Of a DNA stretch of 64,000 nt, positions 1 to 64,000 are shown in pieces. The notes below the pieces were generated by a model, which did no database searches, had not been told where the DNA came from, and saw nothing but the letters and a program-made list of their open reading frames with translations. The position numbers and the translations under genes were made by a program. The number at the start of each line of letters is the position of its first letter. The stretch's first letter is position 1. The stretch covers positions 1 through 64,000 of the forward strand of contig JAIOHL010000157.1 of the NCBI GenBank assembly GCA_019913005.1, written 5' to 3'. Source of the DNA: Anaerolineae bacterium (lineage in GTDB: Bacteria > Chloroflexota > Anaerolineae > Aggregatilineales > J027).

Positions 1-209
1 GTTATGGGCCGCGCGGTATAGGCGATTGCACCTGCCAAACGCATAAAATCTAGCAACTCGGCGGCGACCTCCGGGCATTCATCTAGCAACGATTCTACTA
101 GGCGGGTTTCTGCCTCATCGGTTGCGCCAATGCTATAGGCAGGCAGCAATTCGCGGAGTGTATCGCACGCTGAATTTATGCTGTTGAGTCTGCTATCGTT
201 TGTATCCAT
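1..209 (-). CDS. anti-sigma factor, N-terminal part (cut by window edge)
   Basis: An open frame starts at the ATG at 209 and runs off the left edge. The visible 69 or so residues begin MDTNDSRLNS and contain the run LRELLPAYSIGATDEAET, typical of the N-terminal helical region of RskA-like anti-sigma factors, where the protein grips its ECF sigma factor. It lies 83 bases downstream of the sigma gene on the same strand, the usual order for an ECF sigma/anti-sigma pair. Membrane segment and extracytoplasmic domain, if present, are outside the window. No strong Shine-Dalgarno is visible, which would fit translation dependent on the upstream gene. The role is inferred mainly from position and composition. 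Confidence 0.72.
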   Translation of the reverse strand, partial: MDTNDSRLNSINSACDTLRELLPAYSIGATDEAETRLVESLLDECPEVAAELLDFMRLAGAIAYTARPI

Positions 210-266
210 CGCCAACTACATTACAACTTATCATATATAGAATACGTTTTTACTACTTCAATTAGA

Positions 267-290
267 TGTAAAACAAGTTGCGAATTTACA
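267..290. other. inverted repeat between sigma and anti-sigma genes
   Basis: TGTAAA at 267-272 and TTTACA at 285-290 are perfect 6-base arms separated by 12 bases, just past the sigma stop codon. It may form a weak hairpin between the two genes or be chance in AT-rich DNA. Confidence 0.25.
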
Positions 291-292
291 CA

Positions 293-859
293 TTATTCAT
301 TTGGTTGGCCTATGGCCTCCAACCACATCGTTCTTAATTTCTCCAAACCAAGCCTCAGTCGTGTTTTGACCGTGCCGAGCGGTAAATTAAGCTGTGCTGC
401 GATCTCACTGTGAGACATGCCCCCAAAAAACGCGAGTTCGATAGCCTCTGTTTGGTTCGACGGCAATTGTTGAATTAACGTTCGCAACAACATGGTGTCT
501 TGCTCATCTAATAGTCCATGTTTGCTACTCATATTCAACACATCTTCAATATCTATCGCTGACCATGATGGACGGCGCTGTTCTTTGCGAAGCCGATCAA
601 TGGCGGTGTAGCGAGTAACGGTCATGAGCCAATTGAGCAACTTGCCGCGTGTAGAATCCCAACTATCGGGTTGATCCCAGATTTTGAGGAATATATCTTG
701 GGTCACTTCTTCGGCGAAACCTGCGTTCTGCAATACGCGCATCGCCAATCCATAGACTAATCCGCCGAAGCGTTGATATAGCTCGGACAGGGCAGATTGA
801 TCGCGTAATTTGATGCGATTTATAAGGTCGGTTTCGTCAAACGCAGTGTTATCTGGCAT
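293..859 (-). CDS. ECF-family RNA polymerase sigma factor (SigK/RpoE-like)
   Basis: A 188-residue protein of normal length for an extracytoplasmic-function sigma factor. Region 2 is visible at about residues 20-95 (SALSELYQRFGGLVYGLAMRVL, then FAEEVTQDIFLKIWDQP and LLNWLMTVTRYTAIDRLRKE), which binds core polymerase and the -10 element. Region 4 is at about 130-180 (LPSNQTEAIELAFFGGMSHSEIAAQLNLPLGTVKTRL), a helix-turn-helix for the -35 element. There is no sigma region 1 or 3. It would direct transcription of a stress or envelope regulon and be held inactive by the anti-sigma factor encoded next. I could not identify an ECF-type autoregulatory promoter upstream. Confidence 0.95.
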   Translation of the reverse strand: MPDNTAFDETDLINRIKLRDQSALSELYQRFGGLVYGLAMRVLQNAGFAEEVTQDIFLKIWDQPDSWDSTRGKLLNWLMTVTRYTAIDRLRKEQRRPSWSAIDIEDVLNMSSKHGLLDEQDTMLLRTLIQQLPSNQTEAIELAFFGGMSHSEIAAQLNLPLGTVKTRLRLGLEKLRTMWLEAIGQPNE

Positions 860-979
860 ATGCTAATGAGTTACCATGAATGAATATGCTTAGTGTAGCA
901 TATCTGCCGCGACATTAAAATTTGATGAGTTTTCTCCCTCGAGAAATCTAATACCGCGTCGGGTAACGATAGCTATTAT

Positions 980-1053
980 AAATCCCCTATCTTCGAGGCT
1001 GAACAGGTTCTCCCCCCCACCCCTAGTCAGCTAATAGCGAGGATAGGGGAATT
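980..1053. repeat. long imperfect stem-loop in the 860-1177 gene-free gap
   Basis: The 318 bases between the sigma gene and the next gene hold no convincing small gene. Arms at 980-995 (AAATCCCCTATCTTCG) and 1038-1053 (CGAGGATAGGGGAATT) pair at 14 of 16 positions around a 42-base loop that includes a C-rich run. It is too far from any stop codon, and lacks a T-tract, to be an ordinary terminator. It may be part of an RNA leader, a small RNA, or a decayed repeat. No second copy was noticed in this window. Confidence 0.4.
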
Positions 1054-1177
1054 CTCTTTGAGAGATGCAAAAAGCAGATCAGCGGATGCCATCTGTTTAG
1101 GATAGACAACCGCCGTAAGTGAGGAAAAACGAAGAAGTTTTAATCGAGGGCTTACGAGATTTGCTCTCAATGAAAAA

Positions 1178-1498
1178 TTAGGTAATTTCAATCAACTCCC
1201 CGTCATCGCTCCGCATATAACGGCGGGGTTGGTCATCGTTTTTGTGCTTGGCTAGGGTCTCATTTTTACGTTTAATCGGGCTGCTGTTATTTTGCTGCCA
1301 ACCCTTCGCCAATTGAATCCCCATGCCCAAAAATAGGAATGGGATTGCCAGTGCAAATGCAACACCGAGAATGATAGGGTTGTCCCCAATGTAGGCAATA
1401 CCCTTTGAAACGGCGGTAAAAGCCAGCCAGCCAAGCGGCCACATCAGCCAGCTAAATTTCCACATGAAATGTCTTCTGCCATGACCCCACCACCACAT
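1178..1498 (-). CDS. small two-helix membrane protein of unknown function
   Basis: A 106-residue protein not recognised as a known family. It opens with a Trp/His-rich stretch (MWWWGHGRRHFMW), followed by two hydrophobic segments at about residues 14-35 and 41-64 (NPIILGVAFALAIPFLFLGMGIQL), then a polar, highly charged tail to the end (RKNETLAKHKNDDQPRRYMRSDDG). This predicts two membrane spans with a cytoplasmic C-terminal tail. It is monocistronic, with the sigma gene more than 300 bases downstream and a divergent acetyltransferase upstream. Coding status rests on the clean amphipathic layout; function is unknown. Confidence 0.7.
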   Translation of the reverse strand: MWWWGHGRRHFMWKFSWLMWPLGWLAFTAVSKGIAYIGDNPIILGVAFALAIPFLFLGMGIQLAKGWQQNNSSPIKRKNETLAKHKNDDQPRRYMRSDDGELIEIT

Positions 1499-1675
1499 GA
1501 TGTTTACTCCTGAACCGGATTTATCGTTGATGGTTTATTCTAGGACAATCTGCAAGGTCGAAATACCCCTCTTTTGGGGAGGGTTATATTCTTTATACGT
1601 AATTCATTCCCGAGGGTTGCGCTGGTCGGTAAAATTCGTTTGCCAATGTTACCGCATTTAAATAAGGAGTCGAGG

Positions 1676-2122
1676 ATGATTGAGATTCGGCCTGCATCGG
1701 CGGTGGAATTTTTAGCGATTTTTGAGCGTCTTAAAACCATCCCGATGCAGTGGGCAGATATTGACCCTGCACGATCATTGTTTCATGCGGCTTTTGATAG
1801 GGACAGCATCATCGGGTTTTCACGTTTTGAGCCGGATGAACACGGGGCACTTTTGGGGTCGCTGTATGTTGAGCCTGCCTATCGGAAAGCAGGGTTAGGG
1901 CAGGCCATTGTCGAATATATTGAGGAGTTAACCTGTCAGCGTGGTCTCATGCAGCTATTTGTGTTTAGCACCGAAGCAGGGGGCTTTTTTCAGCGTTTAG
2001 GGTTTGTGGAAACACCCGTCGAAGTGACGGTGCAAGCCATCCCACATTCCCCTCAAGTGGAATGGTATGTGCAGCATCCCCATTATCTGGCGGAAGAAGT
2101 GACCTATGTGAAGCACGTCTAG
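1676..2122 (+). CDS. GNAT-family N-acetyltransferase
   Basis: A 148-residue single-domain acetyltransferase. The acetyl-CoA pocket is seen in GALLGSLYVEPAYRKAGLGQAIVEYIEE, where YVEPAYRKAGLGQ matches the GNAT motif A (R/Q-x-x-G-x-G/A). FFQRLGFVET is the usual C-terminal FY-x-x-x-GF element. The start is placed at the ATG at 1676 because AAGGAG at 1664-1669 lies at correct spacing; the frame stays open 34 codons upstream but those residues do not look like this family. It ends back to back with the convergent ribbon-helix-helix gene. Substrate unknown. Confidence 0.9.
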   Translation: MIEIRPASAVEFLAIFERLKTIPMQWADIDPARSLFHAAFDRDSIIGFSRFEPDEHGALLGSLYVEPAYRKAGLGQAIVEYIEELTCQRGLMQLFVFSTEAGGFFQRLGFVETPVEVTVQAIPHSPQVEWYVQHPHYLAEEVTYVKHV

Positions 2123-2515
2123 TTATTTGATTTTATCCCCTAATGCTTCTTTGACGGCTTCGCTTGCTCGAAACACCCCTTTGACTTCAATTAAGTGAAT
2201 CGCAGCTTGGGCAAGTTCTGGCGGCACATTGCTATCAATAACCGCCATACCCACCACTTTGATGTCCAACTGCTCGCCGTTGGCAACAGTGGCCTCAAGC
2301 GACTTGCGACCATAACTCAAAAAACCGAGAGCATACGATTTGCGTGTGACCACCTGTCCAATATGCGTTTCATGCGTATTGAGCAAATTGCGGATGGCGG
2401 TCTTGATCAGATCGGTGCGAGTCGAATAGAACCCTTCTTCGACCAGCAAATCAATTTTCCCTAAGTCAACGACACTCAAATTGATGGTGATTTTTTCGGT
2501 TGTGTTTTCAGTCAT
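2123..2515 (-). CDS. ribbon-helix-helix (CopG-like) transcriptional regulator with C-terminal module
   Basis: A 130-residue protein. Residues about 8-48 (KITINLSVVDLGKIDLLVEEGFYSTRTDLIKTAIRNLL) match a CopG/Arc ribbon-helix-helix: a beta strand that reads the DNA major groove followed by two helices ending in a typical R-T-D-x-I-x-x-A-I signature. Residues 60-130 form a second module that is clearly related to the whole of the 90-residue protein encoded immediately upstream (shared pattern K-V-x-G-x-x-x-I-D-x-x-x-P-P-x-L). The two genes are separated by 2 bases and must be co-transcribed. Paired CATCC-N4-GGATG palindromes flank the operon promoter, so autorepression is likely. Ligand or partner is unknown. 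Confidence 0.85.
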   Translation of the reverse strand: MTENTTEKITINLSVVDLGKIDLLVEEGFYSTRTDLIKTAIRNLLNTHETHIGQVVTRKSYALGFLSYGRKSLEATVANGEQLDIKVVGMAVIDSNVPPELAQAAIHLIEVKGVFRASEAVKEALGDKIK

Positions 2516-2517
2516 GG

Positions 2518-2790
2518 TTATTGCTCCAAAATGAACCCAATGTGTTTGAGATGAGGGGTCAAGGCGGCTAATGCAGTTGGGCTGGCGATGATTGCTCCAT
2601 AAACCGTAAGACTGGATAGGGTCGTAGCTAACAGGTCGGGTGGGGCGCTGGCATCAATCGCAAGAATGCCAATGACCTTCATCGAGAGGACTTGACCCAG
2701 ACTGCGGTAGGCTTCCAATCGTTGGCGGCTGAGATAAATATAGCCGATGCTGTCGGGTACGCTGGGAAGTGCTTGTTCCATATTAACCAT
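2518..2790 (-). CDS. partner protein sharing the C-terminal module of the ribbon-helix-helix regulator
   Basis: A 90-residue protein without a DNA-binding segment. From about residue 15 to the end (GYIYLSRQRLEAYRSLGQVL..MKVIGILAIDASAPPDL..VYGAIIAS) it aligns along its length with residues 60-125 of the following regulator. It therefore looks like a stand-alone copy of that module. It is the first gene of the operon, so it is made in step with the regulator; heterodimerisation or sensing is a plausible role but is inference. ATG codons at 2790 and 2781 are both possible starts. I do not recognise the module as a named domain. Confidence 0.75.
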   Translation of the reverse strand: MVNMEQALPSVPDSIGYIYLSRQRLEAYRSLGQVLSMKVIGILAIDASAPPDLLATTLSSLTVYGAIIASPTALAALTPHLKHIGFILEQ

Positions 2791-2798
2791 CTCTTTGC

Positions 2799-2812
2799 CA
2801 TCCAGTGGGATG
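2799..2812. promoter_or_regulatory. operator-like palindrome O2 (CATCC-N4-GGATG)
   Basis: CATCC-AGTG-GGATG lies just upstream of the first start codon of the ribbon-helix-helix operon and downstream of its predicted transcription start. It is the same 5-4-5 palindrome as the one at 2853-2866. A repressor bound here would block initiation or elongation. Confidence 0.6.
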
Positions 2813-2823
2813 TTATATGGAAT

Positions 2824-2852
2824 ATAGTATCACGAGCAAAACATCCTGTCAA
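2824..2852 (-). promoter_or_regulatory. housekeeping-type promoter of the ribbon-helix-helix operon
   Basis: On the minus strand TTGACA (2852-2847) is a perfect -35 hexamer; after a 17-base spacer comes TACTAT (2829-2824) as -10. It lies at proper distance from the start codon at 2790. An additional GGATG half-site sits in the spacer immediately after the -35, and a full CATCC-N4-GGATG palindrome abuts the -35 on its upstream side. Confidence 0.7.
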
Positions 2853-2866
2853 CATCCATATGGATG
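2853..2866. promoter_or_regulatory. operator-like palindrome O1 (CATCC-N4-GGATG)
   Basis: CATCCATATGGATG is a perfect 14-base palindrome directly next to the -35 hexamer of the ribbon-helix-helix operon, 54 bases centre-to-centre from the second copy at 2799-2812. Together with the half-site at 2842-2846 it makes three GGATG boxes around one promoter. Confidence 0.6.
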
Positions 2867-2867
2867 G

Positions 2868-3722
2868 TTATTGACGATATTTTTGTATGATCGAAGCCAA
2901 TTTTGCATCAAGACTGATTAAGTAATCCTTGCCATACGGCCCATTTTCAAGCATATCTAATTGGTGAGACGGCAAATCCTGTGTGATTTCTTGGCAGTTG
3001 CAAGCCGCACCGAGCGCAATCGTGGCAACGGTGTCCACATCGCCCGTAAATGCAATACAGTCTTTCAGCAGTCGGCTCATACTATCATGTCGCACTACGA
3101 CTGTGATGGCGGCCTGCACACTCATCCATCCCTTTGATTTGACTTTACCCACATACGGTTTTGACCATGTATGGCTATTTGCTACATGCTGTTCCAAAAA
3201 TTGACCAAGTTCCACTTTTGGGCCGAGGTGGTAGATAAAATAGTGAGACATCAACGCCGCCGCCGTAGCTGCTTGGATGCCATCAGGTGTATTGTGAGTG
3301 ATGGCCGCTTGTATTTTGGATTTTTCAATGACTTCCGCGATAGTTTGGAAAACACCAATTGGGATGGCCCGCATAGCTGCACCACTTTTATCACTGTCGG
3401 GAATGATTTTTGCTAAGAATTCTGCCCCATCGTGTACCTGCTGCAAAAAAGCATAAAATGAACCTGCGTAACCTTCACGGGGATCACGTTTAAAGGCTTC
3501 GACAAAGCGGGTGGCAAGATTAAGGGGCGTCCATTCCAAACCAGAGGTGATGACCTCGGCGATTGCAATGCTCATCTGAGTGTCGTCGGTATAATGCCCC
3601 GGTAAAATATGATGTTTGGGATGCTTCACGTAATTTGATAGGTCATTTAAGCGTGTAATGTTGTCCGTCGCGTATTCAAAGCCTGCCCCATAAGCGTCAC
3701 CAACTGCGAGTTCTAGCATCAT
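2868..3722 (-). CDS. ADP-ribosylglycohydrolase family protein (DraG/ARH-like)
   Basis: A 284-residue protein of the expected length for ADP-ribosylglycohydrolases, which remove ADP-ribose from modified protein or small-molecule substrates using two metal ions. Near the N-terminus, LAVGDAYGAGFE and HILPGHYTDDTQMSIAIAEVI carry the conserved T-D-D-T-Q metal-binding motif. Near residue 230, AFTGDVDTVATIALGAACN matches the G-D-x-D-x-x-A metal site, with Val where Thr is commonest. Tandem ATG codons at 3722/3719 follow a GGGAG Shine-Dalgarno. Its 3' end stops right beside the operator at 2853. Which ADP-ribosyltransferase it opposes is unknown; none is visible here. Confidence 0.9.
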   Translation of the reverse strand: MMLELAVGDAYGAGFEYATDNITRLNDLSNYVKHPKHHILPGHYTDDTQMSIAIAEVITSGLEWTPLNLATRFVEAFKRDPREGYAGSFYAFLQQVHDGAEFLAKIIPDSDKSGAAMRAIPIGVFQTIAEVIEKSKIQAAITHNTPDGIQAATAAALMSHYFIYHLGPKVELGQFLEQHVANSHTWSKPYVGKVKSKGWMSVQAAITVVVRHDSMSRLLKDCIAFTGDVDTVATIALGAACNCQEITQDLPSHQLDMLENGPYGKDYLISLDAKLASIIQKYRQ

Positions 3723-3743
3723 AGGTTATTTCTCCCTGCCTGC

Positions 3744-3771
3744 TTGACAAGTCACAATAGATTTTTATAAG
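3744..3771 (+). promoter_or_regulatory. housekeeping-type promoter of the ABC transporter gene
   Basis: TTGACA at 3744-3749, a 16-base spacer and TATAAG at 3766-3771. Transcription would begin near 3778, leaving about 80 bases of leader before the ATG at 3859; the earlier in-frame ATG at 3784 would be almost leaderless, so the promoter supports the later start. Confidence 0.6.
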
Positions 3772-3858
3772 AAAATCGCTGAAATGGGAACATCAGCGGT
3801 GTATTGTCGTATTATGATTGTTGCGAATTCTATATTGGGTTCCCTGCAAAGGAGCGAA

Positions 3859-5817
3859 ATGGCCCAAAAGCAAGGCAAGGCGCTGACCCTGCCTTTTCTG
3901 CGTAACAAAGATGGTCAAACGGTCAGTATCACATGGCCTCTCATCAAACGGGTATTCACCTATGCCCGACCCTATCGCCGCCAAATTAGCGCGATGCTGG
4001 CGGTGATTTTGTTTACTACACTGGTTGGCTTGCTGCGCCCGCTGATTTTCCGCGATTTGATTGATGTTACCCTACCCGAAAAAGATTTGGGGCGACTGAA
4101 TCTGTTGGCTGTCGGATTGTTTTTCATTCCGCTGATGGGTGGTGCGCTCAAAATTTGGCAAAAGCGGCTGAGTTCGACGGTGGCAGAAGGTGTAACCTAC
4201 GATTTACGCATGGGCCTCTATAACCATCTGCAAAAAATGTCGCTGCGGTTTTATACCAACACCAAAACGGGCGAGTTGATGAGCCGCCTCAATAATGATG
4301 TCAAAGATGCCCAATCCGCCATCAGCAACACGATTGTGGATATTATTAGCCATCTAGTGCAGTTAATCGCAACATTGGTGGTCATGCTGGCCTTGGAATG
4401 GCGACTGACGGCACTGGGTATCTTGATTTTGCCGTTGCTCATCCCATTGGCAAAACGCTCTAGCACCATTCAACGCGACTTGGCCCGCGAATCTATGGAT
4501 GACAATGCCAAAATGAACGCCTTGATGCACGAGACGCTCAATATTGGCGGGGTGCTGTTGGTCAAACTTTTTGGACGGCGGCGCGAGGAAGTCAATCGTT
4601 TCGATCAACACGCGGGGATGGTGCGCGATATTGGGGTCAAACGTTCGGTGGCTTCGGTGCGTTTCTCAGTGGTGATGGGCCTGCTGGGGGCAATCGGCAC
4701 AGCGGTGGTCTATTGGGTTGGCGGTTACATGGTGCTAAAGGGCGTATTCACCATCGGCACGATTGTCGCCTTCAGTGCCTATCTGGGGCAGTTTTATAGC
4801 ACCTTGCAAAGCCTTTCCAATGCACCCATCAGTTTTGCGACCTCACTGGTCAGCTTTGAGCGTGTGTTTGAGGTCATTGATTTGCCGCTGGATATTGCCG
4901 AAAAGCCAGATGCCCTTGTTTTGGACAATGTACAAGGACATATTGAGTTTAAAAATGTGTCGTTTCAGTATGACACCGAGAAGGAAATCGGCCTGAGTTA
5001 TGTACGACGGCATGGACAGGTGCATCAAGTGGAAGCCGTGCTGTCGGGAAACCATGACGCGGTAGCCAAAGTTGATGCAATTGAAGAAGTCTCTGAACCC
5101 AGTGCCTATAGCCAAGCCCGGGTGCAAGCATTGGATGGAGTATCCTTCACCATTCAGTCAGGACAGTTAGTGGCATTGGTCGGGCCGAGTGGGGCAGGCA
5201 AAACCACTACCACCTATCTCGTCCCCCGTCTCTATGACCCCACCGCAGGCCGAATTCTATTGGATGGGCATGATCTACGGGATGTGTCTTTGGATTCGCT
5301 GGCGGAAAATGTGGGTATGGTGACGCAGGAAACCCACCTATTTCATGATACCATCCGCACCAATTTGCTCTACGCGCGGTTGGATGCCGCCCAAACCGAA
5401 ATCGAGGCAGCGTGTCGGGCGGCGAATATCCACGATTTTATTATGGGTCTACCCAATGGCTATGAAACCATTGTGGGGGAACGCGGCTATCGGCTGAGTG
5501 GGGGCGAAAAACAACGCCTCGCTATTGCCCGTGTCATTCTTAAAAATCCGCGTATCTTGGTGTTGGATGAGGCCACCAGCCACCTTGACAGCCAATCTGA
5601 GGCACTTATTCAAGACGCGCTCAAAACGGTCATGGCAGGGCGCACCAGCATTGTGATTGCCCATCGCCTCAGCACCATCCTTGCCGCCGACCTCATTTTG
5701 GTGATGGATCGTGGGCAGGTGGTTGAGCGTGGCACCCACAGGGAATTGCTGGCGCAAAATGGCCTCTATCGTCAGTTGTATGAAACCCAATTTAGCCGTG
5801 AGCTAGTGGGGCATTAG
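3859..5817 (+). CDS. ABC exporter half-transporter (fused membrane and ATPase domains)
   Basis: A 652-residue type IV ABC exporter subunit that would work as a dimer. The membrane domain covers roughly residues 30-340 (six predicted helices, first YRRQISAMLAVILFTTLVGLL). The ATPase domain follows with Walker A LVGPSGAGKTT, Q-loop VTQETHLFHDTI, signature LSGGEKQRLAIAR, Walker B ILVLDEATSHLD and the H-loop IAHRLSTI; all catalytic residues are present. Unusually, about 50 residues (EIGLSYVRRHGQVHQ.. to ..SQARV) are inserted between the A-loop strand (FKNVSFQYD) and ALDGVSF. The start at 3859 has AAAGGAG just upstream. There is no C39 peptidase domain. Substrate unknown; lipid or drug export is the family default. 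Confidence 0.93.
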   Translation: MAQKQGKALTLPFLRNKDGQTVSITWPLIKRVFTYARPYRRQISAMLAVILFTTLVGLLRPLIFRDLIDVTLPEKDLGRLNLLAVGLFFIPLMGGALKIWQKRLSSTVAEGVTYDLRMGLYNHLQKMSLRFYTNTKTGELMSRLNNDVKDAQSAISNTIVDIISHLVQLIATLVVMLALEWRLTALGILILPLLIPLAKRSSTIQRDLARESMDDNAKMNALMHETLNIGGVLLVKLFGRRREEVNRFDQHAGMVRDIGVKRSVASVRFSVVMGLLGAIGTAVVYWVGGYMVLKGVFTIGTIVAFSAYLGQFYSTLQSLSNAPISFATSLVSFERVFEVIDLPLDIAEKPDALVLDNVQGHIEFKNVSFQYDTEKEIGLSYVRRHGQVHQVEAVLSGNHDAVAKVDAIEEVSEPSAYSQARVQALDGVSFTIQSGQLVALVGPSGAGKTTTTYLVPRLYDPTAGRILLDGHDLRDVSLDSLAENVGMVTQETHLFHDTIRTNLLYARLDAAQTEIEAACRAANIHDFIMGLPNGYETIVGERGYRLSGGEKQRLAIARVILKNPRILVLDEATSHLDSQSEALIQDALKTVMAGRTSIVIAHRLSTILAADLILVMDRGQVVERGTHRELLAQNGLYRQLYETQFSRELVGH

Positions 5818-6186
5818 TTCGCCGACTAATTCCTCTACACGGTTGACGAGTTCACGCGGGAGAATCGGTTTTTGTAGATAAAGATCGGCTCCTGCATCAA
5901 GACTAGCCCGTTGGGTGTGCGAATCGCCCAGTGCCGAGAGCATCATGACGGGGGTGGTATGGGTATCGGGCCATGTACGCAGTTCGCGGCAAAGCTCGAT
6001 GCCATTCATCCCCGGCATCATCACATCTAAAATGAATAGGTCGGGTTTGATGTTGCGCATCAAATCTAAGGCATCTAGCGCATTGGTGGCCTTCCAAACA
6101 GTGAAGCCTTGACGCTTGAGCATCGTGCCAAAGATTTCTAAAAGCGATGGTTCATCATCTACTAACAAAATCTGCTTATCTGACAT
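5803..6186 (-). CDS. stand-alone response regulator receiver protein
   Basis: A 127-residue CheY-type protein with only a receiver domain. Acidic pair in ILLVDDEPS, phospho-acceptor Asp in DLFILDVMMPGMNG, conserved Thr/Ser in MMLSALGDS and the Lys in YLQKPI are all present. The start at 6186 is chosen because AGGAGG lies 9 bases upstream; the frame is open 27 codons further, but those residues are unlike a receiver domain. Its last 15 bases overlap the 3' end of the convergent ABC transporter gene. No kinase is adjacent, so its input and output partner are unknown. Confidence 0.92.
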   Translation of the reverse strand: MSDKQILLVDDEPSLLEIFGTMLKRQGFTVWKATNALDALDLMRNIKPDLFILDVMMPGMNGIELCRELRTWPDTHTTPVMMLSALGDSHTQRASLDAGADLYLQKPILPRELVNRVEELVGELMPH

Positions 6187-6312
6187 GCCGCCAGCCCTCC
6201 TGTACAGCGATGACATCCTCTGAGGCTGTTTAGTCTTGGGGATGTTACGGTTTGTTACAGTCCCCACCGATTTTTCATCATAAATGAATTTGCCATCATG
6301 CGACTAGGGACT

Positions 6313-7236
6313 TTAGGCGGATTTTATGACGGGTGGGCGTGATCCCTTGGTGGGGACAAGAATGGTGACGGCTTTTGGCAAGACTTGTATATCAATTTTA
6401 TTGAACTTGACCAGTTCCCCATCGCAGACCATTGGTTGGGGCGGGTCGGCGATAATCGAGGCTTTCCGTACCTGCCACTGCTGCAATGGGCCAGCGAGTT
6501 CCCCCAAAAAAACGGCTCCAGCGGCAGCAGACAAAACGGTTCGTAGATTGACCTCTTGAATGACTAACACATCTAGCAGACCATCACTGATGTCTATGGC
6601 ATGTGATAATTTGAGTTCACCGACTCCCACACTGCCAAAGGTTGTGACCATGCAGTTGATTCCATCAATTTCAATCTTTTCGCCATCTAATTCCAGATGA
6701 TAGTGGGTGGTAGGGAAATTACGTAGATTTTTAAGGGCGGCATTCACATAGGCGAAAATACCATTGCGATTTTTGGCTTCGCGGTCTGCTTCCTTGTTCA
6801 TTTCGGCTTCAAGGCCCATACCTAAATGAAAAAATGCTTGGTCGCCGACCATGCCCATATCAATCGCTTTGGGGGTGCTGCGACTGCTATCTAATAGGGA
6901 GATTGCCTGAGAAAAATCACGCGGGATGCCCAGTTCGATGGATAACACGTTGGCTGTACCGCCCGGTAGAATGAGTAAGGGAATTTGACTGTTCCGCAGG
7001 CCATTGGCGACCTCGCGCACCGTGCCATCGCCACCATAGGCCGCGACAGCATTTACCCCGGCTTCAACGGCGGCTTGGGCAAAACGATTGGCATCGCCAG
7101 ACTGCTTGGTGATAAACATTTCCCAGTCCACTTTGAGTGTATTCAGGGTATCATTTAACGTCTTTAAAAAAGGCTCATCGCGGCCTGCTGCTGGGTTGAC
7201 GATGATATGCACCTTTTGATAACGTGTAGAGGGCAT
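6313..7236 (-). CDS. diacylglycerol/sphingosine-type lipid kinase (YegS/DgkB family)
   Basis: A 307-residue cytosolic lipid kinase. The N-terminus VHIIVNPAAGRDE and the nucleotide loop VAAYGGDGTVREVANGL, followed by LLILPGGTANVLSIELGIP, are the diagnostic G-G-D-G-T and P-G-G-T-x-N motifs of the DAGK catalytic domain. C-terminal half contains the beta-sandwich with the conserved D-I-S-D-G-L-L-D-V-L-V element. It would phosphorylate diacylglycerol or a related lipid to the phosphate form. The ATG at 7236 is preferred; a GTG at 7254 lies too close to its AGGGA. It is divergent from an App1-like phosphatidate phosphatase gene 66 bases away, which would catalyse the reverse step. Confidence 0.92.
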   Translation of the reverse strand: MPSTRYQKVHIIVNPAAGRDEPFLKTLNDTLNTLKVDWEMFITKQSGDANRFAQAAVEAGVNAVAAYGGDGTVREVANGLRNSQIPLLILPGGTANVLSIELGIPRDFSQAISLLDSSRSTPKAIDMGMVGDQAFFHLGMGLEAEMNKEADREAKNRNGIFAYVNAALKNLRNFPTTHYHLELDGEKIEIDGINCMVTTFGSVGVGELKLSHAIDISDGLLDVLVIQEVNLRTVLSAAAGAVFLGELAGPLQQWQVRKASIIADPPQPMVCDGELVKFNKIDIQVLPKAVTILVPTKGSRPPVIKSA

Positions 7237-7302
7237 ATTTTGGCTTTTCCTCACTCCCTAGATTTGGATATGCTTTAGGGACATTATAACGCGGGAGATC
7301 GC

Positions 7303-8469
7303 ATGGCGGATTTAAAAGCTAGTTTTCGACGATTAGCTATCTCAATCGAAAATCGAGTGGATCGCTTGTGGCGTGGTCAAAAGGAGTTTGGCCCCCTCAC
7401 TATCTTACCTTATCTCGGTCATGGAACCAGTAAAATGCTGCATCTCAAAGGGCGGGTCGTGGCCGATTATCGTGTAACCAGCCCATTGGAAACGGATAGC
7501 GGCTGGAAAAACCTCCAAAATAACTTTCGGCGGTTTCATACCCACGAGATTCCATACGCCAAAGTTCGGGCTTGTTACGGCGATATGGAGCAGGAATTTA
7601 CGGCGAACGATGATGGGTACTTTGCAGTTCACATGGAATTGGGCCAAGCACCCTCTGAGGATCAATTCTGGCATGACGTCAAAATCGAACTGGTTGAGGA
7701 TACTTCCATTCAGGCAACGGGCCGTGTGCTCATTCCGCCGACCCAAATTCAATATGGGGTAATTAGCGATTTGGATGATACTGTCATCAAATCGGATGTG
7801 GTGCAGGTTACGAAACTGTTGACCAATACCTTCCTCCGTAACTCACGCACACGCTTGCCCTTTGCAGGAGTAGCGGCGTTTTATCATGCCTTACAGCAGG
7901 GAACAGTAGGGGGCTTTAATCCAATTTATTACGTCACCAGCGGCATCTGGAATTTATATGATGTGTATCTAGATTTTTTGCAGATACAGGGCATTCCCAT
8001 TGGGCCAATTTTTATGACTGACTTGGGTCTGAGTGAGCAGTATCTCTTTAAGCCGGGTCGTTTTGAGCATAAATTAACCGTCATTCGAGAATTACTCGAA
8101 ACCCATCCTAATCTATCCTTTATTCTCATCGGCGACAGTGGTGAAAAGGACGCCGAAATCTATGGGCAGGTTGCCATAGAGAATCCGGGACGAATATTGG
8201 CAATTTATATCCGCGATGTGAGCCAAAAACGGCGCGATGATGAGGTCAAGGCCATTATTGAGACGGTGCGGGAAAGTGGCACTGAAATTCTGCTGGTAGA
8301 AGATACCATTGCGGCGGCGACCCATGCCATTGAGCGGGGTTATATTAAGCCGGAAACACTCTCTGCGATTCAACAGGCCCAACGTAAAGACACCCCGCCC
8401 TCCAATCCGGTTGAGACACTCCGAAAGGTGGCTAAGGACAAATCAGGAGGCAAGGACAAAACGCTCTAG
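7303..8469 (+). CDS. App1-type phosphatase domain protein (DUF2183)
   Basis: A 388-residue protein. The central segment YGVISDLDDTVIKSDVVQVTKLL carries the D-x-D-x-T motif of HAD-like phosphatases and matches the catalytic domain of yeast App1 phosphatidate phosphatase (DUF2183); FILIGDSGEKDAEIYGQVAIENPGRILAIYIRDV is the conserved second half of that domain. An N-terminal beta-rich region (about residues 40-145) is usual in bacterial members. GGGAG at 7293-7297 supports the ATG at 7303. Its last 27 bases overlap the convergent HAD gene. The lipid substrate is inferred from the family and from the divergent lipid kinase gene. Confidence 0.9.
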   Translation: MADLKASFRRLAISIENRVDRLWRGQKEFGPLTILPYLGHGTSKMLHLKGRVVADYRVTSPLETDSGWKNLQNNFRRFHTHEIPYAKVRACYGDMEQEFTANDDGYFAVHMELGQAPSEDQFWHDVKIELVEDTSIQATGRVLIPPTQIQYGVISDLDDTVIKSDVVQVTKLLTNTFLRNSRTRLPFAGVAAFYHALQQGTVGGFNPIYYVTSGIWNLYDVYLDFLQIQGIPIGPIFMTDLGLSEQYLFKPGRFEHKLTVIRELLETHPNLSFILIGDSGEKDAEIYGQVAIENPGRILAIYIRDVSQKRRDDEVKAIIETVRESGTEILLVEDTIAAATHAIERGYIKPETLSAIQQAQRKDTPPSNPVETLRKVAKDKSGGKDKTL

Positions 8470-9249
8470 GGCTTCAGCGATGCCATCATGGTCGTTGCTG
8501 GCGGTAACATAATCGGCAGATCTTTGCACCTCTGGTTTGGAATTACCCATTGCCACCCCAATCCCCGCCAATTGCAGCATCCCAATGTCGTTTTCACCAT
8601 CCCCAAACGCAATGACATGCTCTGGCGGCATATCCATAAGTTCCAAAAGATGGCTGAGGCCGTCCCCTTTGGATGCGCCGGGGGGTAGCACTTCCAGCAT
8701 GGTATCAAGGGCTTGTACCAACGTCACGACATCTCCAATCTGGTTTTTAAGGTTGGCACGCAGGGCAGTGATCCGCTTTGGCTCGTCAATAAAGGTCAGT
8801 TTATGGACGGGTACGTGGTCAATGATCTGGCGCAGCGGCCCAACGGCTTCCGGTTGCGGTTCATGATAATGCGTCAGGATGTCGGTCTGTGGGCTTTTGT
8901 AGTCGGTTAGGATGCGGGTACCGCTGTAAATAACGGTGGGATACTGGCCTTGCAAGGCGGTTTCAAGCGCGATGTGGGCAGGGTCGGCGGCAAGTGTTTT
9001 TTGGTATAAAACATCACCCTGACCGCTGTACACCGTTAACCCTTGTATGTATACTCCGGGAGTAGTCAGACCTAAATGCTCAATAATATGGAGGGCCGAG
9101 GTGCGGGTTTTTCCGGTGGCAAGTATTAATGGAATACTCCGCTGCATGGCTTCGCGCAGGCATTTCTCGGTACGTTGGCTGATTTCGTGATTGCTATTGA
9201 GTAAGGTTCCGTCCAAATCAGTAACAATGAGCCGGATGGGGGATGCCAT
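8443..9249 (-). CDS. Cof-type HAD-superfamily hydrolase
   Basis: A 268-residue phosphatase with the class IIB HAD layout. Motif I is LIVTDLDGTLLNS with the nucleophile Asp, motif II is LILATGKTR, Lys of motif III lies in ASKGDGLSHLLELM, and motif IV is VIAFGDGENDIGMLQLAGIGVAMGNS. The cap domain is between motifs II and III. Such enzymes dephosphorylate sugar phosphates, pyridoxal phosphate or FMN in the cytosol; the exact substrate cannot be read from sequence. ATG at 9249. Its promoter must lie within the first part of the 205-base gap shared with the exopolysaccharide operon. Confidence 0.92.
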   Translation of the reverse strand: MASPIRLIVTDLDGTLLNSNHEISQRTEKCLREAMQRSIPLILATGKTRTSALHIIEHLGLTTPGVYIQGLTVYSGQGDVLYQKTLAADPAHIALETALQGQYPTVIYSGTRILTDYKSPQTDILTHYHEPQPEAVGPLRQIIDHVPVHKLTFIDEPKRITALRANLKNQIGDVVTLVQALDTMLEVLPPGASKGDGLSHLLELMDMPPEHVIAFGDGENDIGMLQLAGIGVAMGNSKPEVQRSADYVTASNDHDGIAEALERFVLAS

Positions 9250-9285
9250 TCAATTATTTACCTTGTAGATTGGATGAGGGTGTGA

Positions 9286-9298
9286 GTTGATAATCAAC
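9286..9298. promoter_or_regulatory. operator-like dyad upstream of the exopolysaccharide operon
   Basis: GTTGAT-A-ATCAAC is a perfect 6-1-6 dyad in the 205-base gap between the divergent HAD gene and the first exopolysaccharide gene. A possible -10 hexamer TATAGT lies at 9379-9384, but no convincing -35 accompanies it. The gap contains no small gene that I can see. Confidence 0.4.
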
Positions 9299-9454
9299 AC
9301 AACCTTATGATACTTTTTTTGTAAGGGCATTGAAAGGCTTTTTTCATACGTCTTACGTTAGCTGCAAGGTTAAAACACTATAGTTGAGGACGTTCGGCGC
9401 TCTAAAAATTATTGAAGCGGCGAAAGATTTGAGTTTTCTTGAGAGGTGCATTGC

Positions 9455-11644
9455 ATGGCTCGAAATGGACACCGGCACATATTATTTGTAGATGATGATG
9501 CCGATATACGAGAGGTAGTCGAAAGCCGGTTAGAGCTTGCGGGAATTAGTGTAACCACTGCTGAAGATGGCATAGATGCGCTTCATCATTTGGAGACCGG
9601 CCTTTTCCCAGACATCATTATTTCCGACATCCAGATGCCCAACATGGATGGTTTTGCTTTCTTTAGCACGGTTCGCCAGAATGACGAATGGCTTGAAATT
9701 CCGTTTGTGGGCCTGACCGAAGACATGGACGGCACGATTGCACGACGGGCACGCATTTTGGGCATGACCGATTTTTTGCGGAAACCGTTTGACAGCGATG
9801 AATTGTTAGAGACTATCTATAGCAAAACCAAAGATAAGTCGGATGGGGATGCTGATAATGGGGGTGTTTCAATCCAGCCTGTTACACAAGCCTTGAGTCG
9901 TCCAGAATCCACTCGTCTTGAGGGACGTTCGGATTATTCACGGTTCGACAATGCCCCGGTTGTGGTGGATGATTCACCCAGCATGTCGCGGCAGATGGTC
10001 ATGGCAAGCCCTAAGCTTTCTACTCCCACCAGCGCAGCAACCTCCGCCTCGGCAGGAGCAGAACTAAAATCCTATTTCCGTGTGTTGTTGTGGTACAAGT
10101 GGGTCATCATCATTTGTACGGTTGTGGCCGTCGTTTTGTCGTTTGTTGCCAGTATGCTGATTACACCTAAATATTCAGCGAGTGCCACCCTGCGTGTTGC
10201 TTCGGCGTCCGGTGGGGTAGTGGACTATGGTTCACTGGCGCTGTCTTCGCGTTTGATGAATACCTACCGTGAGATTGCCACCAGCGGCCCAGTTATTGAT
10301 GAACTCAATGAGCGCTTGGGTACAGAAGTTGCCCCCGCCATTTCAGTGGATTCCATTGTCGAAACCGAGTTATTTACCATTACTGCAACTGATGCTGATC
10401 CCGAAATCGCCAAAGATGCTGCCAACATCATGGCTGAAATCATGGTTGAACGCAGTTTGGAACTGTACGGTGGGACAACCGAGACCTATCGGCAGTACCT
10501 TGAAGACCAACTGCAAGAGGCCGAAGATAACTATCAACAGGCGGTACGGGCTTATGAAATCGCCATTGAGGGAGCACAGACCGATCAGGAAGCAACTAAT
10601 CCTGAAGGTGGCATAACCCAATCCGCTTCATTGGTCACCGCTAAACTCGATATTTTGCAGAAGCGGGTCGAGCTTTTCCAGCAGATCTATCAAGACCGCC
10701 TCAACCGCTATGAAAACGCGCTGGTGAGTGAACAACTACGGGCCAATGCTATCAGTATTGTTGAACCCGCCTATCTGCCAACAGCGCCGTCCTCACCCAA
10801 GAAGATGTTCAACGCTATTTTGGGTTTTGGTGCGGGGTTGGTGGGTGGAGTTGGCTTGGCCTTCTTACTCGAAACCTTTAAGAATGCCTTCCGCACGGTT
10901 GAGGATGTTCAAAATGTTACCAGTCTGCCCATTTTGGCCCAAGTGCCGAATCGCTCTGGCGGGCCATTGAGCTTACTGCGCCGTCGCCGTCGAGAGTTGT
11001 TCCTTACGCAGAAATCTAAACCCTCATTCTTTGAACCCTATCATCGTCTGCGGGTAACGCTGCTTGGCTCTCGATCCATCTCGAAAGGCGATGTCATTTT
11101 GCTCGCCAGTGCCGAACCGGGAGCTGGTAAATCCACCACGACAGGCAATCTCGGTGTGGCAATGGCGGAAACAGGCAACCGCGTCATTTTGATTGACGCC
11201 GACTTCCCCCGTCATGGTTTGACTCGTATGTTTAACCAAGTGGGCAAAATGGGCTTGGGTGAGGTCTTATTGGGTCAGCAAAGCCTTGCAGAAACTATCC
11301 AAGATACCCAATGGCCCACCCTCGGATTTTTGCCTGCTGGCGCTGTAGCAGATGAAATGACAGGCCGACTATCGCCGGAGATGCTCGATGAATTGCTGGC
11401 CCAGTTGCGTCAACTTTATGACTATATCGTGATTGATTCACCTGCCTTGCTTTCCATTGCCGATGCAACCGTTATTGCGAGGCAGGCCGATGCCGTGGTG
11501 ATGGTTGTCTCCATTCGACATTCGCAACCCAGCGAACTCCGTATGGCTTTGCAGCAGTTGGGGGATGTGAATGCCAAGACTGTTGGGTTGGTCATCAATC
11601 GCGCCCCCAAGACCCGTGTCTACAGTTATTACGCTCGCCGATAA
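9455..11644 (+). CDS. receiver domain-Wzz-tyrosine kinase fusion (exopolysaccharide chain-length/BY-kinase)
   Basis: A 729-residue protein with three parts. Residues about 6-125 are a response-regulator receiver (ILFVDDDADIRE, DIIISDIQMPNMDGF, LRKPFDSDELLE). A polar linker follows. Residues about 205-490 are a Wzz chain-length domain with membrane segments near WYKWVIIICTVVAVVLSFVAS and NAILGFGAGLVGGVGLAFLL. Residues about 530-729 are a BY-kinase with Walker A ASAEPGAGKSTTTGNL, A' VILIDADFPR and B YIVIDSPALL. The C-terminus is short and has only YSYY rather than a long tyrosine cluster. GAGAGG at 9441-9446 sets the ATG at 9455. It heads the plus-strand operon and would control polymer length and export. 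A receiver fused to this pair is unusual. Confidence 0.93.
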   Translation: MARNGHRHILFVDDDADIREVVESRLELAGISVTTAEDGIDALHHLETGLFPDIIISDIQMPNMDGFAFFSTVRQNDEWLEIPFVGLTEDMDGTIARRARILGMTDFLRKPFDSDELLETIYSKTKDKSDGDADNGGVSIQPVTQALSRPESTRLEGRSDYSRFDNAPVVVDDSPSMSRQMVMASPKLSTPTSAATSASAGAELKSYFRVLLWYKWVIIICTVVAVVLSFVASMLITPKYSASATLRVASASGGVVDYGSLALSSRLMNTYREIATSGPVIDELNERLGTEVAPAISVDSIVETELFTITATDADPEIAKDAANIMAEIMVERSLELYGGTTETYRQYLEDQLQEAEDNYQQAVRAYEIAIEGAQTDQEATNPEGGITQSASLVTAKLDILQKRVELFQQIYQDRLNRYENALVSEQLRANAISIVEPAYLPTAPSSPKKMFNAILGFGAGLVGGVGLAFLLETFKNAFRTVEDVQNVTSLPILAQVPNRSGGPLSLLRRRRRELFLTQKSKPSFFEPYHRLRVTLLGSRSISKGDVILLASAEPGAGKSTTTGNLGVAMAETGNRVILIDADFPRHGLTRMFNQVGKMGLGEVLLGQQSLAETIQDTQWPTLGFLPAGAVADEMTGRLSPEMLDELLAQLRQLYDYIVIDSPALLSIADATVIARQADAVVMVVSIRHSQPSELRMALQQLGDVNAKTVGLVINRAPKTRVYSYYARR

Positions 11645-11650
11645 AAAATT

Positions 11651-11682
11651 AAGCCTGCCAGTAGCTACAGAGCAGGCTTTTT
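11651..11682 (+). terminator. intrinsic terminator between tyrosine-kinase gene and the rest of the operon
   Basis: AAGCCTGC (11651-11658) and GCAGGCTT (11672-11679) form a perfect 8-base stem with a 13-base loop followed by TTTT. It starts only six bases after the stop codon. The downstream glycosyltransferase gene begins 20 bases later with its own Shine-Dalgarno, so this would give partial termination and polarity. Confidence 0.75.
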
Positions 11683-11702
11683 ACTAAAGGAGACTTAGGA
11701 TT

Positions 11703-12914
11703 ATGTCCGGCAGCCGTCCGCTGCGTATCTTGATGATTGTTGAAAACTGCTCGTACCCCTTTGATGTGCGGGTGCGGCATGAAGCTGAAACTTTAGCCGC
11801 TGCTGGCTATCAAGTGAGTGTAATTGCCCCGCGAGGCAAAAACGAAAAATGGCGGGATACCATCAATGGTGTCTATGCCGTGCGCTTCCCAGCACCTCCC
11901 AATCGCGGGGGGATGTTAGGATATTTGATGGAATTTGGGTATGCAACCCTTGCGGTGACATGGCTGGCACTGTGGCGGACCCTGCGCGGTAAGGTGGATG
12001 TGATTCATGTGCATAATCCACCGGATACCTTGTGGTTTGCGGCACTGATTCCCAAATTGTTTGGCAAGAAATTTATCTACGATCATCATGACCTGTCGCC
12101 AGAATTGTTCCTTTCCAAATATGGCGAAGAGGCTAAAGGAAATAAGTTGTATCGTATTTTGCTTTGGTTGGAAAAACGCTCGTGTCGCATGGCGAATTGG
12201 GTTGTGGAGGTCAACGAATCCTACAAGAAGGGTGACATTGAACGTAATGGTGTCAAACCAGAGCGTGTCCATGTTGTCCGCAATGGCCCTAACCTCAAAC
12301 GGATGCGACTTGTCCCAATTGATGAACAACTTCGCGCCAAAGCCGAAACGTTGATTGCCTATGTTGGCAATATTTCGTCACAAGATGGCCTCGACCATTT
12401 GTTGGGGGCGGTGTATCACCTTGAGCGTGATCTCGGCTATAAGGATTGGTACTGCAACATCATTGGCAAGGCCGATAATCTCGATGAGCTGCAGCGAATT
12501 GCCCAAGAATTAGGGATTAGTGATCGGGTGCGTTTTGCGGGTTTTATCTCCGATGATGAAATGCTGCGTATCCTGTCTACCTCTGATATTTGCATTGTGC
12601 CCGACCCTGATAATCCGCTGAACAATAAATCCACCATGAACAAAGTCATGGAATATATGGCATTGGGTAAGCCAATGGTGGCCTATGACTTGGTGGAACA
12701 TAAATTCTCGGCACAGGATGCAGCCCTTTATGCGATTCCCAACGACAAAATGGATATGGCCCGCCAAATTTTGAAGCTCGTCCAAGACCCTGCGTTGCGT
12801 GCCCAAATGGGAGAAGCAGGTCGTCAACGGGTCGAAACTCAATTGAAATGGGAGTATTCGGCTGAAAGACTGCTGGCACTCTATGCCGAAGTTGCGAAGG
12901 AAACGCTGGGTTGA
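11703..12914 (+). CDS. glycosyltransferase family 4 protein
   Basis: A 403-residue GT-B fold sugar transferase. The N-terminal half opens with ILMIVENCSYPFDVRVRHEAETLAAAGYQVSVIAPRG, the usual start of GT4 enzymes that act on lipid-linked glycans. The C-terminal nucleotide-sugar half includes LIAYVGNISSQDGLDHLLGAV and VRFAGFISDDEMLRILSTSDICIVPDPDNPLNN..MNKVMEYMALGKPMVAYD with the conserved E-x(7)-E-like region. AAAGGAG at 11686-11692 precedes the ATG. It would add a sugar to the growing repeat unit on undecaprenyl phosphate at the inner membrane face. Donor and linkage unknown. Confidence 0.92.
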   Translation: MSGSRPLRILMIVENCSYPFDVRVRHEAETLAAAGYQVSVIAPRGKNEKWRDTINGVYAVRFPAPPNRGGMLGYLMEFGYATLAVTWLALWRTLRGKVDVIHVHNPPDTLWFAALIPKLFGKKFIYDHHDLSPELFLSKYGEEAKGNKLYRILLWLEKRSCRMANWVVEVNESYKKGDIERNGVKPERVHVVRNGPNLKRMRLVPIDEQLRAKAETLIAYVGNISSQDGLDHLLGAVYHLERDLGYKDWYCNIIGKADNLDELQRIAQELGISDRVRFAGFISDDEMLRILSTSDICIVPDPDNPLNNKSTMNKVMEYMALGKPMVAYDLVEHKFSAQDAALYAIPNDKMDMARQILKLVQDPALRAQMGEAGRQRVETQLKWEYSAERLLALYAEVAKETLG

Positions 12915-12930
12915 TAGGTAATAGTACGCG

Positions 12931-14523
12931 ATGAGCAGCCTTCCGAACTCGAAAACCTTTGCACGCCCCGGATTTTTCTATTATCTCATCCGACCTTGGC
13001 GTGTAATAGACTTGCCCGGCTTTTGGCCCTTTATGGAATTGGTCATTGCAGCGGGGGTAGGATTGTGCATTGCGGTTTTGATTATCGTTAGCACCCATTT
13101 TATCGGCAATCCAAAGGTCGTCGTTGGGGCGATTGGCGGCATTTTTTATGTCTTTATGATTCGCCGTTGGCCCTATTTGGGAATCTTGTCGGTGGTGGCG
13201 ATTACAAGTGGGCTGATAAGTTGGGAATGGCTGCCCTTGATTCCCATAGGCCCATTCAGTGCGCATATTCCCGATGTAATGTTGGGACTGCTTCTTTTGC
13301 TGCTGATATTACGAGCCACAACCCAAAAGGATTTTCATTTTTATCAATCTCCATTAGATATTCCTTTGTTATTGTTTATCATGGCACTGTTTTTTTCGAT
13401 GTTTAATGGTGTAATCTTTTTAGACCTCTCGCCCAACCCTGTAATACGGGTATCCCGTCCTATCTTTTACTGGCTAATCTTTTTTCCGATCACGCAATTT
13501 ATCACGGATAAACAGACATTACGTAATTTTCTGTATGGTCTTATGGGGTTGGCGCTGGTTCTATCAGCGGGTTTGATATTCCCCAACCGCTTTTTGCCTC
13601 TTATGCCTGTCAGCGCAGCGGATTTGACAACTGCTGGCCGCGAATTCTCCGGTGTGACTCGCCTTTATTATGGCGGCGAACGTTATCTCTATATGATTAT
13701 CCCGGCCATGATCGGCACTCTGCTGATTTATCGTAAGGAGCGTTGGCTGCGGTTTATCGTACTGGCGGGGGCGATATTTTGGCTGTACCGGAGTTATCAA
13801 CGTAATTATTGGGCCACCACGATTGTCAACATTGGCTTAATGATCGCCTTGTTCAGCACGTTTAGTCGAACGCGCTATCGGACGATTACTCGTCTTGCGA
13901 CTGCCGCTCCGCTACTCATTATTTTGTTTATAGGGGTCTATTTCGCATTTCCGGCACAGGTGGGCAGCCAAATTGATATTTATGCTGATCGTATGGGCAG
14001 TATTTTCCAGACGGCCTCTAATGAACGGGCGGATAGCAGCCTCGAATGGCGCTCGATGGAAAATTACTATGCACGGCAAAGTATCAATGAGCATTTGTGG
14101 TTTGGCATTGGGCCATCCGGAACTTATCGCCCACCTTTTGAAATTGAGGTGCTTGCCAACGAGTATCCGATTAACTGGTATGTCCACAACAGCTACTTGT
14201 GGATAACCGTGATGATGGGACTATCGGGCTTAATCCCGTTTTTGTGGCTGAGTATTCAATATGTTTTGCGTACTTTGTGGCGTTGGACGGAACTGCGGGA
14301 TGAAGAATTTATCGGTGTATACATCGGCTTTGGTACGGGCTACTTGGGCATGATGATTAGCAACATCGTCGCGCCAAATTTTGTGCAGTCGTGGGCACTT
14401 ATCATCTATCCCGTAGCGATGGGTGTCAACGAAGTGATTTATCGGCTGAATAAACAAGAAAAAGAACAAGCCGAAAAACAACAAACAATCTCGCTTGCCC
14501 GCCGAATGCGTGTGGCAAGATAA
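12931..14523 (+). CDS. O-antigen polymerase/ligase-like membrane protein (Wzy/WaaL)
   Basis: A 530-residue polytopic protein with about 11-12 hydrophobic segments. The large periplasmic-type loop near residues 345-420 carries SLEWRSMENYYARQSINEHLWFGIGPSGTYRPP and YVHNSYLWITVMMGLSGLIPFLWL, matching the Wzy_C/O-antigen ligase pattern including the His of the H-N-S-Y motif. It would polymerise undecaprenyl-linked repeat units on the outer face of the membrane. It follows the first glycosyltransferase by 16 bases and precedes the flippase by 24 bases. The C-terminal tail is polar and Gln/Lys-rich (KQEKEQAEKQQT). Confidence 0.88.
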   Translation: MSSLPNSKTFARPGFFYYLIRPWRVIDLPGFWPFMELVIAAGVGLCIAVLIIVSTHFIGNPKVVVGAIGGIFYVFMIRRWPYLGILSVVAITSGLISWEWLPLIPIGPFSAHIPDVMLGLLLLLLILRATTQKDFHFYQSPLDIPLLLFIMALFFSMFNGVIFLDLSPNPVIRVSRPIFYWLIFFPITQFITDKQTLRNFLYGLMGLALVLSAGLIFPNRFLPLMPVSAADLTTAGREFSGVTRLYYGGERYLYMIIPAMIGTLLIYRKERWLRFIVLAGAIFWLYRSYQRNYWATTIVNIGLMIALFSTFSRTRYRTITRLATAAPLLIILFIGVYFAFPAQVGSQIDIYADRMGSIFQTASNERADSSLEWRSMENYYARQSINEHLWFGIGPSGTYRPPFEIEVLANEYPINWYVHNSYLWITVMMGLSGLIPFLWLSIQYVLRTLWRWTELRDEEFIGVYIGFGTGYLGMMISNIVAPNFVQSWALIIYPVAMGVNEVIYRLNKQEKEQAEKQQTISLARRMRVAR

Positions 14524-14547
14524 CCTACTTTCTCTTGAGGGGGTCGA

Positions 14548-16107
14548 ATGCAAAGGCGCGTTATTAAGGACTTGCTGGCCTATTTGCCATCCAAGATTTT
14601 GCCAGCACTGACGGCATTTATCACCGTGCCGATTTTTACTCGTCTATTTGCCCCAGACCAATATGGCAACTATAACCTTGCAGTTGGGGTCTCGGAGTTT
14701 TTGATTGCCGGGACGGTCACAGGATTTGCCGCTGCCGCCGTGCGATTTTATGCAGCCTATGAACTCAAAGAAAAACTGTCCGATTATTTTGGGACGATTT
14801 TTTCTACCACCGCCGTACTAACCATTGTTGGGGGGATTATCGCCGCCGTGCTGATGGTCGCCGCCAAAGCCGCCGATTTGGTAGATGATGACCTATACTC
14901 CCTATTATGGGTGGCGCTGCTGCTGTTTATCGTCAGCAGTTGGTACACCGTCCTGATGCACATTGTTCGGGCAGAGGAAAAAAGCCGCTGGTATACCGCC
15001 TTTGAGTTATCTATGCGTTACGGGATGGTCATTATTGCATGGATAATGGCAACCCAGTTCAATGTTGGGGTTGGCTCGATCTTATGGGGACAAGTCATTA
15101 TCACTATTGTCCTGATGATTCCCCTCTTTTGGGTTACGTCAAAAGGGGTAGCTATCCGCTTTAGCAAATTGACCCGAAGTGATTTTGCGCCGTTTTGGGC
15201 CTATGCTTTGCCGCTTACGATTGGCAATTTGGCGTTTTGGGGATTGCGTTTGGCTGACCGCTACATCGTCAAAATTTTCCATGATAGCTATGAAGTCGGT
15301 GTCTATCTCGTTTCCTACAACATTTCGGCCCGCAGTATTGACTTGCTGGTCGGTCTATTTTTGATTGTCCCCGGCCCTATTATGATGAGAACATGGGAAG
15401 AAAAAGGCCGTGCCGAAACTGAAGAGACATTGACCACTTTTACTCGGATGTTCCTAATTTTGGTCATGCCAGCGGTAGTTGGCTTGGCAGTAACCGCACG
15501 TCTATTAGTGGGATTTTTGGCCGATCCTGAATACTTTGACGGATACCGAGCCACCTTTTTTGTGGCGGCATCTAGCGCTCTATTTGGTTTAGGGCAGTTG
15601 GGTAGCTATGGCATCCTGCTCGGTAAAAAGACGAATATTCTGGCCCGTAATCAATTTATTGCGGTTGCAGTCAGCCTTGCACTCAATATTGCTTTGGTTC
15701 CTTGGTTGGGTTTTATGGGCGCGGCGATGGCAGGGACAATTGCTTTTGCTTTCCAGACCTTTTTGCAGGCCTATTATTCCGCGAAATTCCTGACATGGCG
15801 CTGGCCGATGCCAACGTTGTGGCGGGTTATTGGAGCGACAGTGTTGATGGGGGTTGTCGCTGGTCTCATTGTCGAGTTTGGGCCAGCAGATGGTACTAAA
15901 GAACAGGTGCTGACGTTTTTGATCGCGGTTGGGGCCGGGGCGGTTGCCTATGGAGTCGCCATTATTGGCCTCGGTGAAGTTTCGATTGCCCAGTTACGTA
16001 CTATTCGCAGTGAGCATGGGCCAGATGCGATGATTGCCTCTGTGCCAGAGGATGCGGAATCAGAATCAACGATTCCACCAATGCCCGAAACCACCGTTGA
16101 AATATAG
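14548..16107 (+). CDS. polysaccharide flippase (Wzx/MATE-like)
   Basis: A 519-residue polytopic membrane protein with about 14 hydrophobic segments, the size and pattern of oligosaccharide flippases of the Polysacc_synt family. The N-terminus VIKDLLAYLPSKILPALTAFITVPIFTRLFAPDQYGNYNLAV is diagnostic (an amphipathic first segment followed by the F/L-x-x-x-x-Y-G motif). It would move lipid-linked repeat units across the membrane to the Wzy-like polymerase encoded just before it. GAGGGGG precedes the ATG. The last 30 residues are acidic and Pro-rich. It ends seven bases before the lyase start. Confidence 0.92.
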   Translation: MQRRVIKDLLAYLPSKILPALTAFITVPIFTRLFAPDQYGNYNLAVGVSEFLIAGTVTGFAAAAVRFYAAYELKEKLSDYFGTIFSTTAVLTIVGGIIAAVLMVAAKAADLVDDDLYSLLWVALLLFIVSSWYTVLMHIVRAEEKSRWYTAFELSMRYGMVIIAWIMATQFNVGVGSILWGQVIITIVLMIPLFWVTSKGVAIRFSKLTRSDFAPFWAYALPLTIGNLAFWGLRLADRYIVKIFHDSYEVGVYLVSYNISARSIDLLVGLFLIVPGPIMMRTWEEKGRAETEETLTTFTRMFLILVMPAVVGLAVTARLLVGFLADPEYFDGYRATFFVAASSALFGLGQLGSYGILLGKKTNILARNQFIAVAVSLALNIALVPWLGFMGAAMAGTIAFAFQTFLQAYYSAKFLTWRWPMPTLWRVIGATVLMGVVAGLIVEFGPADGTKEQVLTFLIAVGAGAVAYGVAIIGLGEVSIAQLRTIRSEHGPDAMIASVPEDAESESTIPPMPETTVEI

Positions 16108-16114
16108 GGGGGCT

Positions 16115-18157
16115 ATGCCATCTATCAAACACTATGCTGACCGTTTCCGTGAACTTGGTGTGCGGGGTGCGGTTGAAAAAGTGGGGGGACGAGTCAGCCG
16201 TGCCGGAAAACTTTGGGGCGAGACGGCCTATTGGCGTTGGAAAGCTAACCAAACGCTATCGGATACGGATTTTTTGGCTCTGGTAAAAGGCGAATGGCAA
16301 CCCTTCGGGGCATTTATCACGCAACTCGCCTCCCGACCCGACACCTCATTTTTGCTGCCCCATGAGTCGCGTTTAGAGACGGTTCAGATACTACGGGAGC
16401 GTTATCCTGAACACGTTGCGGCGACTTTGGCACTGGCGGATGCGGCCTGTCGAAAAGAGTTTCATTTATTTGGGCAGGTGGTCAAATTCCCTACTGAAAT
16501 CAACTGGCATCGTGATCCTGTGACGGGTTATGAATGGCCCATACTGTATATTGTGCGGATGGAAGAATTGTTGTGGTCGGGTGAACGCACTGCTGATTTG
16601 AAGCCGATTTGGGAACTCAATCGTCATCAACATTTTATCGCGTTGGGGATGGCGTATTGGCTGACCGAGGATATTCGTTATTATGAAGCATTTGCGAAAC
16701 AGACCGAAAGCTGGATTCAAGCCAACCCGGTGCTGCATGGCATCAATTGGTTTAGCAGTCTTGAATTGGGGATTCGCCTCATCGCATGGGGTGTGGCCTT
16801 CCAATTTTTCCGCACACTGACTGATTTCCGTGAAAAATTAGCCCCCGCTTTCCTCAAAAGTCTCTATCAGCAGGCTGATGTCCTTAGCACCCATCTTACC
16901 CATTGGGAAGCCGTACCCAACAATCATTTGATTGGCGAGGCGGCGGGGTTAGCGATTACGGCGGCCCTGTTCCCTGAATTTAAGGAATCGGCGCAGTGGC
17001 TTGAAATTGGCCTGCGGCACATGAACGAACAAATGGTAGCCCAAACGCATCCTAGCGGGGCGAACAAGGAGCAGGGCACGGGCTATCATCAATTTGTAGC
17101 TGAATTTGTGCAACCGTTGGTGCTGCTGGCAAAACGCGGCCTCATTCCACCCCAGCCTGTTTTGGAAGACACACTCAATCGGATGATTGATTATGTGCAA
17201 TATTGCAAAACTCCGACGGGCACAATGCAAAATTGGGGCGATCAAGATGATGGACGGGCAGTTGGGTTAAGCCTTGCCAAGCCGTTTTGGGATTTCCGTC
17301 ATCTCTTGGCGTTTGGGGCGGCCTATTACCAGCGGCCCGATTGGAAATTTGGCTCTGGACGGTTTGATGAAGAATCCTTCTGGCTGTTGGGCAAAGTGGG
17401 TTTGGAGACTTGGGAAAGATTAGAGGCGCAGCCCCCAGCGGAAATCTCCAAAGCCTTTCCTGATGCAGGCCACTATATCATCCGCGATGATTGGTCAGCG
17501 ACCAGTGACGTACTGTATTTTCGCTGTGGCCCATTTGGATTAGGTGGGGAGGGCGAGTCGGCTCATGCCCACTGTGATATGCTCAGCCCGATGTTGTGGA
17601 TTGGTGGGCGGCCTGTTTTGGTGGATGCGGGTACGTATCTTTATCATGGCCCATCGCGCGACCACTATCGAACGACGGCCTCGCATAATACGCTGATGAT
17701 TGATGGCAAGGAACAGGCCATCCCGCGCACCGATTTTTCGTGGGAACAGGTGCCACAGGGTGAATGTTTGGTATGGGAGGCAGGAAAGCGTGTCGTCGGC
17801 GCGATGCAAACTCGTGCAAGCGTAGGCCATCAGCGGGAAATCAATCATCCAACATCGGGTGTTTGGGAAATCATAGACACACTACAAGCGGATTCGACGA
17901 CGCATGAAGTAAAGTGGTTTTATCATTTTGCACCTGACCTGACTGTACAGCAGTTGGACGGACGGGTGTTGGTGAAAAATGATGCAGCTAGTTTTTCAAT
18001 GGATGTTATCCCACCTGCCGAGGTGAAGTTGAGTATCGAGGTGGGTGAATTTTCATCGAGTTATGGGCGAAAACAGCCCAATCAAATCCTTATCGCAACT
18101 TGGCAGGGCGCAGTCTCAGAAATGCGCTTTGCCTGGAAATTTGAACGCAATTCATAA
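16115..18157 (+). CDS. heparinase II/III-family polysaccharide lyase-like protein
   Basis: A 680-residue protein. The N-terminal 400 residues form the alpha-helical toroid-like region (ELNRHQHFIALGMAYWLTED, NNHLIGEAAGLAITAALFPE). The C-terminal Heparinase_II_III beta domain contains GGEGESAHAHCDMLSPMLWIGGRPVLVDAGTYLYHGPSRDHYRTTASHNTLMIDG, with the conserved H and Y-x-x-x-x-x-x-H-N-T elements. Family members cleave uronic-acid polymers by beta-elimination. No signal peptide is evident, although the protein acts on polymer, a known puzzle of polymer-locus heparinases. The ATG at 16115 follows AGGGGGG; the frame is open upstream but overlaps the flippase gene. AlgD-like dehydrogenase is the next gene. 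Confidence 0.9.
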   Translation: MPSIKHYADRFRELGVRGAVEKVGGRVSRAGKLWGETAYWRWKANQTLSDTDFLALVKGEWQPFGAFITQLASRPDTSFLLPHESRLETVQILRERYPEHVAATLALADAACRKEFHLFGQVVKFPTEINWHRDPVTGYEWPILYIVRMEELLWSGERTADLKPIWELNRHQHFIALGMAYWLTEDIRYYEAFAKQTESWIQANPVLHGINWFSSLELGIRLIAWGVAFQFFRTLTDFREKLAPAFLKSLYQQADVLSTHLTHWEAVPNNHLIGEAAGLAITAALFPEFKESAQWLEIGLRHMNEQMVAQTHPSGANKEQGTGYHQFVAEFVQPLVLLAKRGLIPPQPVLEDTLNRMIDYVQYCKTPTGTMQNWGDQDDGRAVGLSLAKPFWDFRHLLAFGAAYYQRPDWKFGSGRFDEESFWLLGKVGLETWERLEAQPPAEISKAFPDAGHYIIRDDWSATSDVLYFRCGPFGLGGEGESAHAHCDMLSPMLWIGGRPVLVDAGTYLYHGPSRDHYRTTASHNTLMIDGKEQAIPRTDFSWEQVPQGECLVWEAGKRVVGAMQTRASVGHQREINHPTSGVWEIIDTLQADSTTHEVKWFYHFAPDLTVQQLDGRVLVKNDAASFSMDVIPPAEVKLSIEVGEFSSSYGRKQPNQILIATWQGAVSEMRFAWKFERNS

Positions 18158-18174
18158 ATGGAGCGGATCAACTA

Positions 18175-19488
18175 ATGAAAGTCAGCATTTTTGGTCTTGG
18201 GTATGTCGGGACAGTATCGGCGGCGTGTTTGGCAGGGCAAGGGCATGACGTGTTGGGCGTAGATGTCAGTGCCGACAAGGTCAATCAGATTAACAATAAA
18301 CAAAGCCCGATTGTCGAACCCGGCCTTGAACCCCTGATTTCAAAGGGTGTGGAAACTGGTAAATTGAAGGCGACACAAGACACTGCTGCTGCGGTTCGTC
18401 ATGGAGAAGTATTACTTATCTGTGTCGGGACGCCCTCGCACGCGAATGGTGGTTTGGGATTGACCTATGTGGAACGGGTCGCGCAAGACATCGGTCAGGC
18501 GTTGGCAACCGTCAACGATTATAAAGTCGTTTCGCTGCGCAGTACGGTGCTGCCGGGTACATTTACCGAGACCCTGAAGCCCATATTGGAACAATATTCT
18601 GGCAAAAAGGCCGGGGTAGATTTTGGCGTTACGGTGAACCCTGAATTTCTGCGTGAAGGCAGTGCGATTGAGGACTTTATCAATCCGCCGTATACGCTGA
18701 TTGGCGCTGACGATGAAAAATCGGGTCAAACGCTCGCTCATCTGTATGATGGGATTGATGCCCCTCTGTTTTTCAGCGATCCAGATACCGCCAACATGGT
18801 CAAATATGCCTGTAACGCTTTCCATGCGGTCAAGGTAACGTTCGCCAACGAAATTGGGCGGTTGTCAAAGGTGGTCGGGGTAGACAGCACCCGCGTCATG
18901 GAGATTTTTACACAGGATACCAAGCTGAATATTTCGCCACGCTATCTACGCCCCGGTTTTGCGTTTGGCGGGTCATGCCTCCCCAAAGATTTGCGAGCTA
19001 TCACCTATCTCTCACGCCATACTGACGTAGACATCCCCATGCTCGAAGGGGTCATGGAAAGTAACCACGAACATATTGAGTTTGCACTGGATATGGTGGT
19101 GCGGAGTGGCAAAAAATCGGTGACATTGATGGGTCTGAGCTTCAAACCCCATACCGATGATCTGCGCGAAAGCCCGATGGTGGCACTGGCCGAAACGCTA
19201 TTGGGGAAGGGTTACAAGGTCACGATTTATGATGCTAACGTGAATTTGGCGCGTTTGGTCGGCGGCAATCGTTCCTATATTGAACAAACTATCCCGCATA
19301 TCGCTTCCTTGATGTGCCATTCATTGGAAGAGGCGGTTGATGGGGCGGAGGTCATTATCGCTTCGCACGGGGTCAACGATGACTTAGTAGCGTTGGCGCG
19401 GGAAGACCAATTGGTGGTTGACCTGTCGCGCAATTCCAGTAACGCTCATTGGAAGGGCAAGGCCACTTATGAAGGGCTTTGCTGGTAA
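18175..19488 (+). CDS. nucleotide-sugar 6-dehydrogenase, GDP-mannose type (AlgD-like)
   Basis: A 437-residue UDP-glucose/GDP-mannose dehydrogenase. NAD-binding VSIFGLGYVGTVSAACLAGQGH at the N-terminus, SPIVEPGLEPLI, NPEFLREGSAIEDFINPPYTLIG in the middle and the catalytic-Cys motif GFAFGGSCLPKDLRA. These segments are closer to what I recall of Pseudomonas AlgD than to UDP-glucose dehydrogenases, notably the G-F-A-F-G-G-S-C-L-P-K-D block. It would oxidise GDP-mannose to GDP-mannuronate, giving an acidic sugar donor. The flanking lyase of a uronate-polymer family supports a uronic acid in the product. Substrate preference is inference. Confidence 0.9.
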   Translation: MKVSIFGLGYVGTVSAACLAGQGHDVLGVDVSADKVNQINNKQSPIVEPGLEPLISKGVETGKLKATQDTAAAVRHGEVLLICVGTPSHANGGLGLTYVERVAQDIGQALATVNDYKVVSLRSTVLPGTFTETLKPILEQYSGKKAGVDFGVTVNPEFLREGSAIEDFINPPYTLIGADDEKSGQTLAHLYDGIDAPLFFSDPDTANMVKYACNAFHAVKVTFANEIGRLSKVVGVDSTRVMEIFTQDTKLNISPRYLRPGFAFGGSCLPKDLRAITYLSRHTDVDIPMLEGVMESNHEHIEFALDMVVRSGKKSVTLMGLSFKPHTDDLRESPMVALAETLLGKGYKVTIYDANVNLARLVGGNRSYIEQTIPHIASLMCHSLEEAVDGAEVIIASHGVNDDLVALAREDQLVVDLSRNSSNAHWKGKATYEGLCW

Positions 19489-19494
19489 GTGCTT

Positions 19495-20850
19495 ATGACA
19501 AATCCAAGCGAAAAACGTCTCCGTAAGTTGTTGGTGATTGCCTATATCTTCCCGCCGTTTTTTTCGGTGGGGGGGTCTATCCGGGTCGTCAAGTTTCTAA
19601 AATACCTGCCGAGTCTCGGTTGGAAATCCTATGTGTTGACCGTAGACGACAGCCGCGAATATAAGAGCCTGCGTCGAGAGGGGAGTGAAGAACTCCTCTC
19701 TGACCTGCCATCCGAAGTGGTGGTGTGTCGGGCTGTGGCGGGTGAGGCTTCGTCATCATTGCTCGAAAAAGGGCGGGCGGCCCGCGAGAAAAACAAATTG
19801 CTCAAGTTGGTCATCAATACTCTGCGTGATATTCGAGACTGGGTGACACGCTGGTTGCTGATTCCCGATGAAAATATCACGTGGCTGCCGTTTGCGGTGC
19901 GACAAGGCCGCACGATCATCAAAGAAAATGCGATTGATGCCATTTTTGTGACCTGCCCTCCCCATTCAGCGGCGGTGATTGGTGCGGTATTAAAACGCCT
20001 GACCCGTCGTCCGCTGGTATTGGATTTCCGTGATGATTGGGTGGATACCCCTTGGCAAGCCGAGCGACCTGCCTTTGTACGATGGATCAATAAATGGCTA
20101 GAGTGCTTTGCCGTGAGCAGTGCCAGCAAGGTCGTTCTAGTGACACCAGTCAGCCATGCCGCCTTTGAAAAGCGTTATCCCCGCCAAAAAGATAAAATGA
20201 TCTATATTCCAAACGGCGTGGATTTGGCGGATTATGCCTATCTAGATAATGCGCCGCCGCCGACGTTTGATGGCAAATTTACGATTGTCCATGCTGGGTT
20301 GCTGACGGTTGCGGCTGACTGGAATCGTGACCCGAAGGCGTTTTTTCAGGCATTGGTTAATATCCGCCAAGCGCACCCCGAAATCGGTGAGAATATGCGG
20401 ATGGTGTTTACGGGTGAATTGCCGCCGGAATACAAAGCCTATGTTACCGAGATGGGATTGAAGGGCATGGTCGAAGAGGCGGGGTATCTGCCGCGACCTG
20501 AATTTGCCACGCTGCTGCGGAATGCCGACTTGTTGCTGACCATCAATTATGCCGGATTTGCAACGCTCATTCCCGGCAAGATTTATGAATATTGGGCAGT
20601 CAGCGGCCCACCCATTATGCTGTTGAGTGAACCGGGGGCAGCCCATCAATTAATTCAGCAGTACAAATTGGGCGTGGCGCTCAAACAAAACGATACGCCG
20701 GGAATTCAGCAGGCTATCTTAGACTATTATCAGCAGCGGGCGGAGAGGCATCCGGTACGCATTACCCGCGATGGCATTGATAATTTTGCCCGTGCCAAAC
20801 TTGCTGAAAAATTAGCGGGAGCATTAGACGGATTGAAATTTAAATCATGA
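19495..20850 (+). CDS. glycosyltransferase (GT-B, family 4-like)
   Basis: A protein of about 451 residues. It starts KLLVIAYIFPPFFSVGGSIRVVKFLKYLPSLGWKSYVLTV, the usual donor-independent N-terminal half of GT4-like enzymes. The C-terminal half has KFTIVHAGLLTV, GMVEEAGYLPRPEFATLLRNADLLLTINYAGFATLIPGKIYEYWAVSGPPIML. It would transfer a sugar to the lipid-linked repeat unit. Start codons are GTG at 19489 or ATG at 19495; both lie directly after the dehydrogenase stop, so translation is probably coupled. A polar insert (ASSSLLEKGRAAREKNK) lies near residue 85. Confidence 0.88.
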   Translation: MTNPSEKRLRKLLVIAYIFPPFFSVGGSIRVVKFLKYLPSLGWKSYVLTVDDSREYKSLRREGSEELLSDLPSEVVVCRAVAGEASSSLLEKGRAAREKNKLLKLVINTLRDIRDWVTRWLLIPDENITWLPFAVRQGRTIIKENAIDAIFVTCPPHSAAVIGAVLKRLTRRPLVLDFRDDWVDTPWQAERPAFVRWINKWLECFAVSSASKVVLVTPVSHAAFEKRYPRQKDKMIYIPNGVDLADYAYLDNAPPPTFDGKFTIVHAGLLTVAADWNRDPKAFFQALVNIRQAHPEIGENMRMVFTGELPPEYKAYVTEMGLKGMVEEAGYLPRPEFATLLRNADLLLTINYAGFATLIPGKIYEYWAVSGPPIMLLSEPGAAHQLIQQYKLGVALKQNDTPGIQQAILDYYQQRAERHPVRITRDGIDNFARAKLAEKLAGALDGLKFKS

Positions 20851-20883
20851 GAAACACCCTTATCAATGACAGGAAAATTTTAT

Positions 20884-21642
20884 ATGCAGCTTGATAAGAA
20901 AGTGGCTGTAATTACAGGAGCAGGGCAGGGACTTGGTCTTGCAATGGCAAAAGCCTTTGTTGCAGAGGGGGCAAAGGTCGTCATTGCCGAATATAACGCC
21001 GAAAAAGGTAAAGTCGCTGCTGAAAGTTTGGGGACAGGGAACGCTGTATTTGCCCATACCGATGTGCGTGACATTCAATCGGTAGCGCGGATGGCGGAGA
21101 CAGCGGTTAATAGTTTTGGGCGATTAGATATTTTGGTGAATAACGCCGGATTGTTTGGCCGTACCAAAACTGAAGACCTGTCCGAAGAGGAATGGGATCG
21201 CATGATGGATACCAATCTCAAGGGGGCGTTTTTGTGCAGCCAAGCTGTCGGACGGGTTATGATTAAACAGGGCGGGGGCGGTTGCATTATCAGCATGTCC
21301 TCAATCAATGGCCTTGTCGGTTTCCCGGAGCGCTTGGCCTATAATTGCAGCAAGGCCGCCATTGATGCCTTGACCCGTGTATTGGCTTCGGAGTGGGGGC
21401 AATATAACATCCGTGTGAATGCCATCGCGCCGGGATATGTGCGGAATGATGTGTTGGATGAACATATCGCGTCGGGGTGGTTTGATGGCGCGGCGATTTT
21501 GAAGCGTACCCCGCTGGCCCGCTTTATTGAGGAAGACGACATCGCCAAAGCTGCTGTCTATCTGGCGTCTCCGGCGGCCTATAACGTCAGTGGGGTGGTG
21601 TTGCCCGTTGATGGTGGTTGGGTTGCCTACGGGTATCTATAA
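20884..21642 (+). CDS. short-chain dehydrogenase/reductase
   Basis: A 252-residue classical SDR. Cofactor motif VITGAGQGLGLAMA, the N-N-A-G strand ILVNNAGLFG, catalytic Ser in IISMSSINGLVG and Y-x-x-x-K in YNCSKAAIDALTR are all present; LPVDGGWVAYGY is the usual C-terminus. It would reduce or oxidise a sugar or other small molecule with NAD(P)H. The ATG at 20884 is preferred because AGGA lies nine bases upstream; an earlier ATG at 20866 lacks one. It may supply a modified sugar precursor for the surrounding glycan locus; the substrate cannot be read. Confidence 0.92.
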   Translation: MQLDKKVAVITGAGQGLGLAMAKAFVAEGAKVVIAEYNAEKGKVAAESLGTGNAVFAHTDVRDIQSVARMAETAVNSFGRLDILVNNAGLFGRTKTEDLSEEEWDRMMDTNLKGAFLCSQAVGRVMIKQGGGGCIISMSSINGLVGFPERLAYNCSKAAIDALTRVLASEWGQYNIRVNAIAPGYVRNDVLDEHIASGWFDGAAILKRTPLARFIEEDDIAKAAVYLASPAAYNVSGVVLPVDGGWVAYGYL

Positions 21643-21644
21643 AT

Positions 21645-22856
21645 ATGAGCGAAACACGCCTGCCCCTGCCCGGTAAATATTTATTTGTGGCGGGCATCAA
21701 CCTGACCGTGCAGAAATTGAACAGTCCGGGCCAACGCCTGCCCTATGCCCTCGCCCCGTATGTGGAGCAGATGGATTTGGTCGGCTATGTCAATTTTTAT
21801 GGCGGCCCACCGACCTCTAAGTTCAATAAATTGGCAAAAGGGGCGACCCATTTGCTGAGTGATCGGGTGAGTGTGACGCAGGAGGATAATGTGCGGCGGT
21901 TGATTGCACGACGCCTGCCCCTGCCACGTTCACTTGATGTCAAAATGCAAAGCCGCTGGATATACCAAATCCTGAAAGGTCATTTGGCGCGAAAGTATGA
22001 CGTGGTGATTGTGGCCCATGCCGAAAATGCCCCGCTTGCCAAACTGCTGAAGAATTCCGGTATCGCGCAGCATCTCATCTACAACGATTGGGATTATTAC
22101 CCCGGCTATGTTGAAGCCGAATACCGCGATTTGGTGGCGGGTTATGAGCAACTGCATGTGGATTTGGCAGATGGGGTTGCGTCGGTAAGCCGTCCCCTGC
22201 AAGAACTGCGTACCCAGCAGGGTGCAAAGCGCACGATTGTGATTCCGAATGCCGTTGAATTTGAGAAATTTAATCGAGCCTATCAAAATCGCAGGCCACA
22301 CCCACCAACTCTGATTTATTGCGGCAGCGTGGATGCACGGTGGGGGATTGACCTTGCCATTCGTGCCCTGCTAACCCTGCGCCAACAGATTCCCGATCTA
22401 CGGGTGATGGTGGTCGGCGGTGGGCCTGCCGAGGACGAATTGCAGGCGCTTGTCAAAGAGATCGGAGTCAGTGAGTCTGTGGTGTTCACTGGGGCAGTGC
22501 CGTATGAGCAGTTGCCCGATATGATGGCGGAGGCCGATATTGGCCTAGCGACTTCACGGCAGGATGAATTTCGCAAATATGCCTCCCCGATGAAAATTAC
22601 TGAATATATGGCGGCGGGGTTGCCTGTCATCGCGTCGGGTGGTGGCGAAGCCGAGCAGATGATTCAGGAGTCACGGGGTGGGGTGCATATCGAATATGAC
22701 ACCGATGCCCTGATACAAGCGGTGCTGCCTCTCTTACAAAATCGCACCCAATTGGAAACGATGCAGCAGGCCGCATTAGACTATGCCCGCAGTCGTACAT
22801 GGGACGAAATGGGCAAACGACTGGCCTTATTTATGGCGGAGATATTACGACCATGA
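21645..22856 (+). CDS. glycosyltransferase family 4 protein
   Basis: A 403-residue GT-B glycosyltransferase. The C-terminal half is clear: IVIPNAVEFEKFNRAY, TLIYCGSVDARWGIDLAIRALLTL, VMVVGGGPAEDELQALVKEIGVSESVVFTGAVPYEQLPDMMAEADIGLATSRQDEFRKYASPMKITEYMAAGLPVIASGGGEAEQMI. The N-terminal half is less typical (YLFVAGINLTVQKLNSPGQRLPYALAPYVEQMDLVGYVNFYGG). ATG at 21645 lies three bases after the SDR stop codon. The stop overlaps the next start as ATGA, so the three genes from here are tightly coupled. Confidence 0.9.
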   Translation: MSETRLPLPGKYLFVAGINLTVQKLNSPGQRLPYALAPYVEQMDLVGYVNFYGGPPTSKFNKLAKGATHLLSDRVSVTQEDNVRRLIARRLPLPRSLDVKMQSRWIYQILKGHLARKYDVVIVAHAENAPLAKLLKNSGIAQHLIYNDWDYYPGYVEAEYRDLVAGYEQLHVDLADGVASVSRPLQELRTQQGAKRTIVIPNAVEFEKFNRAYQNRRPHPPTLIYCGSVDARWGIDLAIRALLTLRQQIPDLRVMVVGGGPAEDELQALVKEIGVSESVVFTGAVPYEQLPDMMAEADIGLATSRQDEFRKYASPMKITEYMAAGLPVIASGGGEAEQMIQESRGGVHIEYDTDALIQAVLPLLQNRTQLETMQQAALDYARSRTWDEMGKRLALFMAEILRP

Positions 22857-23959
22857 AAATCCTCTTTTTATCGGACAGACCGCCAAGTGGGGCAAAGATG
22901 GCAGATGCTTATCAGACTCGACTGGAGGGTTTGTCGCATGGTTTACAGGCACATGGCGTCGAAACCGAATTTTTGTCGCTGCGAACCTTGCGTGTCAAAG
23001 GGCCGCATCTGTTGTTTTCGTTGAATGCCCCTGCAATTGCCCGACATGCCAAGAATTTTGATGTGATCCATGCAGCCGGAGCGGGTTCGGCAACAGCGGC
23101 CATCGCAGCACGGTTGTTTAACAAACATCATGTGGTATTTGATGTACACGGCGATGAATTGATGGAGACGCGGTTGGAATGGGATAAAAAACACTCGCTT
23201 CGGTCAGGCTATCTCGTTTTTCAGAGCGCCGTCTTGACCCAAGTGGCCCGACGCATGGCAAATACCCTGCTGATGGTGTCTGGTCCATTCCAAGAACGCT
23301 ATGCCAAACGCGGCGTGCCGGAATCCAAAATGATTATTGTACGGAATGGCGTGGATACTTCGTTATTTAAACCCTCACCCCCACGCAATGATGGTACGGT
23401 GCGGATTTGTTACGCTGGGAGTTTTCAGGCATGGCAGGCGGCGGATGTCTTACAAGAGGCATTGGCCCAAAATATTCGAGCGGGGGTGCATTTCCACCTT
23501 ATCGGATTTGCCGAGGGTGATCAGGAATTGAAAGCCCAGTTTGCGGCGAAACTCGGCGACCACACTACACTGGAAAATCGGATGCCAGTGGATCAACTGC
23601 CCAATAAATTAGCGCCAATGGATGTGCTGGTTATTTCGCGCACGCGCCATCCGGTGATGCAAGGTGGATTGCCTAGCAAATTTGCCGAATATTTGGCGAT
23701 GGGTAAGCCGCTGATTGTCACGAATGTGGATGAGACCTCCAAATTTGTGCGCGAGGCGGAGTGTGGATTGGTGTGTGAGCCGACGGTGGAAAGTATGAGC
23801 GCCGCCATCGGTACTGCCAGCCAATGGAGCGCTGAAGAACGTCAGAGGATGGGTGAAAATGCAAGGCACTTGGCGGAAACGACCTTTGATTGGAAAGTAC
23901 TTGCCAAACATTACCTAGATGAATTGCAACCCCGCCTTAATAAAGGAGGTCACTCATGA
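22853..23959 (+). CDS. glycosyltransferase family 4 protein
   Basis: A 368-residue GT-B glycosyltransferase. N-terminus MKILFLSDRPPSGAKMADAYQTRLEGLSHGLQAHGVETEFLSL; acceptor half contains FDVIHAAGAGSATAAIAARLFNKHHVVFDVHGDELMETRLEWD. Donor half: MIIVRNGVDTSLFKPSPP, VRICYAGSFQAWQAADVLQEAL, MDVLVISRTRHPVMQGGLPSKFAEYLAMGKPLIVTNVDET. The ATG at 22853 overlaps the previous stop as ATGA, and the same arrangement recurs at its own end. It is one of at least five glycosyltransferases in this operon, implying a repeat unit of several sugars. Confidence 0.9.
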   Translation: MKILFLSDRPPSGAKMADAYQTRLEGLSHGLQAHGVETEFLSLRTLRVKGPHLLFSLNAPAIARHAKNFDVIHAAGAGSATAAIAARLFNKHHVVFDVHGDELMETRLEWDKKHSLRSGYLVFQSAVLTQVARRMANTLLMVSGPFQERYAKRGVPESKMIIVRNGVDTSLFKPSPPRNDGTVRICYAGSFQAWQAADVLQEALAQNIRAGVHFHLIGFAEGDQELKAQFAAKLGDHTTLENRMPVDQLPNKLAPMDVLVISRTRHPVMQGGLPSKFAEYLAMGKPLIVTNVDETSKFVREAECGLVCEPTVESMSAAIGTASQWSAEERQRMGENARHLAETTFDWKVLAKHYLDELQPRLNKGGHS

Positions 23960-25506
23960 GCCGTGCTGTGATGATTCTCGCCGACCCGCGTGACATGGCC
24001 TCCCTCAATTTTGAGGGTATCCAAGTGCCCGGTTTTGACCGCGTGATTGTGCGGGTGGCCGATTATGCCCGTCTCAAAGAAGAAGCCCCCACCATCAAGG
24101 CCGAGATTGAACGGGATAATGTGGGACTGGTCATTTATGCGCGGAATGACCAAGTATTTGAGCGCCATTCGATTGCCTATTGCATCCGCTATTTTCAGAC
24201 GGGGTATTCATCGCTGAGTGGGATTGATACCGAGGAAGCCTTTAGCCAAGCACGTTCCATGATTGCGGATTTGCAGGGCGGGGAGGGTATTTTTGAAGTC
24301 CCGCCGATTGCCGCCCCGACCAAAAAAGTCGCCAGCCAAACGCAGGGCACATTCTCGCTCATTTTTGATACCGAACAACTGGCGTGCATCAAAGTTGGCC
24401 TGCCACGTATTTTGCCCCTGCTCGATCAATATGGTGTCAAAGCGACCTTTTTCTGCACGGGATTTGTACAGGATGTGTATCCCAAGACGCTGCCTGTCAT
24501 TGCAGAACGGGGGCACGAAATCGGCATACATGGCCCACATCATGAGTGGATGGCCGGGTTATCTGCGGATGAACAACGCCGCCGTTTGACCGCTCATGTT
24601 GAACAATTCCGCCGCTATTATCCGGTGGTCGGGGCAAACTTTATTTTCCGTACCGATGCCCATACGATTCCGATTTTGGTGGATTTGGGGATGCGCTATT
24701 GCACAGCGTTTGCGTTGCATCATTACAAGCCGCTGGCCTATCGTCAGGTGAATACTCAACCTGTGCCGATTGTGACAGATAGGGGCGGGATTTGGATGGT
24801 GCCTGTGCCTGCTGAGACCTATGACTGGCCGTGGTTCGGGACACGCCTCGCTATTGATTCGGCATTGGTGCGCTCCAACCGCGAAACGGGTCAGCCGCAT
24901 GTCTCGGTTTTGATGCACCCCTTCCGAGATGGCTCTAAGACGCACCTCAAGCAATTAGAGGCCATGCTGGAATATCTGACCCAAAAGCGCCAATTAAAAG
25001 CCGTGACGCTCGAACAGCACATGGCCGAACCCGCCCCCAGTCAAGCGGATGCCCGCATTTATATGAACTATCTGCGGGTAGATGGCAGCCACCCTGACGG
25101 CTATCAGCGCGAATTTTGGTCACGGGCCGAATATTATTGGGATCGGCTGTCGGCGGTATATCATGGGCTAAAGGTGATTGGCAAAAACCCGGCATTGGTG
25201 GTTGAGCCACAAAATATCACCCACGCCGTCCACCCCGAGGCCCCCACCGGAGGGACGCCCATCGCGTTTGACCCGATGGCCGCTTCGCAAGATTATCCAG
25301 ATGGGCCGGAATGGGAGCGCTTCTTGAAACTCTTGCGCGAGTCGGGTGAGGGGGCGCAGGTTTTTTCGCCGCCAAGTGCGGAAGAACAGAAGGCATTTAT
25401 CAGCAAGCTCAAGAAACCACGCCACCTCCGGGATGTGATGGGTCTGCCGCCAGAAGCCGCGATTCGGGCCGTTTATAAACTCCGCAGGGGCCGTCCCTAC
25501 TTCTGA
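23956..25506 (+). CDS. polysaccharide deacetylase (NodB-homology) with long C-terminal extension
   Basis: A 516-residue protein. The NodB fold occupies about residues 130-330: FSLIFDTEQLACIKVGLPRILPLLDQYGVKATFFCTGFV (the F-D-x-E variant of motif 1), then AERGHEIGIHGPHHEWMAGLS with the metal-binding His cluster, FRTDAHTIPILVDLGMRYCTAF, and HPFRDGSKTHLKQLEAMLEYL. It would remove N-acetyl groups from a glycan. The N-terminal 110 residues and C-terminal 170 residues are not recognised. No signal peptide is visible, so it may act on lipid-linked intermediates in the cytoplasm. ATGA overlap with the upstream gene. Confidence 0.87.
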   Translation: MSRAVMILADPRDMASLNFEGIQVPGFDRVIVRVADYARLKEEAPTIKAEIERDNVGLVIYARNDQVFERHSIAYCIRYFQTGYSSLSGIDTEEAFSQARSMIADLQGGEGIFEVPPIAAPTKKVASQTQGTFSLIFDTEQLACIKVGLPRILPLLDQYGVKATFFCTGFVQDVYPKTLPVIAERGHEIGIHGPHHEWMAGLSADEQRRRLTAHVEQFRRYYPVVGANFIFRTDAHTIPILVDLGMRYCTAFALHHYKPLAYRQVNTQPVPIVTDRGGIWMVPVPAETYDWPWFGTRLAIDSALVRSNRETGQPHVSVLMHPFRDGSKTHLKQLEAMLEYLTQKRQLKAVTLEQHMAEPAPSQADARIYMNYLRVDGSHPDGYQREFWSRAEYYWDRLSAVYHGLKVIGKNPALVVEPQNITHAVHPEAPTGGTPIAFDPMAASQDYPDGPEWERFLKLLRESGEGAQVFSPPSAEEQKAFISKLKKPRHLRDVMGLPPEAAIRAVYKLRRGRPYF

Positions 25507-25525
25507 TTGGGGCAGAGGGAAACGT

Positions 25526-26647
25526 ATGGCGAACAAACCACGTGTGCTGCTTATCGGCCCGACGCTCAAACAAATGGGTGGGGTGGGCATGGTGAATGAA
25601 ATCTTGCTGGCCTCAACGAGCCTGCGGGATGATTTTGAACTGCTGCATCTCGATACCACCCGTCCTGAAGATTCAATTGAGCAAGTGGCGACACTGGCGG
25701 TGGGCAATTTTTGGCTATTTTTTAAGCAATGGCTTGAACTCCTTCGGATTCTCATTACCCAACGCCCTAAGATCATGCACCAGCCGATTACGGATCGCAT
25801 CTCCTTCTATAAAGAGGGCGTGTTTATGCTGACAGCGCGATTGTTCGGGGTGCGGGTAGTGGGTCATCTGCATGGCAATGCTTTTAAGCAGTTAGCAGAA
25901 AATAAACGTAAGCCCGTCCGCCAGAGTGTTCGATTTGTGATGGGCCTGCCTAAAGTGGTCATCGCCCTGTCAGATGGCTGGCGCGATTATCTGCTGCAAC
26001 AGGTCTCGCCAAAATTGAAAATCGTGGTGGTTGAAAACACGGTGGACACCGATTTTGCTCAACTTGCTCATCAGCCCGTCGAAAAATCAGGACGTACAAC
26101 TTGCAAGGTGCTGTTTATGGGCAGTTTGGGGACACGCAAAGGGATACCCGAAATCTTAAGGGCATTGCCCATCGTGCGTGCCCAAAACTCTGCCGTCGAA
26201 TTTGTAGTGCCGGGTGGATTAGAACTCGGTGCGGAGCAGATGTTAATTGACCAAGCCAAAAGTGAAGCATTGACAGTGGGGGGTGTTGCTTTCCCCGGTA
26301 TTGTGACGGGCCAGCCGAAGTTGGAATTGTTTAAAGACGCTGATATTTTCCTGCTGCCTTCCCATCATGAGAATTTTCCTATCTCGGTTCTCGAAGCAAT
26401 GGCATCCCGGCTACCACTGGTCATCACACCAGTCGGAGCATTACCTGAAGTCTTGCAAGATGGGATACACTGCCTATTCGTGCCAGTGGGGGATGTGCAG
26501 AAAATTGCAGAGGCGGTCTTAAAGTTGTCTCAAGAGCCGACCTTGCGTGACTCGATGGGGGCAGCAAATTTGGCGCTGTATCAATCTCGATTCGCCCCCG
26601 AAGCCATGATGGGCAAGATCAAAACCATTTATTCGCAGCTTTTATGA
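25526..26647 (+). CDS. glycosyltransferase family 4 protein
   Basis: A 373-residue GT-B glycosyltransferase. N-terminus RVLLIGPTLKQMGGVGMVNEILLAS with the Gly-rich acceptor loop; RLFGVRVVGHLHGNAFKQL in the middle; C-terminal donor site VLFMGSLGTRKGIPEILRALPIV, FPGIVTGQPKLELFKDADIFLLPSHHENFPISVLEAMASRLPLVITPVGALPEVLQDG, which is the canonical GT4 E-x(7)-E region (E-N-F-P-I-S-V-L-E). AGAGGGA precedes the ATG. The stop overlaps the following ATG, so it is coupled to the methyltransferase gene. Confidence 0.93.
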   Translation: MANKPRVLLIGPTLKQMGGVGMVNEILLASTSLRDDFELLHLDTTRPEDSIEQVATLAVGNFWLFFKQWLELLRILITQRPKIMHQPITDRISFYKEGVFMLTARLFGVRVVGHLHGNAFKQLAENKRKPVRQSVRFVMGLPKVVIALSDGWRDYLLQQVSPKLKIVVVENTVDTDFAQLAHQPVEKSGRTTCKVLFMGSLGTRKGIPEILRALPIVRAQNSAVEFVVPGGLELGAEQMLIDQAKSEALTVGGVAFPGIVTGQPKLELFKDADIFLLPSHHENFPISVLEAMASRLPLVITPVGALPEVLQDGIHCLFVPVGDVQKIAEAVLKLSQEPTLRDSMGAANLALYQSRFAPEAMMGKIKTIYSQLL

Positions 26648-26658
26648 TGGAGTATCCA

Positions 26659-27372
26659 ATGGATAAAAAAGACACGACTTTGTATTCACCGCCGCCGATC
26701 ACCGAAAAATACACGGGCTATATCCCTGACCATTGGGGGCAAGATTCGATTGCGCTTCTGCCCAAAGGTAATGGTCGGTTGTGTCTCGATCACGGCTGCG
26801 GCGATGGTCGTTCACGTAAATTGATTGAGTCGTTCGGCTGGAAATGGGTTGGGGTGGATATTGAGGGGAATGTCAGCCTGATTTGCGATGGTCACTATCT
26901 GCCCTTTAAATCCAATACCTTTGACCATGCCATCAGCAACGCCGTGTTTGAGCATCTCTATGACCCCTTTCAGGCCGCGCGTGAAATTTTCCGCGTCCTA
27001 AAGCCGGGGGCCTATTTGCAGGGCGAGGTGGCTTTCCAAGAGCCGTTCCATGCCAATTCGTATTTCCATATGTCGCATATGGGCACGAAGCAAACGCTGA
27101 CGACGGCGGGGTTTGAAGTGATTCGGCTGTGGCCTACATGGCATTTGTTTGAGGCTCAGATGCAAAATATGTTCCCCGTGCCCGTCGTATCACCTGCCCT
27201 GCGTTTTGTGGCCCGTTGGACAGCGAAGGGCTTGATGGCAGGTCGGGCATTGGGTTTGAAGCAGGTCTCCAAGATGAAAGGCCGCAGTCCCGAAGAAATC
27301 CAACGCCGCCTAGAAATTGACCGCTTGAGTTATACAGGGTCGGTGGCGTTCTTTGCCCGCAAACCTGCCTAA
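26659..27372 (+). CDS. class I SAM-dependent methyltransferase
   Basis: A 237-residue methyltransferase of the Methyltransf_11 type. SAM motif I is CLDHGCGDGRSRKLIESFGWKWVGVDIEG, motif II/III region is HYLPFKSNTFDHAISNAVFEHLYDPFQAAREIFRVLKPGAYLQGEVAF. It would methylate a sugar or a lipid-linked glycan. The ATG at 26659 is chosen because GGAG lies six bases upstream; an ATG at 26644 overlaps the glycosyltransferase stop and gives five more residues. Substrate unknown. Confidence 0.9.
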   Translation: MDKKDTTLYSPPPITEKYTGYIPDHWGQDSIALLPKGNGRLCLDHGCGDGRSRKLIESFGWKWVGVDIEGNVSLICDGHYLPFKSNTFDHAISNAVFEHLYDPFQAAREIFRVLKPGAYLQGEVAFQEPFHANSYFHMSHMGTKQTLTTAGFEVIRLWPTWHLFEAQMQNMFPVPVVSPALRFVARWTAKGLMAGRALGLKQVSKMKGRSPEEIQRRLEIDRLSYTGSVAFFARKPA

Positions 27373-27406
27373 TGTTCCCCAAACCCCTTCATCGGCGGTG
27401 CGGCGG

Positions 27407-27841
27407 ATGCGGGGGTGTTGGCCTCTCATGCTGATTGTCCTCAGCCTTGCCGCTGGTTTGATGTGGCTGACGGGCTATTTTTATTACACTTCGATGGGAA
27501 TTGATACCGAACGCGAAAACTACGGCTCAAAGATCAGTACCCATTACCGAGTGCGCTGGCCCGGTAATGGCTCGATTTGGATCGGGGGTGGTCGGGCCTA
27601 TGGGGAGATGGATTGGGACAAACCGCTGCAACGCATTGACCCTGCTGGGGTCTTTTTTCAATCCCCGCGTCGGCCTGAATCCCAAAATATTTTCAACACG
27701 CTAGGTTTTTGGCGGGTACGCACCGACACGCAATCATGGATCGGCTTTCCGGCGTGGCTGCCCTTTATCTTTTTCGCGTCATGGGCCTATTGGGAAGTGC
27801 GTCACTACATTAGACGCCGCGCTCGTGTAGCCAACTTATAA
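27407..27841 (+). CDS. small membrane protein of unknown function
   Basis: About 144 residues if started at the ATG at 27407; a TTG at 27353 would extend it into the previous gene. There is an N-terminal membrane helix (WPLMLIVLSLAAGLMWLTGYFYY) and a second near the C-terminus (WLPFIFFASWAYWEVRHYIRRRARV) followed by basic residues. The middle is a polar, probably extracytoplasmic stretch with Gly- and Trp-rich sequence (WPGNGSIWIGGGRAYGEMDWD). I recognise no family. It is the last gene of the plus-strand exopolysaccharide operon, and its final 32 bases overlap the convergent hydrolase gene. Confidence 0.7.
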   Translation: MRGCWPLMLIVLSLAAGLMWLTGYFYYTSMGIDTERENYGSKISTHYRVRWPGNGSIWIGGGRAYGEMDWDKPLQRIDPAGVFFQSPRRPESQNIFNTLGFWRVRTDTQSWIGFPAWLPFIFFASWAYWEVRHYIRRRARVANL

Positions 27842-28598
27842 TGTGGTCAGCAACTTTTTCCCACCCCGGCTCGACCATGAGATTATGCCCACCGGGGCAA
27901 AATACCGCCTCGGTATGATAGGCCCGTGCCGTCCTCCGCACTTCATTAGGGGAGAAAAAATGATCTTGGTCGGCCCCAATGACCAATAACGGGGTTTTGA
28001 CTTTCGCAGGATGGGGGAGATTGAGCAGCATTTCGAGTTCGATGCGATACGATTCCTGCCCCAACTCGGCCCAAAATTCGCGGGCTTGGGTTTCGGATAC
28101 ACTATCCGTAAACAGCAGTTCCCGTGCATCCTCGAAATTCTGGATGATGCGATAGGCGTCCAGCGTTAAGGAATGGATCAGCATGGTCAGCGGATGGCGT
28201 CTCGAATAACGCAGGGTGAATCCTATCAAGCCGCTACTGGGCAGCGAAGCCATTAAGACCCCGGCTGGCGCTTGATATTGTTCCAGATACTTTTGGGTAA
28301 TGTAGCCCCCCATTGAATGGCCTATCAAGATGGGATGGTGGCCTGTTTCGGCTTCGATCTGCGTGGCGACCTGCCGCACGTCCGCTACATAATCTTTGGC
28401 ACTGCACCATTGCACCTTACCCTCACTTTTACCATGACCTCGCAGACTTAACGCATAGGTCTGATAGCCTTTTTCGGTGAAGTACGGCATGGCGGTTTTT
28501 TGCCAACCCGCTGCGGAATGCCACGCCCCGTGAATGAATAAGAGGGGATTCGGCTGTGTTACCTGTGGCGGGGATTGGGTCAGTATCTCCAAATTCAT
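27810..28598 (-). CDS. alpha/beta hydrolase
   Basis: A 262-residue serine hydrolase. LFIHGAWHSAAGWQ is the oxyanion-hole region, HPILIGHSMGGYITQKYL carries the nucleophile elbow G-H-S-M-G, the acid is probably in PLLVIGADQDHFF and the catalytic His is in CPGGHNLMVEPGW. No signal peptide, so probably cytosolic. Substrate unknown; such enzymes range from lysophospholipases to esterases. Its start is three bases beyond the stop of the large membrane protein gene, so it is the last gene of the minus-strand glycan operon. Confidence 0.9.
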   Translation of the reverse strand: MNLEILTQSPPQVTQPNPLLFIHGAWHSAAGWQKTAMPYFTEKGYQTYALSLRGHGKSEGKVQWCSAKDYVADVRQVATQIEAETGHHPILIGHSMGGYITQKYLEQYQAPAGVLMASLPSSGLIGFTLRYSRRHPLTMLIHSLTLDAYRIIQNFEDARELLFTDSVSETQAREFWAELGQESYRIELEMLLNLPHPAKVKTPLLVIGADQDHFFSPNEVRRTARAYHTEAVFCPGGHNLMVEPGWEKVADHIISWLHERGV

Positions 28599-28601
28599 GG
28601 T

Positions 28602-29528
28602 CTAGTTCCCAATAGCTCCTATTTCCAGCGAGTCAAATAAGAGAGCCAAGTGTCTTTCATCTGCACCAAGCCCTATCTCGGCGGGTACAACGAGACGATC
28701 CACAAAGAACATCAGAATCGTGGTGTCGGGGTCGCGCATCAAGGCAGATTGAGGAATAATTCCGGTAAAATAATACCCGTCGGCTCGGGTTTCATACGTT
28801 AGCGCAATGGGGTCGCCGTTGATGGTCAGTTTCAAACTTTCCAAGACCTCTGGAGCAAGGGCCATCGTAACTCTGAACTGGATAGGCAGGTCTTGTTCGG
28901 CAGTTAGCCAAGTTCGAATGGTCGCTATTTTGTTGGTCATCCAAAGTTGAGCAGAGCCTTCTCTAGGAATTTCCCATCCAAAGCCATTGACGACTTGGTC
29001 AAACTCTAAGGTTAGCGAGTCTTGAGGTTCGTTCTGGGAAAGGCCTTCACAGTTACTCGGCGGCCAACAGACGTACCCTATAGCAACGGAATCAAACAAA
29101 AGGGCCAAGGGTCTTTCATCTGGGCCAAGCCCTATCTCGGCGGGTACGACAAGGTGACTTACAGCGAATACCAACGTGGTGGTGTTAGGATCACGGAGGA
29201 GGGCAGCTTGGGGGATGATACCGGTAAAGTAATACCCATCGGCCCGTGTTTCATACGTTAGCTCAACGGGGTCGCCGTTAACAGTTAATTGCAAGCTATC
29301 TAAAATATCTAGGGCTACCGTGGTAGTTACCTTGAATTGAATCGGCAGGTCTTGGTCGGCAGTCAGCCAAGTTCGAATAGTGGCTATTCTGTTGGTCATC
29401 CAAAGTTGGGTGGGGTCGAAATTGGGGAATTCCCATCCCACACCATTGATAATCTGGTCAAATTCCAATAAGTAGGAGTCTTGAGGTTCCAGCGGGGTGA
29501 GATGTTCACACCTGTTGGACGGCCAACA
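28602..29528 (-). repeat. tandem duplication encoding two C-terminal modules
   Basis: Copy 1 is encoded by 29070-29528 and copy 2 by 28602-29069 (including the stop). By hand count about 107 of 153 residues are identical, with runs such as TYETRADGYYFTGIIPQ and LVVPAEIGLG unchanged. Both copies open with C-W-P and a second Cys six residues later. This is a fairly recent in-frame domain duplication. Confidence 0.88.
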
Positions 29529-31193
29529 GACCGATAGGGCGGTCAACGTGCGCTCTGGAATTTCACCGTCATCAATCAGCGCATGAGGATTATAGCTTTC
29601 AATATGACGACCATCCACATACTCTGGCGGCACTTCACTGAGTAGTTCAACACTTCCATTCCATGTTGTTCGGAAAATAATGGCGTCATCATAGGGTATG
29701 ACGCCCTCAATTAGCCGATCATCCAGATAATAAATCCCTTGCTCCTGAAATTCACAAACCTTACCATGTCGTGGGTTATTAATGACACAGATTTTGGCGC
29801 GAATTTTATCGGTACCATAAATATAACGTAGCCCTCCTTGAAAGGCAGTTGAACTGCTTGCCAAATGCCATTCATCTTGATACCGATAGTGTTCATCAAT
29901 GACAAAAAGGGTGGCACCAGTGTCAAAGTGAGGTGCTTGCTCGATGATCGTGGCATATACGAGACCCACATCTTCGGAATAATCGGTGAAGATTTCATGC
30001 TGGTTCAGCGTATGAAAAGTGGTTAGAGTGATGGCTACGCTGGCTATAAGTGCGGCGGAAAATTTCCCGATATATTTTATTCTTGCCAATAGGTTTATTA
30101 TGGCTGAAACAATGAGAGCTGCCCCTAATGAGGTGGCATAGAATACGCGGAACGTGCCCTGATTGAATGGGCTTGGGATAAACGCAACAAAACCCAAAAG
30201 CATGATACATAGGCCCGCCAAAATTAGCCCCATAACCGGCCCGCGTTGGAGAGGACTTTCGGCCTTCTCTCGCCGCCTTTTAAGATGTACCCAACTTATA
30301 ATGAATGTTATGAGGCCTGCCAGTAAAGCCAGCCATGTATAGCTCGAATTCCAATCCCATTCCTTAAGTGCATCCGACCATCCATCAAGGTGAGCGCGAT
30401 ACATATGCTCAACGCTGGCTGAATATTCGTTGATTAAGGTTTTCCAATCCTTGTCTTCGGTGGAAGCAAATTGCAAATTGATGTAGCCGCCAACCCCAAA
30501 GATGATCGTTCCGATGGTAAACACGAAATAGAGGATTGGGATAACTAACCACTTCTGCGCGGCGTGGCGGACTTGTGGGGTAGATTTCTTCTCTAGCCAG
30601 ATAAGCAGCACTGGTGCGACAAAAATGAGGGGATAAAGCGCCTCATACGTGCCCAAAATAATAACTTGTAGTACCCAAATAGTTCCCCAATAGCGCTTTT
30701 GTTTATTTTTATCTTTGTTCCATCCCACCACAAAAAAATAGATTGCCATGATGGTGAGCAACAAGGCGGTGTGGAAACTGAGGGCACGAAACGAAAGTAA
30801 TCCGCTATCTGCTGGATAAATTACGCATAAGGTGGCAGTCATCAACGCCAGAAAAGAATTTTCAGGAAAGAGATGACGTACCAAGCGATAGGTAAAAACG
30901 GCCTTCAAAACAAAAATGGCAATCAGCAGCAGATTCATTCCAGCAAAAGAGTCTGGGGTTAAAAGATGAGCTACATAATAGGGCCATAAAAAGATAGGGC
31001 GGGTGGCGCTATTGGCAACCGCTTTGAGTGGGGCAACATCCATGACGTAGACAAAATACCATTCTTCAAAGAGAGGAATGGTTTTTTTTAGACCAAAGGG
31101 CACCCAGATAAGACCAAAAACAACTACAAAATAAGTGAGGCTTAGGAGGTCAACAAGTAGCGTTGACCTCTTGGTGAATTTAGCTGTAGACAT
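28602..31193 (-). CDS. large polytopic membrane protein with duplicated C-terminal beta-type module
   Basis: An 863-residue protein. The first 450 or so residues have about 11 hydrophobic segments (LLSLTYFVVVFGLIWVPFGL; MNLLLIAIFVLKAVFTYRLV; and others), in the style of membrane glycosyltransferases or O-antigen-modifying proteins, but without a motif I can name. A middle soluble region follows, then two tandem copies of a module of about 153 residues each at the very C-terminus. The ATG at 31193 overlaps the asparagine synthase stop by 14 bases, indicating coupling. The alternative upstream start would lie deep inside that gene. Function unknown; location suggests a role in glycan assembly or modification. 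Confidence 0.82.
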   Translation of the reverse strand: MSTAKFTKRSTLLVDLLSLTYFVVVFGLIWVPFGLKKTIPLFEEWYFVYVMDVAPLKAVANSATRPIFLWPYYVAHLLTPDSFAGMNLLLIAIFVLKAVFTYRLVRHLFPENSFLALMTATLCVIYPADSGLLSFRALSFHTALLLTIMAIYFFVVGWNKDKNKQKRYWGTIWVLQVIILGTYEALYPLIFVAPVLLIWLEKKSTPQVRHAAQKWLVIPILYFVFTIGTIIFGVGGYINLQFASTEDKDWKTLINEYSASVEHMYRAHLDGWSDALKEWDWNSSYTWLALLAGLITFIISWVHLKRRREKAESPLQRGPVMGLILAGLCIMLLGFVAFIPSPFNQGTFRVFYATSLGAALIVSAIINLLARIKYIGKFSAALIASVAITLTTFHTLNQHEIFTDYSEDVGLVYATIIEQAPHFDTGATLFVIDEHYRYQDEWHLASSSTAFQGGLRYIYGTDKIRAKICVINNPRHGKVCEFQEQGIYYLDDRLIEGVIPYDDAIIFRTTWNGSVELLSEVPPEYVDGRHIESYNPHALIDDGEIPERTLTALSVCWPSNRCEHLTPLEPQDSYLLEFDQIINGVGWEFPNFDPTQLWMTNRIATIRTWLTADQDLPIQFKVTTTVALDILDSLQLTVNGDPVELTYETRADGYYFTGIIPQAALLRDPNTTTLVFAVSHLVVPAEIGLGPDERPLALLFDSVAIGYVCWPPSNCEGLSQNEPQDSLTLEFDQVVNGFGWEIPREGSAQLWMTNKIATIRTWLTAEQDLPIQFRVTMALAPEVLESLKLTINGDPIALTYETRADGYYFTGIIPQSALMRDPDTTILMFFVDRLVVPAEIGLGADERHLALLFDSLEIGAIGN

Positions 31194-33087
31194 CCTCAGT
31201 GATTCTTTCCATGAAAACCCGATACCAATTTTCCAGCGAGTAAAGCATAAACAAGACCCGCTGATGATCCCACCTTCCGCTGAGATGCTGTTGAATGAGG
31301 TGTTCAACCCCTTCCCGATTCAGATAGGTTTGGGTAAATGAGTTTGGATCGGCAATTTGCTCCAAGAATTGGGTGCCAATCTTACCCCGGAACCACAAAT
31401 CGGCGGCACTGGTGAAGCCGATTTTTTTACGATTGGCAACTTCTGGCGGGATATAGGACATACAGACCTTTTTGTGGATAATCTTCTGCTCCCGCCCATT
31501 GATCTTGAGGTTGCCGGGGATACGTTCCGCCACTTTCATGATTTCGATGTCCAGATAGGGTACACGGGCTTCGATGCTGGCGGCCATTGACATCTTATTT
31601 TCAGAGAGAAGCAGTTCTTCGGCAAGGTCGGTGCGAGCATCTACAAACAGCATTTTTTCCATAAAGGTGGCGTCTTGCGGCGCACGGGCGATTTGTCTTC
31701 TGGCCCAGTCGTGTGACAACTGCGAATTCATGCGGCGGCGCGTTTCAACCCCTAACAGACTGTTACGAGCAGATTCGGGCATGATCGAATAAACACGCAG
31801 CAAAGCATCAGCTTCATCTTGAGCGCCGAGGGCATAGTTAAGCCGACGGGCCTGTTCCGACAAAGGCATCTTCTTGGCGAGGGGTTGGGCGAGACGGGCA
31901 GCGTAGGCCGCACCATATTTGCGGAAGCGTTCGACATAATTCGCACCGAGATGACGAGGATAGCCGCCAAACGCTTCATCTGGGCCTTGCCCATTGAGCA
32001 GCACTTTTAGCCCCTGATCGCGTGCCATCTGGGCCACAAAATAATAAGCCGCCGCCGATTGGTTGACGACGGGTTCTTCCATGTGCCAAATGTAGCGGGT
32101 CATAAAATCGGCATAATCTTTTTCGGTGATGATGCGTGAATTAAACTCGGCCCCATAGTGTTTTGCCATTGCGCGGGAGGGTTCGATTTCGTTGACATCT
32201 TCCCGCCCCTCAAACCCCACAGTGTAGGCCTTGACCGGGCCGCTGGAGTGTTTCGCCATTAGGTGCAGGACGGTGGTAGAGTCTACCCCGCCGCTGAGTG
32301 AAATCCCGATTGGCACATCTGCGACCATTTGACGATGGATGGCCTGATCGTAAATTTCACGCAGTTCGGCAATCCAATCTTCTTCAGTTTTCGCGCGGTC
32401 AATCGTGGGGGTGTAATCCCAATAGGTGCCTTCATGCACCCCGTTTTCATCCACCACCAAATAGCCGGACGGCGGGACTTTATAGACACCCTTAAACAGT
32501 GTCCATGGGGCGGGGCAGTAGCGCAAGGTCAATGTGAAATTGAGTGCGTCGAGGTCAAGTTCACGGGGGAACTCGGGATCACCCAAGATGGCTTTGACTT
32601 CGGAGGCAAATCGGAACATACCGCCTTCGCTGGTGTAATATAGCGGCAGGATACCAAAGTGGTCACGCGCAAGGAATAGACGGCGTTTATTGGTATCCCA
32701 CAGGCCAAACGCGAAGATGCCGTTGAAATGAGCAGGGCAATCTACGCCATATTCCTCATAGGCGTGCAAGATCACTTCGGTATCGGAACTAGTGCGGAAC
32801 TGATGTCCTTTGGCCTCCAAATCGCGGCGTATGTCTTTGTAGTTGTAGATTTCCCCGTTAAAGACAATCCAAATACTGTCGTCTTCGTTGGTCATGGGTT
32901 GATCGCCCGTCGAAAGGTCAATAATCGAAAGGCGGCGATGGCCTAGACCCACACCTGCCGAATCGTCGAAGTAGAATCCGTCGCCATCTGGCCCACGATG
33001 TGCCATGAGGGAGGTCATGCGGGTGAGCAAATCCCGTGAGATCGGCTCATTATTCTTATAGTCAAAGAGACCGTTTACACCGCACAT
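31180..33087 (-). CDS. asnB: asparagine synthase (glutamine-hydrolysing), exopolysaccharide-locus type
   Basis: A 635-residue two-domain enzyme. The N-terminal class II glutaminase begins MCGVNGLFDY with catalytic Cys2 and includes LGHRRLSIIDLSTGDQPM and WIVFNGEIYNY. The C-terminal synthetase domain has the pyrophosphate loop PIGISLSGGVDSTT and NGQGPDEAFGGYPRHLG. It transfers glutamine nitrogen to an adenylated carboxylate, normally aspartate; in exopolysaccharide loci paralogues are often thought to amidate sugar carboxylates, which would fit the uronic acid inferred here. Followed without a gap by the large membrane protein gene. True substrate is unresolved. Confidence 0.93.
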   Translation of the reverse strand: MCGVNGLFDYKNNEPISRDLLTRMTSLMAHRGPDGDGFYFDDSAGVGLGHRRLSIIDLSTGDQPMTNEDDSIWIVFNGEIYNYKDIRRDLEAKGHQFRTSSDTEVILHAYEEYGVDCPAHFNGIFAFGLWDTNKRRLFLARDHFGILPLYYTSEGGMFRFASEVKAILGDPEFPRELDLDALNFTLTLRYCPAPWTLFKGVYKVPPSGYLVVDENGVHEGTYWDYTPTIDRAKTEEDWIAELREIYDQAIHRQMVADVPIGISLSGGVDSTTVLHLMAKHSSGPVKAYTVGFEGREDVNEIEPSRAMAKHYGAEFNSRIITEKDYADFMTRYIWHMEEPVVNQSAAAYYFVAQMARDQGLKVLLNGQGPDEAFGGYPRHLGANYVERFRKYGAAYAARLAQPLAKKMPLSEQARRLNYALGAQDEADALLRVYSIMPESARNSLLGVETRRRMNSQLSHDWARRQIARAPQDATFMEKMLFVDARTDLAEELLLSENKMSMAASIEARVPYLDIEIMKVAERIPGNLKINGREQKIIHKKVCMSYIPPEVANRKKIGFTSAADLWFRGKIGTQFLEQIADPNSFTQTYLNREGVEHLIQQHLSGRWDHQRVLFMLYSLENWYRVFMERITEDVYS

Positions 33088-33127
33088 TGGCTGTATTGTA
33101 CCTTTCTACTATGGTCATCAGTCCGAT

Positions 33128-34768
33128 TTAGCCAAATCGTCTAGTCAAGGTTTCGCGCTTGCCACAATACTGATCAAGCTGCATATCTTCAAACGGCGGT
33201 TCGCTAAAGCCTTCGTCATAGCTACGAAATTCGCGGACAAGGGTATAGCGTTCCTCAACGGCAGCCAAAAAGTCATCCGTCACGTTTTCGGCGTTGGGTA
33301 TTGAAATCGGGCCGGGGGCGTACACCAACCATAAACAGGCATCCCCGGTTAGGCGCTCATCCAACAGGGCGAGTGTGGTGGGCTGTAAATCGTCTTTGAA
33401 CCACGCATCTACCCAACCATCAATGTTCCAATCTGACATGGATGTCCAATTAGCATAGCCTAACATAAAATGATCGGTGGTCAGATAAAACTGGACGGAT
33501 TGCCCAAGTGGGTCGGGGGTGAACACAATCACATCGTTCGGCTTGACATTCGCGTTGAGGTCGGCGGCAGCGTCACGCGCCACCGATTTATAGGGGTCGC
33601 GCAGATAGTACAAATCTTTGCGTGCCCACAGCGCCATCAGGATAAATAATGCTCCCAGCATCACCCAGCGGAATCGCAAATTGACAATGCCAAGTGCCAA
33701 GAGCAGAGTAAAGATGGGATAGACCACAATAGTATAGCGGTCTGGTTTAAAACTGGGCTTAAATTCATTCAAAACCAGCGCAATTACCAATGTCGCCAGT
33801 GCTGTCACAATCAGCAGCATGACTTTGCCGGAATTTTTGCCGAGCGACATTTTGAAGGGGCGGATTTCAATATCGAACAGATACAGCACCCCGATCAGAA
33901 ATATCAACAAATAGAAGGGAGTGGCACGAGCCGCTGCCGTCCAGTATTCAAAAGTCAGGCGTAATAGTTGAAACGGCGAATCGGTAGTGGTGATCCAGTC
34001 GGTGCGGAAATTCAACTGCTGAAGCATGGCGGGCAGCCATGCTAGATAGAGGGCACCGATGACAAGATTGCCGACAATCCAACTGGGTAGTTCACGACGG
34101 CGGGGGGTATTGAGCCACAAATCAACCGCGAGATAGAGGTTGAGCGCGGCTAGAAAGAAAAACCCCCATGTGTGGGTATAAATCAATAGTGCCCCGCTGA
34201 CAACATACGGAATCAATTGGCGGTTATTCGGTTTCTGATACCAGCGAATGGCAAAATAAAGGGTAAACGCAGCCATCAGCGCCAATAAATTATACTGACG
34301 CGCTTCCTGTGAATAACGAATGAGAAAGGGAGAAACGGTTATAATGAGTGCATTGAGAAGCCCTACCCATTGGTTAAAAAGGCGCTTGCCGATGGTGTAA
34401 CCTAATGGGATTAAGATAATCCCCGCGATGGCTGAAATGAGGCGCAGCGCAAAGACAGATTTACCCAGAAGCTCAATGGCGAAGTAGAGCAGGACAAAAT
34501 AGAACGGCGGATGCAGGTCATTGTTGGCAAGGGTGCTGAATACGTCCGGCAGGCTCTCTTGATGTGATAGGGAATAGGAAATCCCTTCATCCCGCCACAG
34601 ACTTTGATTTTCAATGTTGTAAATGCGTAGTACCGCCGCCAAAAAGGTTAGTGCGAGGATTGACACCCAAACAATTGTGCGGTCACTGCCAATTTGGGTG
34701 CGTATCCACATCAGTGGGTCATAGACGACGGAAAAGAATGTATTTTGCTTAGATGTCTGCGTTTTCAA
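33128..34768 (-). CDS. glycosyltransferase family 39-like membrane protein (PMT/ArnT fold)
   Basis: A 546-residue membrane protein. The first extracytoplasmic loop has NQSLWRDEGISYSLSHQE with the R-D-E motif expected of GT-C enzymes, then LHPPFYFVLLYFAIELLGKSVFALRLISA and RYSQEARQYNLLALMAAF, all typical of the DUF/GT39 family. About ten hydrophobic segments lead into a soluble C-terminal domain of about 150 residues. Such enzymes use polyprenyl-phosphate sugars on the outer membrane face. The start is a TTG at 34768 with AGGAG five bases upstream, an unusual but well-supported initiation codon. Confidence 0.88.
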   Translation of the reverse strand: MKTQTSKQNTFFSVVYDPLMWIRTQIGSDRTIVWVSILALTFLAAVLRIYNIENQSLWRDEGISYSLSHQESLPDVFSTLANNDLHPPFYFVLLYFAIELLGKSVFALRLISAIAGIILIPLGYTIGKRLFNQWVGLLNALIITVSPFLIRYSQEARQYNLLALMAAFTLYFAIRWYQKPNNRQLIPYVVSGALLIYTHTWGFFFLAALNLYLAVDLWLNTPRRRELPSWIVGNLVIGALYLAWLPAMLQQLNFRTDWITTTDSPFQLLRLTFEYWTAAARATPFYLLIFLIGVLYLFDIEIRPFKMSLGKNSGKVMLLIVTALATLVIALVLNEFKPSFKPDRYTIVVYPIFTLLLALGIVNLRFRWVMLGALFILMALWARKDLYYLRDPYKSVARDAAADLNANVKPNDVIVFTPDPLGQSVQFYLTTDHFMLGYANWTSMSDWNIDGWVDAWFKDDLQPTTLALLDERLTGDACLWLVYAPGPISIPNAENVTDDFLAAVEERYTLVREFRSYDEGFSEPPFEDMQLDQYCGKRETLTRRFG

Positions 34769-34787
34769 AGTGGCTCCTAAGAAAAAC

Positions 34788-35585
34788 CTATTTCAAGTAT
34801 TGTTCAATTGCTTTCTTTGCGTCTGGCCCACCAATTCGGGATAAAACTTGATAGGCCATTTCTCGAACATCATCGTTTTGTCTCAAGTGCTGCAATGCTG
34901 TCGCCAACTTTGGCACAATTTCTTCACCGAGGTGTACTAATGCCCAACCTGCGTTAGATCGAACGCCGAAATCCACATCAAACATGGCATTCACCAGTGC
35001 ATCAGTCGCTCGTGAGTCATGGAGTTGATCTAATGTCCACGCTGCTGTGGCGCGGATTTCATGGTCGGGATCAGATAAGGCCTCTAATACTACTTCAAAC
35101 GCTTCACCAAGTCTCCTATTGCCAATTAACAGTAGGGTGCTTAAGCGTACATTCTTATTTGAAGCCTTCACATTTTTAATGATCTCTGCCAGAGATGCTT
35201 CTTTGCGGAAAGCATCGGCTGGAAATGATTTTAGTAATTTTTCAAATCCAGTTTGATAATCAGCTAAATCAATATATTGAATATGTCCAAGCACGTCGGG
35301 TATTACGCATGAATCCAGAATTACTGGAAGTATGCGCTTTTCTCGCTCTAGCGCAAAGGTGTATTCGTATCTTACATACTCTGATGCCAAAGCATGGGAA
35401 GACAAGAGCAGCAGAAAATAGGGACAGCGAATGATGGCTTGTTCTATTTCGACTGCCCATTTACTTCCCCCAAGAATATCCTGTAAATCCAACCAGACGG
35501 ATATACCTCGGAACTCTAAATCCTCGCGCAGTCGCACTGCAATGGCCTTATCTTTGCGAGAATATGAAATAAATACCTGATCCAT
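34788..35585 (-). CDS. TIR domain-HEAT repeat protein
   Basis: A 265-residue protein. Residues 1-125 are a TIR domain: MDQVFISYSRKDKAIAVRLREDLEFRGISVWLD, the WAVEIEQAIIRCPYFLLLLSSHALASEYVRYEYTFAL core and RILPVILDS. Residues about 130-265 are HEAT/PBS-type repeats (LEALSDPDHEIRATAAWTLDQLHDSRATDALVNAMFDVDFGVRSNAGWALVHLG). TIR domains either assemble signalling complexes or cleave NAD+; E46 or E48 could be the catalytic acid, but the alignment is ambiguous. The gene sits 9 bases after the beta-helix lipoprotein and 19 bases before the GT39 gene, inside a glycan operon, which is an odd place for a defence-type protein. Confidence 0.9.
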   Translation of the reverse strand: MDQVFISYSRKDKAIAVRLREDLEFRGISVWLDLQDILGGSKWAVEIEQAIIRCPYFLLLLSSHALASEYVRYEYTFALEREKRILPVILDSCVIPDVLGHIQYIDLADYQTGFEKLLKSFPADAFRKEASLAEIIKNVKASNKNVRLSTLLLIGNRRLGEAFEVVLEALSDPDHEIRATAAWTLDQLHDSRATDALVNAMFDVDFGVRSNAGWALVHLGEEIVPKLATALQHLRQNDDVREMAYQVLSRIGGPDAKKAIEQYLK

Positions 35586-35594
35586 GCGGGGCTT

Positions 35595-37364
35595 TTATTC
35601 CTCATTGTATTCAAACGCACCAATATCCGGGCCATCCCCACTATAGGGCAAATTCACTGGGGTGTTCACATCCCATTCAATCTCACGATCTACTGTAATG
35701 AGATTGGTGGCATAATCAATTGCCACGATTTTGACCGTTTCATTACCGACCACAATTGTATCGGCTTCGATCATCCCTTTGTAGCCATCATGAAAATATC
35801 CGGCATCCTCTACTACAATTTCAGTCCCTGCTCCAGCCTCTTTGGTGACGGTCAAGGCAACCCCGGCATCAATCGCGGGAGAATCTGGCTGTAAGGTTAG
35901 GTCAAAGTCATTATTGGACGTATCGTAGGTGGTGAATAACGGGTCGCCTTCGATATTGCCATAAAACACATCGGGATACTTTTCATTAAACCACGCAGCA
36001 TTGGCATCGCCGACCTCTGATACAAAAATGGGGCAGTTGCCCTCGCCGTTACCCGTATTTTGTAGACTCACTTCGCAGGCCTCAGCGCGTGGACTTTCGA
36101 TCAAATTGCCCGCGATGACTGTACCTGCAAATGGTGGGTTATTCTGGTCCCCCGTCACATTCAGTGATAGCTGATGTACTGCGCCCCCTTGACCGGGCAG
36201 ATTGCCATAAATGATGTTATTTTTGACGACCTCATCATGCAGTTCCGTTTCGAGGCCGTGATTGGTAATGGTGACCCCCGTGCCCTCGTATTCAAATTGT
36301 TCTAACCCATTGTTGATAATCGTGTTGTTATAGATATGGGTGTCATAATCACGCAGGGCATAGTTGCCAAAAACGGTAATGATGAAGCCAAGATGGTCAG
36401 AATTGCGAATCACGTTATAGCGGAAAATGGTACTGACCGATGTTCCCTCATACCCTAGGCCACCATGTTCAGTGGAAGAGTGCTTGGAGCGGATAAATTG
36501 ATTATGCTCGATTAGGTTGCCAATAGCAGGCCATTCCGTGCCAGCGGGTTCATCACCGGGGTTCGTAAACCACGCAACATAGATCCCCTTCTGCCAATCG
36601 TTGTCGAATACGTTGTTGCGGATAATGTTATAGGGTGCGTTGACGATAATGCAACCCTGTGCCCCATAGGTAAACACATTACCTTCAATGAGGTTGTAGC
36701 CGCCTTGTTCCTCGTTCCCATTGATACCAATATGATTACCTTCTTGGTCGCCGTTTTCATAACGTCCCCAGTGATCGAAGGTGGAATTTAGGATTTTGTT
36801 GAACGAGCTATAACGCAGGCGCACTCCCCAAAAATCACGCATCTTGTCGGCTGGATATTCGAGGTTCAAAAATTGCATGTTTTGGAGTGTAATATGGTTG
36901 CTATGGTCTATCCACGCCCAATTTGAGCGCGGGTGCAGCACCCGCAGGCCATCAATCACGATGTATTCAAGGTTTTGTACCTCAATCAGCCGCATAATGA
37001 ATTCTTGCCCATCTAAAATGGGAGTTTCATTTTCGTAGGCTTGATAGGTGATGGGAGCTTCTTCTGTGCCGGAACGCAAGGGCACAAGCGGTTCATAATA
37101 CGTGCCATCACGAATGATGATCGTGTCTCCCGGAATAGCCTCTTGGGTGGCTTTACGTAGGGTAGCCCAAGGCTCTTCCAATGAACCGGGGTTATCGTCC
37201 GACCCATCCGGCGATACATAGAACGTGCCTGCTTGGGTGCGGTCTTGGGCGATTACGAGGTCGTTGTCGCAGCCTGTCAGCCCTAACAGCGTTACAAAGA
37301 AAACGAACAGTGTAATTATCCGAAATAAAAAATGTCTTTGATTGAGCATTTTTGTATGAGCCAT
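35595..37364 (-). CDS. lipoprotein with right-handed parallel beta-helix (polysaccharide lyase/epimerase-like)
   Basis: A 589-residue exported protein. The N-terminus has a hydrophobic stretch ending in LLGLTGC, a lipobox with the Cys to be lipidated. GTFYVSPDGSDDNPGSLEEPWATLRKATQEAIPGDTIIIRDGTYYE is the DUF1565 opening of right-handed beta-helix enzymes. Many short Asn/Ile repeats follow (YNLIEGNVFTYGAQGCIIVNAPYNIIRNNVFDN; IYNNTIINN). The fold is shared by family PL6 lyases and mannuronan C5-epimerases. With an AlgD-like enzyme in the same locus, action on a mannuronate-containing polymer is possible but unproven. ATG at 37364 is preferred; 37406 and 37349 are alternatives. Confidence 0.85.
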   Translation of the reverse strand: MAHTKMLNQRHFLFRIITLFVFFVTLLGLTGCDNDLVIAQDRTQAGTFYVSPDGSDDNPGSLEEPWATLRKATQEAIPGDTIIIRDGTYYEPLVPLRSGTEEAPITYQAYENETPILDGQEFIMRLIEVQNLEYIVIDGLRVLHPRSNWAWIDHSNHITLQNMQFLNLEYPADKMRDFWGVRLRYSSFNKILNSTFDHWGRYENGDQEGNHIGINGNEEQGGYNLIEGNVFTYGAQGCIIVNAPYNIIRNNVFDNDWQKGIYVAWFTNPGDEPAGTEWPAIGNLIEHNQFIRSKHSSTEHGGLGYEGTSVSTIFRYNVIRNSDHLGFIITVFGNYALRDYDTHIYNNTIINNGLEQFEYEGTGVTITNHGLETELHDEVVKNNIIYGNLPGQGGAVHQLSLNVTGDQNNPPFAGTVIAGNLIESPRAEACEVSLQNTGNGEGNCPIFVSEVGDANAAWFNEKYPDVFYGNIEGDPLFTTYDTSNNDFDLTLQPDSPAIDAGVALTVTKEAGAGTEIVVEDAGYFHDGYKGMIEADTIVVGNETVKIVAIDYATNLITVDREIEWDVNTPVNLPYSGDGPDIGAFEYNEE

Positions 37365-37432
37365 TTTTCCAGTGCTTTCTATCTGAAGGACAGTACGCGC
37401 AGGCATCTGACGATGATTAGTCTCATCATAAA

Positions 37433-37457
37433 GGGCAGGTATTTATACAACCTGCCC
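37433..37457 (-). terminator. intrinsic terminator after the DegT-family gene
   Basis: GGGCAGGT (37433-37440) and ACCTGCCC (37450-37457) form a perfect 8-base stem with a 9-base loop; on the minus strand it is followed by TTTAT. It lies in the 142-base gap between the aminotransferase stop and the beta-helix gene start, so these two genes may not share all transcripts. Confidence 0.65.
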
Positions 37458-37506
37458 CTATCAGTATCTATTGTTAATTTATGCCTGCGGTTGATTTTAC
37501 CACCAA

Positions 37507-38619
37507 TCAGGCAGGCACGGCGGCGAGAAATTCTTTCACCTGTGTGGCGACATATTCGACCTGTTCAGCCGTCATATCGGGGAACATGGGCAGCGACACA
37601 ATTTGGTCGGCCTGTTCGTCGGTAATCGGGAAGTCGCCCTTCTTATAGCCGAGGTCTGCATAGAAGGGTTGCAGATGAACCGGAATTGGGTAGTGAATGG
37701 CTGTGCCGACGCCACGTTCGGATAGGAATTTCTGCAATTCGTCGCGGCGCGGGGTGCGGATCACGTACAGATGGAACACATGCGTGTACCCTTCGGGTGT
37801 GATGGGGGTCACAACGTCGCTACCCGCGAACAATTCATTGTAGAGCTTGGCGGCACGGCGTCGGCCTTCGCTCCACGAATCCAGATGGCGCAGTTTCACG
37901 CGCAGGGCAGCCGCCTGAATCGAGTCCAGACGGTGATTGAAGGGTTCCAGTTCATGGACATATTTGACCTTCGAGCCGCAGTTGCGCAGCATCTTGATCT
38001 TGTCCACAACCTTTTCATCATTCGTGACCATAATGCCAGCATCCCCTAACGCACCGAGATTCTTGGTGGGGTAGAAGCTGAAGGCGGCCACATGCCCAAA
38101 TGACCCCATGCGCTTGCCTTTGTAGGTTGCGCCATGTGCCTGAGCCACGTCTTCCAATACGATCAGATTCCGACGATTGGCGATTTCCATAATCGGGTCC
38201 ATGTCGGAGGGCAGACCATAGAGGTGTACCGGAATGATGGCGCGGGTACGGGGGGTAATGGCGTCTTCAATCAGGTTGGGATCAATCGTGTAGGTGTCGG
38301 GGTTGATGTCCACCGGCACAACCTTAGCCCCGGCGAAGGTCACAGCCGCTGCCGTCGCCACAAAGGTATTGGCAGGGATAATTACTTCGTCGCCCTCGCC
38401 GATGTCATAGGCACGCAGGCATAGTTCGAGCGCGGTTAGGCCATTGTCCACGCCCACCGCGTATTTGGTGCCAATATAGGCCGCATATTCTTCTTCGAGT
38501 CCAGCAACATCTTTGCCCAGAATAAAATCGCCGCGATCCAGTACCGCCAGCATAGCTTCGGCCAGTTCATCACGAATGGGGCGGTGCATGGTTTGCAGGT
38601 CTACAAAAGGGACTTTCAC
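37507..38619 (-). CDS. DegT/DnrJ/EryC1/StrS-family sugar aminotransferase
   Basis: A 370-residue PLP enzyme. Opens VPFVDLQTMHRPIRDELAEAMLAVLDRGDFILGKDVAGLEEEYAAYIGTKYAVGVDNG; the PLP Lys is in FSFYPTKNLGALGDAGIM, and IIPVHLYGLPSDMDPI and LEDVAQAHGATYKG are conserved cofactor-binding segments. It would transaminate a keto-sugar nucleotide to an amino sugar. The start is GTG at 38619 with AAGGAG six bases upstream. A Gfo/Idh/MocA oxidoreductase, the enzyme type that makes 3-keto sugars for such aminotransferases, is encoded just upstream, so the pair probably acts in sequence. Confidence 0.93.
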   Translation of the reverse strand: MKVPFVDLQTMHRPIRDELAEAMLAVLDRGDFILGKDVAGLEEEYAAYIGTKYAVGVDNGLTALELCLRAYDIGEGDEVIIPANTFVATAAAVTFAGAKVVPVDINPDTYTIDPNLIEDAITPRTRAIIPVHLYGLPSDMDPIMEIANRRNLIVLEDVAQAHGATYKGKRMGSFGHVAAFSFYPTKNLGALGDAGIMVTNDEKVVDKIKMLRNCGSKVKYVHELEPFNHRLDSIQAAALRVKLRHLDSWSEGRRRAAKLYNELFAGSDVVTPITPEGYTHVFHLYVIRTPRRDELQKFLSERGVGTAIHYPIPVHLQPFYADLGYKKGDFPITDEQADQIVSLPMFPDMTAEQVEYVATQVKEFLAAVPA

Positions 38620-38667
38620 TGTTAGCTCCTTGATTTTTTAAAACAGATGGTTGTTCATATTGAAACG

Positions 38668-38695
38668 GGCCACTGAATTAACTTGAATAGTGGCC
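38668..38695 (-). other. intercistronic hairpin
   Basis: GGCCACT (38668-38674) and AGTGGCC (38689-38695) make a perfect 7-base stem with a 14-base loop between the oxidoreductase and aminotransferase genes. The following T-run on the minus strand is short, so it may be a weak terminator or a processing site. Confidence 0.45.
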
Positions 38696-38707
38696 TGTTC
38701 AATGAAT

Positions 38708-39745
38708 TCACATGGTTGGTACAAATGTGCCGTTTTGGATTTTTACGCTGACACCATCATTGTGCAGAGAATGGTCGAGGGCTTCCAAAATCCGCACCAC
38801 CCGTGTACCCACTTCACCGTCACTTTGGGGCGACTTGCTGTTGACGATGCAGTCCACAAAGTGGCGGCATTCCACACGCAGGGGTTCTTCAAATTTCACA
38901 TAGGGTATGACTACATCGCCGTAACGATAGCTGAATTGGAAGTCACTGAAGCTGGTGGCATAGGCGGGGGCTTCCACACCTTTGTCATAAATCTTCAGTT
39001 TTTCTAGTGGCTCAATATCGTCATAGACCACCATCTTTTTGCTGCCAACCACTGTGATACGGCGTACCTTGTTGGGGTCGAGCCAGCTAACATGGATTTG
39101 GGCGGTGATGTTGTTCGGGAATTTGAGGTGAAGATAAGCTACATCGTGGTTGTCGAGGTGGACGCAGGTTGCACCTTGCGCGGCGACGCTGGAAGGGTCA
39201 GTGCCCAAGAGGTAGAGCAGGATGGAAATATCGTGTGGGGCTAAATCCCACATCACATTCATCGTGCGCTGATACAGCCCCAAATTGACACGCACCATGT
39301 TGACATAATAAATGTCTCCAAAATCGGGGCTGGTGATAATGTCACGGAGGGCGCGGACAGCAGGATTATATTCAAAAGTGTGCCCGACCATGAGTATCAG
39401 ATTTTTCTGGCGGGCGATTTCAATTAGGTCTTCACCATCACGGCTGCTGAGGGTGAGCGGTTTTTCGACTAGGATATGCAGGCCGTTTTCCAAACATTCC
39501 TTCGCCAGTGCATAATGGCTGGCAGGAGGGGTCGCAATCACTACCGCATCAAGGCCCATGTTAAAGAGTTCTTTGTAATTTTTGGTGATGGCGATGCCCG
39601 GATAAGCTGATTTGATTTGATTTAGACGCTCTTCGCGGAGATCGGCAACCGCAACAACATTGGCTGTGGGAAGTTCATTCAGGTTACGGGTCAGGTTTGG
39701 CCCCCAATAACCAAAGCCGATAATCCCAACATTTATTTGAGTCAT
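38708..39745 (-). CDS. Gfo/Idh/MocA-family oxidoreductase
   Basis: A 345-residue NAD(P)-dependent sugar dehydrogenase. The Rossmann start is INVGIIGFGYWGPNLTRNLNELPTANVVAVADL and the catalytic Lys lies in the conserved ENGLHILVEKPLTLS. The C-terminal alpha/beta domain includes MWDLAPHDISILLYLLGTDPSSV with the family His/Asp. In WlbA/BplA-type systems these enzymes oxidise a UDP-sugar to the 3-keto form for the next aminotransferase, which is exactly the next gene here. GAGGG precedes the ATG. Exact sugar unknown. Confidence 0.92.
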   Translation of the reverse strand: MTQINVGIIGFGYWGPNLTRNLNELPTANVVAVADLREERLNQIKSAYPGIAITKNYKELFNMGLDAVVIATPPASHYALAKECLENGLHILVEKPLTLSSRDGEDLIEIARQKNLILMVGHTFEYNPAVRALRDIITSPDFGDIYYVNMVRVNLGLYQRTMNVMWDLAPHDISILLYLLGTDPSSVAAQGATCVHLDNHDVAYLHLKFPNNITAQIHVSWLDPNKVRRITVVGSKKMVVYDDIEPLEKLKIYDKGVEAPAYATSFSDFQFSYRYGDVVIPYVKFEEPLRVECRHFVDCIVNSKSPQSDGEVGTRVVRILEALDHSLHNDGVSVKIQNGTFVPTM

Positions 39746-39781
39746 TCGTTCCCTCGCTTTTACAATTGATGATAATAACTA

Positions 39782-39887
39782 TGGAGTGCCCCACTCCAAT
39801 TATAAGCCATAGACAAGATAGAACAGAAACATAACCCCCATTTTTCATGTATTTTTCGGTCTTGCGCCGATTTTCACGATGATGTGA
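39782..39887. other. gap with two small dyads (39746-39932)
   Basis: The 187-base gap between the sugar transferase and the oxidoreductase has no visible gene. TGGAGTG-CCC-CACTCCA at 39782-39798 is a perfect 7-base hairpin about 40 bases upstream of the oxidoreductase ATG. TCAC-N6-GTGA at 39874-39887 is a second dyad. Either could be a protein site; no terminator with a T-tract is evident. Confidence 0.35.
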
Positions 39888-39932
39888 GGGTCAATGTTTT
39901 AGTTGCGAAATGAGCTAGAGAAGGGTTGAAAA

Positions 39933-40694
39933 TTAGAACCCGCCGCGTCCGAAGATCATCACGAGGGGGGTCTTGAGAATCAGCTTCATATCGGTCATCA
40001 GCGACTGGCTTTGGATATATTCAATGTCCAGCTTGCACATCCCATCAAAATCGGCGGCGCTGCGGGCACTCACCTGCCACGGCCCAGTGATTCCAGCGAC
40101 AGCCTGTAGCCGCTGCTTGTGCCATGCCTCATATTCTTCCACTTCGTAGGGGATGCAGGGACGCGGGCCAACCAGTGTCATCTCACCTTTGAGCACGTTG
40201 ATGAATTGCGGCAGTTCGTCCAAACTGGTCTTGCGCAGGAACTTGCCAATCAAGGTGACACGTGGGTCTTTGATGATTTTCTTGATCTCAGCGTTCTCCG
40301 TACCATTAATGGCTGCCATTGCCGCCGCATCATTTTTGATGAAGGCTTTCATGAAGGCTTGGTGCATCTCGCTGGAGGCATCTTTGTACATGGTGCGGAA
40401 CTTGTAGCAGGTGAAGGTCACGACATCAAACTCCGCCTTGCCATTCACAATACGACGACGACGAGCAGTGACCCGTTCCTGAGCAAAGATGGCCGAACCG
40501 GGGGTTTCGATTTCGATCAACATGGCAATAATGAGCATCGGGATACCTGCGATGAGCAATACCAAGCTGGCCGCCACAATATCAATGGCACGTTTGGTCA
40601 CGAAATAGAGATAGGTCTTGAGGTTGGCTGCCCATGTTGCAGCTTGCTCAGTGGCTAAATTCCAATTGTTGGTATTTTCTTTTCTGAGCTGCAT
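39933..40694 (-). CDS. initiating sugar-phosphate transferase (bacterial sugar transferase family)
   Basis: About 253 residues from the ATG at 40694, which follows GGGGGAA; a TTG at 40799 would add 35 residues. A single membrane segment is at [29 protein letters not shown], and the catalytic domain has the family hallmarks [35 protein letters not shown] and [32 protein letters not shown]. It attaches the first sugar-1-phosphate to undecaprenyl phosphate at the cytoplasmic membrane face and so starts repeat-unit synthesis. There is only one strong hydrophobic segment, like the short PglC-type rather than the five-helix WbaP-type enzymes. Confidence 0.92.
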
Positions 40695-40821
40695 CTCGAA
40701 TTCCCCCGTAAAGCGTTTTTTCAAATACTGTTTGATTTCTAAGTCAAAATCATCATACGACCTCGCCCTTGCAGGTGGACTTACGAACGCGATTTGCAAC
40801 TTACAGTCGCCTTTCGCTAAA

Positions 40822-40834
40822 ACGAAATTTTCGT
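40822..40834. promoter_or_regulatory. operator-like dyad upstream of the sugar transferase
   Basis: ACGAAA-T-TTTCGT is a perfect 6-1-6 dyad in the AT-rich region upstream of the initiating transferase gene. No clear promoter hexamers were found next to it. Confidence 0.35.
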
Positions 40835-40908
40835 AAAGAAATCTGGGAGAGTAGGGGGAGATAGAGAGACGAAAACGGGGGATGTTTAAAAAGTGGCTAA
40901 ATTTACAT

Positions 40909-40948
40909 AAAAACCCATCCCTGTTTTAGTAATAGTTGGGATGGGTTT
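40909..40948 (-). terminator. strong intrinsic terminator
   Basis: AAACCCATCCC (40911-40921) pairs with GGGATGGGTTT (40938-40948), an 11-base stem around a 16-base loop, with T-tracts available on both strands. It is placed to end transcription of the minus-strand genes upstream (Nudix-CapK fusion and its neighbours) before the sugar transferase unit. Confidence 0.8.
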
Positions 40949-40985
40949 TGGTCTTATTGGGCGGGATTTGTGTTTGTAAGGTTAC

Positions 40986-41015
40986 CCTTGCAAACTTAAC
41001 CCAAACTTTGCAAGG
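40986..41015. repeat. inverted repeat next to the Nudix-CapK stop codon
   Basis: CCTTGCAAA (40986-40994) and TTTGCAAGG (41007-41015) are perfect 9-base arms with a 12-base loop, six bases past the stop codon of the Nudix-CapK gene. No T-tract follows, so it may protect the RNA 3' end upstream of the terminator at 40909-40948. Confidence 0.5.
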
Positions 41016-41021
41016 CCAAAC

Positions 41022-43424
41022 CTAAATCTCTTGGTTGGCTCGTTCGCGCAGATTTAGTTTTTGCTCCAAAACACGATGTTTGCCACGCGAAGTGCGGGCG
41101 ATTTCATCCACAAATACTACTTTGACATTCATTTGTCCCCGGAATTTGAGATTGAAAATATCCAAGATGCGCTGGGTGTCTACTTCGGAATATCCTTGCA
41201 ACCGGACAATCCGCAGCACCAATTCGCCCTGCTTTTCCTGCATAAATTGATATTGGGCCACATTTTGGAATGTATTAGCGTGGACATTCAGCGATGTGAC
41301 GGATACCAAATGGTTGTCGGCGGTTAGCACCACTTCATTTTGCCAGCGACCCACAATATCCTCAATCATGGGGGTGTGGTGACCCGAGGTAGAGGGATGA
41401 TCGGAAAAACGGGCCACGTCATCCAATTGATATCGGATAAACGGCATACAATGAGTATCAAGGCCTGTTCCGGTGATAAATCCACTTTTACCCTCGCCAA
41501 CTGGGTTGCCTTCTTCGTCAGTCAGTTCGAGAATGCCATATTCCATGCTGACCAAATAGCCCTCGCCGGGGACGGCCTCTACCGCGTCGCAAGCCCGTTC
41601 CGACTGCCCATAGCCTGCTAAGACGGTGCAATTGAATGCTTGCCCAATGGCTTCACGTTGAGCAGGGTAGAGATTTTCGCTTTCGCATAGGATCGCGTTG
41701 GGACGGATGTCAGTAATCTTATGTTCCAGCATGTAACGGGCTACCATTTCGAGCACGGATGGGAAGCCCTGAATATATTTCGGCTTGAAGCTCCGCAGCA
41801 TGTCCACATAGTCGGCGAATGTTTCTTCGCTGAGATGGAACAGTGACAGTATCAGCGAATTTTCGTCGGCGATGTAATCCCACCATGCGAGGTTGCCGTG
41901 TTTATCCAGATGTTTCATGGGGGTAGAGCGCCGCATATACACCAGTGGGTCGCCAAATTTATAACCAACCCAACTCCACTGGCGATACATAAAGGCTTCT
42001 TCGTGGGGGACAGTGACTTCGCGCTGATGATAGAAACCAAGCGGCATCCCGGTTGTGCCACCCGTCATCATAAAATACAACTGGTCGGCGGGTACATTGG
42101 TGGCGACGAGTTCCCGCACGTTATTACGAACGTCCTCTTTGCGCAGGACAGGTAGTTTCAGCAGGTCGTCCAGCGTTTTGAAATCGGCAGGCTTTAATTT
42201 ACGCTCGTCCATAATGCGCCGATAGTAAGGCACATACTCATAGGAATGGGTGATGAGATTTTGCATCCGCTCGACTTGCAGGGCTTCCAATTGTTCGCGT
42301 GACCACCATTGCGTTTCCAAAAGCTGCTCATACCATTTGAGAAATTCGGGATGATCCCAGACCCAATGGCGTGAACGCATCCGCACCACTTTTCCATAAG
42401 CGCGGCGTACAGGCAGGGGAAGATTTTTGCGCCATTCTTTGAGACGGGCCTTAAAATCTTTCTCATCCACCTCGACCTTTTGCGGCACAAAACCTTTCGG
42501 TAGTGGTAACTTAACGCCGTGCGCTGTTTCCCATTGCAGATGTTGACTGACCGCCTCTTCACCAAATGTATTGACCAGTGCTAACCAACAGCACACCCAA
42601 TCGCCGGGACACCATTTGTCCTCGGCCAGCATCTTGGTCATGTCTACCACATTGAAGGGCACAAACGACAAGTCCTCAAATTCTTCGCTGCCTTCCAATG
42701 CCTGTTTATAGGTTTCGTTTAACTGCTCAACGGTGAGCATGGTTTCAGCAATGCCGAGTAATTCAGGTTCACCCGTGCGTGTATCCACCCCGATGCCTAA
42801 AAAGCGGACGGCTTCAAGGGGGAGGCGAAACCCTAATTCTTCGGAGATTTCACGTTGGGCCGTCACAAATGGGCTGGGGCGCAAAGAGGTATGGTCGCTG
42901 TCACGGTCAACCGCCAGACGCATCGCCCCGCCGCCGGAGGCTTGTAGGGCACCTTGATCGAAGGCTACATGATCGCTGCGGCGCGGAATGAGGGTCATGC
43001 CAGATGGCTTGCTGACCAGCACAATCATAACCGACATCGAATTTGCCAGCGGTGAGTTCTCAACATCGGCAATATCTTTGACATATTTATTGCGGATGGT
43101 GTCGCCGTTTTGCAGCAGTTGGCGGTCAAGCGCAAGATTGGTCGAGACGAAATCGAAGTAGTTGGAACGCTGCAAAAAGAGATGCAGGTTTGGCCCATCT
43201 GTACCATTTTCAATTGCAAATCGCTTAAGGCGATACGAGGGTTCGTTAGTTAGCTCAAAGCCGAGAGCCTTGACGCGCTCTTGCACAATCTCCATTCGCA
43301 AGGCCGCAACTTCTTCCGGGATGGCATGGGGCGCATCCAGATATTCGCTGATGACATGCTGAATATCAAAGCTCAGTTTGCCATCACCCATAAGCAGCTT
43401 AAAGGGAATTTGCACGTTTTTCAT
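41022..43424 (-). CDS. Nudix domain-CapK/PaaK-like adenylate ligase fusion
   Basis: An 800-residue protein with two enzymatic parts. In the N-terminal 330 residues, ASGGGAMRLAVDRD.. then TAQREISEELGFRL fits the Nudix box core R-E-x-x-E-E-x-G. The remaining 450 residues are a CapK/PaaK-type adenylate-forming domain: QLYFMMTGGTTGMPLGFYHQRE (phosphate loop), LCESENLYPAQREAIGQAFNCTVLAGYGQSERACDAVEAVPGEGYLVSMEYG, then FIRYQLDDVARF. CapK-type enzymes activate a carboxylate for transfer and are found in capsule loci. The fusion to a Nudix domain is unusual. It is followed by a strong terminator and probably ends the transcript that starts with the SDR at 46557. Confidence 0.87.
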   Translation of the reverse strand: MKNVQIPFKLLMGDGKLSFDIQHVISEYLDAPHAIPEEVAALRMEIVQERVKALGFELTNEPSYRLKRFAIENGTDGPNLHLFLQRSNYFDFVSTNLALDRQLLQNGDTIRNKYVKDIADVENSPLANSMSVMIVLVSKPSGMTLIPRRSDHVAFDQGALQASGGGAMRLAVDRDSDHTSLRPSPFVTAQREISEELGFRLPLEAVRFLGIGVDTRTGEPELLGIAETMLTVEQLNETYKQALEGSEEFEDLSFVPFNVVDMTKMLAEDKWCPGDWVCCWLALVNTFGEEAVSQHLQWETAHGVKLPLPKGFVPQKVEVDEKDFKARLKEWRKNLPLPVRRAYGKVVRMRSRHWVWDHPEFLKWYEQLLETQWWSREQLEALQVERMQNLITHSYEYVPYYRRIMDERKLKPADFKTLDDLLKLPVLRKEDVRNNVRELVATNVPADQLYFMMTGGTTGMPLGFYHQREVTVPHEEAFMYRQWSWVGYKFGDPLVYMRRSTPMKHLDKHGNLAWWDYIADENSLILSLFHLSEETFADYVDMLRSFKPKYIQGFPSVLEMVARYMLEHKITDIRPNAILCESENLYPAQREAIGQAFNCTVLAGYGQSERACDAVEAVPGEGYLVSMEYGILELTDEEGNPVGEGKSGFITGTGLDTHCMPFIRYQLDDVARFSDHPSTSGHHTPMIEDIVGRWQNEVVLTADNHLVSVTSLNVHANTFQNVAQYQFMQEKQGELVLRIVRLQGYSEVDTQRILDIFNLKFRGQMNVKVVFVDEIARTSRGKHRVLEQKLNLRERANQEI

Positions 43425-43458
43425 TCTGCAATTTTTCCTATATGGAGATTATTGAACC

Positions 43459-44571
43459 CTACAGTTGTAAAATGTTGGGTTGATAGTAAGTTTCGTTATC
43501 GAGCTTGACCTCAATGACAGGCCAATCATCGGTACGGGTCAGGGTCATAATGCGGTCAGGCAGTACCATCATCGTATCTTCTGATTTTATCCCACCAATC
43601 GAGGCTTGCCATGCCACCATTTGATAGGGTTCAATCCTATGTTCAATAGTAGGGGCGGCCTGCAATTCGCAAGGGGAATAACCAATCAGCCCTCCCTGAC
43701 AATGGGCCTCCCACTCGCCCGCGTACCCTTCGCGGCTGTAGGCAGCAGCCCCCACATCCAAAATTTCGCGCAGGTTTCTACCGGGGCGGGTGTAATGGAT
43801 ATAATGAGCGGCAACCGTCGCCACAGCCCGATGCCGATTAAGGGTTTCATCGCTGATTTTATCTACTGCCACTAAGCGCGTCAATGCGGCCTGAAGCCCA
43901 CCGCGCTGTCCAATGACACTAATCGTGGCGATTTCACAGATGTGGTTGTCGGTGGGGGGAATATCTATAAATCGCCGTAACCGACTGTCGGCCCCAACGA
44001 GCAGACGGGTGGTGTTGATATTGGCCTTTAGCAGACGATAGGTAATTTCGGCGGCGACTTCGCGTTCTGACTGACCCGGTTTGATTTGATAGGCGGCTTC
44101 TTGGACAATTCGGGTGAGTTCACCACACAAGGCTCGATAGCGATACTGCTCTGCTGGGGTTAGCGCCAACCGCAACTGGGTCAGGTTTTCCCCAATCGGC
44201 TCCAAACTTGGGCTGGCACACATTGAATCTGCTCCGACGCGCAGACCCACTGTTAACCGACTGAGTAGATCACCTTTGGCTTGGGAGCGATGCCAGTCAT
44301 AGGGACGCAGTTCAACCCCATGCCCGCCAATTTCCTCGATCAAAATGCGCTCGCCATCAGAGGTGGGGGCAATCAGATAGGTGATGTCTTTGAGTACCAG
44401 CAAGCCAACGGCATTGTTGCTCAAGGGCAGTCTGCCACCCCCGGTGAACCACGCAAAGTTTTCGGGTTGACCCAACCAGACTCCATCGAGTCGATGTTCA
44501 CTCAAAAAACGGACGAGACGAGCACGTTTTTCGGTCAATTCATCTTGAAGGAGTCGGGCTGAAAGGTGCAT
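43459..44571 (-). CDS. M24 (creatinase/aminopeptidase P)-like protein lacking metal ligands
   Basis: A 370-residue protein. The N-terminal creatinase-like domain includes RLVRFLSEHRLDGVWLGQPENFAWFTGG. The C-terminal pita-bread domain is recognisable from REVAAEITYRLLKANINTTRLLVGADSRLRRFIDIPPTDNHI to IEHRIEPYQMVAWQASIGGIKSEDTMMVLPD. The residues that bind two metal ions look absent: the usual D-x-G..D pair is replaced by ISVIGQRGGLQAALTR, and the G-H-G-I-G motif reads CQGGLIG. Only the final E-D-T is clear. It is probably not a working peptidase and may bind rather than cut. Sits between a WecE-like gene and the Nudix-CapK fusion gene. Confidence 0.8.
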   Translation of the reverse strand: MHLSARLLQDELTEKRARLVRFLSEHRLDGVWLGQPENFAWFTGGGRLPLSNNAVGLLVLKDITYLIAPTSDGERILIEEIGGHGVELRPYDWHRSQAKGDLLSRLTVGLRVGADSMCASPSLEPIGENLTQLRLALTPAEQYRYRALCGELTRIVQEAAYQIKPGQSEREVAAEITYRLLKANINTTRLLVGADSRLRRFIDIPPTDNHICEIATISVIGQRGGLQAALTRLVAVDKISDETLNRHRAVATVAAHYIHYTRPGRNLREILDVGAAAYSREGYAGEWEAHCQGGLIGYSPCELQAAPTIEHRIEPYQMVAWQASIGGIKSEDTMMVLPDRIMTLTRTDDWPVIEVKLDNETYYQPNILQL

Positions 44572-44592
44572 GTTACTCCACGCGACGGTTCA

Positions 44593-45759
44593 TTAATTAC
44601 CACGAAAGAAATCGTGAATTGTTTCGATAACAAAATCCTGATCGACTGGATCGAGATGGGGATACAGCGGCAGGCGAATGAGGCTTTGACTGACACGATC
44701 CGTAATTGGGAACTCGTCGCCCTTATAACCCAGATTATCCAGCCCATAGGGTGAAGAGTGCAGCGGAACAAAATGGAAAGTAGCCTTGATGCCGCGTGCA
44801 TCCATAAAATCGAACAGGGCGGCGCGGCGTTCCATCTCAATAATGCGGAAGCCGTAAATATGCCAATTGGGTTCGGCTTTCGGATGAACATAGGGCAGCA
44901 CCAATAAGCCTTCATCCGCTAAATCGGCGAGACCTTCCTGATACCGCTGCCACACCACCTCGCGCATCCGATTAATGTCATCCATCTTGGCAAATTGGGC
45001 GCGTGCGATGGCGGCTAACAAATCGGATACGACGTAGCTGGAGCCGATGTCTACCCATGAATATTTTTCGGCAGCTCCACGCAAAAATTGGCTACGATTG
45101 GTGCCTTTTTCCATAATGATTTCGGCGCGTTGGGCAATATCCTCACGGTTGGTTAGGAAAGCGCCACCCTCACCACAGATCACATTCTTGGTGACATGGA
45201 AACTGTACGCCCCAATGTCGCCAATCGTGCCAAGCCACTGGCCGTTATACTTCGCGCCAATGCCCTGTGCCGCATCTTCCACAATATCCAAATTGTGTTT
45301 CTTGGCGATTGCTATTAAAGCGTCCATATCGCAGCCCTGCCCGGCATAATGCACCGGAATAATGGCACGGGTGCGGGGGGTGATATGGCGTTCCACGTCG
45401 GCAGGGTCAATATTCCATGTCTTTTCATCAATTTCGGCAAAAATAGGGGTTGCCCCTTGTCGCACAACCGCAGTGGCGGCAGTCACAAAGGCAAAACTTG
45501 GCAAAATGACTTCATCACCGGGACCCCAATCGAGGGCCATGCCTGCCATTTCGAGCGCATGGGTGCAGGAAGTGGTCAGCAGGGCACGATGTAAACCAAA
45601 TTTTTGTTGCAGCAGGGCAGAAAGATTTGACCCGACCTTGCCATTACCGCCGATATTGCCAGATTCAAAAACCTCGGTGATGGCTTCGAGTTCTTCAGCG
45701 CCAAGATATGGTTTGTTAAACGGGATGACTTTGGCTGCGGTTGCAGGTGTGTGTGACAT
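44593..45759 (-). CDS. wecE: dTDP-4-amino-4,6-dideoxygalactose transaminase (WecE/RffA-like)
   Basis: A 388-residue PLP aminotransferase. GAYSFHVTKNVICGEGGAFLTN has the PLP Lys, and IIMEKGTNRSQFLRGAAEKYSWVDIGSSYVVSDLLAAIARAQF is strikingly like the enterobacterial RffA/WecE block that distinguishes it from other DegT enzymes. It would convert dTDP-4-keto-6-deoxyglucose to dTDP-4-amino-4,6-dideoxygalactose using glutamate. No dTDP-glucose pathway genes (rmlA/rmlB) are in the window, so the keto precursor must be made elsewhere. AGGGAG precedes the ATG. Confidence 0.9.
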   Translation of the reverse strand: MSHTPATAAKVIPFNKPYLGAEELEAITEVFESGNIGGNGKVGSNLSALLQQKFGLHRALLTTSCTHALEMAGMALDWGPGDEVILPSFAFVTAATAVVRQGATPIFAEIDEKTWNIDPADVERHITPRTRAIIPVHYAGQGCDMDALIAIAKKHNLDIVEDAAQGIGAKYNGQWLGTIGDIGAYSFHVTKNVICGEGGAFLTNREDIAQRAEIIMEKGTNRSQFLRGAAEKYSWVDIGSSYVVSDLLAAIARAQFAKMDDINRMREVVWQRYQEGLADLADEGLLVLPYVHPKAEPNWHIYGFRIIEMERRAALFDFMDARGIKATFHFVPLHSSPYGLDNLGYKGDEFPITDRVSQSLIRLPLYPHLDPVDQDFVIETIHDFFRGN

Positions 45760-45789
45760 GTTTTCTCCCTAGCGATTCCCTAAACAGAT

Positions 45790-46557
45790 TTACAGAACAG
45801 CACCACCGATAGCAGCCGTTAGGCCACCATCTACTGCTAGAGCCGCTCCGGTGATAAATGAGGCATCATCCGACGCCAAAAAGAGGGCAGCCTTAGCGAC
45901 TTCTTCGGGCCGGCCTACTCGCCCAATCGGGTGCAGTTTGGCGGCAAATTCCCAACTGCCCGGCGCGGCGAAAAATTCAGTGTTAATGGGGGTATCAATA
46001 TACCCCGCATTGATGCAGTTCACTCGCACATTATATTTAGCATAATCCAGCGCCAGACTGCGGGTAAACGCGATGAGTCCCCCTTTGGATGCACAATAGG
46101 CGGCGATGGCGGGTTCAGCCATAACCCCATTGGCCGAAGCGTTGATGACAATGCTGCCACCACCACGTTTTTGCATCAATGGCAGGGTGTATTTGCAGAA
46201 GAAAAAGCAGCCCTTGAGGTTGACCCCCAAGATTTTGTCCCATTCGGCGCTGGAAGTATCAGCAGCCGCTTTGGGGAGGCCAACCCCGGCATTATTAAAG
46301 AGTACATCTACACCCCCAAATCGAGTATTGGCCTGCTGAGTTAGGGCCACGACATGCGCCTCATTCGATACATCCACTTGAAAAAAGGTCGCCTGACCGC
46401 CGTTTTGCCGAATTGCATCAAGCGTCTCTTGACCTTTATCGGGATTAATGTCCACGACAAGGACATGAGCGCCTTCTGCGGCAAATAAAATGGATGCGGC
46501 GCGGCCTATACCCGTTGCACCACCTGTGACAATCACCACTTTTTCTTTAAATCGCAT
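45790..46557 (-). CDS. short-chain dehydrogenase/reductase
   Basis: A 255-residue classical SDR: VVIVTGGATGIGRAASILFAAEGAHVLVVDIN, VDVLFNNAGVGLPKA, catalytic Ser in SIVINASANGVMAEPAIAAYCASKGGLIAF (Y-C-A-S-K), and ITGAALAVDGGLTAAIGG at the end. The Asp in VVDIN suggests NAD+ preference. It lies 30 bases upstream of the WecE-like gene on the same strand and appears to be the first gene of the minus-strand glycan cluster. Substrate unknown. Confidence 0.92.
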   Translation of the reverse strand: MRFKEKVVIVTGGATGIGRAASILFAAEGAHVLVVDINPDKGQETLDAIRQNGGQATFFQVDVSNEAHVVALTQQANTRFGGVDVLFNNAGVGLPKAAADTSSAEWDKILGVNLKGCFFFCKYTLPLMQKRGGGSIVINASANGVMAEPAIAAYCASKGGLIAFTRSLALDYAKYNVRVNCINAGYIDTPINTEFFAAPGSWEFAAKLHPIGRVGRPEEVAKAALFLASDDASFITGAALAVDGGLTAAIGGAVL

Positions 46558-46625
46558 GTATCACCTAACAATTGAGTCGCAAAATCCGCCAAAAGATTGC
46601 CTGAACATAATGACATAATAAAAGA

Positions 46626-46656
46626 GCGGCCTTGCATTCTCAAAAACGCAGGCCGC
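46626..46656 (-). terminator. intrinsic terminator after the sensor-regulator fusion gene
   Basis: GCGGCCTTGC (46626-46635) pairs with GCAGGCCGC (46648-46656) with one bulged base and a 12-base loop; on the minus strand it is followed by TCTTTTATT. It isolates the upstream regulator gene from the SDR gene. Confidence 0.75.
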
Positions 46657-46691
46657 CTGTTTCCTTGCAGTTGCCTAACGAGGTGAAGGAA

Positions 46692-48698
46692 TTAGCTTTC
46701 AAGTTGGTCGGGGGATGGGAGGTAATAACCTACACCCGGCTCAGTGGCGATATATTCCGGCTTACTGGGATTTCGTTCGAGTTTACGGCGCAGGCGGCTG
46801 ATATTGACCCATAGGTGCTGGCGCTCGCCTTCATACCCCACACCCCACACCTTATCGAGCAGTTGTTCATGGGTTAGCACGCGACCTGTGTTGACCGCCA
46901 AGTTATAGAGCAACTTGTATTCAATCGGGGTCAATTTGATGTTCTTGCCGCGCATCGTCACTTTGCGTTGAGCAAAGTCAATCATCAGGTCGCCCACTTT
47001 AAGTGAGGGTTCGGTGGTGGCGGCCTCAATCGGCACCCGCGAACGCCGCAGGTTGGCCCGGACACGCGCTAACAATTCGGCTTTGTTGACAGGTTTAATC
47101 AAATAATCGTCCGCACCGACATCCAAGCCCTTGACGACATCTTTATCGGATTTGTGCCCGGTAATCATGACAACAGGTACGCTGGAAAATTCGCGGATAC
47201 GGGCGCACACATCAAATCCATTGACGTCAGGCAGGCTGATGTCTAATAGAATGATGTCGGGATTTTCGGTTGCCGCCAGTTGCAGGCCGATGCTGCCGGA
47301 CAGGGCATACAGAACTTTATACCCAACCGTCTTTAGCATGGTTTCCAATAGTGTCTTCATCGAGTGGTCGTCCTCAATGACCAAAACTGTCGCTGAATCG
47401 GGATCGGTGATCTGCTGTGGAATTGGCTTCGGCTTCGGCACACTGATTGTCTGGACGGCGGGTGTCGTAATGATAGTGACAGGCGGTGGCGCTGCTGGGA
47501 TAGGTGCAGTGATTGGCGCAGTCGCTGGTGTCGGTAGGCGTGGCACTTCAGTCAAAACCACCCCTTCAACGGGCAGGGTAAACGTAACCTTTGTGCCGAT
47601 GCCGGGAGTGCTTTCGGCCCAGATACGTCCAGCGTGTGCCATGACCAGACCCCGTGCAACATAGAGTCCTAGACCAGCACCTTTGGTGGTTTCAGCCGGG
47701 CCATACCCCACCCGATAGAAACATTCAAAGATGCGCGGCAGATGTTCTTTTGGAATGCCCATGCCTTGATCTTCAACACCGATGTGCAATTCCTCACCAA
47801 TGACCTCGGCAGAAACGACAATGCGTTTGCCTTGTTGGGAATAGCGAATGGCATTGTCGAGGATATTCCGCAAGACACGCTCGATCCGGAGGGTATCAAG
47901 ATTCACCATCGGCAGGTTATCTTTGATGTTGAAATCAATGCCGCGTCCCGTCATTTGAAACGTCAGGGTCTGTGAAACACGTTCCACCAGACGGCGCACA
48001 TCGGTAGGCCGCTTATCGAGGGTGACGTTGGCGGTTTCAAATCGGGAGATTTCACGAATATTTTCCAGATGATGCGTGAGGGCATCAATGCTTTCGTTGA
48101 TGCTTTCCAAAAAACCCTCGCGCTCGTTTTCGCCCCAATAGCGATGATTGCTTAACAGCGTGGAGGCATAGCCTTTGATAGTGGCAAGCGGCGCTAGGAG
48201 TACCCGTGAGACAATCGAAAGCTGTTCGGATTGCTGGGCGATTTCATTGCGTTCGCGGGTTACATCGCGTACCAACAAACCCCATCCAATCAATTTAGAA
48301 AGTTCGTCTGTCACTTCAAAAAATTGAATTTCATAATGACTGACATTGGGTTGCGGGGTTGTCACCAATAAACGGGGGGATTTTTCTAGGCTTGCGAGGG
48401 CTGTATGGAGTTCTCCATACAGCTTTTGCCCTTGATTGCTGATAGAGGTAATTTGGTTAAACACCGTGCTGTAAGGGCGATCAATCAATTCATTACGATT
48501 GGTCTTGAGCAGTTCTTCAAACTTGCCGTTGCAATAGGTGACTTGCCCCTGACGATTGATAAGGATGACACCGGCGATAAGGCTGGCAACAACATTTTCG
48601 AAATAAGCATCATTATCCAAGCTCATCGAATGATCCATGTCGGTTGCTTCCACCGAAGCCTCCATTGGGTGACGATTTTGCGTGATTAGCACGGTCAT
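46692..48698 (-). CDS. PAS-histidine kinase-receiver-winged helix fusion with a missing phosphoacceptor His
   Basis: A 668-residue cytoplasmic signalling protein. PAS at about 30-140 (ENVVASLIAGVILINRQGQVTYCNGKFEELL). The dimerisation helix reads LSIVSRVLLAPLATIKGYASTLL, where kinases have S-H-E/D-L-R-T-P-L, so His is replaced by Arg. The ATPase domain has a normal N-box (NILDNAIRYS), VEDQGMGIP and GAGLGLYVARGL. Then a Pro/Ala/Thr-rich linker, a complete receiver (VLVIEDDHSM, IILLDISLPDVNGFD, DDYLIKPVN) and an OmpR-type winged helix at the C-terminus (LTPIEYKLLYNLAVNTGRVLTHEQLLDKVWG). It joins sensing and DNA binding in one chain. Monocistronic, with a terminator behind it. Confidence 0.92.
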   Translation of the reverse strand: MTVLITQNRHPMEASVEATDMDHSMSLDNDAYFENVVASLIAGVILINRQGQVTYCNGKFEELLKTNRNELIDRPYSTVFNQITSISNQGQKLYGELHTALASLEKSPRLLVTTPQPNVSHYEIQFFEVTDELSKLIGWGLLVRDVTRERNEIAQQSEQLSIVSRVLLAPLATIKGYASTLLSNHRYWGENEREGFLESINESIDALTHHLENIREISRFETANVTLDKRPTDVRRLVERVSQTLTFQMTGRGIDFNIKDNLPMVNLDTLRIERVLRNILDNAIRYSQQGKRIVVSAEVIGEELHIGVEDQGMGIPKEHLPRIFECFYRVGYGPAETTKGAGLGLYVARGLVMAHAGRIWAESTPGIGTKVTFTLPVEGVVLTEVPRLPTPATAPITAPIPAAPPPVTIITTPAVQTISVPKPKPIPQQITDPDSATVLVIEDDHSMKTLLETMLKTVGYKVLYALSGSIGLQLAATENPDIILLDISLPDVNGFDVCARIREFSSVPVVMITGHKSDKDVVKGLDVGADDYLIKPVNKAELLARVRANLRRSRVPIEAATTEPSLKVGDLMIDFAQRKVTMRGKNIKLTPIEYKLLYNLAVNTGRVLTHEQLLDKVWGVGYEGERQHLWVNISRLRRKLERNPSKPEYIATEPGVGYYLPSPDQLES

Positions 48699-48957
48699 AC
48701 CCTCTTCTCGGTTCTAAATAGCACGTAGAGGTTTTGAACCACCCAGTTTTATACCGGGCATATTCGGTTGAAAGGAAGACAAGGTGGTGAGAAGGATTGG
48801 AACGTTTTTATTGTCCCGTGCGGTATTTTCTTCAATTGCAAAATATAGATGCAATTAAAACCCGACAACAAGAGGTGTTTTCTTGGGATGGTTCTTCATA
48901 CCTGTGTGCGGCCCCCACCGGCTTCGCTTTACAGGGGTGTGAGCTAATTGGCCCCAC

Positions 48958-49004
48958 GTTTTTGGGAAATACTACGAATAATTTTTGGCGATTTCCCCAA
49001 AAAC
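48958..49004. repeat. hairpin in the 566-base gap 48699-49265
   Basis: GTTTTTGGGAAAT (48958-48970) faces ATTTCCCCAAAAAC (48991-49004), giving 13 pairs with one unpaired G around a 20-base AT-rich loop. The gap holds no credible gene; an 87-codon frame at 48797-49060 lacks family features. It contains the promoter side of the sensor-regulator gene and the 3' side of the ATP-grasp operon. Confidence 0.5.
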
Positions 49005-49104
49005 CGATCTTTAGAAAACTATTATCACCTTGCAAACCTTTCATTCCAAATTATAGCTGAGGTTGGAGGTAAAGTTACCCAAAACCTCAAATATTCATGT
49101 AGTT

Positions 49105-49164
49105 TTCACAAGTTAAGACGAAAAATTCACAAAAATAGTGCCATTCTTCACGAATTTTTTATAA
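49105..49164 (+). promoter_or_regulatory. three phased TTCAC direct repeats
   Basis: TTCACAAG, TTCACAAA and TTCACGAA begin at 49105, 49126 and 49147, exactly 21 bases apart, i.e. two helical turns. The last runs into CACGAATTTTTTATAA (49149-49164), a 16-base block found again with one change at 57039-57054. Such phased direct repeats are typical of sites for OmpR-type regulators. Confidence 0.5.
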
Positions 49165-49265
49165 AGATTGTCGAAGTCGTGATAATAGTAGAATTGTGGA
49201 ATTAATAGACAACGGAAGACATATTCTTGTGAAGGGTACTGGTCAGTGACCCCCTCACGCCCGCA

Positions 49266-50630
49266 TTAGTTCTTCTTTTCGATAATAAATGTCGGGATGA
49301 CTGAGCCACCCCCCGCCGTTACATTCAATAGCGACTGCGAGGAAATGCGTGTAAGGCAGCCATTGACGTGCTTGCCATGAAAGATATAGGGATCGGTATC
49401 CACCATGCGCCGACGGATAGCGAGTTTGCCAGCTTCCAAATAAGGATATTCACCTTGTCCAATCGAAACCCGTTCTTGGACGACATGGGGTGTATGCAAG
49501 GCTTTGTGAATGGTCGCGTTCCATGTCTCAGAATCGGCCTCCCATCCCAATACCACACCTGACCCTCCATATTCATCATTGGGCTTCAATACTAACTTTT
49601 CACGGTTATCGGCAATAAAGGGGACAAGATCAATGGTCTGCCCATGAAAATAGGTATGGCGTTCACTCACGCGGCGTGTCCAAGGGATATGCGCTTCAAT
49701 CGCGCCGATTTCATCCGAGGTAAAGAGATAGTAATTTTGCTCGTCACTTAGGAGAGCAAAACTGGCCTTTTTCGCCATGAGTTTGGCACTAAACGCATTG
49801 CTCATGCAGACGGCATGATCTTTGATAGCACGAACGATGACGTTATCAACACCCAGCTTGTCAATCAGTTCGGAGGACAGCACACGCTTATAGATGAAAT
49901 CTACGCGAAAGTCTTTGACCCATAGGTGTCCATTGCGATATTCCAATTCCTGCGGATCCGCCAATATAGTAGGACAGCCGTTGGCGATGAAATAATCACG
50001 GCAGATTTCGTGCTCATTATGGGTGGGGAGGTCTTGCCAATCTACAATGCCGATCTGGGGCGTACCTGTGCCACCCCATTCCCGCCACGCATCCTTCAAT
50101 GCGCCTAATAAGCCCGGCTGCACAGGCATACTATGGATGTGGTAATGCTGCTGAAATTGCTTAATCGGCTCTAGTTCCATAAAGGCACTGGCGAGTTCAT
50201 CGGCATAACTCATGCCTGCTGGCGTTTCCGCATTATATTCGACAAAGCGCAAGCTGGGTGGTTGACCGACCTCACGGGTAAAAAAGGAATCCAATCGGGA
50301 GGTTGTCCAAGGGGCTTCATAGCCAATATCAAGGTTAAACAGTTCCTCTTCATAGGCCTCAAGGTCAAGTTGGGCGCGGAGATTCGCATTGGTCATACAA
50401 GCGGCATGGGCTTTCCTGAACGCACCCAGCACGGTTTCGGTTTCATATGCGATATAGGCCCAAAGTTCTTTGGAATAAAACTGAGGACGGAGAACGGTAC
50501 AGAGGGGGCGACTTCCAAAATACAGACGACGGGCGCGGAGGCTCTGATTAAATTTTCCGAATGAGTCGGCGACTAATTGGTCATTCAATAAACTATGATA
50601 GAGTTCAACGGCTTCTTTTGTAACCAACAT
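49266..50630 (-). CDS. circularly permuted ATP-grasp ligase-like protein
   Basis: A 454-residue protein with features of the circularly permuted ATP-grasp (glutathionylspermidine synthase-like) group. RFVEYNAETPAGMSYADELA is the E-x-N-x-x-x-P-x-G segment, DFIYKRVLSSELIDKLG lies mid-protein, and the ATP loop is near the C-terminus in KLVLKPNDEYGGSGVVLGWEAD followed by VVQERVSIGQGEYP. Such enzymes form amide bonds from a carboxylate and an amine with ATP. It is the last gene of a minus-strand group of subtilisin, esterase and ATP-grasp. ATG at 50630 follows AAAGG. Substrate unknown; peptide ligation or peptide tailoring are both possible. Confidence 0.83.
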   Translation of the reverse strand: MLVTKEAVELYHSLLNDQLVADSFGKFNQSLRARRLYFGSRPLCTVLRPQFYSKELWAYIAYETETVLGAFRKAHAACMTNANLRAQLDLEAYEEELFNLDIGYEAPWTTSRLDSFFTREVGQPPSLRFVEYNAETPAGMSYADELASAFMELEPIKQFQQHYHIHSMPVQPGLLGALKDAWREWGGTGTPQIGIVDWQDLPTHNEHEICRDYFIANGCPTILADPQELEYRNGHLWVKDFRVDFIYKRVLSSELIDKLGVDNVIVRAIKDHAVCMSNAFSAKLMAKKASFALLSDEQNYYLFTSDEIGAIEAHIPWTRRVSERHTYFHGQTIDLVPFIADNREKLVLKPNDEYGGSGVVLGWEADSETWNATIHKALHTPHVVQERVSIGQGEYPYLEAGKLAIRRRMVDTDPYIFHGKHVNGCLTRISSQSLLNVTAGGGSVIPTFIIEKKN

Positions 50631-50677
50631 AAGAATTACCTTTCCAATAAATATAAATTGAATACCTTTAGAAAGAA

Positions 50678-50698
50678 GGGCAGGTGATTAGCCTGCCC
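50678..50698 (-). terminator. terminator-like hairpin between two ATP-grasp genes
   Basis: GGGCAGG (50678-50684) and CCTGCCC (50692-50698) form a perfect 7-base stem with a 7-base loop, followed on the minus strand by TTCTTTCT. It may cause partial termination, lowering expression of the last gene. The stem repeats that of the terminator at 37433-37457. Confidence 0.55.
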
Positions 50699-50707
50699 CT
50701 TTAATGC

Positions 50708-51733
50708 TTAGGAAGAGGATTTGGGCTTAGTGGGTTTGGTTTTTGGAGCAACAGCCTTCGTCTTGGGGGCGACGGCCTTGCCCACTTTGGGAGCTTGGGT
50801 CTCTGCCACAACACGCGCCCATTCATAACGATCAGCGGTGCCTTCATTGGATTTCGCCAGTCGGATGGTCATATCGGCCATATGTGTGACCATCCAATCA
50901 AAATGTTTGCGACCCAGTGAATTGACATCCATATCGGGAGCGGGGTTCATAAAATCTATGGCATAGGGCACACCGCCCCGAATGGCAAATTCAACCGTGT
51001 TCATATCATAGCCAAAGGCGCGAACAAGTTTGGTCGCGTCGTCCACCATGCGATTATAAAGTGCGGGTGAAAAATCATGCTCCTCATGATAACGGCGGTT
51101 CTTGGGGTCATATTTCATCACATAGATGTCATTTTGGCCCAAGCACATCAAGCGGGCATAGTTATCCCACTCGATGAATTCCTGCACAATCATAGTCAGC
51201 AGGGCACTGCCGTTATAGCGGAAAATGAGATCATCCATGGTGTTGACGATATACACATCCCGCCAGCCGCCGCCGTGTGCATCTTTTAGCACGCAGGGCA
51301 TCCCAACATAATTGACAATCGCCTGCCAATCCATTGGATAGACCAGATTGCGCAGGCTCTCAGTTTTGACAATGCCGGGGACATAATCTCGATTGGGCAG
51401 GACAATTGTTTTGGGGGATTTTACGCCTAATTGTTCAGCGAGGGATGCGCCAAAAAACTTATCATCGGCTGTCCACATAAAGGGGTCATTGATGACTTTG
51501 ACCCCTTGCAATGCGGCGTTTTTGAGATAGGACCGATAGTAGGGGACTTCATGTGAGATGCGGTCTACAATGACACGATAGGGACAGGGTTCATTCATTT
51601 GTGTGCCCCCGACCTTCACATATTCGGCAATAACCCCTTCATTACGCCGATTGACTTCTTCAATAAATGCTGGCGGCCATGACCATTCGCGTCCCACAAA
51701 CAAACCAATCCGCAGGGGTTCTTTGGATGCCAT
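50708..51733 (-). CDS. ATP-grasp ligase (RimK/D-Ala ligase-like) with basic Pro/Lys tail
   Basis: A 341-residue protein. RIGLFVGREWSWPPAFIEEVNRR is the N-terminal pre-ATP-grasp domain; GVKVINDPFMWTADDKFFGASLAEQLGVKSPKTIVLP and YVGMPCVLKDAHGGGWRDVYIVN carry the ATP-binding elements, and DMNTVEFAIRGGVPYAIDFMNPAPDMD the metal-binding E-x-x-x..D-x-N pattern. The last 25 residues form a basic low-complexity tail with the repeat AVAPKTK. It would join a carboxylate to an amine or alcohol using ATP. ATG at 51733 with AAGGAG seven bases upstream. The esterase gene precedes it by 34 bases. Substrate unknown. Confidence 0.87.
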   Translation of the reverse strand: MASKEPLRIGLFVGREWSWPPAFIEEVNRRNEGVIAEYVKVGGTQMNEPCPYRVIVDRISHEVPYYRSYLKNAALQGVKVINDPFMWTADDKFFGASLAEQLGVKSPKTIVLPNRDYVPGIVKTESLRNLVYPMDWQAIVNYVGMPCVLKDAHGGGWRDVYIVNTMDDLIFRYNGSALLTMIVQEFIEWDNYARLMCLGQNDIYVMKYDPKNRRYHEEHDFSPALYNRMVDDATKLVRAFGYDMNTVEFAIRGGVPYAIDFMNPAPDMDVNSLGRKHFDWMVTHMADMTIRLAKSNEGTADRYEWARVVAETQAPKVGKAVAPKTKAVAPKTKPTKPKSSS

Positions 51734-51767
51734 AAAAACGCTCCTTATCAAAAAATGGTTTTATTCT

Positions 51768-52487
51768 CTAATCATGTCCGCCGATATACATCAACATCAT
51801 TTTTTGCCAGTAGGGCCAATCGTGTGACCAGCCATCCCACTCACGCAGGGCATTGCCAATGCCTTTTTCCCACAACAAAGCCGATAGTCGTCGAGCGCTG
51901 CCCATCAGTCGGTCATCGCGCCCTGTTGCCATAATAATATCCATCTGGCGTAACTGAGCAAGCCGTCCATCATCGTGTTCGTTGGCAATGAACTGCATCG
52001 GGTTGTTAAAGTAGACGTTATCATCACTGTAGCCATCGGTAAAACCGCGAATATCATACAGGCCGCTCATTGCCAAGACTCGATTAATGGCCCAAGGATG
52101 TTTAAGGCCAAATGACATGGCATGAAACGCACCAAAACTTGCCCCAACGGTGATGGTAAATGGGGTCGGGTTTTTCCAATTCATGAACGGTAGGACTTCA
52201 CTGTACAAATAGCCAAAATATTGGGTATGGCGATAGGCGCGTCCGCCGGGGTGTGCCCATTTCGCATACCAGCTTTCGGCATCCACGCTGTCCACACAAT
52301 AACATTGCAACCACCCACGTTCGAGATGTTCGTGCAGTGTCCACATCATCCCCCGGTCTTCCCACTCATAAAATTTTCCCTGCGAGGTGGGAAAAATCAG
52401 GACTTTGGCTCCGGCATGACCGAACACCAACAGTTCCATTTTGCGATTCAGGGAGGGACTGTGCCAAGCATGATATTCACGATTCAT
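51768..52487 (-). CDS. alpha/beta-fold esterase (putative esterase/EstD-like)
   Basis: A 239-residue serine hydrolase. Nucleophile elbow is FTITVGASFGAFHAMSFGLKHP (G-x-S-x-G as G-A-S-F-G), the acid is probably in IIMATGRDDRLMG, and the base in WDGWSHDWPYWQKMM (S-H-D-W-P-Y-W, the conserved ending of this esterase family). No signal peptide. AGGA lies nine bases before the ATG at 52487. In this operon it sits between a subtilisin and two ATP-grasp ligases, so it may hydrolyse or transfer an ester or thioester intermediate of their product; this is inference. Confidence 0.87.
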   Translation of the reverse strand: MNREYHAWHSPSLNRKMELLVFGHAGAKVLIFPTSQGKFYEWEDRGMMWTLHEHLERGWLQCYCVDSVDAESWYAKWAHPGGRAYRHTQYFGYLYSEVLPFMNWKNPTPFTITVGASFGAFHAMSFGLKHPWAINRVLAMSGLYDIRGFTDGYSDDNVYFNNPMQFIANEHDDGRLAQLRQMDIIMATGRDDRLMGSARRLSALLWEKGIGNALREWDGWSHDWPYWQKMMLMYIGGHD

Positions 52488-52513
52488 CACATTTTTTCCT
52501 AAAGCAATTTTGA

Positions 52514-53692
52514 TTAAGAGGCTGCCATTTTTATTGTTTGGGTTGGGTTTACAATACCTGCCCCTTGCTGTTCGGTGGGTACGTTGGGCAGACGGGTCGC
52601 CGTTGACATGAGAATATTCCGAACCTGCATGGGTGTCAAACTTGGGTTTATCTCCAACATTTGAGCGATTACCGACGACACAATCGCGGTTGAAACCGAT
52701 GTGCCGTCTACATGCTGATGATGCTCATCAATAATTTTATGGGCATGAAGGCGTTTTTGTAATTCCATTAGCACTTCAAGATCGGGTTTTTCGGCTTGGG
52801 TGCGAGAAAACCCTAAATCCGCGTAGCCGTTCCATAAAATTTGGCGGATGGCTTCGTCACTGGGGGCACGGAGCAGAGGGGCTAACCAGCGCGATTCTTT
52901 TTCCATTGTCGAACCGGGCATAATTGGCGAGGCAATCCATGTCGCTGGGGCAATCACATCCGGTTTCGTTTGACCGTCATATGTTTGACCGTAGCTGTGA
53001 TGATAAACCTGCCACCGAGCAGTATCGAGCGTGTTGAGGTCATCAAAGCCGCCAACGGTAATGGCATCAGGTGAACTGGCTGGGGGCAGCAAAATCGGTT
53101 TACCGGAATTGCCCGCCGCTGTGACCACCACAATTCCAGCATCCGTCAGCTTACGGATAGCCCTAAACAAAAAGTGCATCGGGTCACGGGTTTCATGATC
53201 CCCCCCGACAGATACATTGACAATCCGAATACCGAAGCGACGATGATTATCAATCACCCAATCCAGTCCCCGGAGAATATCCTGTTCTTTGACCTGTCCC
53301 CGCCGATTGGTGATGCGAACGAGTACCGTTTTGGCACCGCTGGCGATTCCACGATATTTACCTCTGGAGGTCAGACCACTGCCTGCTGCAACGACTGACG
53401 TCATCTGGCCGTGCCAACTATAAATATGGTCATGGGGTACGTCTTGGGTGGATTCGACAGGTTGATGGGTAGCGACATCAATATGCGCTAGGATACGATT
53501 ATCCAAATCGGGATGGGGATAGAACCCGGAATCTATAAACGCCATAACGACATTCTGCCCTGTAATGGTTGGCGGGGCACTCAGGCGTTCTGGAATAGGC
53601 AGCAAGGCATAATTATGCGGTTCTTGATAAGGGTAGTTAGGTGAAAACACGAACATATCGCTTCTTCTAGTACGGCTGTTACTTGAATTCAT
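52514..53692 (-). CDS. subtilisin-family (S8) serine protease without signal peptide
   Basis: A 392-residue protease. The triad is visible: Asp in VVMAFIDSGFYPHPDLDNR, His in HIYSWHGQMTSVVAAGSG, and Ser in HVDGTSVSTAIVSSVIAQML; the oxyanion Asn is in IVVVTAAGNSGKP. There is an insert of about 75 residues between the substrate-binding strand and the Ser motif. No signal peptide or pro-domain is apparent, so it is likely cytoplasmic, like proteases that mature ribosomal peptides. It is the first gene of the minus-strand group and is divergent from an ATP-grasp gene 82 bases away. ATG at 53692 lacks a good Shine-Dalgarno; ATG at 53656 is an alternative. Confidence 0.92.
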   Translation of the reverse strand: MNSSNSRTRRSDMFVFSPNYPYQEPHNYALLPIPERLSAPPTITGQNVVMAFIDSGFYPHPDLDNRILAHIDVATHQPVESTQDVPHDHIYSWHGQMTSVVAAGSGLTSRGKYRGIASGAKTVLVRITNRRGQVKEQDILRGLDWVIDNHRRFGIRIVNVSVGGDHETRDPMHFLFRAIRKLTDAGIVVVTAAGNSGKPILLPPASSPDAITVGGFDDLNTLDTARWQVYHHSYGQTYDGQTKPDVIAPATWIASPIMPGSTMEKESRWLAPLLRAPSDEAIRQILWNGYADLGFSRTQAEKPDLEVLMELQKRLHAHKIIDEHHQHVDGTSVSTAIVSSVIAQMLEINPSLTPMQVRNILMSTATRLPNVPTEQQGAGIVNPTQTIKMAAS

Positions 53693-53774
53693 TCTAACGA
53701 TGAATGGGGCGAAGTGCTATTGGCTGATTTTCCTGATACACTTGCTTGAAAAACAATTATAAGGAGATTTCTTG

Positions 53775-54980
53775 ATGTCGGAGACCCCCCAAATTACATT
53801 TTTGTGTCTCGCCAGTGAATTTAAGGGGAAAGACCTCATGCGGGAGGCTCATCGTCAGGGCTGCCGGGTCATTTTGATCGCCAAAGAAAAATGGGTCAAC
53901 GAAGATTGGCCGCGTGACAGCATTGACGAAGTGTATTTTATGCCCGACCTATCGAATATGCAGCACGTCATCAACGCGGTGAGTTATCTTTATCGCACTC
54001 GCAAAATTGACCAGATCATCCCTCTTGATGAGTATGATGTGGAGATGGCGGCGATTGTGCGCGAACACCTGCGAATGCCGGGGATGGGGCACAGCGCAGC
54101 TCGTTTTTTCCGCGATAAATTGGCAATGCGAACTCGTGCCCATGAAGCAGGCATTCCGGTACCAGATTTTGTGGGGGTACTCAATCATGACCAGATTCAC
54201 CAGTTTACCGAACGGGTACCCGCCCCTTGGATGCTTAAGCCGCGTACATGGGCTGGGGCAGTCGGCATGAAAAAGATTCAAAACGCCGATGAGTTGTGGC
54301 CGCAGTTGGAATCAATGGGAGATGAGCAGTCGGCCTATCTGCTTGAACGATTTGTGCCGGGGGACGTGTTCCATGTAGATTCGATTGTCAATGATGGGGA
54401 GATTGCGTTTTCGATTGTGCATAAATATGCCAAGCCGCCGCTGAATGTCTCGCATGACGGCGGGGTATTTATGACACGCACCCTCGAACGCGATTCTGCC
54501 GATGCAGTAGCCCTCCGTCAACTGAATATCAAATTATTGCAGGCGTTAGGGATGGGGCGTGGCATCGCCCATGCCGAGTATATCAAAGGTGAGGACAGCA
54601 AATTCTATTTCTTGGAGGTTGCTGCACGGGTAGGGGGAGCGAATATCGCGGATTTGATTGAGGCCGCCACCGGATTAAACCCTTGGGTCGAGTGGGCACG
54701 TATGGAAATTGCCCATTTGCGGGGTGTGCCCTATCAATTGCCCAAAGTGCGCGAAGATTACGCCGGAATTGTGATCTCGCTGGCACGCCAAGAATATCCC
54801 GACACCTCGGCCTATAATGATCCTGAAGTCGTCTGGCGCTTGAACAAAAAATATCATGCCGGCATGATTGTTGCATCTCCAAGCGCGGATCGGGTGATGG
54901 AACTGCTCAACAGCTATGCCCAGCGGATTACCCAAGATTTTTCGGCGGTGGCGGACTATTGGCAGCGCCCCCCGGCTTAA
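53775..54980 (+). CDS. ATP-grasp domain enzyme (carboxylase/ligase type)
   Basis: A 401-residue ATP-grasp protein of the biotin carboxylase/PurK-like type. ITFLCLASEFKGKDLMREAHRQGCRVILIAKE is the N-terminal Rossmann-like domain; FRDKLAMRTRAHEAGIPVPDF, PWMLKPRTWAGAVGMKKI and AYLLERFVPGDVFHVDSIV are ATP-binding elements, and FYFLEVAARVGGANIADLIEAATG the catalytic metal-binding segment with E and the G-G-A-N loop. The ATG at 53775 follows AAGGAG by eight bases; a TTG just before it also exists. It would activate a carboxylate as acyl phosphate for ligation. Divergent from the subtilisin operon, suggesting shared control. Confidence 0.9.
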   Translation: MSETPQITFLCLASEFKGKDLMREAHRQGCRVILIAKEKWVNEDWPRDSIDEVYFMPDLSNMQHVINAVSYLYRTRKIDQIIPLDEYDVEMAAIVREHLRMPGMGHSAARFFRDKLAMRTRAHEAGIPVPDFVGVLNHDQIHQFTERVPAPWMLKPRTWAGAVGMKKIQNADELWPQLESMGDEQSAYLLERFVPGDVFHVDSIVNDGEIAFSIVHKYAKPPLNVSHDGGVFMTRTLERDSADAVALRQLNIKLLQALGMGRGIAHAEYIKGEDSKFYFLEVAARVGGANIADLIEAATGLNPWVEWARMEIAHLRGVPYQLPKVREDYAGIVISLARQEYPDTSAYNDPEVVWRLNKKYHAGMIVASPSADRVMELLNSYAQRITQDFSAVADYWQRPPA

Positions 54981-55061
54981 TGGTTTTTGTGTTCTGCCCC
55001 GATTTCCGTTATGATGAGTGGCGTTAAGGTAGTAGACATCAAGAGAGAGTAATAACCACCT

Positions 55062-55949
55062 ATGGCGAAGCAAAACGTGCTTGACCCTGAGATTTTAGAG
55101 CGCTTCACTCGGTTGTCGTCCAATTCCCAACAGCTCGAGACGGTCTTAAGCCGTCTGTTTCAACAGCTTGCCTCGCATGGTGTCCAGATTTCATTAGACA
55201 TCAGCGGCATGATGCAGAATATTCGCCGTGATGTGGACGGAATCGAAAAATCCAGCCGCCGCCTCTCCACCGAACGGGGTCAGTTGGAAGAATTGGTGCG
55301 TACCAGTGCCTTAATTACGTCGTCGTTGGAACTAGACCGTGTTTTGCAAGACGTCATGGATACGGTGATTGCATTGACAGGGGCGGAACGTGCATATCTG
55401 CTGTTGAAAGAGAAGCGTAGTGGCGAATTGAAATTCCGCGCCGCCCGTAACTGGGATCAGGAAAATTTGGCGGATGACGAGGCGGTGTTTAGCCGGAGTG
55501 TGGTCAGTGCGGCATTGGAACAAGGTGAGGCTATCATCACTACTAACGCTCAGGCTGATGAACGTTTTAAGCAGAACGCTAGTGTCGCCGCACATGGCCT
55601 GCGCTCCATTATGTGTATTCCATTGATGGTGCGCGGCGAAGGGGTAGGGGTGCTTTATACGGACAACCGTATCGAGCAGGGAGTTTTTGACCCGCGTGAT
55701 ATTCCCCTCTTGACCGCGTTTGGGACGCAAGCGGCTATCGCTATCGAAAACGCGCAGAATTTCACCAAGGTGAAAGATGACTTGAATAAAGCCCGGCAAG
55801 AGGTCGAGCGCCTGCAAATCCAGATTGATCAAGCGAAGGTGATGGAGCAGGTGAATGAAATTACCGATAGTGACTTCTTCCAGAGCTTAACGGCACAGGC
55901 AAAAGCCATGCGGAAACAGTTTGATGCGAGTGATAAACCCTCGTCGTAA
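55062..55949 (+). CDS. coiled-coil GAF-domain sensor protein
   Basis: A 295-residue cytoplasmic protein. Residues 10-85 are helical and probably coiled-coil (LSSNSQQLETVLSRLFQQLASHGVQIS; IRRDVDGIEKSSRRLSTERGQLEELV). A GAF domain spans about 90-240 (ITSSLELDRVLQDVMDTVIALTGAERAYLLLKEK, SIMCIPLMVRGEGVGVLYTDNRIEQGVFDPRDIPLLTAFGTQAAIAIENAQ), followed by another coiled segment. It has no kinase or DNA-binding output, so it likely regulates a partner. It follows the ATP-grasp gene by 81 bases on the same strand. Confidence 0.88.
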   Translation: MAKQNVLDPEILERFTRLSSNSQQLETVLSRLFQQLASHGVQISLDISGMMQNIRRDVDGIEKSSRRLSTERGQLEELVRTSALITSSLELDRVLQDVMDTVIALTGAERAYLLLKEKRSGELKFRAARNWDQENLADDEAVFSRSVVSAALEQGEAIITTNAQADERFKQNASVAAHGLRSIMCIPLMVRGEGVGVLYTDNRIEQGVFDPRDIPLLTAFGTQAAIAIENAQNFTKVKDDLNKARQEVERLQIQIDQAKVMEQVNEITDSDFFQSLTAQAKAMRKQFDASDKPSS

Positions 55950-55969
55950 GGGATTTCGACGGGATGAAT

Positions 55970-56003
55970 AAGGGCAACCCCATATGATAGGCCGCCCTTT
56001 TTA
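55970..56003. terminator. bidirectional terminator between GAF gene and precursor peptide 1
   Basis: AAGGGC (55970-55975) pairs with GCCCTT (55994-55999), with TTTTT following on the plus strand and TTATT on the minus. It separates two convergent genes and could serve both. Confidence 0.6.
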
Positions 56004-56036
56004 TTTCATACTGCTTGGTTGAAAAGCGATCCGAGA

Positions 56037-56279
56037 TTAGCCCTCGGCGTCACCATAGCCGCCCTCGTCTTCACGGACGCGGCTGAAGCCAGTGCCACCC
56101 GCAACCATGTCGAGCAGGTCTTCGGGCAGTTCATCATTAGCGAGGCTAATTTCTTCTTGATAGGCCATCACTGCGGCTTTGTAGTCGGCCATGCTGATAC
56201 GCGCCGTCTTGCTGATTTCTTCAAAGGTTGCTACGCCATTGGTTTTGCGCAGATATTCCAGAACAATTGTCTTGGACAT
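56037..56279 (-). CDS. putative RiPP precursor peptide 1 (short Nif11-type leader, Cys-free core)
   Basis: An 80-residue peptide. The leader (about residues 1-60) begins MSKTIVLEYLRKTNG, includes MADYKAAVMAYQEE and ends in the double-glycine-type motif DELPEDLLDMVAGG (Gly61-Gly62), the form of Nif11-like leaders. The 18 residues after it follow the pattern T-G-F-S-x-V-R-x-D with a terminal D-A-E-G, shared with the second peptide. The core has Thr1, Ser4, Tyr13 and five acidic residues but no Cys, so thioether rings cannot form. AAGGA lies nine bases before the ATG. It is shorter than peptide 2 by loss of an internal leader segment. Which enzyme acts on it is unproven. Confidence 0.8.
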   Translation of the reverse strand: MSKTIVLEYLRKTNGVATFEEISKTARISMADYKAAVMAYQEEISLANDELPEDLLDMVAGGTGFSRVREDEGGYGDAEG

Positions 56280-56467
56280 AGAGGGATTCCTTTGCTAACT
56301 AGAGTTCCATAAAGTCACGCTTGAGTCGTTTTGTAAAACGAAAAAGTGTTCAAAATAAATCTGACCTTGCTTGAATCATACACGATTTCCGCTTAGTTTA
56401 GTATAAAAACTAGGGATTTTTCATGAAATATTTACGAGTTTCACAGGGCTTAGTACCAAATAGGGCG

Positions 56468-56499
56468 GTGGCGCAGTCAATCAAGGGTCTCTGCGCCAC
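56468..56499. other. perfect hairpin between the two precursor genes
   Basis: GTGGCGCAG (56468-56476) and CTGCGCCAC (56491-56499) form a 9-base stem with a 14-base loop, 18 bases past the stop of precursor 2. No T-tract follows on the minus strand, so RNA stabilisation or processing is more likely than termination. The rest of the 237-base gap is AT-rich and holds no other gene. Confidence 0.6.
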
Positions 56500-56516
56500 A
56501 GTGGAGATGGGCTTTT

Positions 56517-56798
56517 TTAGCCCTCAGCGTCACTTGTATTTGTCGCGCTGTCATCCAAACGTACACCGCTGAAGCCAGTACCCCCCGCGATCATGTCCAA
56601 TACATCTTCGGACAGTTCATCGGAGGCCAGTTCTTGGAAGGCAGATACAGCGGCTTTGTAATCGGCTGCGCTGAAGTCGAAACCTGAACTCTTGGCAATT
56701 TTCAGCATGGCATCCATCGAGGCGGAACGGATCTTTTCTTGGATGGCCTTGTCAGTTGCTGCTTTTTGCAGGAATTGAAGGGCAATTTGTTTAGACAT
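56517..56798 (-). CDS. putative RiPP precursor peptide 2 (full Nif11-type leader, Cys-free core)
   Basis: A 93-residue peptide. The leader is a standard Nif11-type domain: MSKQIALQFLQKAATDKAIQ, then MLKIAKSSGFDFSAADYKAA and DELSEDVLDMIAGG, with Gly72-Gly73 as the likely cleavage point. The 20-residue core keeps the T-G-F-S-x-V-R-x-D start and the D-A-E-G end of peptide 1, with an S/T-rich middle (Ser11, Thr13, Thr15, Ser16) and no Cys. AGGAG is eight bases before the ATG. The 326-base gap upstream, to the kinase gene, must hold its promoter; I could not identify a convincing one. Ser/Thr dehydration, ester/amide crosslinking through Asp/Glu, or both, are chemically possible. Confidence 0.85.
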   Translation of the reverse strand: MSKQIALQFLQKAATDKAIQEKIRSASMDAMLKIAKSSGFDFSAADYKAAVSAFQELASDELSEDVLDMIAGGTGFSGVRLDDSATNTSDAEG

Positions 56799-57074
56799 AA
56801 CAATTCTCCTATCAGTATGGTGTTGAGCGATAGATGGCTATTCTATTCTCAGAAATAGATCGGTTGTGGCTATCTACCACTGAACAGTACCGAACGATTT
56901 CCAGTTTGCATGTGACATAATTTTTGTCGTGAATAGTCCTAAAAAAGCGCTGCGTTTCTAACTCAACGGCTTTCCTATGACTAAGTGACTGGTATTTAAA
57001 AGTATTCTACACCATTTTCCAAGCACAACCTGTTTCTCCACGAATTTTTCATAAGACATTTTCTTTTCGTTAAC

Positions 57075-57104
57075 AAAAAGGACAGCCCTAAGCCATCCTT
57101 TATT
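57075..57104 (-). terminator. intrinsic terminator of the kinase-WD40 gene
   Basis: On the minus strand AAAGGA and TCCTTTTT pair around GGCTTAGGG-type loop sequence about 20 bases after the stop codon, ending in a run of five T. It separates the giant kinase gene from the precursor genes, which therefore need their own promoter. Confidence 0.6.
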
Positions 57105-57124
57105 TAAGCCATATGAATCGGATG

Positions 57125-60100
57125 CTAATTCAAAGTGTCACTGGTTGTGCCTTCGTCTTCTGGTGCAATTGCTACGGGCAAGCCATACCGCTGGCGTTCT
57201 TCATCGGTGAGGGGGGTCACATCTCGATTGGCCTCGACCCATTGCAAAAGCTCGTCCAGCGTGCCGAGTGTCTGCCACAGCCGTATCGTTTGATCTTCCC
57301 CCGCCGACAAAAAGGTTTGACCTTCGGCAATGAAATAAGCGCCTGCCACAATGCCTTCATGTCCATCGTAGAGGCGGGTTTGTTGACCAGTGGCGACATT
57401 CCAGAGGCGTATCGTGCCATCATCACCCGCTGAGAGCATAAAACTACCATCCCCACTCAGGATGGCACTTTCGACTGCGCCCGTATGCCCACGAAATTCA
57501 CGAATCTTAGTCCCCGTCGTCGCATCCCACAAAATGACGTTGTTGTCCGCCGAGCCGGATAACAACTGCGTTCCATTGGCGTTAAATACAAGGCTTCTGA
57601 CCAGATTGGTATGCCCTTCGCTAAATGCAATATCGAGGGGTTCACCACTGGCCGCATCAAACAGCTTGATTTCACCTGCTGCATTGCCAATCACTAAGGT
57701 GGTTCCATCAGGACTCAGGGCGATACTCCAAATCGTTTCGGATTGTTCCCCAAAATCAATAGCTTCTTCTTCACCAGTCGCCATATTCCACACCCGGACT
57801 CGTTTGGCGGGGTCATTGTCATTACTGCCAGAGTAGAGGCGCGATCCATCGTGGCTAAATACTAGTGCGTTCACTTCACGGGTATGACCTACGAGCCGAT
57901 AAACTTCTTCGCCTGTCTCTAAATTCCAGACGAGAATATCGGCGTTTTCTTCGCCCGCGTCAGTATCGTTAATGGCCCCCGCTGCCCCAAATTTACCATC
58001 AGGGCTAATGGCGACGGAGCGGATTTCGGTTTTATGTCCAGCCAAAGAATAGATGAGGCGGTTTTCGGTAGTATCCCACTGCACCACACTGCCATCTGAA
58101 GTACCCAATAGGGCTTGGGTCTGGGACTGATTTAGGGCGAATACGGTGGTTGGGGCTGTCTGCCCAATACTATTTTGCTGAATTTCGGCCCCATTGACCA
58201 AGTCCCAAATCCGTAACGTAGTATCAAATGACCCAGCGGAAAATCCAGTACGGCCATCAGCGCTGATGGTGGCCCCCAAAACAGCGGAGCCATGCCCGAT
58301 AAAGGTACGAATAGGTTTGCCGCTCTCAACATCCCATAGAATCATCAGGTTATCCCCACCACCAGATAGGGCCGTGCGTCCATCGCTAGTGATACTCACT
58401 GCCCATATTGCATCTGTGTGGGCCTGTTCAAATCGGCGCTCTGTGCCATCTGTAAGGTTATAATACATCACCACTGGATCACCGCCGCCTAAGCCAGCCA
58501 GTGCCCCAGTGCCGTCGGGTGTGAATGCCACACTGAGGAAACCTGTCAGGTCACTGGTGAATTGGCGCTGCTCCTCACCTGTTTCAATGTTCCAAAGACG
58601 CACGGAGTTATCCACCGCGCCACCTGTACCAAAGGGGTCAGCCGAAGCAGACAAGAGCGATTGACCATCGGCACTAACCGCGACACCCCAGACTGGTTTT
58701 TGATGGCCTTCAAAACGTCGAACGATCTCGCCGCTGCCGATGTCCCATATCGCCAGTTCCGTAGAATCCGGGCTAAAATCAGCGTTATTGAGATTATCAC
58801 CACCACCCGACACAAAACCTTTGCCATCTGGCGTGAACGTAATCGTCAGTACCCATTTCACACCCGCTTGGAAGCGTTTAACCTCTGTGCCATCGGCTAG
58901 ATTCCAAAGGATGATTACACCATCAGCATCACACGAAAGGGCCTGTGTACCGTCGGGGCTAAAGGCGACATCCCAGACTGCGGCAGTATGACCTGTGAGG
59001 GTGTGAATCACCTGTCCGGTCTCTAAATCCCAATATTTAACGCTGGTATCTGCGGCTTCACCAAACGGATTACCCGATGAAGCGAGGCCATACAGACCAT
59101 CGGCACTGATAGCGGTTGCCAATGTCACATCGGTTTCCATCAATACATGGCGCGTACCGGGCGTGACAGCAGCATTAAACAGGGCATTTTCGGCAAGTGC
59201 ATTGGGGGAGGGGATAGCCACAGCTTCCATCCCCAGTGCAATTGCCGTATTGACGGCGTTCTCTTGGAGGGCTTGCTGCGAATAATAGGCTAAGGAAAGG
59301 CTGCGAGCCTCTTGCTCACTGGCTTCCGCTTGCCCTTGTGCGACGACTGCTGTTGCCGCATTATATTCGGCTTGGCCCTGCGCAATAGTTGCGGTGGCGG
59401 CGTTATCCTCGGCATCAGCGCGTGCTTCCTGTGCCTCGGCTCGTTGATAGAGGGCGATGGCGGTGAGAATAATCCCCATCAATGCGACCCCTGCGGCGAC
59501 GGTAGCGGCAATCGAGCGATTCCGCGAACGCCGTTTCAATTCCAGTTCCTTAGCCTTACGAGCTTCTTCCTCGGTGGCACGGGCTTCGCGTTCTATCACA
59601 CTTGCCTGCACAAATTCACGTTCTTCTTGGCTAAGGGCAATATCCCCGCTTGCGAGCAACTGCTCGAATTGACCGAGGCGTACCCCGCTGGCAAGGAAAC
59701 TGCGATCTCGCTTGGAATTGAGCCATTCATCGGTGGCTTGGCTCAAGCGGCGCTGCAATAGCAAATCTTCGCGGCTGTCATTGAGCCATTCACGCAGTCG
59801 TTCCCATTTACGAATCAGGGCTTCATGTGCGACGGTAATGGTAGGTTCGCGTGTGGCGGGGTCGGCGTCGGTGGTGAGCAGGCGATAACGAGTGAAAGCA
59901 TCCATAACCGTTTGCATCTGGTCTTGGTCGGCGGCAACCGAAAACAACTCGGCCCAACGTACCCGACGGCGAGTATCTTCTGTGCCTTCGCCAAGTGTGA
60001 CCATGCGGAGGAACAATTGACGCACGGTGGCTTGTTGATCGGCATTCATTTCGTTATACAAATCTTCGGCCCGCCGCGCCAATGCCCCTAATGCACCCCC

Positions 60101-61873
60101 GCTCTCTTGATAGGCTTCTAAGCTGAGGGTGCGCCCCTTGCGCCGTTCAAAGACTTCAGTCAGGGCGTATTGCAGCAAAGGCAAAGCCCCCGCTTCACCG
60201 CTGACATCACCGACCACCGCCGCAATCAGTTTTTCATCTACCGTCATACCGACCCGATGGGCTGGCCCGACAATCGCCTCTTCCAATTCGGCGGCACCCA
60301 GCGGCAGAACGACTTCAGTACGTTCGCGCATCAGATTACCAAATTCCGGGAAGAGCAGGGGGCGGTCATAAAAATCGGCCCGCAGGGTGGCGATCACCCG
60401 CAGACGGCTTTCGGGGTCAGTGGTGGCGACTAGGAGGCTCTTTAAGAAATGGTCACGTTCTTGCTCATCTTCGGCTTGGGTAAAGACTTCTTCAAACTGG
60501 TCAATAATCAGTACCAACTCGGAATGGTCGTCCGGCAAAATGCGATTGACTGCTTGCACCAGACCGCGTTCATGTTCACGTAATTGGCGGGGCAGGCCGG
60601 GCGGTGGATCAATGGCGACACTTAGCAAGGCTTGGGCCAATTTGCCCACTGGGTGAATCCCCGGCACCATTTCGACATAAAACCAGCGGTCAGAACCCGG
60701 CAGCGTTCCCTTTCGTAAATTTGGCAGCACACCCGCTTTCACTACACTGGATTTACCGCTGCCACTTGGCCCAATCACGGCTAAGAAACGGGCCATTGGG
60801 TGATCTTCCATCAAACGGTTTTGCAAGCGCTCAATCAATTGGCTGCGCCCAAAGAAATCAGCGGCATCGGCTTCTTGGAAAGCCCGCAGACCCTTGTACG
60901 GATTTTCCGGCTCTGGCATCGCAATACCAAGCGCCTCCGCATCAATCGTAATGCGACCGGTTCCTGCGCCCTTGATGGTAAACAAGGGTGAACCTGTTTC
61001 CGTAGTGACGACATCGGTTGAGGGTGTTAATCCGCCAAAAGTCGCGGTCAGATTAACGGCCTTGCGAAATTCTTTGGCAAATTCAATGACATCGGTGAAA
61101 CGTTCGCCGGAGCGTTTGGCGGTAGCCTTTTCAATCACAAGGTCTAAGCCTGCCGGAAGATCGGCGCGGAATTTACGCAGTTCGGGCAGCGGTTCGCCTA
61201 GATGTTTAAAAATAAGTTCGGAGGAGGTCAAATTAGGGCCATAGGGTTGTTCACCCGTCAGCACTTCATACATAACCACACCGAGGCTGTAAATATCGGT
61301 TTGCGGGCTGATCTCTTCGCTGCGAATTTGCTCCGGGGACATATAGGCGGGTGAACCCACCACTGCGCCTTTTTCCTCCGCCCCGTCACCCGATTCCAGA
61401 TTTTTGGCGATACCGAAGTCGGTTAGATAGGCGTTCCCATCTTGATCCAGCAGAATGTTGCCCGGTTTGATGTCGCGGTGGATGACGTTGTTGCGATGGG
61501 CGACGGTCAGTGCAGCAGCCATTTGATCGAGCAGGCGGGCGGCGTTTTCGATATTCCACGCTCCTTGTCGCAAGGAGGATTGTAGACTGCCCCCACGCAG
61601 CCAGCGCATGACCAGATAGGCCCCGTCCGGCTCACGCCAATAATCATATAACGGGACGATATGGAGATGCTCCAACCGGGCAATCAGTTGGGCTTCGGCC
61701 TCAAAATTACGGATAAAATCGGGGTGATTGGCATACTGCGGCAAGATAATTTTGACTGCCACTTCGCGCTTTACAAGGGTTTGAAAGGCACGATAAACCG
61801 CCCCAAAGCCGCCTTGCCCAATCAATTCTTTTAATTCATAGCCCTTAAGCGTTTGACCGCTGAGGTTATCCAT
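57125..61873 (-). CDS. Ser/Thr kinase-STAND NTPase-WD40 signalling protein
   Basis: A 1582-residue multidomain protein. Kinase at about 12-270: G-loop IGQGGFGAVYRAF, Lys41, HRDIKPGN (132-139) and DFG (152-154), all catalytic residues present. STAND-type NTPase (nSTAND1) at about 325-770 with P-loop GPSGSGKSS at 368-376 and LVLIIDQFEEVFTQ as Walker B. One membrane helix near 790-812 (IAATVAAGVALMGIILTAIALY) after a basic coiled region. From about 900 there are 14 WD40 repeats by my count, enough for two seven-bladed propellers, presumably outside the membrane. It senses and transmits a signal by Ser/Thr phosphorylation. It lies 92 bases after the LanM gene on the same strand. Confidence 0.93.
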   Translation of the reverse strand: MDNLSGQTLKGYELKELIGQGGFGAVYRAFQTLVKREVAVKIILPQYANHPDFIRNFEAEAQLIARLEHLHIVPLYDYWREPDGAYLVMRWLRGGSLQSSLRQGAWNIENAARLLDQMAAALTVAHRNNVIHRDIKPGNILLDQDGNAYLTDFGIAKNLESGDGAEEKGAVVGSPAYMSPEQIRSEEISPQTDIYSLGVVMYEVLTGEQPYGPNLTSSELIFKHLGEPLPELRKFRADLPAGLDLVIEKATAKRSGERFTDVIEFAKEFRKAVNLTATFGGLTPSTDVVTTETGSPLFTIKGAGTGRITIDAEALGIAMPEPENPYKGLRAFQEADAADFFGRSQLIERLQNRLMEDHPMARFLAVIGPSGSGKSSVVKAGVLPNLRKGTLPGSDRWFYVEMVPGIHPVGKLAQALLSVAIDPPPGLPRQLREHERGLVQAVNRILPDDHSELVLIIDQFEEVFTQAEDEQERDHFLKSLLVATTDPESRLRVIATLRADFYDRPLLFPEFGNLMRERTEVVLPLGAAELEEAIVGPAHRVGMTVDEKLIAAVVGDVSGEAGALPLLQYALTEVFERRKGRTLSLEAYQESGGALGALARRAEDLYNEMNADQQATVRQLFLRMVTLGEGTEDTRRRVRWAELFSVAADQDQMQTVMDAFTRYRLLTTDADPATREPTITVAHEALIRKWERLREWLNDSREDLLLQRRLSQATDEWLNSKRDRSFLASGVRLGQFEQLLASGDIALSQEEREFVQASVIEREARATEEEARKAKELELKRRSRNRSIAATVAAGVALMGIILTAIALYQRAEAQEARADAEDNAATATIAQGQAEYNAATAVVAQGQAEASEQEARSLSLAYYSQQALQENAVNTAIALGMEAVAIPSPNALAENALFNAAVTPGTRHVLMETDVTLATAISADGLYGLASSGNPFGEAADTSVKYWDLETGQVIHTLTGHTAAVWDVAFSPDGTQALSCDADGVIILWNLADGTEVKRFQAGVKWVLTITFTPDGKGFVSGGGDNLNNADFSPDSTELAIWDIGSGEIVRRFEGHQKPVWGVAVSADGQSLLSASADPFGTGGAVDNSVRLWNIETGEEQRQFTSDLTGFLSVAFTPDGTGALAGLGGGDPVVMYYNLTDGTERRFEQAHTDAIWAVSITSDGRTALSGGGDNLMILWDVESGKPIRTFIGHGSAVLGATISADGRTGFSAGSFDTTLRIWDLVNGAEIQQNSIGQTAPTTVFALNQSQTQALLGTSDGSVVQWDTTENRLIYSLAGHKTEIRSVAISPDGKFGAAGAINDTDAGEENADILVWNLETGEEVYRLVGHTREVNALVFSHDGSRLYSGSNDNDPAKRVRVWNMATGEEEAIDFGEQSETIWSIALSPDGTTLVIGNAAGEIKLFDAASGEPLDIAFSEGHTNLVRSLVFNANGTQLLSGSADNNVILWDATTGTKIREFRGHTGAVESAILSGDGSFMLSAGDDGTIRLWNVATGQQTRLYDGHEGIVAGAYFIAEGQTFLSAGEDQTIRLWQTLGTLDELLQWVEANRDVTPLTDEERQRYGLPVAIAPEDEGTTSDTLN

Positions 61874-61965
61874 TCTGCGTCCTCGTCATCAAAAGCAATT
61901 TTTAGTTTAGCAATAGAGGCAACAAGTTAGATTATAGCGTTACCCCAAATTTAGCACAGACCCGC

Positions 61966-64000
61966 CTAGAAAGGAATTGAAGGCAGGCGGGTATCGAGCA
62001 TTTTTAGGAGTTCGTAACCGACCCCGGCGCGACCCCCATACAATCCCCATAATTGCACACCTTCTGGCAAGTGGGTCGCAATGCGCCAGCGTCCGGTGGA
62101 TTGGGTAAACACATTTTCGGGAATCCGCCTCGCTTGTTGTTCTGTTAAATCCCGTTCAGGGCTGATGAGCGATTCCACTCGCCGCACATCCTCTAATAAA
62201 CGCGGTTCATCCAGCCATTCTCTGATATGACGCAGGGCATAGGTGATGGATTTGAGACCACTCGGCCCATTGACCCCCAAATTCCGTGCCAGTCTGTGGC
62301 TCAACACTGGATGGTATAGGCGATTTTGCAAAGGCTTAATCGCAGCAAGGGCTAATTCTCGCGCCCCCGGCCAACCCACAACATGATGCAGGGCTGCGAG
62401 GAAAAATGCTACCCCACACGCCCCATCATATAATCCATCGCTGATTTGGCCGAATTGATAACGATTAGCGGCAAAGTGATACGTCAACGTTATCCATGTC
62501 GCGCTACCATCCTCCCCCCAAATCGCCCGTGCCTGTAACTCATCGGCAATTTGACCCGCCTCACTCATCAATAATTCACGGGGGAGGGAGGTGGCGTTCT
62601 GCAAAACTGCGGGTATCTCATCCTCTGTATCAGGTAATTCATGGGCAATACGACAAAACAGTGACCCTCGCATAAACCCAATTTGCTGCTTCAAATCTTT
62701 CTCGCCCATAGAATTAAGTCGTTCAATCACGAGGGTGTAGGCCGGACGGTCAAAGACATTTTCGATGGTGATGTCGCCAATGTGCAGGCTGGTCTCACTG
62801 GAATTGTAGGTCAGCAAGGGCACATCCATCTGTTCCATCGCCTGCGCCTCGCCCTTGTGGATGTCCCAAAAAACGGGTTTTTCATCCCATGCCAGCAGCA
62901 CCCGATTCAGCGATTCAATTTGGATACTGCGATCAATGCCCTCATGTAAATAGCGCGGTTGGAGGGTGTGCTGCAACACGGTTTGATAGGTCTGCGTAGG
63001 TCGGAACACGTATCGCACCCGCTGATTTTTGAACCCTTCCAGTGGGCTACCCTCAGCTAATAATTCTTCCCGATGGGCCATCAAAAAATGGTACATTTCG
63101 GTGAAGCCGTTGATGATTTCGGCTTCATAGTCTTTAGGGGACGTAGCTTCATTACCGAGCGCACTCATATCCACGAACTGCCCATTTGCACCTAATTCCC
63201 ATTTGGGCAGAAATTGCGTTCGTAATACAGAGTTTTCAAGGATGGCATGGGCAGCGGCGCGGGCATCTGGGAAATGGTATTCAATATCGGGGACGCGGTG
63301 GTGCATCAGCGTTTCGGCATCAATCAGAACGGGATATGCAGTGATGTTCATAACATTTTCTGCATGACAGTCATTGGCAGCAAGGGCATGTATTAATCCA
63401 AACATGAATCCTGCCTGCCTGAAAGAAACCTCTAGTATTTTTCTGTGGTTATATTTAAGAGGAAATAATCGTTCGACCCACCCATAGGAATCCATTTCTA
63501 TGAATTTTAAGGTTTTGAGTGGCGATAGGGGATTTGACCATATGTTAAACCATTCCTGTAACTTGGCGAAAGCAACATCTAGCTCAAGAGGACGTGGTTT
63601 ATAAATAATCTCTTGGGCAGGGAATCTTATTCGCATCACAGTTCTTCCATCATGGTGAAAATCCGAAAGACCTGATTGAAGTTGCTCAATAAAAAGATAG
63701 TTCCCTACTATCACGAATTTAAAAATCTCATCAAGGGTTTTGCCATCATCCAATAAACGTAAGAGCATTTCCCAAACGGCTTCAATCCAAAATAACGTGG
63801 TGGTTGCCAATAACCTTGCTAAAACCGAATAATGAGCACAGAAAGATTCAAACTCACCCTTTAGCATTGATTGGACAAAAGCGAGATAATTTTCCTCAGA
63901 TGCTTCGTTAGTTTTAACGAAAGGTGAATCCCTATGTTCTATTGTTTGGAAGGTTTTGAAGGCTACCATCAATCCTCGCGCTGATATTGATGATAGGGTT
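61966..64000 (-). CDS. LanM-type lanthipeptide dehydratase with internally deleted cyclase domain (5' end outside window)
   Basis: The frame is open to the right edge, so the N-terminus is missing. Numbered from the TTG at 63972: residues about 25-430 are a DUF4135 dehydratase, with FESFCAHYSVLARLLATTTLFWIEAVWEML, YKPRPLELDVAF, the D-x-H-x-E-N motif at 201-206 (kinase-like active site in LanM enzymes), and PVLIDAETLMHH. From about 500, a cyclase-like tail keeps the first repeat (GLYDGACGVAFFLAALHH), second (GVNGPSGLKSITYALRHI) and last (GLYGGRAGVGYELLKML), but only 160 residues exist where about 350-400 are usual; the middle, with the zinc-binding Cys, Cys-His, is absent. It would phosphorylate and eliminate Ser/Thr but not close rings. 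Two Cys-free precursor genes lie downstream. Confidence 0.88.
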   Translation of the reverse strand, partial: TLSSISARGLMVAFKTFQTIEHRDSPFVKTNEASEENYLAFVQSMLKGEFESFCAHYSVLARLLATTTLFWIEAVWEMLLRLLDDGKTLDEIFKFVIVGNYLFIEQLQSGLSDFHHDGRTVMRIRFPAQEIIYKPRPLELDVAFAKLQEWFNIWSNPLSPLKTLKFIEMDSYGWVERLFPLKYNHRKILEVSFRQAGFMFGLIHALAANDCHAENVMNITAYPVLIDAETLMHHRVPDIEYHFPDARAAAHAILENSVLRTQFLPKWELGANGQFVDMSALGNEATSPKDYEAEIINGFTEMYHFLMAHREELLAEGSPLEGFKNQRVRYVFRPTQTYQTVLQHTLQPRYLHEGIDRSIQIESLNRVLLAWDEKPVFWDIHKGEAQAMEQMDVPLLTYNSSETSLHIGDITIENVFDRPAYTLVIERLNSMGEKDLKQQIGFMRGSLFCRIAHELPDTEDEIPAVLQNATSLPRELLMSEAGQIADELQARAIWGEDGSATWITLTYHFAANRYQFGQISDGLYDGACGVAFFLAALHHVVGWPGARELALAAIKPLQNRLYHPVLSHRLARNLGVNGPSGLKSITYALRHIREWLDEPRLLEDVRRVESLISPERDLTEQQARRIPENVFTQSTGRWRIATHLPEGVQLWGLYGGRAGVGYELLKMLDTRLPSIPF

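Follow-up and report, generated by a model that had tools for sequence, protein, structure and literature searches.

The window (the whole stretch of DNA analysed here, 64,000 nucleotides in length) corresponds to bases 1-64000 of a 140310-base contig in a draft genome of 7.65 Mb (96.3% complete, 365 contigs). Towards its right end it contains a run of genes, all located on the minus strand: two small ORFs that encode putative precursor peptides, P1 (56037..56279, 80 aa) and P2 (56517..56798, 93 aa), a protein of 1582 aa in which a Ser/Thr kinase is combined with nSTAND1 and WD40 domains (57125..61873; assigned by Pfam and synteny), and a LanM-type synthetase, the window part of which spans 61966..64000. 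The whole lanM gene extends past the window end (contig C55:61966-64497, 843 aa), and the genes beyond it were analysed in locus L004 (contig positions 61900-81000). In the coordinates of this locus, the minus strand continues with the NHLM transporter gene ABC2 (2607-5546; TIGR03797, 977.8 bits, cut-off 709.4), located 8 bases upstream of lanM, followed by ABC1 with a C39 peptidase (5555-7846; TIGR03796, 1143 bits, cut-off 853.3), a protein of 198 residues with no match in Pfam or NCBIfam (7806-8402) and the NHLM HlyD adaptor (8412-9020, 202 aa; TIGR03794, 184.5 bits, cut-off 156.2). An NHLM/NHLP export set is thus recognised, with ABC1, ABC2, and HlyD all scoring above their NCBIfam equivalog cut-offs. 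Read from right to left, the order is HlyD, 198-residue protein, ABC1, ABC2, LanM, kinase-nSTAND1-WD40 protein, P2, and P1, and the successive intergenic distances are 9 bases, an overlap, 8, 8, 92, 326, and 237 bases. A promoter and terminator scan of positions 55900-57150 gave one promoter-like site (2.0 expected) and two terminator-like sites (1.2 expected), which is no support either way.

In an order-wide search, the order of LanM, ABC1, ABC2, HlyD, the kinase-STAND protein, P2, and P1 was identical in four other genomes of the same genus (for G024, just the end of HlyD falls inside the stretch examined), and G025 carries a third precursor at the syntenic block. A scan of genome contigs with the LanM recovered three loci, all from this genus. 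The kinase-nSTAND1-WD40 gene lies between the LanM and the precursors in 5/5 genus genomes, and its product may be a sensor or regulator. The HlyD adaptor of the window's genome is short (202 aa vs. 421 in the TIGR03794 model), and the 198-residue protein has a tblastn match in G024 and none in the stretches of G025, G026, and G027. A restriction-modification pair, consisting of an N6/N4 methylase and a Bpu10I-type endonuclease (Pfam on the G026 copy), separates the two NHLM transporter genes from each other in G026 (L028, 3120-5315) and G024 (L034, 2980-5139); it is absent from this position in the window's genome, G025, and G027. Another Nif11 domain (36.2 bits) of the window's genome forms the N-terminal part of a protein of 338 residues, encoded on contig C53 (L005 1146-2162), which is not a short precursor.

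Both ORFs lie at the positions given in the preliminary description. As this description had proposed, P1 and P2 are paralogues, with 46% identity from end to end (pairwise E 5e-22), and their leaders differ by a 14-residue gap. The leaders end in ELPEDLLDMVAGG (P1) and ELSEDVLDMIAGG (P2), both terminating in AGG, and the cores that follow the double glycine are TGFSRVREDEGGYGDAEG and TGFSGVRLDDSATNTSDAEG, respectively. The same description had assigned a Nif11 leader to both peptides. This holds for P2 (PF07862, 42.4 bits, cut-off 23.8; TIGR03798, 53.5 bits, cut-off 32.3), while P1 matches neither the Pfam Nif11 model nor TIGR03798 and is Nif11-like only through its paralogy with P2. Likewise, the cores had been called Ser/Thr-rich, which fits P2 (6 of 20 residues) and fails for P1, where Thr1 and Ser4 are the only two among 18 residues. 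Both cores lack Cys, as had been noted, and neither has a Lys; Asp and Glu amount to four or five residues per core, with a net charge of -3.

The precursor family comprises 11 peptides in the 5/5 genus genomes searched, and their alignment has 31 invariant columns. Within the core, Thr1, Gly, Phe, Ser, Val, one Asp, and the closing D-x-E-G (a second Asp, Glu, and the last Gly) are identical in 11/11 peptides, one of which has an additional Ser (TGSFS), so the core ends are indeed conserved beyond chance, as had been suggested. Cys is absent from all 11 cores. This absence alone is unremarkable, since with a Cys frequency assumed to be 1% a stretch of 38 residues has an expectation of 0.68 of being Cys-free, and it gains weight only beside the LanM. 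When the window's peptides are compared pairwise with those from three close relatives, each pair of cores differs by 0-1 non-synonymous and 1-6 synonymous changes; for G025, which is distant, core dN is 0.17-0.19 and dS 0.79-1.21 (the core stretch in this count takes in one leader Gly). The precursors are under purifying selection. A profile search of 396 class genomes with the precursor alignment recovered the five genus genomes and nothing convincing in the other 391; a weak match to the core in G277 (E 0.007), located within a frame of 609 residues, was set aside as chance. All five genomes with the core also have this LanM, and the outcome that the preliminary description had named as refuting, a core without a LanM or ATP-grasp neighbour, was not seen among the 396 genomes; such co-occurrence is a weak test because it concerns a single genus in which the whole block is syntenic.

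The synthetase scores 497.7 bits against TIGR03897 (cut-off 304), consists of DUF4135 and a partial LANC_like domain (Pfam), and has sequence matches to LicM2 (6st5) and CylM (5dzt). With 843 residues (893, 893, 892, and 843 in the relatives), it is shorter than the four LanMs of full length that the order search recovered (1070-1136), and the frame is open in 5/5 genus genomes (843-893 residues). In CylM, K274, D347, H349, N352, and D364 are described as the phosphorylation residues and D252, H254, R506, and T512 as those of elimination (PMC4550811). According to the alignment, 9/9 of these catalytic residues are kept in 5/5 genus LanMs, the window counterparts being D279, H281, K300, D376, H378, N381, D393, R495, and T501, with D279, H281, R495, and T501 as equivalents of the elimination residues. 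Of the LanC domain, a remnant persists (LANC_like positions 4-93 matched, with a last turn that aligns with the LicM2 end), and the stretch that carries the three zinc ligands is absent from 5/5 genus LanMs. A PF05147 search gave no further LanC match beyond the LanM remnant in the window's genome, G024, G026, and G027. In G025 it recovered one further, complete LanM; the candidate precursors beside it have 5 and 7 Cys, which provides a control within one genome. In a tree, the window LanM groups with full-length LanMs that carry the CCG zinc motif.

Approximately 48 residues of the dehydratase domain are missing in the LanMs of the window and G026 (DUF4135 positions 226-264 unmatched); this segment is present in the three other genus relatives and in the four full-length LanMs aligned, and due to this gap the window copy may be altered or weak. 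Over lanM codons of about 100-390, i.e. the catalytic segment, the window's gene and that of G026 share 44-58% nucleotide identity with G024, G025, and G027, with sharp borders, compared with 72-95% between the two allele groups over most of the other codons. For the proteins encoded next to lanM, identity between the window and G024 or G027 is 93-99% (partial and end pieces aside). From the sequences, the catalytic segment seems to have been exchanged between the allele groups, with hardly any change in the presumed substrate peptides. An AlphaFold2 model of the LanM of L040 (98.8% identical; 3-row alignment) reached a mean pLDDT of 33.7 and was not used.

In order to see whether loss of the LanC zinc site and lack of Cys go together more widely in the phylum Chloroflexota, loci were chosen by the presence of LanM or DUF4135, irrespective of Cys, in samples of 400 phylum genomes and 154 order genomes, and candidate precursors were picked with a leader pattern blind to Cys. 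The zinc-competent LanMs (45 loci, 13 of them with no candidate precursor) had 70 candidates at 32 loci, and 0/70 were Cys-free. The LanC-less LanMs (12 loci, the window not counted) had 17 candidates, 11 of them Cys-free: nine in the window's own genus, one in G575 (L085), and one in G765 (L086). The six exceptions, with 2 Cys each, all belong to genus g291, so LanC loss and Cys loss are not always coupled; the g291 LanMs have Ser at the Thr512 position and a gap in the P-loop (four rows aligned). Left out of the count were loci with a LanM broken over frames (L087, L088, L091, the second LanM of L092, and L114), L094, where the pattern failed to find one zinc motif, L096 and L097, which run into a contig end, L126, which is zinc-dead and gave no candidate precursor, and L173 and L175, which are either frame-broken or truncated at a contig end, while L092 was kept for its first, zinc-competent LanM. 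One LanM of L125 appeared zinc-less by pattern, an assignment that was rejected as its alignment has WCQG and CHG and it is probably zinc-competent.

The leader pattern misses real precursors (it finds 1/2 at L172 and 0/1 at L174), and two LanC-less loci were also inspected by eye: G903 (L172) has two Pfam Nif11 precursors and G901 (L174) one precursor with no Pfam match, all with Cys-free cores. G765 (L086) and G903 (L172) are independent cases of a LanC-less LanM with a Cys-free Nif11 core, and the Pfam matches of both LanMs are limited to DUF4135. A related case was found in the best match of a plasmid search (165 records, of which this one was examined), a full-length LanM on a Nostoc plasmid in which two of three zinc ligands are lost (C to A, H or C to W); it adjoins Cys-free Nif11 and NHLP precursors. 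At the genus level, Cys-free precursors occur in 5/6 genera with LanC-less or zinc-dead LanMs vs. 0/12 with zinc-competent ones (Fisher p 0.0007; 4/5 and p 0.002 without Nostoc), in a test where the genera were assigned by hand and are not independent, and where g1, g291, and g312 count in both groups through different loci. Parsimony on a tree built from 34 LanMs requires five LanC-less label changes, at least two of them on well-supported branches, which indicates that LanC was lost more than once. LanC-less LanMs are associated with Cys-free precursors, significantly though not perfectly, and the pairing of such a core with a dehydratase-only LanM, which had been put forward for checking, is borne out by the zinc site absent in 5/5 genus LanMs and by 0/70 vs. 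11/17 Cys-free candidates with one exception genus.

Other arrangements were encountered in the same survey. At L172 (7315-10024) and L086 (9297-11739), adjacent Nif11 precursors have strand-like Cys-free cores, e.g. GAKGATIYISRNSVIISVW, and these loci, which come from a different class of Chloroflexota, form a second family in which a LanC-less LanM is combined with Cys-free Nif11 cores. Family f78 (L112, L123, and L089, as well as the frame-broken L092) has two adjacent LanM genes with complementary losses: one has the zinc ligands and lacks the dehydratase motifs by pattern, the other has the dehydratase motifs and lacks the zinc ligands or the LanC part. Judged by these motifs, the pairs look like a division of labour; the candidate precursors of f78 contain Cys. 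At L125, both LanMs have the zinc ligands on alignment despite an f78-like pattern result. In g291 and g312, an HTH / NB-ARC / TPR protein of ~910 residues is encoded between precursor and LanM (L084, 11282-14014; L085, 3307-6042), an arrangement that echoes the kinase-STAND-WD40 gene of the window.

Taken together, we regard it as moderately probable that P1 and P2 give rise to a secreted RiPP with no lanthionine rings, in which Thr1 and Ser4 are dehydrated by the LanC-less LanM and the leader is cleaved by C39 behind GG. We infer enzyme activity, modified sites, cleavage, cap, and function from the genes, and the linkage of the lanM gene to those of P1 and P2 is what suggests that the enzyme acts on them. 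The leader would recruit P1 and P2 to the LanM of the operon, the dehydratase domain of which, presumably active, would phosphorylate Thr1 and Ser4 of the core, and elimination of the phosphate would then leave dehydrobutyrine and dehydroalanine. These two sites are proposed because they are invariant in 11/11 peptides and are the sole Ser/Thr of the P1 core. No thioether rings would form, given that the zinc-binding middle of LanC is gone and Cys is gone from the cores. The ring-free nature of the product is well supported, and a modified peptide lacking lantibiotic rings is to be expected where the ring-closing half of the LanM was lost in step with Cys-free peptides; in this respect, both earlier proposals, i.e. 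that lanthionine is impossible from these cores and that Ser/Thr dehydration is the remaining LanM chemistry, are supported. The C39 peptidase of the NHLM exporter would cleave behind the double glycine, and P1 and P2 are probably secreted. With Thr1 as dehydrobutyrine, the exposed N-terminal enamine would hydrolyse to a 2-oxobutyryl (ketone) cap, by analogy to the alpha-keto end of polytheonamide after the action of PoyF, as described in PMC9505594. The [M+H]+ values calculated for the P1 core are 1901.826 if unmodified, 1883.815 and 1865.805 after loss of one or two waters, 1866.789 if a 2-oxobutyryl end accompanies two water losses, and 2061.759 for the diphosphorylated form; the corresponding values for the P2 core are 1999.884, 1981.873, 1963.863, 1964.847, and 2159.817.

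The main rival to dehydration is phosphorylation, in which the LanC-less LanM would serve as a kinase of the peptides, as for phospeptin, and the mature product would carry phosphothreonine and phosphoserine and no dehydro residues. This we consider possible, if rather unlikely. EmbA/EmbM, the best-studied match in architecture, yields a diphosphorylated peptide despite predicted dehydration, as described in PMC9259500 and PMC9505594, and the window LanM allele lacks ~48 residues of the dehydratase domain. However, 5/5 LanMs here retain the phosphate-elimination residues reported as missing in EmbM (those corresponding to D252, H254, R506, and T512), which makes a phosphopeptide a weaker explanation at this locus. 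The same gap, present in 2/5 genomes, together with the cut-down LanC and the sharp divergence of codons 100-390 between the allele groups (44-58% nucleotide identity), could also mean that the LanM has decayed and that the precursors are exported unmodified or modified by an enzyme encoded elsewhere. A decayed gene is hard to reconcile with the conservation of 9/9 catalytic residues across the two allele groups, the uninterrupted frames (843-893 residues) of 5/5 genomes, and the agreement of the allele groups over most of the remaining gene (72-93% nucleotide identity), and we deem it distinctly improbable.

Two other chemistries have a far lower probability. The preliminary description had considered ester or amide links to Asp/Glu, and three ATP-grasp genes lie at 49-55 kb (49266-50630, 50708-51751, and 53772-54980), 1-8 kb away; in a graspetide-like route, their products would couple acidic core residues (Asp/Glu), through the side chains, with Ser, Thr, or Lys. 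The acidic cores (4-5 Asp/Glu) would suit such a route, and one of the genes (50708-51751) has a weak RimK-family match (26.6 bits, far below the cut-off of 143.4). Nevertheless, the P1 core has no Lys, and the gene surveyed (50708-51751, one of the three) has relatives in 61/154 order genomes vs. 8/154 with a LanM match and five with precursors; as its carriers are mostly devoid of the peptides and other RiPP genes, it is probably unrelated, and the ATP-grasp role, unsupported, appears hardly plausible. It is nearly as doubtful that lanthionine-like or Michael-type rings are closed by a nucleophile other than Cys (the N-terminal amine or Arg), either spontaneously or in the LanC remnant. Dehydro residues are electrophiles, and class III enzymes are described as cyclizing independently of zinc (PMC10676384, PMC10301443), but the central part of the domain is gone from the remnant here, Lys and Cys are absent from both cores, and carnazolamide, the product of a zinc-independent LanM fusion, is reported to have dehydro residues and no rings.

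With its net charge of -3 and its nearly constant sequence, the peptide does not resemble a membrane-active bacteriocin under fast evolution, and signalling is no more than a possibility, raised by the co-encoded STAND kinase. A bolder extension, to which we give little credence, holds that the repeated loss of LanC and Cys delimits a wider class of exported ring-free dehydropeptides, represented here by a ketone-capped acidic signal of 18-20 residues that is read or controlled by the kinase-STAND-WD40 protein. If true, the product of the genus would be 2-oxobutyryl-Gly-Phe-Dha-...-Asp-x-Glu-Gly, and its near-fixed sequence would point to a signal and not to a bacteriocin evolving in an arms race.

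LanMs that lack a cyclase and act with Cys-free precursors have already been published, as described for phospeptin and PoyF, so the locus does not represent a new kind of system. In the open full-text literature (with few subscription journals), we found no report of this locus, nor of elimination-intact LanC-less LanMs with Cys-free Nif11 cores in Chloroflexota. As far as this literature goes, the counted association of LanC-less LanMs with Cys-free precursors over the phylum is new, as is a Nif11-type case that, judged by its residues and gene order, appears elimination-competent, is coupled to NHLM export, and is fixed in a genus. The association ties a genomic change (the zinc site of the LanM gone) to a change in the substrate (Cys gone) and thereby predicts LanM clusters that make ring-free dehydro- or phosphopeptides. 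Such clusters would be missed by core mining that requires Cys, as outlined in PMC10105419, and LanMs like those of L086 and L172 by a pipeline that starts from the LanC domain, as outlined in PMC7268733.

Compared with class II lanthipeptides, the locus has the dehydratase domain and its residues and lacks the LanC with three zinc ligands and the core Cys. Prochlorosins, as described in PMC10783134, share the combination of a Nif11 leader and a LanM, but ProcM makes lanthionine rings, while the window has neither zinc site nor Cys. In the dehydrazole enzyme CcaM (LanMbC), as described in PMC10676384, a LanM dehydratase is likewise joined to a domain without zinc ligands and yields dehydro residues and no lanthionine. 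Unlike the window LanM, the LanC domain of which is internally deleted and incomplete, CcaM has a complete class III-type cyclase domain that is needed for activity, is leader-independent, and requires azoles made by a YcaO; no YcaO was found among the neighbouring proteins scanned (Pfam, NCBIfam). Within Chloroflexota, a table entry of PMC3951391 lists a Herpetosiphon gene with DUF4135 only, located beside LanT, which is similar in being a DUF4135 protein not named as LanM. PoyF of the polytheonamide pathway, known here by its description (PMC9505594), is a cyclase-less LanM-type dehydratase that acts on a Thr at the core N-terminus, and removal of the leader then yields the alpha-keto end; the window shares the combination of a LanM dehydratase lacking a cyclase with a Thr immediately behind the leader. 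It differs in its proteusin (nitrile-hydratase-like) leader, many other maturases, and a separate cysteine protease, PoyH, whereas the window has a Nif11 leader, a C39 exporter, and no other RiPP maturase recognised among the scanned neighbours. Phospeptin from 'Ca. Eudoremicrobium malaspinii', described with phosphothreonines at Thr3 and Thr4 (PMC9259500, PMC9505594), has a Nif11-type leader, a Gly-Gly site, a Cys-free precursor, and a LanM-like maturase without a working cyclization domain, and this architecture of Nif11 leader, Cys-free core, and cyclase-less LanM-like maturase is the one found for P2. The C39-type protease LahT150 served to cleave EmbA. EmbM, compared here through its published description only, is reported to lack the elimination residues, whereas the window LanM keeps D279, H281, R495, and T501; in addition, the core Thr of the window follows directly after GG, a LanC remnant persists, and the NHLM set and the STAND kinase are part of the gene run.
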